NCBI RefSeq assembly: GCF_019059575.1
Contig: NW_024882304.1
Span: forward strand, 1 to 64,000
DNA: 64,000 nucleotides
Source: Amphibalanus amphitrite
Taxonomy: Eukaryota > Arthropoda > Thecostraca > Balanomorpha > Balanidae
Direction of reading: 5' to 3'
Under the pieces are notes generated by a model. It was given only the letters and a program-made list of their open reading frames with translations. It did not search any database and had not been told where the DNA came from. Below are positions 1 through 64,000 of the stretch, in pieces. Both the position numbers and the translations under genes were made by a program. The first letter of the stretch is position 1, and each line of letters opens with the position of its first letter.

Positions 1-21
1 GTCCTGGGAACTGGCGGAGTT

Positions 22-2664
22 TCAGTGGTACCTCATCCCAGCATCTGACGTCGGGGGCGGAGAGATAGTGGCGGTTCGTGTGCCTCGGCGAGGAGGCTGC
101 TCTTGGGCGACGTGCGGAATGCACCTGTGGCAACACGTAGCGCGCGTGGTGCACGGAGTCAAGAGCCGTTTTACTGGATCGCTGGCAGAGCGTAAACAAA
201 GCATGCGTAATCCAGTTTCGATCGGACGATCGACCGATAAAAAGAAGGGCGTCTGCGGTCCGCGCCATAAGATGTGCGGGCGGACACATTTTAAAACGTT
301 CAGGGATTTAAAACATCGTTCCCGAAGCGTTCTAAAATGTTCTCTATACGTCAAACGACTGTCAAAAAAATATCCCAAGAAACTTCGCACGGCCGAGTAG
401 GAATCACCTGTCCACGGAGCTGATTCCCAAGGCAAGTCGTCGCAGCGGCGGCGGCAAAAGTGCATAGCGACGGTCTTCGTTGTTGAAAAAACGAAGGCCG
501 TGTCGTCGCTCCACCTCTCTAGACGGGTTACAGCGAGCTGCAACTGTCTGGCAACGTGACGGGCGGTCGTGGCAGAAAACCAGATCGCGAAATCATCGAC
601 AAATAGCGATCTGCCGATGGATGGTGCAAGTTTGTCACCAATATCATTGATCGCCACAGCGAACAGCGCCACACTGAGAACTCCGCCTTGGGGAACTCCG
701 TTCTCTTGCGTAAAACTGCTCGAAAGACAACTGCCAACTCGGACTTTGAACCGACGACCCGATAAAAAGTTCTTGATAAAGAGGCCCATCCGGCCGCGTA
801 TGCCGTACTTGTGTACTTTGGAAAGCATTCTGTGTCGTAACACTGTATCATAGGCCGCCTCAATATCAAAGAACAATGCTCCAAGGTGCTTCTTTGCAGT
901 AAAACAGGTGCGTATCTCGGTGTCGAGGGCTAAAATGTGGTCAACAGGGCTGCGGTGCTTTCTAAAACCGCACTGGGCGTTTGTAAAAACACCGTGATGT
1001 TCCAGAAACCAGCTAAGACGCACATTGACCATCTTCTCCATCAGCTTTGAAAGCGATGATGTGAGAGAGATGGGCCGATAGTGGAGAGGGTCATGTCCCG
1101 ACTTGCCAGCCTTCAAGATAGGAATGATAGTGGCTTCCCGCCAGGTCTCAGGGAAAGTGCCAGTCTCCCACAGCGAATTGAAAGTTGCTAGCAGCGCCTC
1201 GAGGGCAACTGCCGGGAGATGACGGAGCATGTCGTTGTGGACAGCATCCGGACCTTCTGAGACGCTGCGCAACGAGCTGATGGCAGACGTGAGCTCAGCC
1301 ATAGAGAAAGGCTCGTTGTACACCAAATTTTCAGCTGTGCTGAAGTCCACGGCGGCTGGTGCAGGTCGTGAGGACGGCTCTCCTCGGCAGCGCTGATAGA
1401 GTGCACGGCCTATCGTCTCTGCGACGTCTAAAGGATGGGATATGTCCGTGTTGTTCACTCTTAAAACCGGAAGCGGAACAGAGCTGAACCGGCCTTCAAT
1501 GCGCTTCATGCGTGCCCATATCTGGGTCGTAGGAGTAAAACGGTTTAAGGAATTCACGTACGTGCGCCATGAAACAGCCTTTGCCTCTTTTAAAACGCGA
1601 CGGGCAAAAGCCCGCGCTTTCTTAAAAGCGATGAGGTTCTCAGTAGTACTACTCCGGTCAAACTTTCTAAAAGCGCGCTTCCTGGCACGAATCGCATCTC
1701 CGCATTCCTTGGTCCACCACGGGACCGGAGGACGACGAGGCTGACTCGACGTCTTGGGTATGCATCCGTTTGCGGAGTCAATGAGTAAAGATGTAAAATC
1801 ATCTGTAGACATCACAGAGGCGTCGGCTCTGGATAAAACCGTGGCCTCTACGGCGGCCTGGAATTCGCCCCAGTCGGCCTTCCGAACATTCCACCTAGGT
1901 GGACGGTTGCCTGACACTGGGGACTCCTGGAGCTCCAGCCACACTGGGAAGTGGTCGCTCCCGAGTGGGTCGTCATGGACGGACCAGGTAAAAAGCTGAG
2001 CTAGCCGCGGACTAGCTAAGCTCAGGTCCAGAGCCGATGTTTGACCGGAGGGCGTGGTAAAATGGGTGCGCTTTCCTGTATTTAAAATACAGAGCGCCTC
2101 ATCGCGGATAAAAGATTCTAAAATTCGACCACGAGTGCCAGTCGTGTCGCATCCCCACACCAAGCTATGCGCGTTAAAATCGCCGACTACCAGGACCGGA
2201 GGTGGAAGCTCATCGACAAGTCGATGTAGCTCAACCACCGGGAGCGCTATACCTGGTGGAAGGTATAAAGAACAAACTGTCAGCTCCCGGTGGTTGAAAT
2301 CAACTCTAGCGGCTACCGCCTGCAGAGGAGTCTGCAGCGGAACCTGACGTGCGGGCACACTGTGGTGCACTGCCAAAAGTACACCTCCATGGGCAATGGT
2401 CGGGGTGTCTAAGTCTCTTCTAAAAACAGAGTAACCCTTGATGGCAAGGGTAACGTTTGGCGCTAGCTTGGTCTCCTGGAGACCTAAAACAAGGGGTGGG
2501 CGCCAACGGATAAGAGACTGTAGGTCCTGGTAGTTGGCCCGGAGGCCTCTACAGTTCCACTGTAGAATAAAAGGCGTGGTTAAAAAGGCGCAAAAAGGGC
2601 GCGTATAACATGAGGCAAAGGCGCACACAGATACCTGACTGACCACAAAAAAGGTAAAAAGCAC
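22..2664 (-). CDS. LINE ORF2: APE-type endonuclease plus reverse transcriptase, frame disturbed near its end
   Basis: ORF2 nicks target DNA and copies the LINE RNA at the nick. From about residue 33 an exonuclease/endonuclease/phosphatase fold is visible: QETK near 62, GDFNAHS near 160 and SDHFPVW near 238. RT blocks follow: YRPISL near 530, FDIEAAYD near 600, GVPQGGVLS near 660 and the catalytic FVDD with Asp690 and Asp691. The first 30 residues are probably not part of the domain, so the true start may lie slightly downstream of 2664. After about residue 790 (near bases 280-300) the expected RT thumb sequence continues in other frames, and the terminal 80 residues of the annotated frame are out of frame. 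At least two indels seem to separate this copy from an active one. The C-terminus lies outside the window. Confidence 0.85.
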   Translation of the reverse strand: MLFTFFVVSQVSVCAFASCYTRPFCAFLTTPFILQWNCRGLRANYQDLQSLIRWRPPLVLGLQETKLAPNVTLAIKGYSVFRRDLDTPTIAHGGVLLAVHHSVPARQVPLQTPLQAVAARVDFNHRELTVCSLYLPPGIALPVVELHRLVDELPPPVLVVGDFNAHSLVWGCDTTGTRGRILESFIRDEALCILNTGKRTHFTTPSGQTSALDLSLASPRLAQLFTWSVHDDPLGSDHFPVWLELQESPVSGNRPPRWNVRKADWGEFQAAVEATVLSRADASVMSTDDFTSLLIDSANGCIPKTSSQPRRPPVPWWTKECGDAIRARKRAFRKFDRSSTTENLIAFKKARAFARRVLKEAKAVSWRTYVNSLNRFTPTTQIWARMKRIEGRFSSVPLPVLRVNNTDISHPLDVAETIGRALYQRCRGEPSSRPAPAAVDFSTAENLVYNEPFSMAELTSAISSLRSVSEGPDAVHNDMLRHLPAVALEALLATFNSLWETGTFPETWREATIIPILKAGKSGHDPLHYRPISLTSSLSKLMEKMVNVRLSWFLEHHGVFTNAQCGFRKHRSPVDHILALDTEIRTCFTAKKHLGALFFDIEAAYDTVLRHRMLSKVHKYGIRGRMGLFIKNFLSGRRFKVRVGSCLSSSFTQENGVPQGGVLSVALFAVAINDIGDKLAPSIGRSLFVDDFAIWFSATTARHVARQLQLAVTRLERWSDDTAFVFSTTKTVAMHFCRRRCDDLPWESAPWTGDSYSAVRSFLGYFFDSRLTYREHFRTLRERCFKSLNVLKCVRPHILWRGPQTPFFLSVDRPIETGLRMLCLRSASDPVKRLLTPCTTRATCCHRCIPHVAQEQPPRRGTRTATISPPPTSDAGMRYH

Positions 2665-2745
2665 CGAGAGAAATGCACCTGGTAAAAAAGCGCAATAGCG
2701 CGAAAAAGATAAAAGGATAAAAGAGGAAATGACTAGACTGAAAGA

Positions 2746-4455
2746 CTAGACTAGGTCCTCTAACTCCGAGGAGGCGCTCCCCCCGTACCGGATACGGGGG
2801 TGCCCTGAGCCCTCTCGGTGAAGCCTCCCTTCAGCAGAGGCAGATCGGGCATGGCTCGGGCCCGGCTGGGGCCTTTTCGACCGGGGGGCGTCGCCCTCCG
2901 AAGGTGACCAGCTCGGGGGCGTCTGCCGCTTGGCGAGGCGCCCTGGAGCCGCGGAGGGCTGTTGCCGCCCCGACGGGGATGTCGAGGCGGCGGCCTGTGT
3001 CCTCGACACAGGCGTCTCTGGCAGCGGCGGTGGTGGCCGCCGCTGCGGAGGTGGAGGAGGCGGCGGGGGACCCATGATGGGCCGAGTCCCCGCCTGAGGT
3101 GTCTCCGGGGTGTCAGCAGCAACAGCCGCATTGGCACTCCCGGAGGCGGAGTCGGCAGACGAGGCTTCCTTAGCCTCGAGGGCCTTCTGGACGAGGCGAG
3201 CCCTCCTCGCCTCTCGTGCCTTCCTCTCCTCCTCCCCCCGCCGCAGCGCCTCCTGCACCGCCGTAGACGGTCGGGGGCGGGGCGGGGTGGGTGGCGCCTT
3301 ACCCTGCGCCGGGGGGCGCCGACCACCCTGTCGGCGCTGGACGACGGTCCACTCGTCTCCACTCGCGGCTGGAGCCGGACTGGGTGGACCCCACACTGAC
3401 TCCTGAGCAGCCTGCTCCGTGTCGCTCGGCGGCGCACGAGGCGCCGGGGGGTCCGCTGAGCCATCAGTGGCTACGACAGTGAGGCCGAATCGCTTGAGGA
3501 GCTGCACGAGCTGTGCAACACTCATCTGGGAGGCATCGGTTGAGTTTGTCACTCTCACCTTTTGGGCATACGAGGTCTTCGGGTGAGTTTGGTTATACAC
3601 CTCCCGGGCCTCTTTAAACGACAGATTTCTGGTAGCCTTGATGGTGTTTATCTCCTTCTCTTTGACGTATGTAGGGCAGGACCTGTCATACGCGGAGTGC
3701 GGTGTCTGCCCCTCTCCGCAGTTGACGCATCGAGGGGTCTCCGAGTTGCACGTATCGTCAGTGTGGTCCTGAGAAGCGCACTTGGAGCATGTGGGTCTAC
3801 CCCGGCAGTTGTCCTTCGTGTGGCCGAACCTCTGGCACCGATAGCAGCGCATGGGCGCCGGGACGTATGGGCGCACGCGGACCTTGATGTACCCCACACG
3901 GACCTCGTTCGGCATGTCGGTGGTGTCAAATGTGAGAATGATGTTATTTGTCGGGACCGTGCCTCTTCGCGTGAGGATGCGGCGGGCGGCTGTCACGCCG
4001 TACTCTGAGAGCCCGTCCGCAATGTCGTCGTCACTTACGTTCCGCAGGTCAAAACAATTGATGACTCCTCGAGAGGAGTTCTTGGAGCGGTGTGGCTCCA
4101 CCGTCAGCGACAAAGAGACGAGCTTCCGACCGGAGGCACGTCCTTCGGAGTACACAAATCGAGTAGCTGATAGGGCCTTCGTCGCCTCTTCGCTGTTCCG
4201 GAACTCTACTTCAAGCGCACCGTCCCGCATGCGGTCGCAGCGGACGATACTGCCGAACCGGTCACAGCCATCCTTACGCTGGAAGGGCGACAAGGAGCTC
4301 AGCTCCCTGTCTGCGCTCCGGAAGATGAGGATCTTTGGATTTTTCGGTCTTGGATCGTTCTGCGTTCGCCCGTCGGCCGAGGCCGGCGGGCGAGAATCGG
4401 CCGAAGCCGAGGGATTGGTGAGAGAGGGGGAGGAGGGGTTGGTCAAGGTATCCAT
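2746..4455 (-). CDS. LINE ORF1: Gag-like nucleic-acid-binding protein with three zinc knuckles
   Basis: This protein coats LINE RNA and forms the ribonucleoprotein. The N-terminal part holds an RRM/PRE_C2HC-like region. It is followed by three CCHC-type knuckles in tandem, starting CYRCQRFGH, CSKCASQDH and CVNCGEGQ, and then the EKEINTIKATRNLSF segment typical of Jockey-group ORF1 proteins. The C-terminal 200 residues are Pro/Ala/Arg-rich and contain a run of eight prolines near bases 3055-3075. I chose the Met at 4455 (MDTLTNPS) rather than the upstream Met at 4500, because the residues before it look like translated leader. The frame is open throughout (about 569 codons). Its stop is 81 bp from the ORF2 start, the usual arrangement. 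Confidence 0.85.
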   Translation of the reverse strand: MDTLTNPSSPSLTNPSASADSRPPASADGRTQNDPRPKNPKILIFRSADRELSSLSPFQRKDGCDRFGSIVRCDRMRDGALEVEFRNSEEATKALSATRFVYSEGRASGRKLVSLSLTVEPHRSKNSSRGVINCFDLRNVSDDDIADGLSEYGVTAARRILTRRGTVPTNNIILTFDTTDMPNEVRVGYIKVRVRPYVPAPMRCYRCQRFGHTKDNCRGRPTCSKCASQDHTDDTCNSETPRCVNCGEGQTPHSAYDRSCPTYVKEKEINTIKATRNLSFKEAREVYNQTHPKTSYAQKVRVTNSTDASQMSVAQLVQLLKRFGLTVVATDGSADPPAPRAPPSDTEQAAQESVWGPPSPAPAASGDEWTVVQRRQGGRRPPAQGKAPPTPPRPRPSTAVQEALRRGEEERKAREARRARLVQKALEAKEASSADSASGSANAAVAADTPETPQAGTRPIMGPPPPPPPPQRRPPPPLPETPVSRTQAAASTSPSGRQQPSAAPGRLAKRQTPPSWSPSEGDAPRSKRPQPGPSHARSASAEGRLHREGSGHPRIRYGGSASSELEDLV

Positions 4456-5373
4456 GCGAGTCTGTTGGTCTCCGCCAGCTCGGCCGCCGACGCTCCGCAA
4501 CGGCGCCGCTACAAGGCCTGGGACGGCCGAGCTGACTGTACGGGACTTGGCGGCACCTTCCGAGGGGGAGAGAGAGACTCACCACCCCCCACGGTCGGAT
4601 ACCGCCTCCTCCCTTGACGCCTAGCCGAGTCACCGCCAGGGGCAGCGACAGATCAGTCCCACCGACGGAGGACGAGCACAAGTGCCCGAACCCCGCCGGC
4701 GACACCTCTCCGACACCACCCCCGGCGGCATCACGACTGGGAATGGCTCCTCAAGTGCGGCGCCCCACTGAGTGTCCCGCCCTTACAGAACTCAGGGCCA
4801 AAGAGGCGTGTTGCCCAGCCACCGCGACTGGCTCCGCACGGTGGGGGGCTCAACCTCCAGGATCCCGTTGTCCTGGGGTACGGGTCGGCTCGCCTAGCCT
4901 AGTAAAACCGGCTGGTACCCGAGGGGACGCCACTCCCCTTACACTAGCCCAACTCGGCTGTGTTCCTGCGGGTGCAAAAAACAACGAAAAAAAAAAGGGG
5001 AAAGGAATCAGAAAGCTGTGATCGAACGAAACGCGGACATCCGGTGAGAAGCAAAGCAAAAGCAAACAAAGACCGCTCAAGAGAAACAAAACCACGGAAA
5101 CCAAGAACAGTCGGGCCGTACCATCTGTCCATCCAGTGATCAAAAGCAAATCGTGAGCAAGCATGGGTCAAGCTGGGGCCGAGGGGGCGCCACTCCCCTT
5201 GCTGGCCGAGGCCAGGGCCGCCGCGGGGCGAGGGCCCAAGGAGCCCAGTCCAACAGCGACCCAGGCCACTGCCAACCCCCTGCGGGGCCAATCCTGCAGA
5301 CAATCCATCCAGTAAGCAAGGCAAGTCCAGGTCAAACGCGCGTCAAGCTGGGGCCGAGGGGGCGCTACTCCCC
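4456..5373. other. LINE 5' leader and gypsy 3' flank, no gene
   Basis: This stretch separates ORF1 of the LINE from pol of the gypsy element. 4456 to about 4990 is likely LINE 5' leader and is GC-rich. The rest is downstream sequence of the gypsy element. No convincing coding region was seen on either strand. A 20-25 bp motif recurs three times here (separate entry). Confidence 0.5.
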
Positions 5374-5396
5374 TTACTGGCCGAAGTCACAGCCGC
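4918..5396. repeat. Three dispersed copies of a GGGGGCGCCACTCCCCTTAC-like motif
   Basis: Near-identical blocks lie at about 4921-4948, 5170-5212 and 5342-5390. The last two share over 40 bp including the leading AAGCTGGGGCCGAG. Read on the minus strand they give AAGGGGAGTGGCGCC, which looks like a purine tract followed by TG and could mark former LTR starts downstream of the gypsy pol frame. No match to the 9925-10450 LTR was seen, so this reading is tentative. Confidence 0.45.
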
Positions 5397-8300
5397 CGCA
5401 CAGCCGGAGCCAGATGACCCCGGCTAAGCAGCAGCTCCGACCACGGTCAGCCCCCTGCGGGGCAGTAGGCGGGCGGTCCACCGGGCTGTCTGGCGCCGTA
5501 GGAGGCGTGTCGATCACCAGGACGTCCGGCGCAGGAGGCGGCGTTGCGGCAGGCTCGTGGTCCGTGAAGGCCGGTTTACACCGAGCCAGGGTGACGGTGT
5601 CGCGTCGCCCGAGACGGTCGATGGTGACGGTGTGCTGGTCGCGGGATAGGACACGATAAGGACCGTCATAGACGTATTGGAAAGGAGAGCGATGCGAATC
5701 GCGTCGGATGAAGACGTGGGAGCAGGTTTGCATATCTTGAGAGATGAAGATTTGGCGGGAGCCAGGACGAGGAGGAGTTGGACGGAGCTCCGACATGGCG
5801 GCACGGAGACGAGAGGCTAGGGAAGCCGGATCAGAAGAAGTGTCCGACGACATGGGGGAGAGGAAGTCACCAGGAAGTCGGAGACTGCAACCATAGACTA
5901 GGTCTGCAGCGGTGCATCCGAGATCCTCCTTGAGGGCCGTGCGCACTCCGAGTAGCACCAGAGGAAGTCGGTCCGACCAGGAAGCGGCGTCGTCATCGGT
6001 CCGCAGAGCTGACTTCAGTTGGCGGTGGAAGCGCTCTACCATCCCGTTTGCTTCTGGGTGGTAGGCGCAGGTCCGGATCCGAGAGGTGCCGAGAAGCTTG
6101 GAGACTTCTGTCCAGAGGCGGGACTCGAACTGGGATCCTCTGTCGGTGGTGATGAGTTCGGGTACTCCGAAGCGGGCGATCCAGCCGCTGACGAGATGCC
6201 GAGCCACCGTGACGGCGTCCATGGTGGGCAGAGGAATTGCCTCGGGCCATCGGGTGAAGCGGTCGACGACAGTCAGGAGATAGGAGTTGCCATGGGACGG
6301 AGGAAGTGGTCCGACAAGGTCGATGTGGATGTGCAGGAAGCGAGAGTCAGGTGGCTGGAAGCTGCCCATGGGTGGCTTCGTGTGGCGCTGGATCTTGGCA
6401 CGCTGGCAGTGCCGGCAGCTCCGGACGAAGGCACGGATGTCCGCGTTGATGTGGGGCCAGATGAACCTCGATGAGATGAGATGACGCGTAGCGTTGATGC
6501 CAGGATGAGACAAGTCGTGGAAGCTCTTGATGATGGAAGGGCGGAGTCTGGCTGGGACTACAGGTCTAGGTGTGGCCGTTGAGGTGTCGCACCAGAGACG
6601 TAGATGCGGATGATCAGGGACTGGGAAGTCACGGATGACCAGAGATGAGGATTGTTGCAGCTTCGGCAGGTCAGGATCGTTGGCTTGGTGTAGGGCGATG
6701 TCGGCCAGGCTCAGAAGGCCGGGTGAAGGTGTAGCTGCGGCAGAAGCTGGCGCAGACACTGAGCTGATCCGTGAGATGGCGTCAGCTACCGGGTTGAGGT
6801 GTCCAGGAACATGTCCGATCTTGCTGGTGTGCTGCAGAATCAGGTCCATGTGACGTTGTTCACGGAGAGAATGGTTGGCGTTGCCGTTGGCCTTGAGAGC
6901 AAAGACGAGCGGCTTGTGGTCCGTGAGGATCTCGAAGTCGCGTCCTTCCAGATAGGGCAGGAAATGTCGCACGGCGAGGTACATGGCGAGCAATTCCCGT
7001 CCAAAGGTGCTGTAGCGGCGTTGGGTGGGCGTGAACTTGCGCGAGAAGAAGGCGAGAGGCTGAAGAGAAGCACCAACTCGCTGGTGGAGCACGGCGCCGG
7101 CTGCCGTGCTGCTGGCGTCAGTGCTGAGGCTCAGAGCTGCATCTTTGACGGGATGAGCGAGCTGGGTGACGTCAGCGAGGGCGGCTTTGGCTGCAGAGAA
7201 GGCGGCGTCTGCCTCTGAGGTCCACGTGACTGAAGCAGCTCGGTCGTCTGAGGCAGTCAGGCCGTGGAGAGGTGCCAGAAGAGCAGCAGCGTGTGGGATG
7301 AAGCGGTGGTAGAAGTTGATCATCCCCAGGAACTTCTTGAGGCTCTTCTTCGACTCTGGACGGTCGAAGTTCTTGATCGCGCTGACTCGATCGTCGAGAG
7401 GAGTGATGCCTCCGCTGGAGATCTGGTGGCCGAGGTAGGAGATGCTTTCCATGCCGAAGGCGCACTTCGATGGGTTGAGGAGCACACCGTTGCGGGAAAG
7501 ACGGCTGAAGACCTCTCGGAGGTGTGACAGGTGTTCCGAGATGCTGCTGCTGGCGATGAGGATGTCGTCTACATAGACGAAGGCGAAGTCCAGGCCACGG
7601 AGGATGTGATCCATGAACCTTTGGAAGGTCTGAGCGCAGTTCCGGAGACCGTACGGCATGCGGAGGAACTCGAAGGCGCCGAAGGGCGTTGTGATCGCTG
7701 TCTTGGCGATGTCTTCTGGGGCCATCGGTATCTGGTTGAAGGCCCTGACGAGGTCGAGCCGAGAGTAGATCGATGTCCCAGCGAGGCAGGCAGTGAAGTC
7801 GTGGAGATGTGGTAGTGGGTACCGGTCAGGCACTGTGATGCGGTTCAGTGCACGGTAATCTCCACAGGGTCTCCAATCTCCAGACGACTTGGGCACCATG
7901 TGCAGCGGTGATGCATACCGACTGCTGCTGGGTCGGATGACTCCGAGACTGAGGAGGCGTTGGAACTCTGCCTTGGCAGTGGCGAGTCGAGCTGGATCCA
8001 GACGGCGTGGGCGGCAGAAGACCGGAGGGCCGGTAGTCTCGATGTGATGTCGGACTGAGTGCTGTGGCTCCGGATGATGTGACGGCTGGGTGAGGCTGGG
8101 GAATTCTCGAAGGAGGTTAAGGAATGCTGGGTTGTCGGTTCCGACGACGGCTGTCAGTCCGGTGGATGGCACTGATGAGTGGGAAGCAGGTGAAGACAAC
8201 TCAGTTAGGTGGTCGATGAGACGGCCTCTCTTGGTGTCGACGAGGAGATCATACGAGGAGAGGAAGTCGGCTCCTAGGAGAGGATGGGAGACGTCCGCGA

Positions 8301-8769
8301 TGATGAAGATCCAGTTGAAATCTCTTCTGAGTCCGAGAGAAAGCGTGAGCATGCGCTGACCATAGGTCTGGATGCTGCTGTTGTTGGCTGCTTGCAGCTC
8401 CAGTCCGTTGGTTCCGCGAGCACGATCGGTGGGTGTCGCTGGAAGAACACTGTACTCGGCTCCAGTGTCGATGAGGAAGGTGATACCAGTGTTGTTGTCC
8501 TTGAGTCTCAGAAGGCCGCTGGCTGGAGGGACGTCAGGGTTGAGCAGGGCAGGTGCAGACGTCTGTGTCACCTGTCCTACTGCTGGTTTCCCGAGGTCTG
8601 AGTTGCGGTTGCAGACCACGAGCACGGTGACTGACATGAGCGCGCGTTGGTACCGAACTTGTGGTGGTACCAGCAGAAGGAAGCACCAGCGCCGGTAGAC
8701 GTGTTGGTTGCAGGGCTGGGTGACCGGGCAGGTCGCGTGGTGGACGGTGGCGAGCGCGGCCGGGGGCAC
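5374..8769 (-). CDS. gypsy 1 pol polyprotein (protease, RT, RNase H, integrase)
   Basis: A long pol frame of about 1130 codons. The parts in order are an aspartic protease near residues 90-200, reverse transcriptase near 290-470, RNase H near 560-670, an HHCC zinc-binding region and DDE integrase near 740-1000, and a short C-terminal tail. The order protease-RT-RNase H-integrase defines Ty3/gypsy. Treated as a fossil element frame; it looks long and mostly whole. Confidence 0.88.
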
Positions 8770-9591
8770 GGGATGCAGACCTCTCTCGGCGGCGCGTCTC
8801 GTCCACCAGTGTGGCGACTGATGTTGTGAGGGCCGTGATACCAGTCAGCAGCTGGCTCATCAGGTCTTGGAGGTGGAAGGGTCCTGCAGGAGCAGCAGGT
8901 GAGGCTGCAGCAGGCGCAGAAGTCGATACCGCGGCGAGAAGACCTGAGGTAGGTGCAGCGACGTCCGACTGCTGCGGAAGCTCCAGGAGTCGGTCGGCAG
9001 TGCTAGCGATGGTCGCAAGGTCCGTCCCAGGCGGCAGGCACTGGAGGAAGGGCTGAGTCCGAGGCGGAAGAGCATTGAGGAAGATCTGGCGGATGAGCGG
9101 GGAATATTGTGAGCCTTCAGCTTCAGCAAGGTCCAGGAGATGCCGAAGGAATTGGGAAGGACGCCTGTCGCCGAGTTGTTGGCCAGAGAGCAGGCAGCGA
9201 AGACGCTGTTCGACTGATTTGCCGAACCGCTGACGGATGGCGTCGGAAAGGATGGTGTAAGGTCGGTCTAGAGGAGGGTTGCGGAGGATGTCGGTGAAGT
9301 CGCGCAGGAGGTGGCCAGGAAGGAGAGTAGCGGCGATCCGGAAGCGGCTGAGCTCATCGTCCACAGCTGCCTGCGAGAAGAAGAGGTCGAGCTGGACGAG
9401 CCAGATCACGGGGTCCTCCTCGAAGAAGCGCGGCGGCGCGACGTGGCTGCGTGGCGCAGTCGCCATGCGGAGGTAGTCCGGTTGGGCGGCAGCGGCAGCA
9501 GCGGCACCGGAGGCAGCGGCAGCGGCAGTGGCATCCGAGGCGGCGGTGGCGGCTGCACCGGCGCCGGCAGGCTGGGTCTTCTGGTCCATGG
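8534..9591 (-). CDS. gypsy 1 gag-like frame
   Basis: An Ala-rich N-terminus starting at the Met near 9591 is followed by the capsid-type helical region seen in arthropod gypsy elements that lack a classical zinc knuckle. The frame overlaps the 5' part of pol. It extends upstream of 9591 as open but non-Gag-like leader, so I place the start at the internal Met. The family assignment rests on pattern and on its position upstream of pol. Confidence 0.7.
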
Positions 9592-9924
9592 CTGCCGAGA
9601 GCAATGGTCGGGAAGATCGGTGGCGGCGACGGCGACACGGCGATCGCCAGGTGCTGCGGTGCAGCTGCAGAGGTAGCCGGACGGTAGTCGATGAAGCCGA
9701 TGAGCCGATGAAGTAGCTGGACCGTAGTGCAGCAGTAGTAGTCGGCGTTATCCAGTTCCACACAGCACAAAAGAAGGATCCTCGTGGAAACACACCATCC
9801 GCCACTTCCTTCCTACACAAAGAGAGCTGGAGGAGACAGCTCAGGGTGCAGGCCAGTGTCGGTGTGTCTGGGAACACGAGGGGATAGCGATCCCTTAGCG
9901 CGTAGAACGCGGGGTCACCAATCT

Positions 9925-10450
9925 GGCTGGTGTAGCCAGTAGAAACACTGTAATATACAGATATCTCTTGTATTTCGCCACAAAATCGAGACATATATAG
10001 TTTTACATACGAACTTAGTTATCTAGTATTGCACACATGTTGGCGAGAACATCGAATGTAATAAACGAATACATATGGTTTTTAATATACACATAGCGAA
10101 TACAAATGTCCAAACAATACAGCAGTTTAAGCGAACGGAACGTTAAAAGGGGGGCGCACAACTTAATCGAAGGCTTTAGCAATTTAGAGACTGGTAAAAG
10201 CGACACCTGTTAACAAAACTGTAACTCGCGGTTCACAGCATCTAGCGGTGACCGGCAGAAGTACATGGCTACATCCTAGTTATTTTCTAACTGAATCCGA
10301 TTTTATTTCAAACGATTGTCACTGTGCTAGTTTTCTTGTTATACGTTTTTGAAAAAGCGCTGAAGAAGTCTTTCATAGACGAAACCGGTCCGCGTATTTA
10401 TATGTAATTGCTACTTGAATATATTCGTATGCTACTTGCTCTTTACCACA
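9925..10450 (-). repeat. Probable 5' LTR of gypsy 1
   Basis: On the minus strand the segment begins TGTGGTAAAGAG at 10450, exactly where homology to the tandem units stops on the other side. It ends shortly before a TTGGTGACCCCG sequence near 9918 that could be a primer-binding site. No second copy was found, so the assignment rests on these boundaries. Confidence 0.5.
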
Positions 10451-11152
10451 TCCTGGTATGTTACTGGGAGCGGCACGGTGTGTGTTGGGTGCTTCTGACG
10501 GTCAGTTGTATTAACTGTTAGTTCCTCTACTGGCCACCAGGTGAAAAGCGTATTAGCTGTACAGCAATGTAGAGTTGCTTCAGCTTTGGCGTAAACTTTC
10601 TCCTCTTCCGCTCACCATTCACCACCAGAGTCAGCAGCGTCTCGGCTGGCGGTCCAGTCAGTCAGGGCGAGTGTCTTCACTCGCCACAGCGGGCCGGACC
10701 CATTACAGGGCAGCAGAGACCAGAGTTATCAGTTACCAAGCCTTGGCCTTTAAAGAAAACCAGGAAATAGTAGCAATTGCATATGTGTAATGATTCTACT
10801 CTATTACGATTGAGCTAGCGAAGCGTATTCCTGTAACGTTTTTAATAGGCTTGTAAGTCAGCAACCGCTGGGCTGATTGACCTGCGTTACTCTTTGTTGC
10901 GCGTAATCCTATCCCTTCCATCTCGTTATTGACTACAACTGATGTATCTTGGTGAGTTATTGACTACAACTGATGTATCATGGTGAGCGTCGTGACACGT
11001 GCGACGTGAAGGGCCAAGAGTGTTCGTTATTCTGCTGCAGTAGCGATTTTGGGTTGCTCACTTACCTTGAACCCTGAACTGCCACGCCGATTGCGCTCAA
11101 ATTTGGTACACTGTTTGGGACTGGTTGATAGGGATGTGTTTTTTTTATAACT

Positions 11153-11948
11153 CGCATGTGTTTTTTTTATAGCGCGGAGAGGGATAGGGATTGTTAGGGT
11201 TAAGCAGGGAGTCACCGATGTTAGATCCCTCTCTGGGTCTTTTCATAGGGGGTCACGGTCCTGACCCGAGATAGCTGAGCTGTGTCGCAGCCCTGACCTC
11301 AGACAGCTGAGCTGTGCACGCCGTCGGCTCGGCCGTCAGTCGCCACAGCCGCTGACGCCAGTGTCCAAACAGCTCCAAACAATATCCGGCCCTGTATAGC
11401 AGGATAAGCCATCAGAGGCGGGAGTGATCACCGGAACGGGCTGCATGGTACAGGACGGGCTGGGAACACGTCAACTCCAGCATGACGTGTTCCCAGTGTA
11501 CCTGCATGTAGTTTCTTTCTTAGGTGTTGTTTTTATCCGCTGGGACCGAGAGCGTGAGATGATGTTTTTCGTACTACGCTGGAGTACGAAAAACATCATC
11601 TCATGTAGTTTCTTTATTCCTCAGCAGTTGTCATCCCCCTGGCGTTAGCGTTTCGCGTCCCTCCATTGATCACTCCCGCCTCTGATGGCTTATCCTGCTA
11701 TACAGGGCCGGATATTGTTTGGAGCTGTTTGGACACTGGCGTCAGCGGCTGTGGCGACTGACGGCCGAGCCGACGGCGTGCACAGCTCAGCTGTCTGAGC
11801 CCTGAGGTCAGGGCTGCGACACAGCTCAGCTATCTCGGGTCAGGACCGTGACCTATGAAAGGACCCAGAGAGGGATCTAACATCGGTGACTCCCTGCTGA
11901 ACCCTAACAATCCCCACTTTTTTGTCCGCGATATAAAAAACACATGCG
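11153..11948. mobile_element. Foldback transposon in unit 1 with arms of about 280 bp
   Basis: The ends CGCATGTG and CACATGCG bound two long inverted arms (about 11153-11430 and 11669-11948) that share nearly all bases, including GTTAGGGTTAAGCAGGGAGT on the left and its complement on the right. The centre holds two smaller palindromes: one around GGGAACACGTCAACTCC and one of about 50 bp around TACGAAAAACATCATCTC. No transposase is encoded. It sits in the interval between exons C and A in every unit, so it predates the array expansion. Confidence 0.8.
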
Positions 11949-12215
11949 GTTATGCTTCCTGTGTCGAATTAATTAAAGTTTATTATGTCAAAGTTTCAAA
12001 ACATCAATCCGGTCTGCATGTCTGACTGCTCGCAGAACGGTTCTAGAGGCAGTGTCAGCGCGCGCGGAACGGTCCTCAGATGTGTCCACTTTCAAGCGCG
12101 GAACGGTCCTACTGCGCCACCAGACTCCTCTCCCTCTCCCCTCCCCCCTGTCCGCTGGTCTATGCCAGACACCAGTACACCACTGACCTCCCCTACCCTC
12201 TCCTGACCTTCTCAG

Positions 12216-12350
12216 GTGCCAGCTGAGACGCTGGTCGGCCTACAGAACCTGCTCGTTCACCTGCGGGACGTCTCGGCAGAGAACGCGCACGTCTACCAGT
12301 ACCGACTTTGGGACGCTAAGAGGGTCAAGGTGGAGACCGCCCAGAACAGG
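12216..12350 (+). CDS. Exon A, unit 1 (unidentified host gene fragment)
   Basis: A 135-bp block begins right after a pyrimidine-rich CTTCTCAG acceptor and ends AACAGG before GTATGT, a good donor. It reads open in one frame as 45 residues, VPAETLVGLQNLLVHLRDVS and onward, ending AKRVKVETAQNR. The composition suggests an amphipathic, possibly coiled-coil helix. Five copies in the window keep the frame, with only a few substitutions and no stops, which argues for protein coding rather than chance. I do not recognise the family. It splices in phase 0 to exon B. Confidence 0.6.
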
Positions 12351-12353
12351 GTA

Positions 12354-12455
12354 TGTAACACAGACCGTAACACAAGCCGTAACGCAGGTCGTTACACAGG
12401 GCGTAAAATAGATTGAACACAGACCGTAACATAGATCGAACACAGACCGTAACAC
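12354..12455. repeat. Intronic minisatellite of ACAGACCGTAAC-type 11-13 mers
   Basis: Directly after the exon A donor, degenerate 11-13 bp repeats (ACAGACCGTAAC, ACAAGCCGTAAC, GCAGGTCGTTAC) run for about 100 bp. The same tract follows exon A at 16492, 45660 and 48552 and precedes it on the minus copy. The 6.2-kb LINE at 53819 inserted inside this tract. Confidence 0.7.
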
Positions 12456-12611
12456 TGGCTGCGTACGTGCGGGCACTCGGCCGGCCGGAACTGGGCTGGA
12501 TCCATTGGGCAATGAACAGGTGCTTTCTGTGACAGCGTCACCGCTGCAGGTCAGTCAGGGACACACAGACACTGCACCCGGCGCCCTTGTGCATGGTACA
12601 GGGCTCGCGGG

Positions 12612-12810
12612 TTTTAGCGGTAGGTTTTGCACCTAGAAAATTTAGTGTACTTCAGGTTATATCTTCGTCGTCTTAAGCTTTTAAGTGTTGAAGATGCGAT
12701 CGACTTGTTGGGTAACAAGCCGGCCATGATCGTGTAAAATGGCTTCATCGTAGATCGATTAGTTTCTGAGATATAACCGGAAATGTAAAAGTGCAAAACC
12801 TACCGCTTAA
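12612..12810. mobile_element. 199-bp MITE, unit 1 copy
   Basis: Inverted ends AGCGGTAGGTTTTGCAC and GTGCAAAACCTACCGCT enclose about 200 bp without coding capacity. A further inner inverted pair (GTTATATCT and AGATATAAC) extends the symmetry. CTCGCG lies on both sides and may be a 6-bp target duplication. The same element sits at the equivalent place in every unit. Confidence 0.7.
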
Positions 12811-12935
12811 TCTCGCGAGACCTGTACCTGAGCCCTGAGCGCGCCCATGTGTCGCCCCCAGGGCGTGTCGCCGGACGGTTCTGTGTGTCGGACTGAAACC
12901 TGAACCTGCCTGAGTGTTATGCTATGACTCCCCAG

Positions 12936-13058
12936 GGCGTGTCGCCGGATGGGGCGGCCGGCTACCGGGACGGGCTGCGGCGGACCACCAACGGCCACCC
13001 GCTCTCCGCCGAGGAGGTACAGAAGGTCGTCAGCCGGGTGAACCAGCTCTCCAGCTAG
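12936..13058 (+). CDS. Exon B, unit 1: terminal exon with stop codon
   Basis: After CTCCCCAG a 123-bp block reads GVSPDGAAGYRDGLRRTTNG and onward, ending VQKVVSRVNQLSS and TAG. It is in phase with exon A, so it looks like the C-terminal 40 residues of the same gene. A partial duplicate of its first bases and its acceptor lies at about 12855-12890. Five other copies occur in the window. Confidence 0.6.
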   Translation, partial: GVSPDGAAGYRDGLRRTTNGHPLSAEEVQKVVSRVNQLSS

Positions 13059-13354
13059 CGGCGCAGAGGTCAGTCACCGCACCGGGCGTATTGCACGGGG
13101 ACCCTAACAGACGCCTCACTCCTTTCCCTCATCTCAGTTGTTCTTTCATTTTTTTATTATTATAAATAATGGAGATAGACCAGAGCATTATCGGTGCATT
13201 TATTAGGGTCATGTTACTCCAACGGGGTTGCGTTGTCGGCACAGTCCTGTCTGGTCTGTGTGCTGCGGCGATGCTCTGCCATCCGGTGACCCAACGCCAC
13301 TGTCCGCTGACCGAGTGTCGGCTCTTTGCTGACCGTGTAACGTCTGTCCGTCAG

Positions 13355-13476
13355 GGTGGTGGCCGTGAACGCCTGTCGGACGGCGCCGGAGGGCAGCGCC
13401 GGCCGGCTGCTGTCACTGCTGGACCAGCTGCGGCTGCCGGACGCCGGAGCGCTGCCCGACTGGGGTCTACATCCTG
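13355..13476 (+). CDS. Exon C, between units 1 and 2
   Basis: A 122-bp block lies between a CCGTCAG acceptor and a CATCCTG/GTATGT donor. One frame reads VVAVNACRTAPEGSAGRLLS and onward, ending LPDAGALPDWGLHP: Leu-rich and protein-like. Its end phase (one extra base) does not splice in frame directly to exon A, where a stop would appear. Either another small exon lies between them or C belongs to a different transcript. I cannot name the protein. Confidence 0.5.
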
Positions 13477-14005
13477 GTATGTTACTGGGAGCGACACGGT
13501 GTGTGTTGGGTGCTTCTGACGGTCAGTTGTAGTAACTGTTAGTTCCTCTACTGGCCAACAGGTGAAAAGCGTATTAGCTGTACGGCAATGTAGAGTTGCT
13601 TCAGCTTTGGCGTAAACTTTCTCCTCTTCCGCTCACCATTCACCACCAGAGTCAGCAGCGTCTCGGCTGGCGGTCCAGTCAGTCAGAGCGAGTGTCTTCA
13701 CTCGCCACAGCGGGCCGGACCCATTACAGGGCAGCAGAGTTATCAGTTACCAAGTCTTGGCCTATAAAGAAAACCAGGAAATAGTAGCAATTGCATATAT
13801 GAATGATTCTACTCTATTACGATTGAGCTAGCGAAGCGTATTCCTGTAACGTTTTTAATAGGCTTGTAAGTCAGCAACCGCTGGGCTGATTGACCTGCGC
13901 TACTCTTTGTTGCGCTAATCCTATCCCTTCCATCTCGTTATTGACTACAACTGATGTATCTTGGTGAGTTATTGACTACAACTGATGTATCATGGTGGGC
14001 GTCAT

Positions 14006-14361
14006 CAGTGGCGGATCCAGGATTTTCACTGGGTAGGGGCTGCAGGTCATAATTGGGCGCCACGCCCCGGATGGGCGCCATAGTCGCATCGTATTGGCGC
14101 TGAAATATTGGCGCCCAGTGGCCCTGACAAGAGGCGCCCAGGATCAGTATGTACAGTGACACCACACGATTGGAAATATCGGTGCGGAGCGTACTGAAAC
14201 GACGTTATTCGACTGATTTTTGCATCCTAGTCCTAGTATGCGGCACTCCGATGAGTTGCGAATTGAAAATTGGCGCCACTGCGCCTTCGGCGCAGTGGCG
14301 CCAGTTTTCCTTGGGTGGGGGCTGCCAGCCCCCGCAGCCCCCCCCCCTGGATCCGCCACTG
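14006..14361. mobile_element. hAT-type MITE (356 bp) with 8-bp target duplication
   Basis: The ends CAGTGGCGGATCCAGGA and CTGGATCCGCCACTG are inverted repeats. GGCGTCAT lies directly on both sides (13998-14005 and 14362-14369). Units 1, 3 and 4 lack the insertion at the equivalent site, so unit 2 acquired it after the array formed. There is no coding capacity. An 8-bp duplication and CAG-type ends are typical of hAT. Confidence 0.9.
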
Positions 14362-14530
14362 GGCGTCATGACACGTGCGACGTGAAGGGCCAAGAGTGTT
14401 CGTTATTCTGCTGCAGTAGCGATTTTGGGTTGCTCATATATCTTGAACCCTGAACTGCCACGCCGATTGCGCTCAAATTTGGTACACTGTTTGGGACTGG
14501 TTGATAGGGATGTGTTTTTTTTTTATAACT

Positions 14531-15222
14531 CGCATGTGTTTTTTATAGCGCGGAGAAAAAAGTAGGGATTGTTAGGGTTAAGCAGGGAGTCACCGATGTT
14601 AGATCCCTCTCTGGGTCTTTTCATAGGGGGTCACGGTCCTGACCCGAGATAGCTGAGCTGTGTCGCAGCCCTGACCTCAGACAGCTGAGCTGTGCACGCC
14701 GTCGGCTCGGCCGTCAGTCGCCACAGCCGCTGACGCCAGTGTCCAAACAGCTCCAAACAATATCCGGCCCTGTATAGCAGGATAAGCCATCAGAGGCGAG
14801 AGTGATCACCGGAACGGGCTGCATGGTACAGGACGGGCTGGGAACATGTCAACTCCAGCATGACGTGTTCCCAGTGTACCTGCATGTAGTTTCTTTATTC
14901 CTCAGCAGTTGTCATCCCCTTGGCGTCAGTGTTTCGCGTCTCTCCATTGATCACTCCCGCCTCTGATGGCTTATCCTGCTATACAGGGCCGGATATTGTT
15001 TGGAGCTGTTTGGACACTTGCGTCAGCGGCTGTGGCGCCTGACGGCCGAGCCGACGGCGTGCACAGCTCAGCTGTCTGAGGTCAGGGCTGCGACACAGCT
15101 CAGCTATCTCGGGTCAGGACCGTGACCTATGAAAGGACCCAGAGAGGGATCTAACATCGGTGACTCCCTGCTTAACCCTAACAATCCCCACTTTATTGTC
15201 CGCGATATAAAAAACACATGCG
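14531..15222. mobile_element. Foldback transposon, first copy in unit 2
   Basis: The same CGCATGTG/CACATGCG foldback as in unit 1, without the roughly 50-bp central palindrome seen at 11560-11600. Arms about 14531-14820 and 14950-15222. Confidence 0.8.
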
Positions 15223-15297
15223 GTTAGAGTACCTGTGTCGAATTAAGTAACTGGTTGATAGGGTCTGGTTGATAGGGATGTGTTTTTTTTTATAACT

Positions 15298-16086
15298 CGC
15301 ATGTGTTTTTTATAGCGCGGAGAAAAAAGTAGGGATTGTTAGGGTTAAGCAGGGAGTCACCGATGTTAGATCCCTCTCTGGGTCTTTTCATAGGGGGTCA
15401 CGGTCCTGACCCGAGATAGCTGAGCTGTGTCGCAGCCCTGACCTCAGACAGCTGAGCTGTGCACGCCGTCGGCTCGGCCGTCAGTCGCCACAGCCGCTGA
15501 CGCCAGTGTCCAAATAGCTCCAAACAATATCCGGCCCTGTATAGCAGGATAAGCCATCAGAGGCGGGAGTGATCACCGGAACGGGCTGCATGGTACAGGA
15601 CGGGCTGGGAACACGTCAACTCCAGCATGACGTGTTCCCAGTATACCTGCATGTAGTTTCTTTCTTAGGTGTTGTTTTTATCCGCTGGGACTGAGAGCGT
15701 GAGATGATGTTTTTCGTACTACGCTGGAGTACGAAAAACATCATCTCATGTAGTTTCTTTATTCCTCAGCAGTTGTCATCCCCTTGGCGTTAGTGTTTCG
15801 CGTCCCTCCATTGATCACTCCCGCCTCTGATGGCTTATCCTGCTATACAGGGCCGGATATTGTTTGGAGCTGTTTGGACACTGGCGTCAGCGGCTGTGGC
15901 GACTGACGGCCGAGCCGACGGCGTGCACAGCTCAGCTGTCTGAGGTCAGGGCTGCGACACAGCTCAGCTATCTCGGGTCAGGACCGTGACCTATGAAAGG
16001 ACCCAGAGAGGGATCTAACATCGGTGACTCCCTGCTTAACCCTAACAATCCCCACTTTTTTGTCCGCGATATAAAAAACACATGCG
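15298..16086. mobile_element. Foldback transposon, second copy in unit 2
   Basis: A second, nearly complete copy lies 75 bp after the first. The flanking TAACTGGTTGATAGGG also recurs, so this looks like a local tandem duplication of element plus flank rather than an independent insertion. It includes the roughly 50-bp central palindrome, like unit 1. Confidence 0.8.
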
Positions 16087-16353
16087 GTTAGAGTACCTGT
16101 GTCGATTTAATTAAAGTTTATTATGTCAAAGTTTCAAAACATCAATCCGGTCTGCATGTCTGACTGCTCGCAGAACGGTTCTAGAGGCAGTGTCAGCGCG
16201 CGCGGAACGGTCCTCAGATGTGTCCACTTTCAAGCGCGGAACGGTCCTACTGCGCCACCAGACTCCTCTCCCTCTCCCCTCCCCCCTGTCCGCTGGTCTA
16301 TGTCAGACACCAGTACACCACTGACCTCCCCTACCCTCTCCTGACCTTCTCAG

Positions 16354-16488
16354 GTGCCAGCTGAGACGCTGGTCGGCCTACAGAACCTGCTCGTTCACCT
16401 GCGGGACGTCTCGGCAGAGAACGCGCACGTCTACCAGTACCGACTTTGGGACGCTAAGAGGGTCAAGGTGGAGACCGCCCAGAACAGG
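16354..16488 (+). CDS. Exon A, unit 2
   Basis: Identical in translation to the unit 1 copy, with the same acceptor (TTCTCAG) and donor (GTATGT). The partner exon B of this unit lies beyond the gypsy 2 insertion, at 43347. Confidence 0.6.
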
Positions 16489-16733
16489 GTATGTAACACA
16501 GACCGTAACACAAGCCGTAACGCAGGTCGTTACACAGGGCGTAAAATAGATTGAACACAGACCGTAACATAGATCGAACACAGACCGTAACACTGGCTGC
16601 GTACGTGCGGGCACTCGGCCGGCCGGAACTGGGCTGGATCCATTGGGCAATGAACAGGTGCTTTCTGTGACAGCGTCACCGCTGCAGGTCAGTCAGGGAC
16701 ACACAGACACTGCACCCGGCGCCCTTGTGCATG

Positions 16734-17221
16734 TGTAATCGGCAAGCTTTGCGCCGATTAAAGTTTAACTGTTTCACCGCCGAGAGGAGCCCGGTGACCA
16801 TATGATGTCTGGACAGGAATTTAATTCAACGGTTTTGCGCGTGATCGTCTGCTGCTCAATTGTTGCTTCAGGCATGAACTCGAAGCTGTCCTAGATAATG
16901 CAATTAAATGTTTCTATTATGTACGACATATTATTAGACTGGCAAACACTCTTATTCATGCTTAGCGGCTTTACTGACAATAAGTATAATGTTTTATATA
17001 GCGGATGCCGCGATCGGAGCATCTCATGGTGCACTATGTTTTCGCCCATTCAGCTGATCACGGCAGGTGTTCGGCTGACTGTGGGCGGGGAGTCTGGATC
17101 GAGAGCTCAAGGAGTGGGGTTGCGCTCCTGGCTCTGTTAAAATGTAACCTAAAGCTAAATACAATGTAATGTTCTTCACTTTTGATTATGTCGATTCACC
17201 TTCAGTAAACACGGGTTTACA
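16734..17221 (+). repeat. 5' LTR of gypsy 2
   Basis: 488 bp, TG...CA ends, preceded by CATG. Followed directly by TTTGGTGGCAGCGGTGGG, the probable primer-binding region. Confidence 0.95.
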
Positions 17222-18317
17222 TTTGGTGGCAGCGGTGGGATCGACTTAGTCGAAATGAAGTTTGGAGCCCGAACCGACGTCCTCGGCTTTCGCGGCCTCA
17301 AGATGAAGAATTCAAGAATTCAACTGACTGTTTGAAATCTTCGGAGCAGCTATCGCCATTCAAGATGTCTGCTGTTGGTTTTCCGGCTCTGCAACACTCT
17401 GACGAGTTGTCAGTTAGCCGGTAAGGTCGGTCGACTTCGCCTTTTGTCCCGACTGAAGACTGCGGCATGTTGGCCGCTGCACGGCGACTGTCCAGCAGTG
17501 CCGTCTGTTCCCGCTAGCACTGAGCTCCGCTTCTTGAGCTGTGCTACGGTCAACTGATCCTCGGTCCACTTGACTTTGAAAGTGTCGACTGAGCGCCGTT
17601 GCTGCAACACATTTACTCATCAAGTTTATCGGAAGATGGACCAGTTACGAGCCGTCGTGGAGATCGACCAGCCCAGGGCTATCGAAGCAAGAGGAGCCTA
17701 GTCCTGGACCGCGCTGTTTCCCTGCTTCTACAATCTTCGGGTACCGGCTACCTGCAGTCTCAGCTGTGATGGAGGTGACGTCCGTGAGGAGGCTGAGAGA
17801 CAGCGATCAGTGCGCAGTGGCTTGCGGTGCTCTCGGCCCAGCCGTCGCGCTGCTGCGGCCCGCGAGTTCCGTGTGCAGTGCTCAGTGATTTGGTGCGCGA
17901 GTGGTGAGCGAGTGACGAGGGCACCGCCATAGCGATTGGCGTCCGACCTCCTCGCTGCTGGTGATCGGCACCAGCCGGCCGTATCGCCCACCGCGACTCG
18001 GCTCGGAGCTCTGCCCAGCTCTGCGGCCCCGTTCGGCGCTGCACTGGACCGCGTCAGCTGATTCGAGGAGCAGCAGGCAAGGCGCCGGATGGAGAGGACT
18101 GGCCGTCACTGCACTCACGGTACTGTGCCTGGGGAACTGGGATTTCGGGGTCGGTGAACTGTGTTTTGAGTGTCTGACAATGAACAATTCAGTAGTGGTG
18201 TCAGAGCAATGTGCGAAAAAATCAAAGTGAATTCGCAATGAAAATGATATTAGAGTTCACTGTAAAGCTAGGTCAGGTTTGGCTAACCAGTTAATGTGGT
18301 ACCTAAGCAGGAATTTA
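17222..18317 (+). other. gypsy 2 leader, no clear coding
   Basis: About 1.1 kb between the 5' LTR and gag. It starts with the putative primer-binding site and contains only short frames that resemble no known protein. Untranslated leaders of this length occur in the family. Confidence 0.6.
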
Positions 18318-19157
18318 AAATGAGTTCTTTTAATGTACCGGCACCCCGTTTCGGTGGGAAGGGCTCATTGTCCCGTTTCCGTGAGGACTTTCAAACGTTT
18401 GGTCGGCTTCAGGGCTGGGATGAGGGACAGCAGCTTTCTTTTCTGCCATTGACCTTAGAAGGCATTGCACGGGATGCTTATGATGCTCTGAGCTCGAGTC
18501 AGAAGGGATCCCTGGACAGCGTTTTCAATGGTTTGCGGGAAACGTTCACAGTGGGGACCACAATCGACGCGCACATTCGTCTGACCGAGTTAAAGTATGA
18601 CCCCGCCGAGTCTCTGGACGAGTTCCTTGTGCGGTTTTAGTCTCTGGTAAGGCGCTCCTTCCCAGATCAGCCGACTGATGGTCTGCTTTTTAACTACTTT
18701 CTGTCAGCCGTCCCCGAGAAATACCGCTCAGAGATTGTGATGGCGGGAATTACTGATTTCCCGGCCGCCGTGCAAAAGGTGAGCAATATCCGCAGCGCTG
18801 AGGTGCTGCGAAGCGCGTCAGTGCGTCAGGTAGAGGTGCAGGCGCCGATGTTGCGCCTGATACTCCATCGCATCGAGCAGCTCGAGCGGCGTCTGGACGG
18901 CCCCGGACGCCCCGAGCGGACCGGACGGCGCCGCGGGTCGCAGCCGTCCCGGTCAAACGAGGCGCCGGCGCGCGCCTGCTGGGCCTGTGGTGGCGCTGAT
19001 CACGTGCGGTCCCGTTGCCGTTTTCGTGATAGCACCTGCCACTCGTGCGGTAAGAAGGGACACCTGGCAGCCGTGTGCCAAGCTCCGTCGGGAAACGCCG
19101 ACCGGGGCCCAGGTCAAAGCCCGAGGCCGGGTCCCGCGGCACCACCCGAACAGTAAG
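18318..19157 (+). CDS. gypsy 2 gag region
   Basis: A capsid-like region is followed by a basic linker and two CCHC-type zinc knuckles near 18980-19080. Part of a fossil LTR element; the region is not wholly open in one frame. Confidence 0.75.
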
Positions 19158-20420
19158 TAATGCTGGTGACAGCGTACAGCTCAACCCAGATATGACTTTC
19201 CCGGCTAGGATCTGTGGGGTTGAGTGTAACTGTTTGTTGGATACGGGCTCGACGATAAGTATCATTAATAAGGCAGTGTTTGATGCTTTACCGAACGCCA
19301 CTTTGAGCATGACAGCGACACGGGCGCGGACGGCCGCGCAGGAACAGTTGCCTCTCCTAGGGAGAACTGTCCTTTCCGTTCAGATAGGTCGCGTACAAAA
19401 GACTGTTCCCTTTTATGTGTCAGATGTGATTGATGTGCCCTGCCTGTTTGGCATTGATTTCCTTCAGCACGTGCAACCCTGTGTAATAGATCTGCAGCGG
19501 AAATGCCTGAGCTTTGTGCCGTCGGAGGCAGTTCGATCTGTTTCAGCGGAGGCAGTGACTGTAGGAACCGTGGTTCTGGGCAAAGATATTACCGTTCCAC
19601 CCGGTAGTGAGACGGTGGTTCGTGGGTTTTCGCATAATTGTGACTACAGGGGTTCTGCTCTGATTGAACCTTCATGGGATAAACCGGGATTAGAGGTTGT
19701 GAGGAGCATAGTGGAAGTGTCTGGCACGAGCGTTCCATTAGTATTGCGAAACAACTCTGATCGTTTTGTTACTGTACCCAAGTACGCTGAGCTGGCTCAG
19801 TTAGAGGTAGGATTTTCAGAGGAGCCTAAAGTAAAAGAGTCTGAGCTTAAAGAGTGTGAACTTGGAAGAATTAGTGAACTAAGAGGGAGTAGATATAACG
19901 TCATCACAGAGAGCTGCCCTTTTTCGCGTCCTTAAAAAGTACGAGTCAATGTTCGATGGTCACGTGGGCCACACCACTCTGGTGGAGCACCGTATCGATA
20001 CGGGTGACAGCCCTCCGATCAGACAGGCCCCACGTAGAATTCCGCCGCACCTCAAAGAGGAGGTGAAGGCTCAGTTAGACGAGTTAGTCAGACAGGGGAT
20101 CCTAGAGGAGTCAGAGGGCACGTGGGCGTCGCCAATTTGCGTGGTTCGCAAGAAGGACGGGTCGGCGAGAATAGTGGCCGATTTACGTCGATTGAACTCA
20201 GTGTCTCGAGTCCCCGCCTATCCGATAGCCAGAATTGATGACACGTTAGATGCGCTGTCGGAATCGTCGCTATTTTGTACCCTTGATATGAACTCGGCTT
20301 ACCATCAGATGTCAATTGCACCGGAGGATAGAGAAAAGGCAACGATCGTGACACCTTTCTCGTGTCTGCAGTACACACGGGTTTGTTTTGGTCTCGCAGG
20401 AGCGCCAGCGAGCTGTAATT
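19158..20420 (+). CDS. gypsy 2 pol, 5' part (protease and start of RT)
   Basis: An aspartic protease lies near 19225-19480. It is followed by a connecting region and the first half of a Ty3/gypsy reverse transcriptase from about 19990, which stops at the left end of the 18.9-kb insertion. Confidence 0.8.
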
Positions 20421-22357
20421 GAATTTCCCTTTTACGCTGACATTTTGTCAGCATTTGCCGGATTTTCAATTATTTTTAATTATACCTGACATTTTTGTCA
20501 GCCTTAATTAAACGTAGTGTATTTTGATACGAAACGCCCAGAAACGAGTTTATACTGACATCGGAGCATGTCAGCCTTTGCCATGCAAATGCTGACATGA
20601 GGAATTAAACGATTTGAGCATCTGAGCCGGACGCCATGGTTTATTTCAGTTTTCCCTTCAAATTCGTTTTGGGTGGCCAACAGCCAACGCTATATGGAAG
20701 CAATCTAATCGATTGCGATTGCTTTTGCCGCATTTCCTATTGTCACACATAAAAACCGCTGAAATATTGCGCCATTAATTGTCACCATCTGTGCTCTCAT
20801 TTCAAAAGATAGGTACTTGCATATGGAAGCAAAAACAACCCCTGCATAATGACGTCATCAAAAACAGTTTATTGATAATTTTACCAATTAGAAGGCCAAT
20901 ATTTGGATTATTTGCACTAAAACGTGATAATATGCATATAATTGACCTTTGGAACACATTTTACTTACCATGGTACATGTAATTCTCGAGATTGGAAAAA
21001 ATATTTGACGTCATGTGGACCCCACATCACTTTGTTATTCACGCTGGAGACAAAGCTGACGACTGTTTAGGTTTTTCGGGATGTTTGTGGTGGGTGCGCG
21101 TCTTATGAGTGATTACAAGGGAAGAATGGTTTCCTGAAGATAGTTCAAGACGTGAGGTAAGTCATATTCACGAAAAGAAATATTCAAGAATCACAAATTT
21201 AGTGTAGTTGGATTTCACTGATGTTAATAAATCAAAATAGGAAAGAACTGAGTGATTGAGCTAATCCTTCCAAACCCTACCTTATCTTAGGTGTATGTAC
21301 ACAAAATTTAGAGGCCATGTGGGCATGTAGGACCTGATCTTTACGATTTTTACTTCCTCTGTTGTTGCTAGTGTGCATGAGTTAAAAACATGAAAGCAGA
21401 TAACCTTCATCGGATGTCAAGTTAGGATTCGAGGGCATTGACGGAGTGCCAGACTGGAAAAAAATCCATGCTACCATCAACATGTCCGGCATAATTGGTG
21501 AATGGCACCAAAATTACAGCGCAGTGTCTGGCATGACTCAGTGTTCCAAAGTTTTGGAGTAAGGATGAACGAAAAAAATTGGCGGAAGTGAAATTTAAGA
21601 ATTTCATAAATTCTGGCACGAGACGATAAGATCTGAACCTAGCTTACCTTACTCACTACACTCTACATTTGAATTGAGTACCCATTTTTCCATCAGTTGA
21701 CATTCTCTCATGTGATTGGAACAGTTTGGATAAAATAGGTGTGATTTCTTGGCACAAATATCAAAATTTCAGCGCAAAACTGCGCTGAATTTAGGTGCAT
21801 GAGAGCCACAAGGTGTTTGGCATAGTGTATGGATTTTTGCAGTCTGGAGTGAGGGGTCCAAGATATGCTTGGGTAGCGGTGGTGGCCGAACACCTTCAAT
21901 TAAGGGGGGCACTGCTGACTTTGGACTTTGGTCCCATTCTTTCAATGCAAAGCCCATAGGGCTGATGTTAAAATGCCAAAATCAAAGGGGGGCATGGTTC
22001 CCCATTGCCCCCCGTTCCACCACCTATGTTGGGTAGGTTATTTCAACTGTTGACTGCCCTGACACTCTTTACTCAAGCTTGTGGTAATAGTAATCCGAAG
22101 CTTAGCATCCCACAAAGATGCCAGATATGAGATAGGGTTCTATGAGGATCCAATCCTTTTTTACCATATTCTACCTACTCGTATAGGTACATACCTACCT
22201 ACTTCATGGAAAAACATTTGCATGCATGCAAGTAGGTACCTACCTACGTGCTTGCTTGAAGTATGAAGTTTCTTGGGCACGCAAACAGTGAATAATATGT
22301 GAGGCCTTGGTGTTCAGCTGCTTACAAACTGACTTCTGATATTATTCCATCATGCTA
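20421..22357. other. Left part of the 18.9-kb block, no gene recognised
   Basis: AT-rich sequence with the subterminal TGACA/TGTCA cluster at its left edge. No open frame resembling a known protein was seen. Around 21880-22030 there is degenerate repeat-like sequence with G-runs that I could not assign. Confidence 0.4.
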
Positions 22358-22359
22358 TA

Positions 22360-23475
22360 CCGTAAAACGGGGTGTTAAGGGACAGTTTTGAGGTGTTTTG
22401 TTATATAACTCAAGAAGGGTTGGAGATAGAAGCATCAAATTGTCAGCATTTTATGTGGAATTTGGTGCTTTACATGCCTGCCACGTTAAAGTTTTTAAGA
22501 TTTATACCTGCATATTATTTTTTATTATTTTTCATCACTGTCCCTTAGCACCCCAATGTGGGGTGTTAAGGGACACCTATATTATTCCAAGAAATGGTCA
22601 TCAAATGCCCACAATTGGGGTGTGGAAGGGCACATTATTTATTTATTGAAATGTTTTGCATATTCTGTCACAAAACAAGTCAGGTTCATTCACCACTAAT
22701 GACCTTTTTAGCCAATTACGTGTAATGCAGTTTACGCTTGTGGAAAAGTGCTAATTATAAGGTAAACAGAACCAAAAAGTACCCTTCTGTCATCAATAAA
22801 AACCCATGTTGAAGCTAGTCACTTGTCATTATGTTGTCCTCTTTGTTTTAGCCTTTTTTATGATGATATCACATTTACCTAAATCAGTCTCCATTGACCC
22901 ATCATTGTAAAAGAGAGTGTTGAGATGTTTTGTTACATAACTAAAGATGTGTTAGAGATAAAAGCATGAACTTGCCAGCATTTTATGTGGAATCTGGTGT
23001 TTTCCATGCCTACTTAATTAATTTATATTTAGATATTATTTTTTATTTTTTCTTCCCTGTCCCTTAGCACTCCACATCCACCTCAAAATATGCATGTATC
23101 CGGAAAAGAGGAAGCGGATGATAAATTAATGGGTGGATTTGCACAAGTTTTTCAGGAAACATGTGCAATACATGTGACAATACACCTATGCATTCATTTT
23201 CCCTGTACACCCACTAGTTTATGTGGTACACACAAAGTTTTGGAGATGTTTCAATTTTGTGAAAATGTAGCATGATTTTCAAATCCATTTTTGAACCAAA
23301 TCACTTGCATGAAAAACCATACCACTTTATCCTATGGTCAAGAGCAAAACAGTGTCAACTACCACACTGAAGTTGTTATTGAACCTTCTCAAATTAGGAA
23401 GTTAATATGACTCAAAGTTTTTCCCATGCAACTGTCCCTTAACACCCCACTGTCCCTTAACACCCCATTTTACGG
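22360..23475. mobile_element. Non-autonomous DNA transposon (1.1 kb) with TA target duplication
   Basis: Ends CCGTAAAACGGGGTGTTAAG on the left and the complement on the right (26 bp, one mismatch), each next to TA. It seems to be internally duplicated: a stretch at 22385-22540 (TTTTGTTATATAACT, CAGCATTTTATGTGGAAT) recurs at 22925-23065. GGGTGTTAAGGGACA-type motifs also occur inside, near 22545-22575. No transposase. Ends and TA point to the Tc1/mariner superfamily in the broad sense. Confidence 0.8.
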
Positions 23476-23477
23476 TA

Positions 23478-23943
23478 CTGACAAAAGAGCAAATATTCAA
23501 TATGTGTCTGTTAAGGTATTGGGATGTATTTATGGCTCACCTGCTAAGTGGTGCTGATAGGCTTCCTCACCAGAACCTTCAATGGGGAAAAGGACAGACA
23601 GGAAGCATGAAGATAGGGATGCGCCAGCCGCAAATCTCAAATGGGTAAAGCACGGGAGAGGTTGGGATGGTGTGTCTGCTGGTTATGTGCTGATGCTGTT
23701 CATTAGGTATAGTGCTTAAAGGTAACGTCTTGCACCTTAACATTAGTTTTGAGCTGACATAGTTATGTAGCCAAGTCTGGGGCATTCAGGCTTAGAAACC
23801 ATGTTCTGCCTTGGTCCCAAGTTTTACAAGTGCCTGGTGTTGAAGAAGTTTGTTCCTTCTATAACACATTGTGCCTTCACAAGGCAGTATCTCTAAACCA
23901 TTGGTGTTGGTCTACTTAAGTGATCTTCTTCTAGCATCTCCAT
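23478..23943. other. Spacer within the block, no gene recognised
   Basis: About 470 bp of mixed-composition sequence between two TIR elements. No supported feature on either strand. Confidence 0.4.
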
Positions 23944-25996
23944 TAGGGTGCATCAAACGCCCCACTTTTTCGAAAAATTTCTACGAACCCCCTGTCACCA
24001 AAATTAATTTGTTACGTATCCTAAATGTATCAACCATGCCAAATTTCAAGAATTTCTGAAGCCATCTAGGGGGTCCGCATTGACCCTAAAGTTAACGAAA
24101 TTTCATGAAATTGATCATTAATGGCGCTTAATTACGAATTATTTAAAATTATTCTTAGGTCAAAATATCTTTTAGAATCGCTAAACATTGCAAGTGCTAT
24201 CCTAAAACTGCCCACCAAATCAATCTGAAATGTATCTGATTTCACCTATAGGAGTCTTGACACTCGCCCGTATTGGTGTTTTGTGTGCGTCTAACGTACA
24301 GGAGCTGGACCCTCTTGCTGTTCGGTCTCTGATTAAGCCAGAGCTTCACGGAAAAACTAGCGTGTTTCCCGTAACGAGAAGAGGCAGATGATATCAATTT
24401 CTACGGTCCTAGGTCATTGGTTGACCTTCCAGGTCAGGTCAATGACCCAAAAGTCGGGAAAATCGGGACCTGGTAGAACTTCGTGAATTGAGTTTGTTGT
24501 AGTTTTTCGGGGTGCTGATTACGATTTTCAGATCAGCTTTGATCAAAGATGATGTCTCTATGCATTTAGGCTTGGTCGGGTCAGGTCAGGTCAGGTCAAC
24601 CAGTCGGAGTCCTGCCAGCTATCCATAGTAGGTGTAAATCACCACCGACAGCTTCGAAATATTACGAAGGCTTCGAATAAATATTACGAAATATTACGAT
24701 TAATATGTTACGAAGGCAACAAAACTACTTCGTAAGTGTTCAATGCTCAAACGTTTCAATGTAGTCACGCTTACGAGATGAGTAGACATTAGACAATGCT
24801 CTTATCATCAGACGCTACTGCAGTGTCAGTGCGTCTGCTTTTTGAAAGGCCTGCGCTCTCTCTCGTCTTTCTGGGCCATGTATCTGGTGCAACAACTATA
24901 TAGCGCGGTGCAACAACTACATATACCTATAGCGCCAACCATTCAGCGTTGCATCCACTCGTCGACGCACGGGGAAGGGTCTTTCACAAGGAGATGAAAC
25001 TCCAGAAAGTAGCAACTGGCATGTCTCAGATATTCCATTCCGGTCACCTGAGGTTCCGGAGGTTTCGTTCACGTGATCGTGACCTATTGTTTTGGGTCAA
25101 TGGGGTAAATATGAAAACCGAGTCAGAATGATCATCGCCAGTCACACCCCGGCAAGACCGCGCCCAAACCTCGGCAACATTCAATAGAGCAAGTGGCGGC
25201 AACAAAACGAAGATATCAAGTTCGGACGTCGCTACTGAAACCGCAAGGTCGTTGACAACGTCGGATACACCTGTCTGCGAGGGATGAGAGTCCAGACTTG
25301 GGATGCTCCACAGGGACTTGGTCCATCATGAGGTCGCCGAACAATTACCGACGGGAAGAGCGGCTTACTCTTGTTGTCGTCGAAGACGTGCTATCAAATT
25401 ACATGAGAATTATTCACGGATTGCTAAAAAGATACTAACGAGTCACTCTAAACCAATAATAGCGGTTTTAACATTTGCCTCAACATGAGTTCGTCTCAAA
25501 CCGGTTTTGTCAGGGCTGCATGCGTGACAAAGTAACTTCATTTGGTTTTGACGCTGCCATGGTCGACTAGGAATTTCAGGCTTCATATCGGCGACCTCAT
25601 CATCGTGTGCGTCTTCTGCGAGCCCAGAGTCGAAGTATCGAAGTCATGTCGTTGAATCGCAAAACCATAAAATAAGCAAGAACCGCTCTAACCCAAGAAA
25701 ACCCAAGTTAATCATTGGAACTTAACGAAGCGATTTGTTCCAGACTTCCCTCCCAGCAAAAGCCCTACTTCCTAAATATAGGTAATGCGTATCAGTTGGC
25801 TAAGCTGAAACTATCTATAGTTATTATTTTCGTGCTTAATTTAGGCTTATTGAGGAAAAATCGCGATGATCTCAAATACTCTAAGTGATGTCAAAGGACG
25901 TCATATAGGGCACAAGTTGAATACAAACCAGGCATCAGTCCACGAAAACGGGGCACAAAAATAAATTTCAATTCCTGAAACATATTTGGATCATAT

Positions 25997-26080
25997 TTGG
26001 CGCTAACTGAGCACTACTCAGTTAGCGCCAAAACAGATACATAAAAAACAATACAGAAACTGCTCAGTGAGCAGTTTCTG
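25997..26080. repeat. Two adjacent short hairpins
   Basis: TTTGGCGCTAACTGAG with its complement after a short loop (about 25997-26033), then ACAGAAACTGCTCA with its complement (about 26053-26081). Both are near-perfect palindromes inside the 4.0-kb TIR element. Function unknown. Confidence 0.6.
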
Positions 26081-26547
26081 TATCACTACCTATGGGCATA
26101 ATGGAGGTGTCACGTGACTGACCTGACCTCAGGCGACCTTTACGGAAAAGAAAATCAGAGGAAAAAAGCTGTAAAAATTTGAAAGCTTGTGATTTCCTAA
26201 GTTTCGTCTCCCTGCGAAAGATGCCCCGACTCTGAGAGCGCTGCGAATCTATGCAGCATTCTTAGACCATCGAGAGGTTCGCATATGACGTCATAGGTCA
26301 CTGACCTGACCTGATATCAAAATGCAGCAAATGCCAAATGTTCAGGCTTAAGTATCAAAGGTCAGCTAAGCCAAATTAAAGTTCCCTAACCGGACGTGTT
26401 TCGACCGATCGCGACAAAAACAGCAGTGGTCGCACCAACCCCCTCCATCGGGGAAGGTTAAGTGATGAAGCATGTTCATAGCTGATGCGGACCCCCTAGA
26501 TGGCATCCGATATAATTTTAATCTTGCACAGCGTCATTGTGCTACTA

Positions 26548-27906
26548 CAGGGTGTCTCAAAAGTTCGCTTACACATTTCCCATGTCAATAAAGCATATAA
26601 GAACCGGCCAAAAATCTAAGGTTTTGGTGTCCGTGTGTACACTAGACAAATATGCATGCTTTGACAACTGATTCGGAAGGTTGGAAACCAAACCCTTTGC
26701 TGTATCTCCAAAAATATTTGCCCATACCGATTTTCGTCACTCCGTCAGCTGCCGGAGGCTGATAAAAGGTTACCAGCTTTCAAGCTCTTGTAGGGGAATC
26801 CCCCGCAGTTTCTGCGTCGGATTTAGGTTTGACGAGCTCCCCGGCAACATCCGCCTCTCCCTGAAAGCCGATAGCTTGCATCGACACCATCCGTGAGTAT
26901 TTTGTAGGTCTTCTCTGGCGCTAACTCCTTCATGAATGACTGGCGCCGACCTCCCAAGCACCATTTTTCTTTTCAAAACAACCCCATTCCTGAACAAATG
27001 GGAAGTGCCAGGGGCAAATTTTTCGCAGCATATCGTAGCAGAATGTGTCGGCCATCTGTTTCTTAGACACATTTTGCAAAATTTGCAAATCCCGAACGCT
27101 CGTCATTCCCAATGCCAAGACCTTCGCTGGGTTCCGGAGTGTTTTCCTCAGGAGAGGTTCTGCTTTGTAAACGGCCAAAACCTGTCCATCGTGCGGTTTT
27201 GTCCGGATTTTGTGTGTAAAAGAAAGCTATTTGCTCCAGATCTGCCTCTTGAAACTTCGTTAGATAAAACTTTACATTAATTGACACTTTTGGAGGGTCA
27301 CTTGTCCTCGGCATTGACGATTTTCGCATTATTTTCCCTCAAAATTTAGCGTTATAGATATTATAAACAATTTTAAATGATATTTTGTCTTTATTTTATG
27401 ATGACCTGCAATTTTTGAAACTGGGTAACCTCTGTCTGTTAGCTTCTAGTCAGTTTTCAATAGTTAGGACTGCATTTTCAGCTGCTTTCCGGAGCACGAG
27501 TCTGCTGCGGTACAAGGGTCGTTCAAAGCGCTGTTAGTCTCGCATGGTTTTGTCCTTCAAAAATTTTAGCCACCGTTTTTATTTGATGACCATCATGTTG
27601 TACTCATCCTCGCCGACACCTTGCCATGTGTCATTTCCGACCTAACCATTCCCGTTACTCGTGAAGCAGAGAGTTTCTCAGCCGACCCGAGTATGCGACC
27701 TCCATTTTCATGCCTGATCCATGGTCAGAGGTGAACCCTTTTTGTGTGCTCATGAAGGGTCGAATGCGCTTGAAAACAATGAAGCTGCTTGAGGAAGGTT
27801 GTTGCCAATGTCCATGCAAAATTTCGACTGCTAATTTCATGTTGATTCAGAATTATTGACAAAAAAGCATGGCTGGTACCTGTAAGCGAACTTTTGAGAC
27901 ACCCTG
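26548..27906 (-). mobile_element. Decayed mariner-like transposon (1.36 kb)
   Basis: Inverted ends CAGGGTGTCTCAAAAGTTCG and complement (about 26 bp), each flanked by TA. On the minus strand, transposase-like pieces occur in several frames: an N-terminal helix-turn-helix-like piece near 27060-27330, a middle piece near 26930-27180, and a C-terminal piece near 26770-27070 that includes an SSSNLNPTQ-like remnant of the SPDLNP motif. The length equals a full mariner, but frameshifts and stops split the gene, so it is a transposase pseudogene. Confidence 0.75.
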
Positions 27907-27971
27907 TAGTGGAACAAAGTGAATCAACAGACAGATCGATTTGAAGACATCGGGGCGTTTGATGCACCCTA

Positions 27972-28990
27972 AGATTCTCCATGTAAAGTGGGGCTAGTAC
28001 GGCGCTGAGCGGGTTGCCCATAGCCAAGCCTGATTTTTGGACGAATTCTCTGCTGACGAATTGAAAAGACCCGAAGCTGACGCATAGTTGGACTAAGCCG
28101 ATAAAATGTTCTTTCGGTAGGGGGGCGCTGTGTGTCATCGATGCCCTGTAGGACGCGGCGAACCGCATGCATGGCTACTTCTACGCTCACATAAGTGAAA
28201 AGTGACTTCACATCAAACGAGACCATCCTCTTCCCTCTCACATCTGCGTCTTTTAGCCGGTCGAGAAGGTCAGCGGAACTCTTCAGGTGTGAGCAGCTGA
28301 TGCTCCCCAACGCGGCTGATAGTTTGGTGAGACATTTTGCGAGGCGGTGTGGGGCACTGTCCACCCCCGAGGTGATGGGGCGCATGGGGATGCCTTCTTT
28401 GTGAAGCTTTGGCAGACCCATCGTCTGTGCTGATCTTGGGTTTCTCTTCCAAAAGGTACTGTAAACGCTTGCCCCTTTCTGATCGCCTTAGAAGTTTTCT
28501 GGCTTCTTTGTTAAACTTTTCGGACTCTTTCTTACAAGAGTCGGAAGGAACTTCCTCGTAGACGATGGCATCTGGGATCTGATAGGAGTTCGTTCATTTT
28601 TTCGTCATATGTTGAACGGTCCAGGATGACAACACCTCCACCCTTGTCACTTGAGCTAATGACGATGTTGTCGTCTTTAGCGAGGTCTTTCAGGCTAAGC
28701 ATATAGCGTCTGGGAATCGAGAGATGAGAAGAGGAAGCCATCGTCTTCAGACATGTGACAAATCCTTGTTTGAAGCCTTTGTCCACCTCCGAGTCAGTAG
28801 ACTTGATGTTTCTCATCATGAAGGCTAGGTAGCTTTTACTGTTCTTGCCAGTGTCAAATTTGAGTCCCAGTGACAGCGCTTCAGTTTCTACTTGACTGAG
28901 TGGCCGACTAGACAAGTTGGTGATCAGGCGAGCATCTCCAGCATGTTTTCAAGAGCTTGATGCGCAGAGCCGGGACAGTTTGCCCAGTAA
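27972..28990 (-). mobile_element. Penelope-like element RT fragment (minus copy)
   Basis: Minus-strand frames give a Penelope-type reverse transcriptase: KDDNIVISSSDKGGGVVILD near 28640-28690, GLPKLHKEG and RPITSG near 28400, SFDVKSLF near 28210, and GNPLSAVLAPLYMENL near 28000. The PKLHK and DVKSLFT motifs are characteristic of the Penelope family. The reading is split over at least three frames, and the 3' part, including any GIY-YIG endonuclease, is cut off by the 4.0-kb TIR element at 27971. Confidence 0.8.
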
Positions 28991-29336
28991 CAGTTGTAGG
29001 TGCCTTTTCGCCTTGCCTTTTAATTGTTCCTCGAGGTGTGCTGGAAAGGGCTGCCGGAAACGACTTTTTTAAAATGGCTGCTCTGTTGCTTAAAGTTTCG
29101 GAGTTTCCACACCATCCTCTAGATAAGCTCTTGCAGCCTTTGAACGGGTGCTGTTTCGAGTACAGTTGACGAGGTGCAGAACGAGGGAGAACTTGCTCTT
29201 CTATGCAGTCTTTCAAAAATAATGCTTGGTTCTCAGTTCAAAAATATTTCTCGCGTAGATAATACTCTCGTCTTATTTCCAGCTCACCTCGAGTAACAAT
29301 TAAAACGCAAGGCGAAAAGGCACCTCTAACTGTTAC
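28991..29336. other. Upstream part of the Penelope-like minus copy, with a local inverted repeat
   Basis: GGTGCCTTTTCGCCTTGC at about 29009 recurs inverted at about 29305-29323, as does CCTCGAGGTG-type sequence nearby. This may be the structured 5' region of the Penelope-like element. No separate gene is supported. Confidence 0.4.
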
Positions 29337-29338
29337 TA

Positions 29339-29926
29339 CAGGGTGACACAAAAAAACGGTCATCACCAAATTTCGAATAACTTCGGAAGTTTTATTCAGA
29401 TCATCACCAAACTTCGGCCACTTAAGGTCACACCTATGTAGCATACATCCACCAAGTTTCAAGTCTTCACTACGAATACTTTTAGTACAGTGTGTGTTTT
29501 ACTGACGCTCCACAATGTGCTCCAGGTGAGCGACACGGCGCTGCAGGGCGTTGGCACACTTGCATCCGGCGGGCAAAGTTGTCGATAACCCGATGGCTGT
29601 GCACTTAACAGAGTGCAATGGCCTCTGGAGTCAGTGCTCAGGGGGTGTGCTACCCCTGAAACGTTATTCTTATCGGGTTATCGGCAACTTTGCCCGCCGG
29701 ATGCAGGTGTGCCTACGCCCTGCAGCGCCGGGGCGCTCACCTGGAGCACATTGTGGAGCGTCCGTAAAACACACACTGTACTTAAAGTATTCGTAGTGAA
29801 GACTTGAAACTTGGTGGATGTCTGCTACATTGGTGTGACCTAAAGTGGCCGAAGTTTGGTGATGATCTGAATAAAACTTCCGAAGTTATTCGAATTTTGG
29901 TGATGACCGCTTTTTTTGTCACCCTG
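29339..29926. mobile_element. Foldback MITE with mariner-like ends (588 bp)
   Basis: Ends CAGGGTGACACAAAAAAACG on the left and its near-complement on the right (AGCGG against ACGG further in). The arms of about 200 bp (29339-29540 and 29735-29926) are near-complementary and include GAAGTTTTATTCAGATCATC. The centre adds a further partial palindrome around CGGGCAAAGTTG. TA precedes the left end, TG follows the right. No coding capacity. Confidence 0.7.
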
Positions 29927-29931
29927 TGGAT

Positions 29932-30870
29932 AAACTGTCCCGGCTATGCGCATCAAGCTCTTGGAAACATGCTGGAGATGCTCGCCTGATCACCAACTTG
30001 TCTAGTCGGCCACCCAGTCAAGAAGAAACTGAAGCGCTGTCACTGGGACTCAAATTTGGCACTGGCAAGAACAGTAAAAGACTTCATAATGAGTAACATC
30101 AAGTTTACTGACTCGGAGGTGGGCAAAGGCTTCAAACAAGGGTTTTTCACATGTCTGAAGACGATGGCTTCCTCTTCTCATCTCTCGATTCCCAGACGCT
30201 ACATGCTTAGCCCGAAAGAGCTCGCTAAAGACGACAACATCGTCATTAGCTCAAGTGACAAGGATGGAGGGGTTGTCATCCTCAACCGTTCAACATATGA
30301 CGAAAAAATGAACGAATTCCTATCAGATGCCACCGTCTACGAGGAAGTTCCTTCCGGCTCTTGTAAGAAAGCGTGCGAAAAGCTTAACAAAGAAGCCAGA
30401 AAACTTCTAAGGCGATCAGAAAGGGGCAAGCGTGTACAGTACCTTTTGGAAGAGGAACCAAGATCAGCACAGATGAAGGGTCTGCCAAAGCTTCACAAAG
30501 AAGGCGGCCCCACGCGCCCCATCACTTCGGGGGTGGACAGTGCCCCACACCGCCTCGCAAAATGTCTCACCAAACAGCTATCAGCCGCGTTGGGGAGCAT
30601 CAGCTGCTCACACCTGAAGAATTCCGCTGACCTTCTCGACCGGCTAAAAGACGCAGATGTGAGAGGGAAGAGGATGGTCTCGTTTGATGTGAAGTCACTT
30701 TTCACTAATGTGAGCGTAGAAGTAGCCATACATGCGGTTCACCGCGTCCTACAGGGCATCGATGACACACAGCGCCCCCCTACCGAAAGAACATTTTATC
30801 GGCTTAGTCCAACTATGCGTCAGCTTCGGGTCTTTTCAATTCGTCAGACGAGTGATTCAGTATTGATTGT
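29932..30870 (+). mobile_element. Penelope-like element RT fragment (plus copy)
   Basis: A mirror of the 27972-28990 copy on the opposite strand, with an open stretch from 30056 to 30883 covering SSSDKDGGVVILN, GLPKLHKEG, RPITSGVDSAPHRL and SFDVKSLFTNVS. By eye it is very close to the minus copy over about 900 bp. It stops at about 30848, before the active-site block, where unrelated sequence begins. The two copies face away from each other with the foldback MITE between them. Confidence 0.8.
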
Positions 30871-31027
30871 TTTGTCCTCATGATCATGAAGCTCGTTTTA
30901 GTCTCGTTCATTTTCAGAGAGTTTCGTGGAAACCACTTTTCTATTGCGGAAATAGAGCACTCGACTCAATCTCTGAGGTCAGTGATGTCGTTCTCGGAAG
31001 GATGGGCCCTGTCGTTCGCGCAAGAAA

Positions 31028-32060
31028 TTATTTTACCATAAGGAATAAAATAATCTGTCTCCTGTCAGTGAGATAAGTTTCAAACCAGTGGGAAGGCATG
31101 CTACACCAGGCCAGCTTCTCGATGAGGGCGCCGTAATCGACGCTGTCAAACGCTTTGCTCAAATCCACTGCCGTTATCGACGGCAGCAGGCCCTGGTCGG
31201 TGTTGTCTGGCACCCAGGTGACGTCGATCAGAGCGCCCTAAATCGAGTTTACAGTCTGTCTTAAAAGTACCTACCGCGCAAAGTAACGGTGGATCCATCA
31301 AAGCTGACCGAGGAAGAGCCTGCTATAATTTGAAATTTACCGAACCAATTGACCTGGGGAATGGAAGAGGATGTCGATTGCTTCGGTGACGGTCAGGCTT
31401 GATGGATCCCCCGCACTGTTGCGCGGTACTTTCAAGACAGACTATACATACGTACAATATTTTCGGTTACTTTGGTCAAGACGCTCAGTAAAGATATGGG
31501 TCTAAAATTGCTTGGCAATGTGCGGTCACTATGTAGATTTAAAAATCGGCACAATGCACGTCGTTTTACAAGCCGAGGAAAAGACACCGGAGACCAGTAA
31601 TGCGTTCACTCTGCGCAGCAGCAGCGGACCTTCCGCAGGGTAACACTGCCTGACTGTTAGCAGAGGGACCCCGTCGGCACCGGCGGCCGACAGCTCCGTC
31701 AGCGTCGCCGGGTGAGCTTAAACATAGCGGCGCAGACTCTCACTGGTCTTACGAGCCGCGACTTATCTTCACTCACTGTCACCCCTGCCGCCAGTCGGAA
31801 GCCCACAGGGGAGACAAAGTCATTGAGTGCGTCGGGATCAGGCAGTAGTCACATGGGCGTCATCACTTTCGCTCCCAGATGACAGGCCAAATTTCCGCAT
31901 GGTGCTCCAAAATCCGCGAAAATCTTTAGAGAGCTTTTGCTGTTTAACTGCTTTTTCAGGGACAGATACAGCGCTTTGTCATCAGGCTGTGTAAACGGCT
32001 GCCAATCGGCTTGTGTAATGTTTTAAGCATTAATGGCCTCCCCCACCTAAGCTAGAGCGT
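31028..32060 (-). mobile_element. LINE RT remnant (CR1/Jockey type), interrupted by a MITE
   Basis: The minus strand at 31028-31240 encodes AVDLSKAFDSVDYGALIEKL and WFETYLTDRRQ, RT blocks of a CR1/Jockey-like LINE. Further upstream on that strand (about 31600-31800) ELSAAGADGVPLL-like sequence matches the preceding RT region. The 211-bp MITE family sits between them (31252-31444). The fragment has several frame changes and no endonuclease, so it is a dead piece. Confidence 0.6.
31252..31444. mobile_element. MITE copy 1 (CAGTCTGTCTTAAAAGTACC ends)
   Basis: Inverted ends of about 50 bp: CAGTCTGTCTTAAAAGTACC then CGCGCAAAGT and GGATCCATCAA, mirrored on the right with several differences. A second, better preserved copy is at 33149-33359. 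TA flanks suggest mariner-type mobilisation. Confidence 0.75.
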
Positions 32061-33146
32061 CCTGGAGCCACGGGCAGTGGGGCCGGCGCGTCCGCACACT
32101 ACTGATTCTGGACACTGTTTATCGGTTAGACTGTTCCAGGTGCGCATAAAGATGTCCAGCAGCACGTGAGCATCAGTGGCGCTACCCAACTCTTCCAAAT
32201 CAGACAACAAAAAGTCCAGGCTCAGTGTGTCCCAGTCAGTGCAGAGCCGGGCCCTGCACCGTACTGACTCAGAGCATGCAACGGCGGCTCTGAGGGCTCT
32301 CTACCGGTTATGCTGAGGTGCCTACCGAAGGCACCACATAAGCCCTTAGTCTCGCTGAGCTTTAATCCCATACCGGCCTTCTGAGCGCGCAACGCCAGTG
32401 CACTAATGGTCCCACACCGCTAACTGTAAGGACGTCATACCGAGGTAACTGAGGGTCCCACATAGGCTCATCATGGCTATGGCCACTCACCGGTGACTCT
32501 GAGAGTCCTGACCGGCGACTCTGAGGGTCCTTCACTAGCCATCACCGGTCCCTGAGAGCACCGCCTGAGGGTATCACTCCAAAACCTCAACGGATCCCGC
32601 ACCCTCAGTGAGGGCCCCACACCGACGCCTCTGAGAGCCCCAAAGGGTAACCGATAATCGAAGCGCTTCTGAAGGCGACACACTGACATCTTTACCACGC
32701 TGATCTTTTGGGTCCCACCCACAGGGCTTCTGAAAACAGTACACAACTTGCAATCACGCTGAACTCTTGACCAACGCCGGCCTCTGATGACCCCTAAGCT
32801 TTCGAGCCTGCCTAAAGAAGGCCTGTCCCATGCGAGAGCCTGCAGGACAGGATCCAGCCACAGACCTCTTGGCACTCACTCACTCAAGTCCTACGGTAGT
32901 CCGAAAACTTAATAAGTGCTCAGCTTCAGATGACTCTGTCACACTCATGGTGAGTCTGGCTGCGCGCATAGGGTATTACTCGTTGGCTCGGGAGGCTCAC
33001 ATCAAGCGATCGCATAGGGCCATTTCGGGGCTTCGAAGGTCGTTCGTGCGAACAGAGCGTCTCACCAGGCTCTCATGGGCTGAGTTTGCTTGGCGAGTCC
33101 CTTTCACTCATTGAGCCCAAAATGTAACACTTTGTGTTGGGCAGCG
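32061..33146. other. No gene recognised
   Basis: About 1.1 kb of moderately GC-rich sequence. A degenerate CTCTGAGGGTCC-like motif recurs loosely between 32290 and 32640. No supported coding region. Confidence 0.4.
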
Positions 33147-33148
33147 TA

Positions 33149-33359
33149 CAGTCTGTCTTAAAAGTACCGCGCAAAGTGACGGTGGATCCATCAAGCCTGA
33201 CCGAGGAAGGGCCTGCTATAATTTGAAAGTCACCGAACCAATGGAGCTGGGGAATGGACGAGGATGTCCATTGCTTCGGTGACTCAAATTTGGCAGTCCT
33301 TCATCGGTCAGGCTTGATGGATCCACCGTCACTTTGCGCGGTACTTTTAAGACAGACTG
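33149..33359. mobile_element. MITE copy 2 (211 bp), TA target duplication
   Basis: Near-perfect inverted ends of about 50 bp starting CAGTCTGTCTTAAAAGTACC, with TA on each side (33147-33148 and 33360-33361). Same family as 31252-31444. No coding capacity. Confidence 0.85.
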
Positions 33360-33683
33360 TACAGTGTCCGTCAAAATGTGTGCACGTCCCCTTCACATGC
33401 GCACGTTCAGAGTAGCAACCAAACCGTGATAGCCATGAAAATGAAACCTCGGTCCACACGAGATTCAGCTATCGGGCAAGTTTCAGCGCCATTCGCCGAG
33501 TTAATTGGTAGTTTTTGTAAGCGCAACAATTTAAGCAGTAAGCACCCCTGACCTGACACACGTCACGTGTCGTGTCGGTCACCAATATGCATCAAAAGTA
33601 GTTGTTACTTCATGATTGAAGAAGTAGATCTCCATCTCCCTGATATAGCACCGCTTGTCGATCGGTCGGACGATTGATGAATC

Positions 33684-34226
33684 CAATTTTTAGACAAATC
33701 CATTCACTTTCAGCTCAGTTGTGCACCTCGACGTGACCCAATCCTTTTCGATCACTTTCTCGAGGCGCTCGCGATACGCCAGCGCGGCTTTCTTGCGCAT
33801 CTCGACAGTGATCTCTGCGAAGGCGGCTCTAGTCCGACCTTTCAACTCTAGAAAGTTCGCCGGCCGCGTCACGTATACCTTCGACTTCACATACCCCCAC
33901 ATGAAAAAGTCACACGGGTGAGGTCGCGCGAGCTTGGTGGCCAGGGCAGATTGGGCGAAGCGAGCGCGGTGGACAGAGCAGATTGGGCGAAGCTCGACCT
34001 CACTCCGTGTGACTTTCATGTGGGGGTTTGTGAAGTTGAAGGTATACGTGGCGTGGCCGGCGAACATTCGGGAGTTTAAAGGTCGCATCAAAGCCACCTA
34101 CGCAGAGATCGCCGTCGAGATGCACAAGAAAGCCGCGCTAGCGTACCGGCGAGCGCCTCGAGAAAGTGATCGAAAAAGATGGGCTTCACGTCGAGGTGCA
34201 CAACTGAGCTGAAAGTAAATGGTTTT
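33684..34226. mobile_element. Palindrome built from mariner transposase C-termini
   Basis: The minus strand at 33690-33930 encodes CDFFMWGYVKSKVYVTRPAN and onward, ending RLEKVIEKDW, the C-terminal end of a mariner/Tc-like transposase. The plus strand at about 34000-34215 encodes the same segment (TFMWGFVKLKVYVAWPAN onward). The two arms are inverted copies of about 230 bp joined through a 65-bp centre, and both end in CAACTGAGCTGAAAGT followed by a related tail. Only the last third of the gene is present in each arm. Confidence 0.7.
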
Positions 34227-34601
34227 GTCTGAAAATTGAATGAATATAATCCCAAACGTGTACCTATATACAGGGCTATTTTTAAAGGGGGAAAGGGGGA
34301 ATTTCCCCCTTCGAAAATTCCACTCTCCCTTTCAAATTGTGTCAGAATGGCTAGGGAGGGAAGGGAGAAGTTCCCCCTTTCAAAATTATTTTTGAGACCA
34401 TTTTCAATTAATTTGCTATTCAGATTCTATAGTCATCGTTATTCAGATTCTAGTCATCAATCAACGTTGCTGGCGCTAAGATATGATCAATGAGTGTGGG
34501 CAGTGGCACCGCCGGGGCGGAACTTGGTATATCCGGAACTCCAGATTTGACCCGATACCGATCGGATGGTCGGTGAGACCGTCTCTTGTGTTGTCTCTTC
34601 G
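34227..34601. other. No gene recognised
   Basis: Contains a short inverted GGGGGAAA/TTTCCCCC stretch near 34288-34330 and otherwise mixed sequence. No supported feature. Confidence 0.35.
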
Positions 34602-34609
34602 CACTCACT

Positions 34610-35400
34610 CAGGGGTGGATCCAGGAAAACTCCAAGGGGAGGGTCATGAATCGAAGTGGTGCCCCTACCTATACCCAAAATTAAAAACTCATCGGATTTA
34701 TGCCACTTAATTTTGCTGGTGCCCTAATTTCATTTGGGGGGGGGGGGCTGTGGTGTCCCTGTTAGGCCGCAGGTGCCTCTGACAGGTTCGTGGTGCCGCT
34801 GGAAGGAACGTGGTGCCCCTGACAAGTCTGACGTGTCAAAGACAGACCTGTGGTGTCCCTGACATACCCATGGTGCCCCTGCGAGGCCGGTGGACCCCTG
34901 CTAGGCCGGTGATGCCCCTGCTAGGCCGGTGGTGCCCCTGGCTGGCCTGTGGTGCCACTGCTAGGCCGCTGGTGCCCCTGGGCCCTGACAGGACTGTGGT
35001 GCCCCTGACAAGCCTGGAGTGTCCCCGACAGGCATGTGGTGCCCCTGACAGGCCCGTGGTGCTCTTGCTAGGCCTGTTGTGCCCCTGACAGGCCTGTGGT
35101 GCCCCTGGTGTGCCTGTTGCCCCTAGGCCCAGACAGGACTGTGGTGCCTCTGACAAGCCTGAAGTGCCTCCGACAGGTCCGTGGTGCCCCTGTGAGGTCG
35201 ATGGTGCCCCTGGCAGGTCTGTGGTGTCCCTGGCAGACCTGTGGTGCTCTTGCTAGGCCGATGGTGCCCCTGCTATGCCTGTGGTGCCCCTGTCAGGCTT
35301 GTGGGGTCCCTGCTAGGCCGGTAGTGCCCCTGGCAGACCTTTGGTGCCCCCGGGCTCCAGGGGGTCATGACCCATGTGACCCCCCTTGGATCCGCCACTG
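34610..35400. mobile_element. hAT-type element (791 bp) filled with a minisatellite
   Basis: Ends CAGGGGTGGATCCAGGA and TGGATCCGCCACTG, flanked by the exact 8-bp duplication CACTCACT (34602-34609 and 35401-35408). The ends resemble those of the MITE at 14006-14361, so they are probably one family. Most of the interior is the tandem repeat listed next; there is no transposase. Confidence 0.88.
34745..35350. repeat. Minisatellite, degenerate 20-24 bp units
   Basis: About 25 imperfect copies of a GTGGTGCCCCTGACAGGCCT-like unit, starting just after an 11-G run (34737-34747). Variation within units (GCTAGGCC against ACAGGCC) suggests several older sub-repeats. Confidence 0.85.
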
Positions 35401-35408
35401 CACTCACT

Positions 35409-35729
35409 GACATCGGTACTGGCGTCGGCTGGAAACCGGCGGGGGACGGGGGTCATGACTTCCCCGAATTTTATTCCCCCTCAAGTTTTCCTGTAAAAGT
35501 AACCCTGCCTATGTAGTGTGAAAAAATTATCCAATTTGGTTAAGAATGCAGGAAGTTATTCAAGTTTCAAATAGGGAATTTTACGCGAGTCACCCTGTAG
35601 AACAAATTTCTTGAACGCCGACATTAGGTAGCTCTGGTGGTTGCAACCGAGATAGATGAACCATAGTTTTCAGCCTGGCCACAGACTTGGCTATCTCAAC
35701 TCAAAACTGGCGCAGGTAAAGGTGGGGCA
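35409..35729. other. No gene recognised
   Basis: About 320 bp between the hAT element and the BEL/Pao fragment. No supported feature. Confidence 0.35.
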
Positions 35730-37090
35730 GTACCTTTAACCATTGAGCTTATTGCCGCCCTGCAGCAGGTCAGGCACCTGCAACCCAGCAGCAGCCTGCA
35801 CCAGCTGACGCCCTTCCTGGATTCCAGCGGCCTGCTCAGAGTCGGCGGACGACTTCGGCACGCCCAGCGCAACTATGAGACGAAGCATAAAGTGATGTTA
35901 TCTGCCCGTGGAGTTATCATCCGGCTGATCGTCACCGACCCACACAGGAAGCTCGCCCACGCCAGGACGGAGCACGTCCTGACTCACCTGAGCTAACAAT
36001 ACTGGATCAGGTCTCTCTGCGGCAGAGAGACCGTGAAACGATTCACACGCGCTTGCACACCCTGTCGAAAAAGGTCAGCACAGCCGCTGCCACCACGAAT
36101 AGGTGACCTGCCAGCCTTCCGCATGAGCGGGCCGGCGCCAGTGTTCGCGCGAGTGGGCGTGGACTTCTTTTGACCGATGACCGTCAGGAAACGCCGAAAA
36201 CGAGAGAAACGGTACGGGTGAGTGTCACTTCACATGCCTGTTCACCCGTGCGGTCCACATCTGGACACTGACTTATTCATCATGGCCATGAGACACATGA
36301 TGGCCAGACGAGGCAAGGTCAGACTCGTGTGCTCTGGCAAGGTACAATTCTGCGCGCCGACGAGCGTGAGCTGCGGCAGGCGCTCCAGCACTGGCACCAG
36401 TCCAAGATCGCCGACACTCTCTCACAAGAAGGGTTTGATCGACTCTTCAAACCACCGGCCGCGCGGCACTTCGGCGGCGTGTTCGAGCACGCGGTCAGCC
36501 AAACGCGCCCTGGCAGCTATGCTTGGTGACAGGGTCGTTGACGACGAGACGCTGCAGACGGTGGTGACTGATGTCGAAGCGCTCCTGAACGGACGTCCGC
36601 TGACGCACGTCAGCACCGATCCTGACGTCTACCAACCTCTGACACCGAACTACTTCCTCATCGGACGAGCCTCCCCTCAGCTGTCGCCCGGTGTGTTCAC
36701 CGACAGTGACATGTGCAGCCGACGGCGCTTGAAGCACACGCAGGTGCTGCTGGTTCATTTCCGGCAACGCTGGCGGCGGGAATATCTGCCCACGCTGACC
36801 GTGCGCTCCAAGTGGTTCAGGGACAAGACCGAGGTCAAGGTCGGAGAGCTAGTACTGCTGTCCGAAGAAAACGTAGGCCGCGTGGACATTGGCTGGTGGG
36901 ACGAGTGGAGCGTGTGATACCCGGCGCAGACGGCTGTATTATTCGCGTCGTGGACGTGGCGACTGCCACCGGTCAATGTAGGCGGCCTGTCACCCGCCTC
37001 TGCCGACTGGAGTGCGACGGTAATGGCTGTTGGAGCCAGGCTGAAGTGTCTTGTGCGGTGTTAGATTTGTTTATGGTAGTGCTTCCAAGC
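35730..37090 (+). mobile_element. BEL/Pao LTR retrotransposon fossil: C-terminal pol fragment
   Basis: Holds the region between RNase H and integrase, the integrase zinc-binding part (about 35800-36070) and the integrase core with the C-terminal region typical of BEL/Pao (about 36400-36920). Gag, protease and RT are absent here, and the fragment is broken in several places. It probably came from a once complete element; no LTR could be set with confidence. Confidence 0.75.
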
Positions 37091-37880
37091 TAGTGGTAGT
37101 CTCTGTTCGCGCACGTTCACTTCGGTAATTAATGTGAGTTCTGTGTTGTACGCTTTGCGATGGTTGTTGATGTGCCGACCATGTGACAGCACCTTCACTG
37201 CCGCCAGTGCCTCTCAAGCGTTTGTACTTAACGATATGTGCCAGTGTGTGTGTCAACGTCCAGCTGCTAAGACCGCTAAGACTGCGCCGTCACTGGTTTT
37301 ATGAATGGTCGCGTGATTGTTGTCGGGAATGATCTCCGCCTCGGTGAGACACTAATGTGTATTGTACGCGAGTGTGTGTTTGTAAAGTGTGCGCGGATGC
37401 GAATAGTTTGAGCGTGTCAGTGTAGTTTGAATGATTGTTCGTGTGTGGTTTGATTTTCCGCGGATGATTGCGAAAAAAACCGGGCCGGCTATGCAAGCGA
37501 GCAAAGACGGCCGGCGCTTGGCACGGTCGGTCCGTCGCACCAGCGCACATGTGTGTGTCATGTTACCCCTGTCCTGGTTCTTATATATAGACAATATAGA
37601 CTTTTATGCACAAACTTTTACATTATATAGGTATAGACTCTTTATAGACTTTTACGACAGAGGGCCCACGTGTTGTGTACCGTGAGGGCTGAGACGGGAC
37701 GGGGCCGGACAGTCTTCGACGCGACTCCGCCGGTGCGAGGCTGCGCGGGCGTACGACGTGGCCGACGTGCCATTTTTTTTTTTTTAAATAAATTTAGTTC
37801 GAATGTTTGAATGGACGGATTGACAGAGCCGAGGCCAATGCTAAGCAGAGCTTGTTGCGTAGAACCCGACTCCTACCGCC
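37091..37880. other. Downstream flank of the BEL/Pao fragment, possible LTR remnant
   Basis: GT-rich sequence followed by a T-run of 12 and AAATAAATTTAG near 37772-37798, which could be a polyadenylation region of a former LTR. No partner copy is present in the window, so this is a guess. Confidence 0.3.
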
Positions 37881-37899
37881 CGATCGCGCAATTCCGGGT

Positions 37900-38106
37900 A
37901 ACGGGAGAATTTAGATGCCAAAGCTTAACGTGCCCTTCAAAGCCGGACACGGCCTGTCCCACTCGACTGACTTCAACTGGCTGCGGATGCTCCCACCAAC
38001 CGCAGACGATCCCCGTCAGGAGTCTCAAATATCGAGCGCCGGAGCGACTCGAACCCGGGCTCTCACTACCGGGAGTCCGGTGCTCTACCAACTGAGCAAC
38101 GGGACA
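37900..38106 (-). mobile_element. tRNA-derived SINE
   Basis: On the minus strand the head reads GTCCCGTTGCTCAGTTGGTA, a good A box, then GGGTTCGAGTCGC, a good B box, 45-60 bp downstream. The anticodon arm is shortened (CCGGACTCCCGG), so it cannot fold as a normal tRNA. A body of about 140 bp without tRNA features follows. This layout fits a SINE with an internal RNA polymerase III promoter. The 3' end is uncertain. Confidence 0.6.
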
Positions 38107-39228
38107 GGCCATAACGAGAACGACGAATTGCACTGCACCTGTGGTCGCCATATTTTAACCTTTTTAGCCGTTTGGCTATCATTCCAGAATAGACTTTTAC
38201 ATAGACGAACAATAACTTTATATAGTACTCCAGGTGACGAACGAGTACGAGTAGTACGAGTGAACGAGTACGGATACGCGCAAACAGCACGGGAAGAGCT
38301 GGGGGTAGAATATGCCGACCCCTTACATGCCGTGCAATGCATTAAACACCCACTGATCTATTGTTTTAAAAAAGAAGACCTTTGGGGCCCTGTCCCTCAC
38401 TTCGTTAGCACAAACAATGATTGGGGTCTGGGGGGCCCTGGCCGTTAGTCCCGGTTGGACGTCTGCTGTGCCAGGCAAGTGCTCTGCCTACCTCATTAGT
38501 GTTCTCATTTACAAAATTAGGGACGTACCCACGGGGGGGGGGGCGGACGGGGCGCGCGCCTTCCCCTTGGGGCATGAGGAGGCCCCCGTATGGAATCAGG
38601 GCCCCCGTGGACTGAAGACCCAGGTTGACCAAAATCACGTCGGAGGCGAACGAAATTCACGGGAAAAATCACGCCAGGACAATCAAGGTCCTCTGACCAG
38701 CCTGACAGCTAGGGTCCTTCTCGCTTCCTGGGGCCTCCTGTGAATAACCGTTAGTGTCTGTGTCCGACCGCTAGGGCCCCTCTGACTCCTCAGTAGAGAG
38801 GAGACCCTATAGGTAGGAGGCCGTCTGTAGAGAGGAGGCCCCTTTACGAGTAGAGAGGGGGCCCTCTGTAGAAAGGATTGGAGGCCCTCTTTAGAGAGGA
38901 GCCCCCTCCCCCGGGATTCCACCGCCCCCCCCCCCCCCCCCCACTGGCGAAGTCCTGGGCACCTGCCTGTACAAAGTCAACTCATTTCGTTAGAGAAAGT
39001 TATTACAAGAAATAATTTCGCTTTATACGGCCATCATATACCCACTCTCGATCATGACGAAGTGGCTCCCCGGTCAAGCTGCCTACTTAGGTACTCGTCC
39101 TATCAACCTAGGCGTCAGGTCGGTCGCGCCGGTGCGGTATACATAAATTTGGCGGGCGTCGGCCGTGCCCGAAGTGTTCCTTTCCCTTTCCCCTGCCAAC
39201 CATGAAAGAAACGCCGTTTTCCCGTCAT
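38107..39228. other. No gene recognised; contains GGCCCTCT-rich repeats and an 18-C run
   Basis: Between 38790 and 38910 a loose AGAGAGGAGGCCCTCT-type motif recurs about five times. A homopolymer of 18 C occupies 38925-38942. Assembly quality may be lower here. No supported coding. Confidence 0.45.
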
Positions 39229-39345
39229 GTCAGGATGTGCTGGCATAAGCTGACACGTTAATTAAACGATCAAAAATGTCAGCTTAAAAATGTCACCCTT
39301 AAATAGACGCTGTTTATTTGTGTCAGCCTTTGCTGGAAATTCGAC

Positions 39346-41927
39346 TATGGATGTGCTCGTCTGCTGAACATAGTGTTAGGGGATATTGCACCGGAAAAAT
39401 GTGTGAGTTACTTCGATGACATCATTGTGCATGGGTCCACCTTTCAGAGTGTTCTGGAGTCACTGGATTGTGTTTTGAGTCGTCTCACGGATGCAGGGTT
39501 GACTTTGAACTTGAAAAAGTGTCAGTTTTTTTCCGGAAAAAGGTCACCTATCTGGGACATGAAGTGTCAGGGGATGGTATCAAGGCCGATCCTGTCAAGG
39601 TGGAGAAGGTGCGTGACTGGCCTGTGCCCAGATCAGCCAAGGAGATGTCCAGTTTTCTAGGGCTAGCTTCGTACTTTAGAAGGTACATTAAGAACTTTGC
39701 GGATATTGCATCGCCGCTGTTCCGCCTCACGATTAAGGATCAAAAGTTTGAATGGTCGGACAGCGCTCAAATTGCTTTTGATTCATTGAAGAAGGCCTTA
39801 TGCGAGTCACCAGTGCTTGCGTTTCCGCGTTTTGATTCAGAGGCAGGTCCATTCATTTTGGAGACGGACGCCAGTGGTGAGTGTATGGGAGCCGTTTTGC
39901 TACAGGTGCAGAATGGTGTCGAGCGTCCAGTCGCGTACGGCAGCCAGACGCTGTCAAAGTCACAGAGAAATTACTCTACCACGAAGCGTGAGCTATTAGC
40001 GTGTGTCCATTTTGTGCAACATTTTAACCACTACCTTCAGGGAGCGAGATTTCAATTACGTACTGATCACAGTAGCCTGCAATGGCTATTGAATTTTAAG
40101 AACCCCACCGGCATGCTAGCCAGGTGGTTTGAAGTTTTGGGGAATTATCAATTTGACATTTCTTATCGCCCGGGGGCCACTAATACAGCAGCTGATGGTC
40201 TGAGCCGGCGCCCCGAGAGCACAACTGACGCAGGCGTGCAGACTGAGGGAGCGTGGTGCCATCAGATCAATGCGAGTCTGTGGTCCACCAGTTTCATGAA
40301 AGACGAGCAAGGTAAGGACGCAACAATTTCAGAGATCGTGAAGCATCTTTCCTCAGGACAGCGTCCACATCGCCGCAGTGTCGACAGGTCCTTGCGTCCC
40401 CTGCTGAGGCAGTGGTCCCGACTGACCCTTATTGATGGTGTCCTGTACCGAAAGTACCGCAGGAGGGCGAGAGATGAGTTTCAGCTGCAGCTGGTGATTC
40501 CGCGATCTCTCGTGACCGGTGTGCTGACGTCACTGCACAGCGGCCCGACCGCCGGTCACCCCGGACCGGACAGGCTACACGCAGCAGTGACCCGACGCTT
40601 CTTCTGGGTGGGGATGTTGTCAGACGTCAAGGAGTTCTGCAAGCGCTGTGAGCGGTGTTCATCCAGAAGTCAGCCGGTGCCGAGACCGAGAGCCGCGCTG
40701 GGTGAACTGCATGCTTCCGAGCCGTTCGAGACGGTAGCGATCGATTTTCTGACTAACCTACCAGTGACGCCGAGTGGTCATAAGCATTTGTTGGTGGTGA
40801 TCGATCACTTCACTCGCTGGTGTGAGGTGTTCCCGCTGAAGGATATGACGGCCACTACAGTAGCGTCCACTCTGGTAAGTGAATTCTTTTCCAGGTACGG
40901 GTGCCCGAGAAAGCTCCATTCGGATTGTGCCGCCAATTTCACGGGACAGGTGATTGCCGAGATGTGTCGCCTTTTCGGCATCGAGAAAACAAAGATAAGT
41001 GCCTATCATCCAGAGGGTGACGGTAAGGTCGAGAGGATGATGAGGACTCTGCTCGACATGCTTTCGAAGTATCTCGACGCAAATCATGATCAGTGGGACG
41101 AGCACCTCCCATTGTTGATGCTGGGGTACAGATCGCTCGAGCACAGTGCGCTGGGCTACAGTCCGTATTTTCTCATGTTCGGTAAAGAGCCGCGCTTGCC
41201 TGTGGAGGCTGAGCTCCAGGTTCCAGTCGCGAGCAAATCTCAGACCGTCACAGAATATGTAGATAAGCTACGCGAGTCTTTGAGAATTGCACACAAGTAT
41301 GCGCTACAGGTATCTGACGCTTCACATGGGAAAAACAAACGGTTCTACGAAAAACGAATGAATGAGTTTGAATACAAAGAGGGAGATTTGGTATTTTTGC
41401 ACAAAGCTGTAGTTCCTAAGGGACAATATTACAAGTTTGTGAGACCGTGGAAGGCTGCGGTGATTGTAGCAAAGGTAGGGGACTTGAACTATCGTATCAA
41501 GGTCACGGGCTCCAGGAAAACATTACTGGTTCACCATAATCGTTTGAAGCCGCGGACTGAGCCGATAGTTACCCCACCTGAGACAGAGGTCACTGAGAGT
41601 CAGGATGGGGCTGGTGCTGATGCTGCGTCACCGGTGACACGCGCTCAGACCACGCCGCCAGCAGAGATAGAGTCGGTCTCCGTGGACAGTGGGTCAGCGG
41701 ATGACCCGGCTGGTGTCACAGCCTGGGCACGATTGCCCATCATCGGCACAGCTGTGCAAGGTAAGGAGCCAGCGATTGAGGAGCAATCGTCCGGCACAGT
41801 CCAGACGGCGGTGCCGACACCCGAGTGTCCGCCGGTACCCCCGCGGTCTGAGGTACCGCCGCCGGTGCCAGCCAGACGGTCCGAGCGACGGACTCGACCG
41901 CCTGATCGCTTTGTTCCAGTCTTGTAG
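39346..41927 (+). CDS. gypsy 2 pol, 3' part (end of RT, RNase H, integrase)
   Basis: Right of the 18.9-kb block, pol resumes with the catalytic part of the RT, then RNase H (about 39840-40200), an HHCC zinc-binding segment and DDE integrase (about 40560-41200), and a GPY/F-like C-terminal region (about 41390-41560). A Pro/Glu-rich tail follows. This stretch is mostly one long frame ending at 41927. Confidence 0.88.
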
Positions 41928-42514
41928 GTAGCCTGATTAACATGAATGCTTCTAAAAGGCAAGAGGTAAGAGGTGCGCTCAAATTAACGTAAAATCAGTC
42001 GCCCTGATTTTCCTTTTAACTAGCTCAGCAGACAATCGGTTGGCTCCTGGCGCCGGAGTGCGACAGATTTGTTTAACTCTTTATGGAAAGAGAGTGTGCG
42101 CGTCGAGCTAGATTCGGTTAATCCCTGGGGACGTTTCTGATTGACATGTCAATGTCATTAAACTCAGTTTGAGTAGGAGCCCTCTAGCAGCCTGTTCAGA
42201 GCATCATGGCACGGGATGTAAATAGCATGGTCTGGTTAGCCTGTGTTTGGGATGGGACCCAGGGTACCCATTGCCATCATTGACGGTTAGCCATACCTGT
42301 TCAGCTAGCTAGTTGATAAGTGAGCGATGCTGCGCGATGACGTGTTTGTGTTTTTCGTTGTTGCTGACTGCCAGTCCATGTCAGCCGGATGCTGCTAGGC
42401 ATCATCTAGCGACCACGATGTTTTGGTGTCGCGTGGCGCGTGCTGATGATGCCGCATGTGTCAATGAGTGTTTCTAGATGTAAGTGCACGCCTTTCATTC
42501 AAAGGAGGGAGAAG
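41928..42514 (+). other. gypsy 2 3' untranslated region and polypurine tract
   Basis: About 590 bp without coding. It ends in AAAGGAGGGAGAAG (42501-42514) immediately before the 3' LTR, the expected polypurine tract. Confidence 0.8.
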
Positions 42515-43002
42515 TGTAATCGGCAAACTTTGCGCCGATTAAAGTTTAACTGTTTCACCGCCGAGAGGAGCCCGGTGACCATATGATGTCTGGACAGGAA
42601 TTTAATTCAACGGTTTTGCGCGTGATCGTCTGCTGCTCAATTGTTGCTTCAGGCATGAACTCGAAGCTGTCCTAGATAATGCAATTAAATGTTTCTATTA
42701 TGTACGACATATTATTAGACTGGCAAACACTCTTATTCATGCTTAGCGGCTTTACTGACAACAAGTATAATGTTTTATATAGCGGATGCCGCGATCGGAG
42801 CATCTCATGGTGCACTATGTTTTCGCCCATTCAGCTGATCACGGCAGGTGTTCGGCTGACTGTGGGCGGGGAGTCTGGATCGAGAGCTCAAGGAGTGGGG
42901 TTGCGCTCCTGGCTCTGTTAAAATGTAACCTAAAGCTAAATATAATGTAATGTTCTTCACTTTTGATTATGTCGATTCACCTTCAGTAAACACGGGTTTA
43001 CA
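42515..43002 (+). repeat. 3' LTR of gypsy 2
   Basis: 488 bp, three differences from the 5' LTR by direct comparison. Followed by CATG, the second copy of the 4-bp target duplication. Confidence 0.95.
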
Positions 43003-43022
43003 CATGGTACAGGGCTCGCGGG

Positions 43023-43221
43023 TTTTAGCGGTAGGTTTTGCACCTAGAAAATTTAGTGTACTTCAGGTTATATCTTCGTCGTCTTAAGCTTTTAAGTGTT
43101 GAAGATGCGATCGACTTGTTGGGTAACAAGCCGGCCATGATCGTGTAAAATGGCTTCATCGTAGATCGATTAGTTTCTGAGATATAACCGGAAATGTAAA
43201 AGTGCAAAACCTACCGCTTAA
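43023..43221. mobile_element. 199-bp MITE, unit 2 copy
   Basis: Same element and same position as 12612-12810, near identical. It lies just to the right of the gypsy 2 insertion. Confidence 0.7.
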
Positions 43222-43346
43222 TCTCGCGAGACCTGTACCTGAGCCCTGAGCGCGCCCATGTGTCGCCCCCAGGGCGTGTCGCCGGACGGTTCTGTGTGTC
43301 GGACTGAAACCTGAACCTGCCTGAGTGTTATGCTATGACTCCCCAG

Positions 43347-43469
43347 GGCGTGTCGCCGGATGGGGCGGCCGGCTACCGGGACGGGCTGCGGTGGACCACC
43401 AACGGCCACCCGCTCTCCGCCGAGGAGGTACAGAAGGTCGTCAGCCGGGTGAACCAGCTCTCCAGCTAG
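43347..43469 (+). CDS. Exon B, unit 2
   Basis: Open 123-bp copy ending in TAG. It differs from unit 1 by an Arg to Trp change in the middle (RWTTNG). Acceptor CCCCAG intact. Confidence 0.55.
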   Translation, partial: GVSPDGAAGYRDGLRWTTNGHPLSAEEVQKVVSRVNQLSS

Positions 43470-43765
43470 CGGCGATGAGGTCAGTCACCGCACCGGGCGT
43501 ATTGCACGGGGACCCTAACAGACGCCTCACTCCTTTCCCTCATCTCAGTTGTTCTTTCATTTTTTTATTATTATAAATAATGGAGATAGACCAGAGCATT
43601 TTCGGTGCATTTATTAGGGTCATGTTACTCCAACGGGGTTGCGTTGTCGGCACAGTCCTGTCTGGTCTGTGTGCTGCGGCGATGCTCTGCCATCCGGTGA
43701 CCCAACGCCACTGTCCGCTGACCGAGTGTCGGCTCTCTGCTGACCGTGTAACGTCTGTCCGTCAG

Positions 43766-43887
43766 GGTGGTGGCCGTGAACGCCTGTCGGACGGCGCCGG
43801 AGGGCAGCGCCGGCCGGGTGCTGTCACTGCTGGACCAGCTGCGGCTGCCGGACGCCGGAGCGCTGCCCGACTGGGGTCTACATCCTG
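43766..43887 (+). CDS. Exon C, between units 2 and 3
   Basis: 122-bp copy with CCGTCAG acceptor and GTATGT donor. One Leu changes to Val in the protein-like frame (GRVLSLL). Confidence 0.5.
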
Positions 43888-44575
43888 GTATGTTACTGGG
43901 AGCGGCACGGTGTGTGTTGGGTGCTTCTGACGGTCAGTTGTAGTAACTGTTAGTTCCTCTACTGGCCAACAGGTGAAAAGCGTATTAGCTGTACGGCAAT
44001 GTAGAGTTGCTTCAGCTTTGGCGTAAACTTTCTCCTCTTCCGCTCACCATTCACCACCAGAGTCAGCAGCGTCTCGGCTGGCGGTCCAGTCAGTCAGAGC
44101 GAGTGTCTTCATTCGCCACAGCGGGCCGGACCCATTACAGGGCAGCAGAGTTATCAGTTACCAAGTCTTGGCCTATAAAGAAAACCAGGAAATAGTAGCA
44201 ATTGCATATATGTAATGATTCTACTCTATTACGTTTGAGCTAGCGAAGCGTATTCCTGTAACGTTTTTAATAGGCTTGTAAGTCAGCAACCGCTGGGCTG
44301 ATTGACCTGCGTTACTCTTTGTTGCGCGTAATCCTATCCCTTCCATCTCGTTATTGACTACAACTGATGTATCTTGGTGAGTTATTAACTACAACTGATG
44401 TATCATGGTGAGCGTCGTGACACGTGCGACGTGAAGGGCCAAGAGTGTTGGTTATTCTGCTGCAGTAGCGATTTTGGGTTGCTCATATATCTTGAACCCT
44501 GAACTGCCACGCCGATTGCGCTCAAATTTGGTACACTGTTTGGGACTGGTTGATAGGGATGTGTTTTTTATAACT

Positions 44576-45255
44576 CGCATGTGTTTTTTTTATAGCGCGG
44601 AGAAAAAAGTAGGGATTGTTAGGGTTAAGCAGGGACTCACCGATGTTAGATCCCTCTCTGGGTCTTTTCATAGGGGGTCACGGTCCTGACCCGAGATAGC
44701 TGAGCTGTGTCGCAGCCCTGACCTCAGACAGCTGAGCTGTGCACGCCATCGGCTCGGCCGTCAGTCGCCACAGCCGCTGACGCCAGTGTCCAAACAGCTC
44801 CCAACAATATCCGGCCCTGCTTGAGTGATCACCGGAACGGGCTGCATGGTACAGGACGGGCTGGGAACACGTCAACTCCAGCATGACGTGTAATTCCCAG
44901 TGTACCTGCATGTAGTTTCTTTATTCCTCAGCAGTTGTCATCCCCTTGGCGTTAGTGTTTCGCGTCCCTCCATTGATCACTCCCGCCTCTGATGGCTTAT
45001 CCTGCTATACAGGGCCGGATATTGTTTGGAGCTGTTTGGACACTGGCGTCAGCGGCTGTGGCGACTGACGGCCGAGCCGACGGCGTGCACAGCTCAGCTG
45101 TCTGAGCCCTGAGGTCAGGGCTGCGACACAGCTCAGCTATCTCGGGTCAGGACCGTGACCTATGAAAGGACCCAGAGAGGGATCTAACATCGGTGACTCC
45201 CTGCTTAACCCTAACAATCCCCACTTTTTTGTCCGCGATATAAAAAACACATGCG
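44576..45255. mobile_element. Foldback transposon, unit 3
   Basis: Same ends as in unit 1. The left arm lacks about 25 bp at its inner end, which slightly weakens the hairpin. Confidence 0.8.
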
Positions 45256-45521
45256 GTTAGAGTACCTGTGTCGATTTAATTAAAGTTTATTATGTCAAAG
45301 TTTCAAAACATCAATCCGGTCTGCATGTCTGACTGCTCGCAGAACGGTTCTAGAGGCAGTGTCAGCGCGCGCGGAACGGTCCTCAGATATGTCCACTTTC
45401 AAGCGCGGAACGGTCCTTCTGCGCCACCAGACTCCTCTCCCTCTCCTCTCCCCCTGTCCGCTGGTCTATGTCAGACACCAGAACACCACTGACCTCCCCT
45501 ACCCTCTCCTGACCTTCTCAG

Positions 45522-45656
45522 GTGCCAGCTGAGACGCTGGTCGGCCTACAGAACCTGCTCGTTCACCTGCGGGACGTCTCGGCAGAGATCGCGCACGTCT
45601 ACCAATACCGACTCTGGGACGCTAAGAGGGTCAAGGTGGAGACCGCCCAGAACAGG
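45522..45656 (+). CDS. Exon A, unit 3
   Basis: Open copy; one Asn to Ile change (SAEIAHV). Acceptor and donor intact. Confidence 0.6.
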
Positions 45657-45917
45657 GTATGTAACACAGACCGTAACACAAGCCGTAACGCAGGTCGTTA
45701 CACAGGGCGTAAAATAGATTGAACACAGACCGTAACATAGATCGAACACAGACCGTAACACTGGCTGCGTACGTGCGGGCACTCGGCCGGCCGGAACTGG
45801 GCTGGATCCATTGGGCAATGAACAGGTGCTTTCTGTGACAGCGTCACCGCTGCAGGTCAGTCAGGGGCACACAGACACTGCACCCGGGGCCCTTGTGCAT
45901 GGTACAGGGCTCGCGGG

Positions 45918-46116
45918 TTTTAGCGGTAGGTTTTGCACCTAGAAAATTTAGTGTACTTCAGGCTATATCTTCGTCGTCTTAAGCTTTTAAGTGTTAAAGA
46001 TGCGATCGACTTGTTGGGTAACAAGCCGGCCATGATCGTGTAAAATGGCTTCATCGTAGATCGATTAGTTTCTGAGATATAACCGGAAATGTAAAAGTGC
46101 AAAACCTACCGCTTAA
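45918..46116. mobile_element. 199-bp MITE, unit 3 copy
   Basis: Same family and position as in unit 1. Confidence 0.7.
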
Positions 46117-46241
46117 TCTCGCGAGACCTGTATCTGAGCCCTGAGCGCGCCCATATGTCGCCCCCAGGGCGTGTCGCCGGACGGTTCTGTGTGTCGGACT
46201 GAAACCTGAACCTGCCTGAGTGTTATGCTATGACTCCCCAG

Positions 46242-46364
46242 GGCGTGCCGCCGGATGGGGCGGCCGGCTACCGGGACGGGCTGCGGCGGGCCACCAACGG
46301 CCACCCGCTCTCCGCCGAGGAGGTACAGAAGGTCGTCAGCCGGGTTAACCAGCTCTCCAGCTAG
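46242..46364 (+). CDS. Exon B, unit 3
   Basis: Open 123-bp copy reading GVPPDGAAGYRDGLRRATNG and onward to TAG. The Ser to Pro and Thr to Ala changes are shared with unit 4. Confidence 0.55.
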   Translation, partial: GVPPDGAAGYRDGLRRATNGHPLSAEEVQKVVSRVNQLSS

Positions 46365-46659
46365 CGGCGCAGAGGTCAGTCACCGCACCGGGCGTATTGC
46401 ACGGGGACCCTAACAGACGCCTCACTCCTTTCCCTCATCTCAGTTGTTCTTTCATTTTTTATTATTATAAGTAATGGAGACAGACCAGAGCATTTTCGGT
46501 GCATTTATTAGGGTCATGTTACTCCAACGGGGTTGCGTTGTCGGCACAGTCCTGTCTGGTCTGTAGGCTGCGGCGATGCTCTGCCATCCGGTGACCCAAC
46601 GCCACTGTCCGCTGACCGAGTGTCGGCTCTCTGCTGACCGTGTAACGTCTGTCCGTAAG

Positions 46660-46781
46660 GGTGGTGGCCGTGAACGCCTGTCGGACGGCGCCGGAGGGCA
46701 GCGCCGGCCGGCTGCTGTCACTGCTGGACCAGCTGCGGCTGCCGGACGCCGGAGCGCTGCCCGACTGGGGTCTACATCCTG
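46660..46781 (+). CDS. Exon C, between units 3 and 4
   Basis: 122-bp copy. The acceptor reads CCGTAAG instead of CCGTCAG: the AG remains but the preferred C before it is lost. The body is unchanged in the protein-like frame. Confidence 0.5.
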
Positions 46782-47469
46782 GTATGTTACTGGGAGCGGC
46801 ACGGTGTGTGTTGGGTGCTTCTGACGGTCAGTTGTAGTAACTGTTAGTTCCTCTACTGGCCAACAGGTGAAAAGCGTATTAGCTGTACGGCAATGTAGAG
46901 TTGCTTCAGCTTTGGCGTAAACTTTCTCCTCTTCCGCTCACCATTCACCACCAGAGTCAGCAGCGTCTCGGCTGGCGGTCCAGTCAGTCAGAGCGAGTGT
47001 CTTCACTCGCCACAGCGGGCCGGACCCATTACAGGGCAGCAGAGTTATCAGTTACCAAGTCTTGGCCTATAAAGAAAACCAGGAAATAGTAGCAATTGCA
47101 TATATGTAATGATTCTACTCTATTACGTTTGAGCTAGCGAAGCGTATTCCTGTAACGTTTTTAATAGGCTTGTAAGTCAGCAACCGCTGGGCTGATTGAC
47201 CTGCGTTACTCTTTGTTGCGCGTAATCCTATCCCTTCCATCTCGTTATTGACTACAACTGATGTATCTTGGTGAGTTATTAACTACAACTGATGTATCAT
47301 GGTGAGCGTCGTGACACGTGCGACGTGAAGGGCCAAGAGTGTTGGTTATTCTGCTGCAGTAGCGATTTTGGGTTGCTCATATATCTTGAACCCTGAACTG
47401 CCACGCCGATTGCGCTCAAATTTGGTACACTGTTTGGGACTGGTTGATAGGGATGTGTTTTTTATAACT

Positions 47470-48147
47470 CGCATGTGTTTTTTTATAGCGCGGAGAAAAA
47501 AGTAGGGATTGTTAGGGTTAAGCAGGGACTCACCGATGTTAGATCCCTCTCTGGGTCTTTTCATAGGGGGTCACGGTCCTGACCCGAGATAGCTGAGCTG
47601 TGTCGCAGCCCTGCCCTCAGACAGCTGAGCTGTGCACGCCGTCGGCTCGGCCGTCAGTCGCCACAGCCGCTGACGCCAGTGTCCAAACAGCTCCCAACAA
47701 TATCCGGCCCTGCGGGAGTGATCACCGGAACGGGCTGCATGGTACAGGACGGGCTGGGAACATGTCAACTCCAGCATGACGTGTTCCCAGTGTACCTGCA
47801 TGTAGTTTCTTTATTCCTCAGCAGTTGTCATCCCCTTGGCGTTACTGTTTCGCGTCCCTCCATTGATCACTCCCGCCTCTGATGGCTTATCCTGCTATAC
47901 AGGGCCGGATATTGTTTGGAGCTGTTTGGACACTGGCGTCAGCGGCTGTGGCGACTGACGGCCGAGCCGACGGCGTGCACAGCTCAGCTGTCTGAGCCCT
48001 GAGGTCAGGGCTGCGACACAGCTCAGCTATCTCGGGTCAGGACCGTGACCTATGAAAGGACCCAGAGAGGGATCTAACATCGGTGACTCCCTGCTTAACC
48101 CTAACAATCCCCACTTTTTTGTCCGCGATATAAAAAAAACACATGCG
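47470..48147. mobile_element. Foldback transposon, unit 4
   Basis: Same family and position as in units 1-3, with the same arm deletion as unit 3. Confidence 0.8.
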
Positions 48148-48413
48148 GTTAGAGTACCTGTGTCGAATTAATTAAAGTTTATTATGTCAAAGTTTCAAAA
48201 CATCAATCCGGTCTGCATGTCTGACTGCTCGCAGAACGGTTTTAGAGGCAGTGTCAGCGCGCGCGGAACGGTCCTCAGATATGTCCACTTTCAAGCGCGG
48301 AACGGTCCTTCTGCGCCACCAGACTCCTCTCCCTCTCCCCTCCCCCTGTCCGCTGGTCTATGTCAGACACCAGTACACCACTGACCTCCCCTACCCTCTC
48401 CTGACCTTCTCAG

Positions 48414-48548
48414 GTGCCAGCTGAGACGCTGGTCGGCCTACAGAACCTGCTCGTTCACCTGTGGGACGTCTCGGCAGAGAACGCGCACGTCTACCAATAC
48501 CGACTCTGGGACGCTAAGAGGGTCAAGGTGGAGACCGCCCAGAACAGG
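48414..48548 (+). CDS. Exon A, unit 4
   Basis: Open copy; one Arg to Trp change (HLWDVSAEN). Splice signals intact. Confidence 0.6.
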
Positions 48549-48809
48549 GTATGTAACACAGACCGTAACACAAGCCGTAACGCAGGTCGTTACACAGGGC
48601 GTAAAATAGATTGAACACAGACCGTAACATAGATCGAACACAGACCGTAACACTGGCTGCGTACGTGCGGGCACTCGGCCGGCCGGAACTGGGCTGGATC
48701 CATTGGGCAATGAACAGGTGCTTTCTGTGACAGCGTCACCGCTGCAGGTCAGTCAGGGACACACAGACACTGCACCCGGCGCCCTTGTGCATGGTACAGG
48801 GCTCGCGGG

Positions 48810-49008
48810 TTTTAGCGGTAGGTTTTGCACCTAGAAAATTTAGTGTACTTCAGGTTATATCTTCGTCGTCTTAAGCTTTTAAGTGTTGAAGATGCGATCG
48901 ACTTGTTGGGTAACAAGCCGGCCATGATCGTGTAAAATGGCTTCATCGTAGATCGATTAGTTTCTGAGATATAACCGGAAATGTAAAAGTGCAAAACCTA
49001 CCGCTTAA
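48810..49008. mobile_element. 199-bp MITE, unit 4 copy
   Basis: Same family and position as in unit 1. Confidence 0.7.
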
Positions 49009-49133
49009 TCTCGCGAGACCTGTACCTGAGCCCTGAGCGCGCCCATATGTCGCCCCCAGGGCGTGTCGCCGGACGGTTCTGTGTGTCGGACTGAAACCTG
49101 AACCTGCCTGAGTGTTATGCTATGACTCCCCAG

Positions 49134-49256
49134 GGCGTGCCGCCGGATGGGGCGGCCGGCTACCGGGACGGGCTGCGGCGGGCCACCAACGGCCACCCGC
49201 TCTCCGCCGAGGAGGTACAGAAGGTCGTCAGCCGGGTTAACCAGCTCTCCAGCTAG
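49134..49256 (+). CDS. Exon B, unit 4
   Basis: Open copy identical in translation to unit 3, ending TAG. Confidence 0.55.
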   Translation, partial: GVPPDGAAGYRDGLRRATNGHPLSAEEVQKVVSRVNQLSS

Positions 49257-49552
49257 CGGCGCAGAGGTCAGTCACCGCATCGGGCGTATTGCACGGGGAC
49301 CCTAACAGACGCCTCACTCCTTTCCCTCATCTCAGTTGTTCTTTCATTTTTTTATTATTATAAGTAATGGAGACAGACCAGAGCATTTTCGGTGCATTTA
49401 TTAGGGTCATGTTACTCCAACGGGGTTGCGTTGTCGGCACAGTCCTGTCTGGTCTGTGTGCTGCGGCGATGCTCTGCCATCCGGTGACCCAACGCCACTG
49501 TCCGCTGACCGAGTGTCGGCTCTCTGCTGACCGTGTAACGTCTGTCCGTCAG

Positions 49553-49674
49553 GGTGGTGGCCGTGAACGCCTGTCGGACGGCGCCGGAGGGCAGCGCCGG
49601 CCGGCTGCTGTCACTGCTGGACCAGCTGCGGCTGCCGGACGCCGGAGCGCTGCCCGACTGGGGTCTACATCCTG
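49553..49674 (+). CDS. Exon C, end of unit 4
   Basis: 122-bp copy with CCGTCAG acceptor and GTATGT donor, same as the first copy. Confidence 0.5.
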
Positions 49675-49840
49675 GTATGTTACTGGGAGCGGCACGGTGT
49701 GTGTTGGGTGCTTCTGACGGTCAGTTGTAGTAACTGTTAGTTCCTCTACTGGCCACCAGGTGAAAAGCGTATTAGCTGTACAGCAATGTAGAGTTGCTTC
49801 AGCTTTGGCGTAAACTTTCTCCTCTTCCGCTCACCATTCA
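49675..49840 (+). repeat. Truncated fifth unit
   Basis: The array continues for 166 bp after exon C and stops abruptly at CTCACCATTCA, where unrelated AT-rich sequence begins. This is the right edge of the plus-oriented array. Confidence 0.85.
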
Positions 49841-52006
49841 TGTGGCAAAATAAGAATACCAAAAAACATAGAAAAGTACTAAATCTATACTGAACTCAAC
49901 AAAGTTGTAGCTATTTATATAAATACGGTGTAAAGATGGTAATTTAAGTACAGAAAACACAAGTTCTGTTACAAATGAAGCTACCAGAGGACTTATAAAA
50001 ATTAATTTATTGGCTTGGCGCTTGCAAAAGGAAACATGCAAAATTGCACAGAACACTACCACATATTATCAGCATCATCGAAAAGGACCAAAATTTGCAA
50101 ATCAATTGTGATACCCAAACTAAAATAGCTGGTGATCAGCCATTAAAAAAATATTGAGTGATACTTAAGGAAGCAGTGGTAAAGCCGGTAAAGCATTACA
50201 CAGGACTTGACATTTTCGGCGTGCTACAAGTTTTCTTTACTATCAAGAATACGGAATATCGACACATACGAAGCTATTCAATAGTTACATAATATAAATT
50301 GAATGCTCTCATGATAAAACTACCTCAACCATCCATATCTTCAATGACAAAATAACAATTCCAAGCCCGCCCCACGACACCAAACTTCATACGCGGCGGA
50401 GCTGAGCTGCAAGTTGTAAAGGCCTGGCCAGTTCGCGTTTTCTGCGTGCGTTTTTTGCTTTTGCGAGTTTGCGTGATTTGCATAATATGGTTCAAGAAAG
50501 AAACGATATTATGTTTTGTTTTTGTTATATTTTTATACAAAAAAAAATAATTATTAAATTATTATAAAAGGTTTTATTAACTTTTATATAATATACGCAA
50601 AACACGCAAGCTCGCAAAAAACGCACGCAGAACACGCATAGTGTAGCCAGGACTTTAGTACTGAAGTACGCATGCGCTAAGTGGGCAGCCATCTTTAGTT
50701 TAGCAGCAGAACCATGGATTACTTAACTATATAAAATACATAGTTTTTATTTTTAGATTCAATTAAGCATATTTATGCATGCCTGTGAAACAGTTTTTAT
50801 TCTGTCCAGTCCATTAAAGAAAAAAATATCAAACAGTAAAAATCTAAATTGGTTTGGCAATATGTATTTAGCCCAGCACTAGGAAGTTGCAGCGTATATT
50901 GACGCGGCTGCGACATAAAAGCGTATTTTGCGTGGTTTCCATGTGGCAAATATTGCGAGCAGTCTGACAAATCTCTAATCCGAATTTATCATCGAATGCA
51001 AAACTGTTAGCGGTCCTCAAAACTGGAAGGTGAAGAACACCAAACGGATAAAGATTGTTTGTTGAGCTATGAAAACAATAGTTTTTGGGTGATGGTGGAG
51101 GTGATGGGAAGGTGGTTGTTTTTTTCAAATACCTAGTAGGGTATGTATCTACTTTTTGCCATTGTATCTTTACTTTTGTGTAATTGGGAGCCACCACGGC
51201 AATATGTGACAGATCCATCAATGCTCATAAGCCAAGGTATTCCAATATTTACGTTGATAGGTAAACGCTGATTCTGCTGGGAAATGTAAAGTGAGTGAGA
51301 AGACCATGGATTAGATCAAGCAATTTATGACCCTTAGCCCAAAATCAAATCAGTAACTAAGGTTACCAAATTATAATGTGAACATGCATTGTGTATTCAT
51401 CAATATGTTTTGCTTGCTCACAAATGTCCTGTTGAAACAGGGTATTGAAAATATAAAGATTAACATGATATCATAAACATGTGTGTTGAGCAATGTGCGC
51501 CTGCTTACTGCTACTGTTAACTTGATAACTATACTGATTTTAGGGCACAGGAATGAAACTTTACATTCATTTTTTCATCTTCATGTATTGACATTTATGT
51601 ATAATTTTGTGTTTACAGTTTGATTAAAAACTTAAAACAAAATTTCTATGTTTTTTTCAATAATGATAGCTGTGCGCATTTATAATACTGACAAAATACA
51701 TAAAAAATTTGCAGTGCATTGTGTGTGACTATGATGCAAATAGCACATATATTTCTACATAATATAGCATTAAATATGGTCATAACTTCAATTTCCAGCA
51801 CACGGTGATTGAATCATTTTGTTAATTCAATCAACTTGAATCGATGAGTTGCCGATTCAATCACTTGCAGTTGCCATGTGTGACCGATTCAATCAGGATT
51901 CATATGGTGACAAGAGGTGATTCAACCGACTCAATCACAGTGAGTCGGCATTTTCAAGCGATTCATGAGAATCGATTCAATCAGAGTTGAATCGCTTACA
52001 AGTCTG
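49841..52006. other. AT-rich spacer between the two array arms, ending in a hAT terminus
   Basis: About 2.2 kb without a recognisable gene. From about 51805 short GATTCAATCA-type repeats occur on both strands. The stretch ends CTTACAAGTCTG at 52006, the same terminus as the hAT element at 60790-62794. A matching left terminus (CAGACTTGTAA) is not present at 49841, so the element is truncated or the spacer is composite. Confidence 0.5.
50423..50651. mobile_element. MITE with GCGTTTTCTGCGTGCG arms (229 bp)
   Basis: Inverted arms of about 55 bp: CCTGGCCAGTTCGCGTTTTC on the left and the complement, with small differences, on the right. AT-rich centre, no coding. No clear target duplication. Confidence 0.65.
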
Positions 52007-52181
52007 GTTACACGGTCAGCAAAGAGACGAAACTCGGTCAGCGGACAGTGGCGTTGGGTCACCGGATGGCAGAGCATCGCCGCAGCACACAGACCAGACA
52101 GGACTGTGCCGACAACGCAACCCCGTTGGAGTAACATGACCCTAATATATGCACCGAAAATGCTCTGGTCTATCTCCATTA

Positions 52182-53028
52182 CAGTCGGGGGAGGTTTGGT
52201 CAATCGTTGTCATTTTTAGCACGTGCTATTTTTGTCACACGTGCTAAAAATGACAACGATTCTGCTATTTTTGACAACGATGAGGCCGATTTCACTCCTC
52301 AGCGAGGAAATGAAGATTTTGGAAAGATTAACACTGATTTTGGAAAAGAAGTGCTGCCACCTGGTGCAAGACGAAGAATCCAGCTTTAATATGCCTGTTA
52401 TTTGTATGGTAGTTTGTTTTGTGGCCTGAAGTTGGAACTTAAAATTGAAGCATCCGAAAATGATCGATATTGATCGAAAACATGATGTTGATGAAAAAAA
52501 TAATATTTTAAGTTGAGAGAGGAGGCCATTTTATCCAGATGCAGTAGTTTACTTCTTGAAATTATTTTTGCTAATGACGGCTGCTAATTATCCCTCATTA
52601 CATGGCAGTCGTCGCAAGCAAAAATAATTTCAAGAAGTAAACCACCGCATCTGGATAAAATGGCCTCCTCTCTCAACTTAACATATTATTTTTTTCATCA
52701 ACATCATGATTTCGATCAATATCGATCATTTTCGGATGCTTCAATTTAAAGTTCCAACTTCGGGCCACAAAAAAGGGTATACTTCAACGTTGGACTACCA
52801 TACAAACAACGGCCATATTAAAGCTGGTTTCTTCTTCTTGCACCAGGTGGCAGCACTTCTTTTCCAAAATCAGTGCTTGTATTTCCAAAATCGTGATTTC
52901 CTCGCTGAGGAGTGAAATCGGCTTCATCGTTGCTAAAAATAGCTGATAGCGTTGTCATTTTTAGCACATGGTTGCCAAAAATGGCATGTGCTAAAAATGA
53001 CAACCATTGACCAAACCTCCCCCAACTG
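52182..53028. mobile_element. Long palindromic transposon (847 bp) with ATTA target duplication
   Basis: Ends CAGTCGGGGGAGGTTTGGTC and complement of CAGTTGGGGGAGG; ATTA on both sides (52178-52181 and 53029-53032). Sister copies of the unit read CTCCATTATTTATAA without the insert. The two halves are near-complementary over roughly 400 bp each with a centre near 52600, so the whole element can fold into one hairpin. Several GTGCTAAAAATGACAAC-type motifs lie near both ends. No transposase. Superfamily not determined. Confidence 0.85.
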
Positions 53029-53140
53029 ATTATTTATAATAATAAAAAAATGAAAGAACAACTGAGATGAGGGAAAGGAGTGAGGCGTCTGTTAGGGTCC
53101 CCGTGCAATACGCCCGGTGCGGTGACTGACCTCTGCGCCG

Positions 53141-53262
53141 CTAGCTGGAGAGCTGGTTCACCCGGCTGACGACCTTCTGTACCTCCTCGGCGGAGAGCGG
53201 GTGGCCGTTGGTGGCCCGCCGCAGCCCGTCCCGCTAGCCGTCGCCCCATCCGGCGACACGCC
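53141..53262 (-). pseudogene. Exon B, inverted unit: frameshifted
   Basis: The minus-strand copy of exon B is one base shorter than the others, because of a change around 53233-53243 (CCGCTAGCCGTCGCCCC against CCGGTAGCCGGCCGCCCC). This breaks the frame after GVSPDG. The acceptor is still present. The unit therefore cannot encode the same C-terminus. Confidence 0.65.
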
Positions 53263-53387
53263 CTGGGGAGTCATAGCATAACACTCAGGCAGGTTCAGGT
53301 TTCAGTCCGACACACAGAACCGTCCGGCGACACGCCCTGGGGGCGACACATGGGCGCGCTCAGGGCTCAGGTACAGGTCTCGCGAGA

Positions 53388-53586
53388 TTAAGCGGTAGGT
53401 TTTGCACTTTTACATTTCCGGTTATATCTCAGAAACTAATCGATCTACGATGAAGCCATTTTACACGATCATGGCCGGCTTGTTACCCAACAAGTCGATC
53501 GCATCTTCAACACTTAAAAGCTTAAGACGACGAAGATATAGCCTGAAGTACACTAAATTTTCTAGGTGCAAAGCCTACCGCTAAAA
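53388..53586. mobile_element. 199-bp MITE, inverted unit copy
   Basis: Same family and relative position as in unit 1, on the reversed unit. Confidence 0.7.
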
Positions 53587-53818
53587 CCCGCGAGCCCTGT
53601 ACCATGCACAAGGGCGCCGGGTGCAGTGTCTGTGTGTCCCTGACTGACCTGCAGCGGTGACGCTGTCACAGAAAGCACCTGTTCATTGCCCAATGGATCC
53701 AGCCCAGTTCCGGCCAGCCGAGTGCCCGCACGTACGCAGCCAGTGTTACGGTCTGTGTTCGATCTATGTTACGGTCTGTGTTCAATCTATTTTACGCCCT
53801 GTGTAACGATCTGCGTTA

Positions 53819-54383
53819 ACAACTTTTTATACAACTTTTTAATATACAACTTTTATACAACTTTAATATACAACTTTTTTCTTAGAGGGGTCGGACGTGT
53901 TTGAAGGGGCTCTAGTATTTTGTCATTTTTTACCGTAACTAGATTGTGTCACGAGCTGAAAATAATATAGCGTGGTTAGGAATTTAACGTAGAATGTTTA
54001 ACTGTAATTCATAAAGTTTAATGTTGTGTAACTTGCCAGATATAAGCGTTTGAAAATGGTAAAATTTTGAACTTTAGTTAAAAAAACATTGCTGTTTGGA
54101 CTGCTGATCCACGCTTGATTTTTGCCAAAAAAGCTCGTGAATATTAACAACGCGTAACTGCGACCTAAAGCTCCCACGAAATAAAAGTCGGCAATATCGT
54201 ATGGATATTGCCGTATGGATATATCCATATATATCGTATGGATATATATGAGCTGATTGCACCGAAGAAATCAACGGGAAGATGCGTTGAATTGCAACTG
54301 TATGAAGTCGGCCCATGAGAAGTAATCAAGCTCCTCTTGGGATTGCTATTGTCCGGATGGTGTAGGTTTCTTCGCTCTTCGTT
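53819..54383 (+). promoter_or_regulatory. 5' leader of the REL-type LINE
   Basis: Begins with AT-rich direct repeats (ACAACTTTTTAATATACAAC type, 53819-53880). Around 54197-54252 GTATGGATAT recurs at least three times and its complement ATATCCATA once, giving a possible hairpin. Promoter function is inferred from position only. Confidence 0.35.
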
Positions 54384-57300
54384 TTGAATAATTGTTCGAC
54401 ATCTTTTACTCCAGTGCAAGACTATGCTCGGCCACTCTTTTCCAAGACTACATTTAATAACTTGAACTCAAGCGCAATGACCCGAAGACTAACCAGCAAA
54501 CATGTCACATACCCTTGCGGCGCATGCAGCCGGGGTGTCGGGAGCGGCTCAGTTCAATGCCACCAATGTAGCCGGTGGTTCCATGGCCGCTGCGCAGCCC
54601 TCAACCGGTCGAATTTGCTGCGACTCGCGAAGCTCCACACGAAATGGAGATGCACCACCTGCCAAAATACTCCTGTCGCCCAGCCCTGCGACCCGCAGCG
54701 TCCTACCTCCAACGGCGAGAACAGCCCACAGCCGCCTCGCGACGCCTCAACACCAGCCTCCTCGCCGTCACCGACACCGACCAGCCAGCCAGCGCGAGAC
54801 GCCTCACCACCAGCCTCCTCGCCGTCACCGACACCGACCAGCCAGCCAGCGCAAGACGCCTCACGACCAGCCTCCTCGCCGTCACCGACACCGACCAGCC
54901 AGCCAGCGCGAGACGCCTCACCACCAGCCTCCTCGCCGTCACCGACACCGACCAGCCAGCCAGCGCGAGACGCCTCACCACCAGCCTCCTCGCCGTCACT
55001 GGTTCCGGCCAGCCAGCCACCTCACGACGCCAGAGACCAGCCGTCCACCCAGAGTCCTGCTGAGTGTGTCGCCTGCTCCATTCGCAGCCGCAGGAAGACA
55101 ACCATCACCTGCGGCTCCTGTAGGCAACTATGGCATACTTCCTGCGCTAAGGTCCCCGCAAGGAAATCCCATCACCTCCCTGTTTGGCATTGTCCTGCAT
55201 GCCTCGGCCGCGAGTCAGCCCAGCTCTCTGACGCTTTCAACGGAAGAGAGGTTCCAGACACTGGCGTCGTCGAAGGACTGGCAACTCTAAGGAGAAGCAC
55301 TAAACTAATCTCGCGAATACCTAAAGGCGTAAGGCCTCTGGTGGCCGATGCCCTATGCAGCGCCTTAGAGGATGCCCTTAAGCTACGCACAATCTGCGCG
55401 TGGTGGACCTTCCTGTCTTTCGCGTTCTTCGCGCTACGCACACCAGGAAAAGGAGATAGTAATGTCAGTGCAGCAGCGAGCATCAGGCAGCAGCTCTCCA
55501 GCCCCAACCAAACCATGACACCAAACCTGCTTCCCGAACCACCAACAAATGACTCGGCACGAGAACATCATAAGCCTGCCACTGACGCCCTGGCCCGTCG
55601 GATCCTCGGGAAATGTGCAGATGGCGACATCCGGGCGGCCCTAAGGCTACTGACCTCAGACGATACAGTTGCCGAGCCCGACGCCGAAGTAATCGCCGAG
55701 CTAATGCTGAAACACCCAGCAGCTCCCAAGGACGAGCTTCTGCCGCCACCGCCCGCCCCATCAGACCCAGGGCCGCTCACGGCGACGCCGGAGGAGGTGG
55801 AGGCCGCTATCAACTCGATGCCTCCGGGATCATCAGCAGGCCTAGACGGCATCAGGCCGCTACATCTACGCCAGCTTATCTCCAGGGAGGCGGCTGAGAG
55901 CGGCCGCCGTCTTTTGCACTCTTTGACGGTACTCACCAACCTGGTGCTGGCCGGCGAGGTGCCGGATTGTGCCAGGGACGCCCTTTTCAGCGCCTCACTA
56001 TGCGCACTCAGGAAGAAGAGCGGCGGATTGCGGCCCATCGCAGTCGGGAGCGTCTACCGACGCCTGCCATCCCGCATCGGAGCACGCTTCGTGGCAGCCA
56101 GCCTTGGTGCCGAACTCCGTCCTGTCCAGCTCGGGGTAGGAACGCCCCTGGGCTGCGAGGCGGCGGTCCATGCGACGCGCAGTTTCATTGAAGCCAGCCG
56201 ACAGTCAGCTGCTCCACACGTGCTGGTCAAACTTGACGTGTCAAATGCTTTTAACACGGTGCGGCGCGACGTCTTCTTGACCCGCATTAGGGAGCGATGT
56301 CCGGAGGTGTACTACCTAGCCTACCAGGCCTACAGCTCACCCAGCCCACTCATCATCGGAGGGCAGACCATCGCTTCGGCCTGCGGTGTCCAGCAAGGCG
56401 ACCCGCTCGGACCAGCCGCGTTTGCTATCGCCATTGACTCCTGTGCCAGAGCAGCGTCAGCACCTCTGAACATCTGGTACTTGGACGATGCAACGCTGGC
56501 CGGTCCAGCCAGCGCGGTCGCTGCTGACATCGCAACACTTCCAACAGCGCTGGCAGCCGCTGGTCTCTCACTGAACGCGGCCAAGTGTGAGGTGGCCTTC
56601 ATTGGCGCTGAAGATTCGGACCAACGCGACGCTGCCATCAGCGCCATTTGCTCTGCGCTGCCTGACGTCAAAGAGACTGAGCTCACAAACCTATCTCTGC
56701 TTGGCTCTCCCCTGACCGACGGCAGCATAGGAGCAGCAGGGGAGGCAGCCTCTGCTATGGTGCAACGCCTCTGCACCCGGCTGCGCGAGCTAGACAGCCA
56801 CACTGCGGTGTTTTTCTTGGCGCACCACGTATCGGCACCGCGTCTGACGTACCTGCTGCGCTCCGCACCGACGTTCAAAGCCCCACACGTACTCCAGGCT
56901 ACTGACGAAATGGTGCGCAGCACACTAGAAGCGGTCTGCAACGTGGCCATAAACCCTGCGGCATGGGAGCAGGCGTCGCTTCCAGTGAAGTTCGGCGGCC
57001 TGGGCATCCGGTCAGTCGAGGCACTGGCGCTACCAGCGTACATTGCGTCGGTAAACGCAGCACGCCCCCTCATCCGTTCCATCTGTCCGAGTGTGACTGA
57101 TGAACTCTCAGACACCTTGGAGACCGCAGTCAGCGCGTTCCTTCATCGCACAGGGGTGGACCGACAGCAGCTGCCGGACGGTGAGCTGGTCAGTAGTCAG
57201 CGCGCGTGGGACACCGTCGCCTGTACGGTGGTCCAAAGTCGCCTACTGGTACCAGCCAACCAGATCGACCGAGCTCGGCTCATCGCCGCCGGCCAGCCAC

Positions 57301-59876
57301 ACACAGCGGCCTGGATCCAGGCGGTGCCGGTACCGAGTCTCGGGCTTCACCTCGACGACGAAACCGTCCGCGTCGCTGTGGCCCTGAGACTCGGCGCCCC
57401 GGTTTGCGAGCCGCATCGGTGCCGTCTGTGTGCGCGCCCCGTCACCCCGCTGGGACATCATGGCCTCTCCTGCCAGAAAAGTGCGGGTCGCCACTCGCGT
57501 CATGCCCACTTGAACGACGTGGTGCGTCGCGCTCTCTCCGGCGCTGGCTTTCCCGCCATTCTGGAGCCAGTCGGCCTCGACCGGGGCGACGGCAGACGAC
57601 CGGATGGCATCACCGTCTTCCCCTTCCGCGAGGGCAAGTGTCTGACGTGGGACGCGACCTGCGTCGACACTTTCGCCGACCACATAGCGGTGGAGTCCGC
57701 ACTGAAACCGGGTGCAGCTGCAAGGCAGGCCGAAGAGCGAAAGCGGCAGCGTTATGCGGACCTAGCCAGGAGGTATAGCTTTGTTCCGGTGGCACTGGAG
57801 ACAACCGGTGTCTATGGTCCGGCCGCCGCCGCTTTCGTCCAGGACCTGGGGAGACGCCTGGCAACCTGCACGGGTGAGCGTCGCGAGACGGAGTGGCTGC
57901 GACAGCGGCTGTCCGTGGCCATCGCTCGTGGCAACGCGGCCTCCGTCCTCGCCACCGCTCCCCAATCTGGCATAGAACAAGCAGGCCAAACCCGCAGGGC
58001 TGCCTCCACCGCTGGGAGCAACCCAGGGACGACGCGCCGGTGGCCGCGGAGCCACGCGGTAACGGCGGCTACGCCATCGGCTAGCTGTGCGCCTGAGGTC
58101 GAAACCAGCGGCAAGAGGAGCACAAGAGCCACGCCGCCCAAGGCAGATTCTCCGACTGAGATCAACCTGGGCAACTCGTGCTACCGGCGCGGCCTGGTCA
58201 ACCTTGGGAACACGTGTTACATGAACACCGTGCTACAGGCGCTGTTCCATTCAGATCAGCTGCGCGGCGAGGTGCTGGCGGCGCGGCCGTCCCCCTCCCG
58301 CCCGCGCCTGGCGGCACTACAGCGAGTGTTCGCCTTCCTGGCGTTCTCGGAGCGGCCCGTCTACAGCCCGGGCGAGTTCCAGCGGACCGCTCTGCCGCCC
58401 TGTTTTGAGCGGGGCCGGCAGCACGACTGCTCAGAGTTCCTCCGATGCTTTCTGGACGCCTTGCATGAGGAGGAGCGGTCTCCGGCGGCTTCCCCTGCCG
58501 CACCGGTCGCGGTCTCGCCGCCAGTCCCTCCAGCTGCTGCCGCCGCACGCGCCAGAGACGACTCCAGCGTGCCGGGAGCAGCGGCGATGGAGCGGCCGCG
58601 GTCCCGGCGCCGGCACCGTTCCTGCGACACTGCGCGGGCCGGCGGGAGATCGCCGCTGGTGCAGCTCTCTGACCTGGCCAGCGACGATGTGGTGATGGCA
58701 GACCCGGCCGGAGACAGGGCGGAGCGGACTGCCGCGGAGGGGGAGCCCACAGAGTCACCGGACACCGGCGGGACGCAGCAGACTGATCCGGACGGCCAGG
58801 CGCAGGGCGAGGTGGTGCGTGAGCACGGTACTGGCGACGCCGGAGCTGAGGAGCCGCCCGCCGGCCTGGTCCGTCGGCTACTGACCGGACGGGCTGAGAC
58901 TACGTTCACCTGTCTCACGTGCGGCGGCGCTTCGCGCCACGAGAACAGCGTGACGGACCTGCACCTAGCTCTGCCGGAGTCGGTGACACGGTCACTGACG
59001 GCAGCTGCCGCGGGCGCCGGGGGAGCCGAAACTGCGCCGGCGTTCGGCCCCGCGCCGCGGCCGGTCGGTTGGCGGGGCACGCCACCGACGGACAACCAGA
59101 CAGAGATCGAGCTAACCGTATCGCAGCTGCTGCTCGACTACCTGACGCCGGAACGACTGTGCGGTGATAACCAGTATTACTGTACCAAGTGCACCGGCCT
59201 GCGGGACGCCGAGCGCCAGCTGCGACTGCTCTCTCCGCCAGCCAACCTGGTTGTCTCCTTGATGAGGTTCGCGGTTGACCGGCGCACCGGTGCACGCCGC
59301 AAGGTTCTCACCCCTGTGGAGCTCACCGAGTGGCTGACAGTGCCGCTAGCCACCGGCCCGCCCGCCCAGTACCGGCTGTATGCAGTGATAGTCCACGCGG
59401 GCCATTCGCTTGACGCTGGCCACTATTTCTCATTCTGTCGCGCCTCCGGTGGCGGTGGTATTGAAGGGATGGACGATACCGGCTGGTGGCGGCTGGACGA
59501 TACGTCAGCGGTGCCGGTGCCGGCGGCCACCGCGCTGGGCCGGCCGCGCCGCTCCACCGAGGCAGCCTACACGCTGCTGTACCGGCTGACCGATGCAGCG
59601 GTGGCGGTGGCGGCGGGCGGCTTGTCGGCGCTGGCCGCCCTGCCTGGCCCGCTGCGAGCTGCCGTGGAACGAGACAACGCCGTTTTCCGACGGGAGCGGC
59701 AGAGCCGGACGGCCGGCGCACTGCCGATGGTCCACGACGGACGGCCGCCGCCGGGTGCCGGCTGCGGCGGCGACAGCGGGCCCGGCGTCCCTCGGATGCG
59801 TCAGCCGACGACGAGGCGAAGCGGTCCAAGCAGGAGAACGGCCACAACGGCGTCAACGGCCAGGCGGCGCCCCTGA
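54384..59876 (+). CDS. Fusion ORF: PHD-PHD-RT-REL endonuclease-USP35/38-type deubiquitinase
   Basis: A single open frame of 1830 codons. PHD-like finger 1 (about 44-92, CGAC, CHQC, WRCTTC). Five 19-residue Pro/Ser repeats (120-214). PHD-like finger 2 (228-274, CVAC, CGSC, WHCPAC). RT (about 465-760) with KLDVSNAFNT near 613, GVQQGDPLGP at 668 and catalytic YLDD, Asp701 and Asp702. CCHC (from 1013) and endonuclease with RPDG, Asp1074, and WDAT, Asp1090. A linker of about 70 residues follows, then a USP domain (about 1268-1740): catalytic Cys1278 in NLGNTCYMN, QHDCSEFL, zinc ligands C1510/C1513 and C1600/C1603, GDNQYYCTKC, His1680 in AGHYFSF, and Asp1705 in WWRLDDTS. The USP half resembles USP38/USP35 but lacks their N-terminal helical region. 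The Met at 54477 is an alternative start. The last 90 residues are low-complexity. Confidence 0.85.
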   Translation: MNNCSTSFTPVQDYARPLFSKTTFNNLNSSAMTRRLTSKHVTYPCGACSRGVGSGSVQCHQCSRWFHGRCAALNRSNLLRLAKLHTKWRCTTCQNTPVAQPCDPQRPTSNGENSPQPPRDASTPASSPSPTPTSQPARDASPPASSPSPTPTSQPAQDASRPASSPSPTPTSQPARDASPPASSPSPTPTSQPARDASPPASSPSLVPASQPPHDARDQPSTQSPAECVACSIRSRRKTTITCGSCRQLWHTSCAKVPARKSHHLPVWHCPACLGRESAQLSDAFNGREVPDTGVVEGLATLRRSTKLISRIPKGVRPLVADALCSALEDALKLRTICAWWTFLSFAFFALRTPGKGDSNVSAAASIRQQLSSPNQTMTPNLLPEPPTNDSAREHHKPATDALARRILGKCADGDIRAALRLLTSDDTVAEPDAEVIAELMLKHPAAPKDELLPPPPAPSDPGPLTATPEEVEAAINSMPPGSSAGLDGIRPLHLRQLISREAAESGRRLLHSLTVLTNLVLAGEVPDCARDALFSASLCALRKKSGGLRPIAVGSVYRRLPSRIGARFVAASLGAELRPVQLGVGTPLGCEAAVHATRSFIEASRQSAAPHVLVKLDVSNAFNTVRRDVFLTRIRERCPEVYYLAYQAYSSPSPLIIGGQTIASACGVQQGDPLGPAAFAIAIDSCARAASAPLNIWYLDDATLAGPASAVAADIATLPTALAAAGLSLNAAKCEVAFIGAEDSDQRDAAISAICSALPDVKETELTNLSLLGSPLTDGSIGAAGEAASAMVQRLCTRLRELDSHTAVFFLAHHVSAPRLTYLLRSAPTFKAPHVLQATDEMVRSTLEAVCNVAINPAAWEQASLPVKFGGLGIRSVEALALPAYIASVNAARPLIRSICPSVTDELSDTLETAVSAFLHRTGVDRQQLPDGELVSSQRAWDTVACTVVQSRLLVPANQIDRARLIAAGQPHTAAWIQAVPVPSLGLHLDDETVRVAVALRLGAPVCEPHRCRLCARPVTPLGHHGLSCQKSAGRHSRHAHLNDVVRRALSGAGFPAILEPVGLDRGDGRRPDGITVFPFREGKCLTWDATCVDTFADHIAVESALKPGAAARQAEERKRQRYADLARRYSFVPVALETTGVYGPAAAAFVQDLGRRLATCTGERRETEWLRQRLSVAIARGNAASVLATAPQSGIEQAGQTRRAASTAGSNPGTTRRWPRSHAVTAATPSASCAPEVETSGKRSTRATPPKADSPTEINLGNSCYRRGLVNLGNTCYMNTVLQALFHSDQLRGEVLAARPSPSRPRLAALQRVFAFLAFSERPVYSPGEFQRTALPPCFERGRQHDCSEFLRCFLDALHEEERSPAASPAAPVAVSPPVPPAAAAARARDDSSVPGAAAMERPRSRRRHRSCDTARAGGRSPLVQLSDLASDDVVMADPAGDRAERTAAEGEPTESPDTGGTQQTDPDGQAQGEVVREHGTGDAGAEEPPAGLVRRLLTGRAETTFTCLTCGGASRHENSVTDLHLALPESVTRSLTAAAAGAGGAETAPAFGPAPRPVGWRGTPPTDNQTEIELTVSQLLLDYLTPERLCGDNQYYCTKCTGLRDAERQLRLLSPPANLVVSLMRFAVDRRTGARRKVLTPVELTEWLTVPLATGPPAQYRLYAVIVHAGHSLDAGHYFSFCRASGGGGIEGMDDTGWWRLDDTSAVPVPAATALGRPRRSTEAAYTLLYRLTDAAVAVAAGGLSALAALPGPLRAAVERDNAVFRRERQSRTAGALPMVHDGRPPPGAGCGGDSGPGVPRMRQPTTRRSGPSRRTATTASTARRRP
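54741..55025 (+). repeat. Five tandem 57-bp repeats in the LINE ORF
   Basis: Exact 57-bp periodicity starting at GACGCCTCA (54741, 54798, 54855, 54912, 54969), encoding DASPPASSPSPTPTSQPAR with small changes. In frame, so copy number can vary without breaking the ORF. It forms the flexible linker between the two PHD-like fingers. Confidence 0.95.
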
Positions 59877-60036
59877 TATGCGTCCGCCCCGACCTAGACC
59901 CGCTGCCCCGCCCTTCTGATCTGGTTCACCCGTACATAATGTCTCGCCGCATCATTTTATTGTGCTATTAAATGTACCTGTTTTGGTGTAAATAAACATC
60001 TGCGTTACGGCTTGTGTTACGGTCTGTGTTACATAC

Positions 60037-60171
60037 CCTGTTCTGGGCGGTCTCCACCTTGATCCTCTTAGCGTCCCAGAGTCGGTACTGGTAGAGGTGC
60101 GCGTTCTCTGCCGAGACGTCCCGCAGGTGAACGAGCAGGTTCTGTAGGCCGACCAGCGTCTCAGCTGGCAC
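60037..60171 (-). CDS. Exon A, inverted unit
   Basis: Open 135-bp copy on the minus strand with intact acceptor and donor. Differences from unit 1 are conservative (Val to Leu in AHLYQYR, Val to Ile in AKRIKV). It lies 40 bp from the LINE 3' junction. Confidence 0.6.
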
Positions 60172-60258
60172 CTGAGAAGGTCAGGGGAGGGAGACCGGAT
60201 TGATGTTTTGAAACTTTGACATAATAAACTTTCATTTATTCGACACAGGTAGCCTAAC

Positions 60259-62820
60259 CGCATGTGTTTTTTATATCGCGGACAAAAAAGTGGGGATTGT
60301 TAGGATTAAGCAGGGAGTCACCGATGTTAGATCCCTCTCTGGGTCCTTTCATAGGTCACGGTCCTGACCCGAGATAGCTGAGCTGTGTCGCAGCCCTGAC
60401 CTCAGGGCTCAGACAGCTGAGCTGTGCACGCCGTCGGCTCGGCCGTCAGTCGCCACAGCCGCTGACGCCAGTGTCCAAACAGCTCCAAACAATATCCGGC
60501 CCTGTATAGCAGGATAAGCCATCAGAGGCGGGAGTGATCAATGGAGGGACGCGAAACACTAACGCCAAGGGGATGACAACTGCCGAGGAATAAAGAAACT
60601 ACATGCAGGTACACTGGGAACACGTCATGCTGGAGTTGACGTGTTCCCAGCCCGTCCTGTACCATGCAGCCCGTTCCGGTGATCACTCCCGCCTCTGATG
60701 GCTTATACTGCTATACAGGGCCGGATATTGTTTGGAGCTGTTTGGACACTGGCGTCAGCGGCTGTGGCGACTGACGGCCGAGCCGACGGCAGACTTGTAA
60801 ACGACTCTGAGTTGATTCGTGAATCGACTCAGAATCAAACCGTTTTTCGATGAGTCATGAGTTGATTCGAATTACTTCATCGAGGAACTTGATGAGTCAT
60901 GAGTTGATTCGAATCAATTAAATTTAACATCATGAGTCATTTGATGAATCGATTCAAATTTTCAGACTCAAACAAAGAATCGACTCAAAAAATTTGAGTC
61001 GTTTACAAGTCACCATCAACACCCTAATAATCAATGCTAGATCACCCCCTCAGCTTTAGCCATCACTTAACTCCATATTTCAGACTTACAAGAGCCTCAG
61101 AGGCTCAGGCACAGGCGCCTAATGAGCCAAAAGCATTTGGCAGTTGGTAGGTACTTAGTCTTACCAAACCAAGTGCCTGCTACACTACCTAGGTACCTAC
61201 ATTTTACATGTCAGAAGTCAGAATTGACACCTGCGGCTGCCTCCCCTTCTCCCAGTCCCAATTTGGTCCCAATAATCAATCAACAGCATAAGAGTTTGGG
61301 CGTCTATAGAGTCAAATACGCCCAAACTACCTATAGCCTATAAACTACCTATAGGCTATGATATAATATAAATAAACTCACCTATAAACCGCAAAATTGC
61401 GATGCTCAACTGCCAATAAACCACAAAATGCACATTTTTTCCATGAAATAGAAGTTTAAAAAGAAACTTGTTTTATGACATCATAGAATCTTCAGAATAA
61501 TGTTAAGGAGCGGCTTTGAAATATTTCCTCAGCGATCTCCATTCGCCTAAAATATGTACTATGAGTGACGTCATGAATTCAAGAATAGAATGTGAAAGTC
61601 ATAGTATGTTTTAAGAAAACTACATTAATGGCGCAGTTGATAACTTTCACGTCTGAATCTCGCGACAAATTGGCCGGATGACGTTGCCCGAATTGCACCA
61701 ATGACAATTTATTTTTACCAAAAGAGCCACTTGGTCAGTGCTCCGGTGCTCCTGATATCGATTAATATTCAATAACGTCATTTTTAATCTAAAATTGTAG
61801 ACTAACAATATTTTTTATATTCCTTCATTTTAATCTCCACGTTGAGCCAACATAAATGGTACCTAAGTGACGGATGGGTGATCTAGCTGGCAGCCAGTTG
61901 GCACTGCTAAACTAGGTGCCGTTTGGAGAATGTATATTGTATACCTACATTAACTGCTTTCAATGAGTCTCAACTCAAGATCATATCTGATTCTGAGGCC
62001 TGAGCCACTCATGCAAGGTCGTGGCCTCGTGGCCCATGGAGTCCCTGCGGATGCTGAATGTTTCACAGGTGGGATTAATCCTATTTTTGAGGTTGTACTG
62101 TTTGAATAATTTTATCTGATAAATATGAAGTAGTAACATTTGTCTCATTATCATGTAGAAAAAGTTTGATTAAAAAAAAAACATGAATGCCTCTCGGAAC
62201 TTGTGCTTTTAAATTTTCAAATAAGACTTTCTAGGTAATAATAAGAGATGGTTACTATGCTACTCCTTAGTCCTTACTTATATTATAATTGTCTCTCAGA
62301 GTTACTTACAAATTTATCTGACATTGCACTGTTGACTGTTGAGTGTTGAAGATAGGTAGGTGTAAGGTAGGTACCTATGTACCTAGTCCTACTAGGTAGC
62401 TGCTTGAATCTTTGGTCAAGGCTACTATGCTGCTTAATACAATTTTGGTATGCAGCATATTCATTTTATCATAGCTTTGAGTCAAATAATCAACAAATGC
62501 CTATAGTGAGTCATGGGTTGAATGAAATAAGTTCAATAAAAATGTCGTGTGAGTCATGAGTTGGTTTGAATCTATTCATCAAAATGTGTGAGTCATGAGT
62601 TGATTCGAATCATTCCGTTGGCTAGTTGCTCGAGTCATGAGTTGATTCGAATCATTTTATCGAGGAACTTGATGAGTCATGAGTTGATTCGAATCAATTA
62701 AATTTAACATCATGAGTCGTTTGATGAATCGATTCAAATTTTCAGACTCAAACAAAGAATCGACTAAAAAAAAATTGAGTCGCTTACAAGTCTGGCCGAC
62801 GGCGTGCACAGCTCAGCTGT
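60259..62820. mobile_element. Foldback transposon, inverted unit, split by a hAT element
   Basis: The CGCATGTG end is at 60259. Both arms are recognisable, but the second is broken by the hAT at 60790-62794 and then stops early at GCTCAGCTGTCTTAG, with adjacent unit sequence deleted. Confidence 0.75.
60790..62794. mobile_element. Non-autonomous hAT element (2005 bp)
   Basis: Ends CAGACTTGTAAACGACTC and GAGTCGCTTACAAGTCTG with an exact 8-bp duplication GCCGACGG (60782-60789 and 62795-62802). Many copies of GAGTCATGAGTTGATTCGAA lie within 230 bp of the left end and 290 bp of the right end, typical subterminal binding repeats. The middle 1.5 kb is AT-rich and has no transposase or other recognisable gene. 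Confidence 0.9.
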
Positions 62821-63177
62821 CTTAGCTCAATCGTAATAGAGTAGAATCATTACATATATGCAATTGCTACTATTTCCTGGTTTTCTTTATAGGTCAAGGC
62901 TTGGTAACTGATAACTCTGCTGCCCTGTAATGGGTCCGGCCCGCTGTCGCGAGTGAAGACACTCGCACTGACTGACTGGACCGCCAGCCGAGACGCTGCT
63001 GACTCTGGTGGTGAATGGTGAGCGGAAGAGGAGAAAGTTTACGCCAAAGCTGAAGCAACTCTACATTGCTGTACAGCTAATACGCTTTTCACCTGGTGGC
63101 CAGTAGAGGAACTAACAGTTACTACAACTGACCGTCAGAAGCACCCAACACACACCGTGCCGCTCCCAGTAACATAC

Positions 63178-63299
63178 CAGGATGTAGACCCCAGTCGGGC
63201 AGCGCTCCGGCGTCCGGCAGCCGCAGCTGGTCCAGCAGTGACAGCAGCCGGCCGGCGCTGCCCTCCGGCGCCGTCCGACAGGCGTTCACGGCCACCACC
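63178..63299 (-). CDS. Exon C, inverted unit
   Basis: 122-bp copy on the minus strand with GTATGT donor and CCGTCAG acceptor intact, same protein-like frame as 13355-13476. Confidence 0.5.
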
Positions 63300-63473
63300 C
63301 TGACGGACAGACGTTACACGGTCAGCAAAGAGACGACACTCGGTCAGCGGACAGTGGCGTTGGGTCACCGGATGGCAGAGCATCGCCGCAGCACACAGAC
63401 CAGACAGGACTGTGCCGACAACGCAACCCCGTTGGAGTAACATGACCCTAATAAATGCACCGAAAATGCTCTG

Positions 63474-63649
63474 GGGCCGTATTCACGTCGACTTCGTAAG
63501 TCGATTTTCTTTCGTAAGCATAATTTGGCATTCACGTCGGCACTTCTTAAGTTTTTATCGACGAAGTTCACGTGAATAAAAAAATTTACATAAGAAGTAG
63601 GTCAAACTTGAGAAAATTCTTACGAAAATGATCGACGTGAATACGGCCC
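63474..63649. mobile_element. PIF/Harbinger-like MITE (176 bp)
   Basis: Ends GGGCCGTATTCACGTCGA and exact complement, with a 3-bp duplication CTG (63471-63473 and 63650-63652). Sister units read GCTCTGGTCTATC without the insert, or with GCATT variants. Short ends with GGGCC and a 3-bp duplication fit PIF/Harbinger, although the usual target is TWA. Confidence 0.85.
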
Positions 63650-63773
63650 CTGGTCTATCTCCATTATTTATAATAATAAAAAATGAAAGAACAACTGAGA
63701 TGAGGGAAAGGAGTGAGGCGTCTGTTAGGGTCCCCGTGCAATACGCCCGGTGCGGTGACTGACCTCATCGCCG

Positions 63774-63896
63774 CTAGCTGGAGAGCTGGTTCACCCGGCT
63801 GACGACCTTCTGTACCTCCTCGGCGGAGAGCGGGTGGCCGTTGGTGGCCCGCTGCAGCCCGTCCCGGTAGCCGGCCGCCCCATCCGGCGACACACC
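63774..63896 (-). CDS. Exon B, second inverted unit
   Basis: Full-length 123-bp copy on the minus strand, open to its TAG, with GVSPDGAAGYRDGLQRATNG at the start (Arg to Gln change). Acceptor CCCCAG is followed by GGTGTG rather than GGCGTG. Confidence 0.55.
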   Translation of the reverse strand, partial: GVSPDGAAGYRDGLQRATNGHPLSAEEVQKVVSRVNQLSS

Positions 63897-64000
63897 CTGG
63901 GGAGTCATAGCATAACACTCAGGCAGGTTCAGGATTCAGTCCGACACACAGAACCGTCCGGCGACACGCCCTGGGGGGCGACACATGGGCGCGCTCAGGG

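Follow-up and report, generated by a model that had tools for sequence, protein, structure and literature searches.

The window analysed here, the whole stretch of 64,000 nucleotides, carries a single open reading frame of 1830 codons on its forward strand (54384-59876) that encodes two PHD fingers, an R2-like reverse transcriptase (RT), a block of motifs of the restriction-like endonuclease (RLE) type and a complete USP-type deubiquitinase domain. The frame starts at TTG and stops at TGA; its first in-frame ATG lies at residue 32, so that the likely protein comprises 1799 residues. The positions of all features are compiled in Table 1; residue numbers refer to the 1830-codon frame.

Table 1. 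Parts of the fused element and its boundaries, in order of position in the window
Feature	Position	Strand	Basis or remark
Left target-site duplication copy, ATCTGCGTTA (at least CTGCGTTA)	53809..53818	+	
Whole insertion: 5' region, LINE frame, linker, USP domain, 3' end	about 53819..59997	+	
5' untranslated region, opening with 24-bp AT-rich tandem repeats (53819-53879)	53819..54476	+	TRF (repeats); first in-frame ATG at 54477
Likely coding frame, 1799 aa plus stop	54477..59876	+	
PHD finger 1 (C4HC3)	54516..54662	+	Pfam PF00628; Cys/His spacing
In-frame tandem repeat, 57 bp, 4.9 copies, Pro/Ser-rich unit of 19 residues	54741..55019	+	TRF
PHD finger 2 (C4HC3)	55065..55202	+	Second of two Pfam PHD stretches; spacing and position
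Reverse transcriptase	56010..56600	+	Pfam RVT_1; conserved motifs LDVSNAF, QQGDPLG, YLDD
CCHC finger and RLE-type motif block (RPD ... WD)	57420..57662	+	Motif letters by eye; no profile match
Linker, codon signal absent in every frame	57951..58160	+	
Extra Cys-box-like motif, INLGNSCY	58161..58184	+	
USP catalytic domain	58188..59582	+	Pfam UCH, whole profile; USP35 best in PDB; residues
Catalytic residues C1278, H1680 and D1705	58215-58217; 59421-59423; 59496-59498	+	
Tail, codon signal in another frame	59796..59876	+	Probable frameshift, outside the catalytic domain
ATTAAA (59967-59972) and AATAAA (59991-59996), close to the 3' end	59967..59996	+	
Right target-site duplication copy, ATCTGCGTTA	59998..60007	+	

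Domains of the joint protein and the seam between them

The N-terminal portion contains two stretches recognised by the Pfam PHD profile, the better one at residues 45-93 (E 1.5e-7), and the two fingers are separated by the 57-bp in-frame tandem repeat. RVT_1 is matched by residues 543-739 (E 3.4e-14). The best PDB matches of the RT are the R2 proteins 9nl3 and 9dou (E 5.9e-11), LINE-1 ORF2 being weaker (1.4e-3). Further downstream follow the letters CRLC (1013-1016), GLSC (1027-1030), RPD (1072-1074) and D1090, in the context CRLC...GLSC and RRPDG...WDATC. These presumably belong to an endonuclease of the RLE type, an assignment made by comparing letters by eye with R2-type motifs; Pfam gave no RLE profile match in the protein of this frame. 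No Pfam match to Exo_endo_phos (APE-type endonuclease) or to Ulp1 was obtained in the fused protein at E values up to 0.1, the protease being the C-terminal UCH domain, and a search of NCBIfam returned only a group II RT match far below its cutoff. In the 5' region Rfam gave only two chance-level matches, and no ribozyme was found there, including an HDV-like one at the 5' end. On these sequence features the LINE part is best read as an RLE-type non-LTR retrotransposon with an R2-like RT.

The C-terminal portion matches the Pfam UCH profile over its entire length (profile positions 1-254 of 254, residues 1269-1733, E 5.5e-36; 124.9 bits against a cutoff of 23.9) and also matches UCH_1 (E 4.7e-8). 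The catalytic triad and four zinc-ligand cysteines, the latter arranged in two CxxC pairs (CLTC 1510-1513 and CTKC 1600-1603), are all present; the catalytic positions, and the aspartate in particular, are those that we take to be equivalent from USP7 numbering and the aligned motifs. Among the best 60 of 83 PDB matches the nearest solved USP is human USP35 (5txk; E 6.8e-49, 169 bits), and the next, USP12 (3e-20, 74 bits), reaches less than half of that score. The USP part therefore appears to be USP35/38-like, in the sense that USP35 is the closest among solved structures. It is open over some 530 codons and is thus without introns. A structure model of this part from the single sequence was uninformative (pLDDT 38). 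The predicted domain is complete with intact active-site residues, and may have deubiquitinating activity. One uninterrupted 1830-codon frame joining a LINE RT to a USP-type deubiquitinase with Cys1278, His1680, Asp1705 and all zinc-ligand cysteines in place had been the core of the original prediction, and this core is borne out by the open frame, by RVT_1 and the whole UCH profile, and by the residues themselves. Of the domain set that it listed, the two PHD fingers, RT and USP are recovered by Pfam, and the endonuclease is read from its motif letters only.

How much weight does the open frame itself carry? In first-order random sequences of matched make-up neither the LINE part (0 of 300) nor the USP part (0 of 500) was found open, whereas the linker was open in 27% of 2000 trials, so that the in-frame join alone is weak evidence. 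Combined with the one-in-three chance of meeting the right frame, an accidental in-frame join is expected in ~9% of cases (about one in eleven), and the open frame alone is therefore no proof of selection.

A codon score, trained on the USP part itself and hence favouring it, was calculated from position 57384 within the LINE onwards. In the frame of the ORF it is positive in eight of eleven windows up to the linker and in 29 of 31 windows from 58149 to 59729; in the four windows of the linker (57945-58148) every one of the three frames scores below zero. A frame other than that of the ORF meets a stop codon shortly past the RLE block. These observations fit a scenario in which the LINE's own frame ended near 57970 and the sequence downstream was opened towards the USP, which a single sequence cannot prove.

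At the join (58161-58226) the Cys box occurs twice in frame, as INLGNSCY and as VNLGNTCYMN, 36 bases apart. Of 100 shuffles of the window, only one contained as many as two matches to a degenerate Cys-box pattern (shuffle mean 0.03). The two boxes are alike at 19 of 24 shared bases, three of the differences being silent and two conservative (I/V, S/T), and the likeness falls to 5 of 24 bases before and 8 of 24 after them; on these figures a target-site duplication was rejected as their source. The doubling may stem from two different USP genes that each left a fragment, from a duplication on the spot followed by drift, or from the donor gene itself, if it already had both boxes; in the boldest reading an earlier USP at the end of the LINE may have been replaced by a fresh one. 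It is unexplained by a single simple capture.

The base composition differs along the frame as well. GC3 amounts to 0.666 over 913 codons of the LINE, to 0.652 over the 69 of the linker and to 0.784 over the 528 of the USP part, and the contrast between LINE and USP (Fisher P 1.9e-6) is as expected for parts of separate origin. From 59796 onwards, GC by codon position in the frame of the ORF is 0.44/0.93/0.70, which is a coding pattern read in frame 2. The codon score likewise prefers frame 2 in three windows (59781, 59832 and 59883), weakly prefers frame 1 at 59730 and prefers none at 59934. The last ~26 residues are thus probably out of the donor's frame, by a shift that would be recent enough for the old frame to show.

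Boundaries of the insertion and its surroundings

A multi-copy repeat occupies 10448-16733, 42514-49840, 53029-53818 and 60000-63977 of the window, on both strands and with pieces that are mostly 94-99% alike; in 43003-49840 it is arranged in tandem with a spacing of ~2.9 kb, and it contains a 12-bp minisatellite (GTAACACAGACC). Both flanks of the fused element, left of 53819 and right of 59998, belong to this repeat, and the insertion site lies within its 12/23-bp minisatellite (TRF). The left flank matches five other places in the window, of which 43003-43209 stops short of the insertion site. Empty sites are seen in four of four copies, at 12380, 16518, 45686 and 48578 (reverse strand), where both flanks adjoin each other with no insert between them. 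These four copies are identical to each other over 120 bases around the site and read ACCTGCGTTA at the point of insertion; the duplication is accordingly 10 bp long if the target copy had a T and 8 bp at minimum. On the right, agreement of the flank with the other copies lasts for 192 bases and resumes ~180 bases further on, the other copies having ~180 bases more at this place, which indicates that this repeat copy changed in other ways too.

The empty sites together with the flanking duplication place LINE and USP within one insertion, and the arrangement is best explained by the arrival of both in one event. The fusion is thus real, and it stands on firmer ground than originally stated since both parts lie inside one insertion with a target-site duplication. 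Its membership of a family with a maintained deubiquitinase is hypothetical, and so are the roles that had been suggested for the domain.

Between the stop codon of the USP part and the target-site duplication there are 121 bases. ATTAAA ends 25 nt and AATAAA 1 nt before the edge of the insertion; a poly(A) tract at the 3' end of the insertion was not found, nor was a recognisable LINE 3'UTR after the USP. An end 25 nt past ATTAAA resembles the 3' end of an mRNA and supports the capture of an mRNA.

Other elements populate the window. An APE-type LINE lies at 22-4500 on the reverse strand, with one ORF (22-2664) containing Exo_endo_phos and RVT_1 and a second one (2746-4500) with CCHC-like knuckles recognised by eye and no Pfam match. 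ORFs that encode RNase H and integrase domains, and that we assigned by eye to Gypsy-like LTR elements, are located at 5374-9994 (reverse strand) and 39468-41927 (forward strand), the former also comprising RVT_1 and, in its ORF 8534-9994, DUF7041. Retroelement pieces on the forward strand encode a retroelement-type aspartyl protease (19075-19935) and DUF5641 (36222-36917). An inverted pair of ~930 bp, 94% alike, spans 28053-30883 and includes an ORF (30056-30883) that looks Penelope-like by eye and has no Pfam match, and a tandem array with a 20-bp unit and a higher-order period of 145 bp is found at 34840-35350. An Rfam search of the window gave no family above threshold.

A second copy of the LINE was not detected in the window (tblastn, E 1e-3). 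Four protein-guided scans of viral and prokaryotic contigs for relatives of the RT-RLE part and of the linker-USP part gave 1, 2, 27 and 45 pattern matches, none of which was confirmed; each scan used six patterns derived from one sequence, so that only close relatives were detectable. Two DNA motif scans of viral contigs yielded 27 and 6 stretches, and the best tblastn match of the protein to any of these 33 had an E value no lower than 0.36. As the collections are viral and prokaryotic, these misses say nothing about animal genomes.

Origin of the fusion

We consider it rather probable, judging from the sequence, that an RLE-type LINE took up the 3' portion of a USP35/38-like mRNA and that the product entered the repeat by target-primed reverse transcription. 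The portion taken from the host mRNA would start at the catalytic domain and include the 3' end, and the single ORF of the LINE would then read via the linker into the USP deubiquitinase. The chimeric RNA could have come from a LINE transcript spliced to USP exons or from template switching, and its reverse transcription into the nicked minisatellite of the repeat would leave the duplication of 8-10 bp. Several findings count against this capture: only one copy is seen, poly(A) is lacking, AATAAA ends 1 nt from the edge, no recognisable LINE 3'UTR follows, the Cys box is doubled, and the right flank shows that this repeat copy has undergone other changes. Passages of PMC13174262 name four routes, known or proposed, by which LINE-1 chimeras arise: mis-splicing, trans-splicing, RNA ligation and template switching; in the mRNA chimeras described there the mRNA is carried at the 5' end of the LINE. 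In the present element the mRNA part is at the 3' end, for which splicing or read-through fits better than template switching.

The capture bears signs of being recent and possibly of being a one-off, namely the GC3 contrast, the linker without codon signal and the tail frameshift. In one version of the capture reading, to which we give slightly less than an even chance, a splicing event or template switch at or just before insertion produced a single chimera, in which the USP is a functionless passenger that left no descendants. The single copy, the GC3 contrast that has not been evened out, a linker so often open by chance that the frame needs no more luck than calculated above, a tail whose old frame is still readable, and the existence of the routes listed for LINE-1 chimeras (PMC13174262, in the passages cited) all agree with it. 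It is harder to reconcile with the intact state of the checked catalytic and zinc residues, it leaves the doubled Cys box and the 3' end without poly(A) unexplained, and the LINE-1 chimeras of that source have their mRNA at the opposite end.

Alternatively, the captured domain may have become part of an established LINE family, in which the order PHD-RT-RLE-USP is common to many copies and the USP is selected for retrotransposition, which could likewise hold for Ulp1 in NeSL and one Utopia. The 1830 open codons and the complete UCH profile with its active site speak for this version, as do the Ulp1-like proteases that passages of PMC4640811 describe in NeSL and Utopia-1_TSP, and the extra Cys box could be left over from a USP that the lineage carried before. 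The GC3 contrast and the tail frameshift speak against it, and no second copy was found in the collections searched (viral and prokaryotic, no animal genomes). The frameshift and the codon-free linker give no sign of long selection on the whole fusion, and the GC3 contrast and the frameshift are no less compatible with a recent capture than with a domain kept over a long time. We therefore hold the established family to be possible but doubtful, and a recent one-off capture to be at least as likely.

The remaining explanations dispense with a capture. Two nested insertions, either a USP retrocopy that received the LINE or the reverse, would be in keeping with the frequency of retroelements in the window. 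Direct repeats are then expected at the inner edge, and none supporting this was found: the start of the LINE (53819-54480) and the junction (57930-58230) share no direct repeat of at least 8 bases, a comparison of the junction with 59800-60010 gave one 8-mer that bounds neither part and is about at chance level, and nothing recognisable as a LINE 3' end was seen downstream of the USP. We regard nesting as improbable. An artefact of assembly at the join between LINE and USP is less credible still; the surroundings are rich in repeats, but the perfect 10-bp duplication at the outer boundaries and a frame that runs on across the join oppose it.

Finally, the LINE could sit in an intron of a host USP gene or next to one of its exons. 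Pfam contains a model for the USP38 N-terminal region, and a Pfam search of the three forward frames of 44385-54385 for upstream USP exons gave four weak and unrelated matches only. Although the USP part could be an exon itself and the join falls just upstream of the Cys box, a joint frame by accident of position is the least plausible explanation of all, contradicted by the four empty sites that lack both parts of the one insertion and opposed by this search without any USP-related match as well as by the mRNA-type 3' end at the edge of the insertion.

Possible role and relation to known systems

If the joint protein is translated, the C-terminal deubiquitinase would travel with the ribonucleoprotein, on the integration protein. 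Its most likely action would be in cis, stripping ubiquitin from the protein of the element itself, and the simplest role would be to shield this protein against ubiquitin-dependent turnover; chromatin proteins at the target would be the second choice of substrate. A review (PMC12420623), in which the term H2B is absent, reports deubiquitination of HDAC1 and LSD1 by USP38. An RLE-type LINE lineage with a working USP on a PHD-RT-endonuclease polypeptide, perhaps renewed from host USP genes as the two Cys boxes might suggest, and protecting its ribonucleoprotein or editing ubiquitin at the integration site, is an unlikely extension of these considerations. Should other copies share the fusion, a new kind of cargo for such elements would be at hand; even as a one-off it would be a clean case of an RLE-type LINE that captured part of an mRNA, and one for which the empty site is known.

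With R2 and other RLE-type LINEs the element shares a single ORF with N-terminal zinc fingers, an R2-like RT followed by CCHC and putative RLE motifs, and insertion into a repeat. It differs from them by its PHD-type fingers and its C-terminal USP. Whereas R2 goes into the 28S gene, this copy sits in a minisatellite within a 2.9-kb repeat; targeting of microsatellites by some RLE-type families is mentioned in passages of PMC4640811. According to the same passages NeSL (in nematodes) and Utopia-1_TSP carry a Ulp1-like protease, and they thus likewise represent RLE-type LINEs with a cysteine protease of the ubiquitin/SUMO pathway. There, however, the protease is Ulp1-like and N-terminal, while here it is a USP (C19) and C-terminal. 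Spliced-leader or U2 genes are targets of NeSL and Utopia, and some Utopia elements insert outside these genes (PMC4640811, same passages). The copy in our window, in which no Rfam family exceeded threshold, lies in a minisatellite, a single insertion being too little to show a target specificity. An ORF extended C-terminally by a captured foreign domain is also known from insect R1 LINEs with an SF1 helicase (passages of PMC4686597), but that helicase is of a plant-virus type and R1 is a separate clade with an APE-type endonuclease. Human USP35 (5txk) and its relative USP38 differ from the USP part described here, which has no N-terminal host region, is joined to a LINE and has a tail that is probably frameshifted.

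Among the matches listed from open-licence PMC papers no LINE with a USP was found, in line with the expectation that such an acquisition has not been described. OTU proteases, which had been ascribed to some LINE clades, were not met there; passages of PMC2836005 place OTU in Ginger1 transposases and some Helitrons. In these passages OTU or Ulp1 is found on Ginger1 transposases, with a PHD finger as well in one family, and a transposase of T. vaginalis carries Peptidase C19, the class to which USPs belong. The likeness to the present protein, a C-terminal deubiquitinase or deSUMOylase on a transposon protein, in one family together with PHD, is therefore considerable, yet these are cut-and-paste DNA transposons that have no RT. 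Since proteases of the ubiquitin/SUMO pathway (Ulp1, OTU, C19) recur on unrelated transposons in the sources cited, transposition may be held in check by ubiquitin control. A USP-bearing LINE would add an independent instance, the first in a retroelement among the matches listed, and a direct one, with the enzyme placed on the integration protein.
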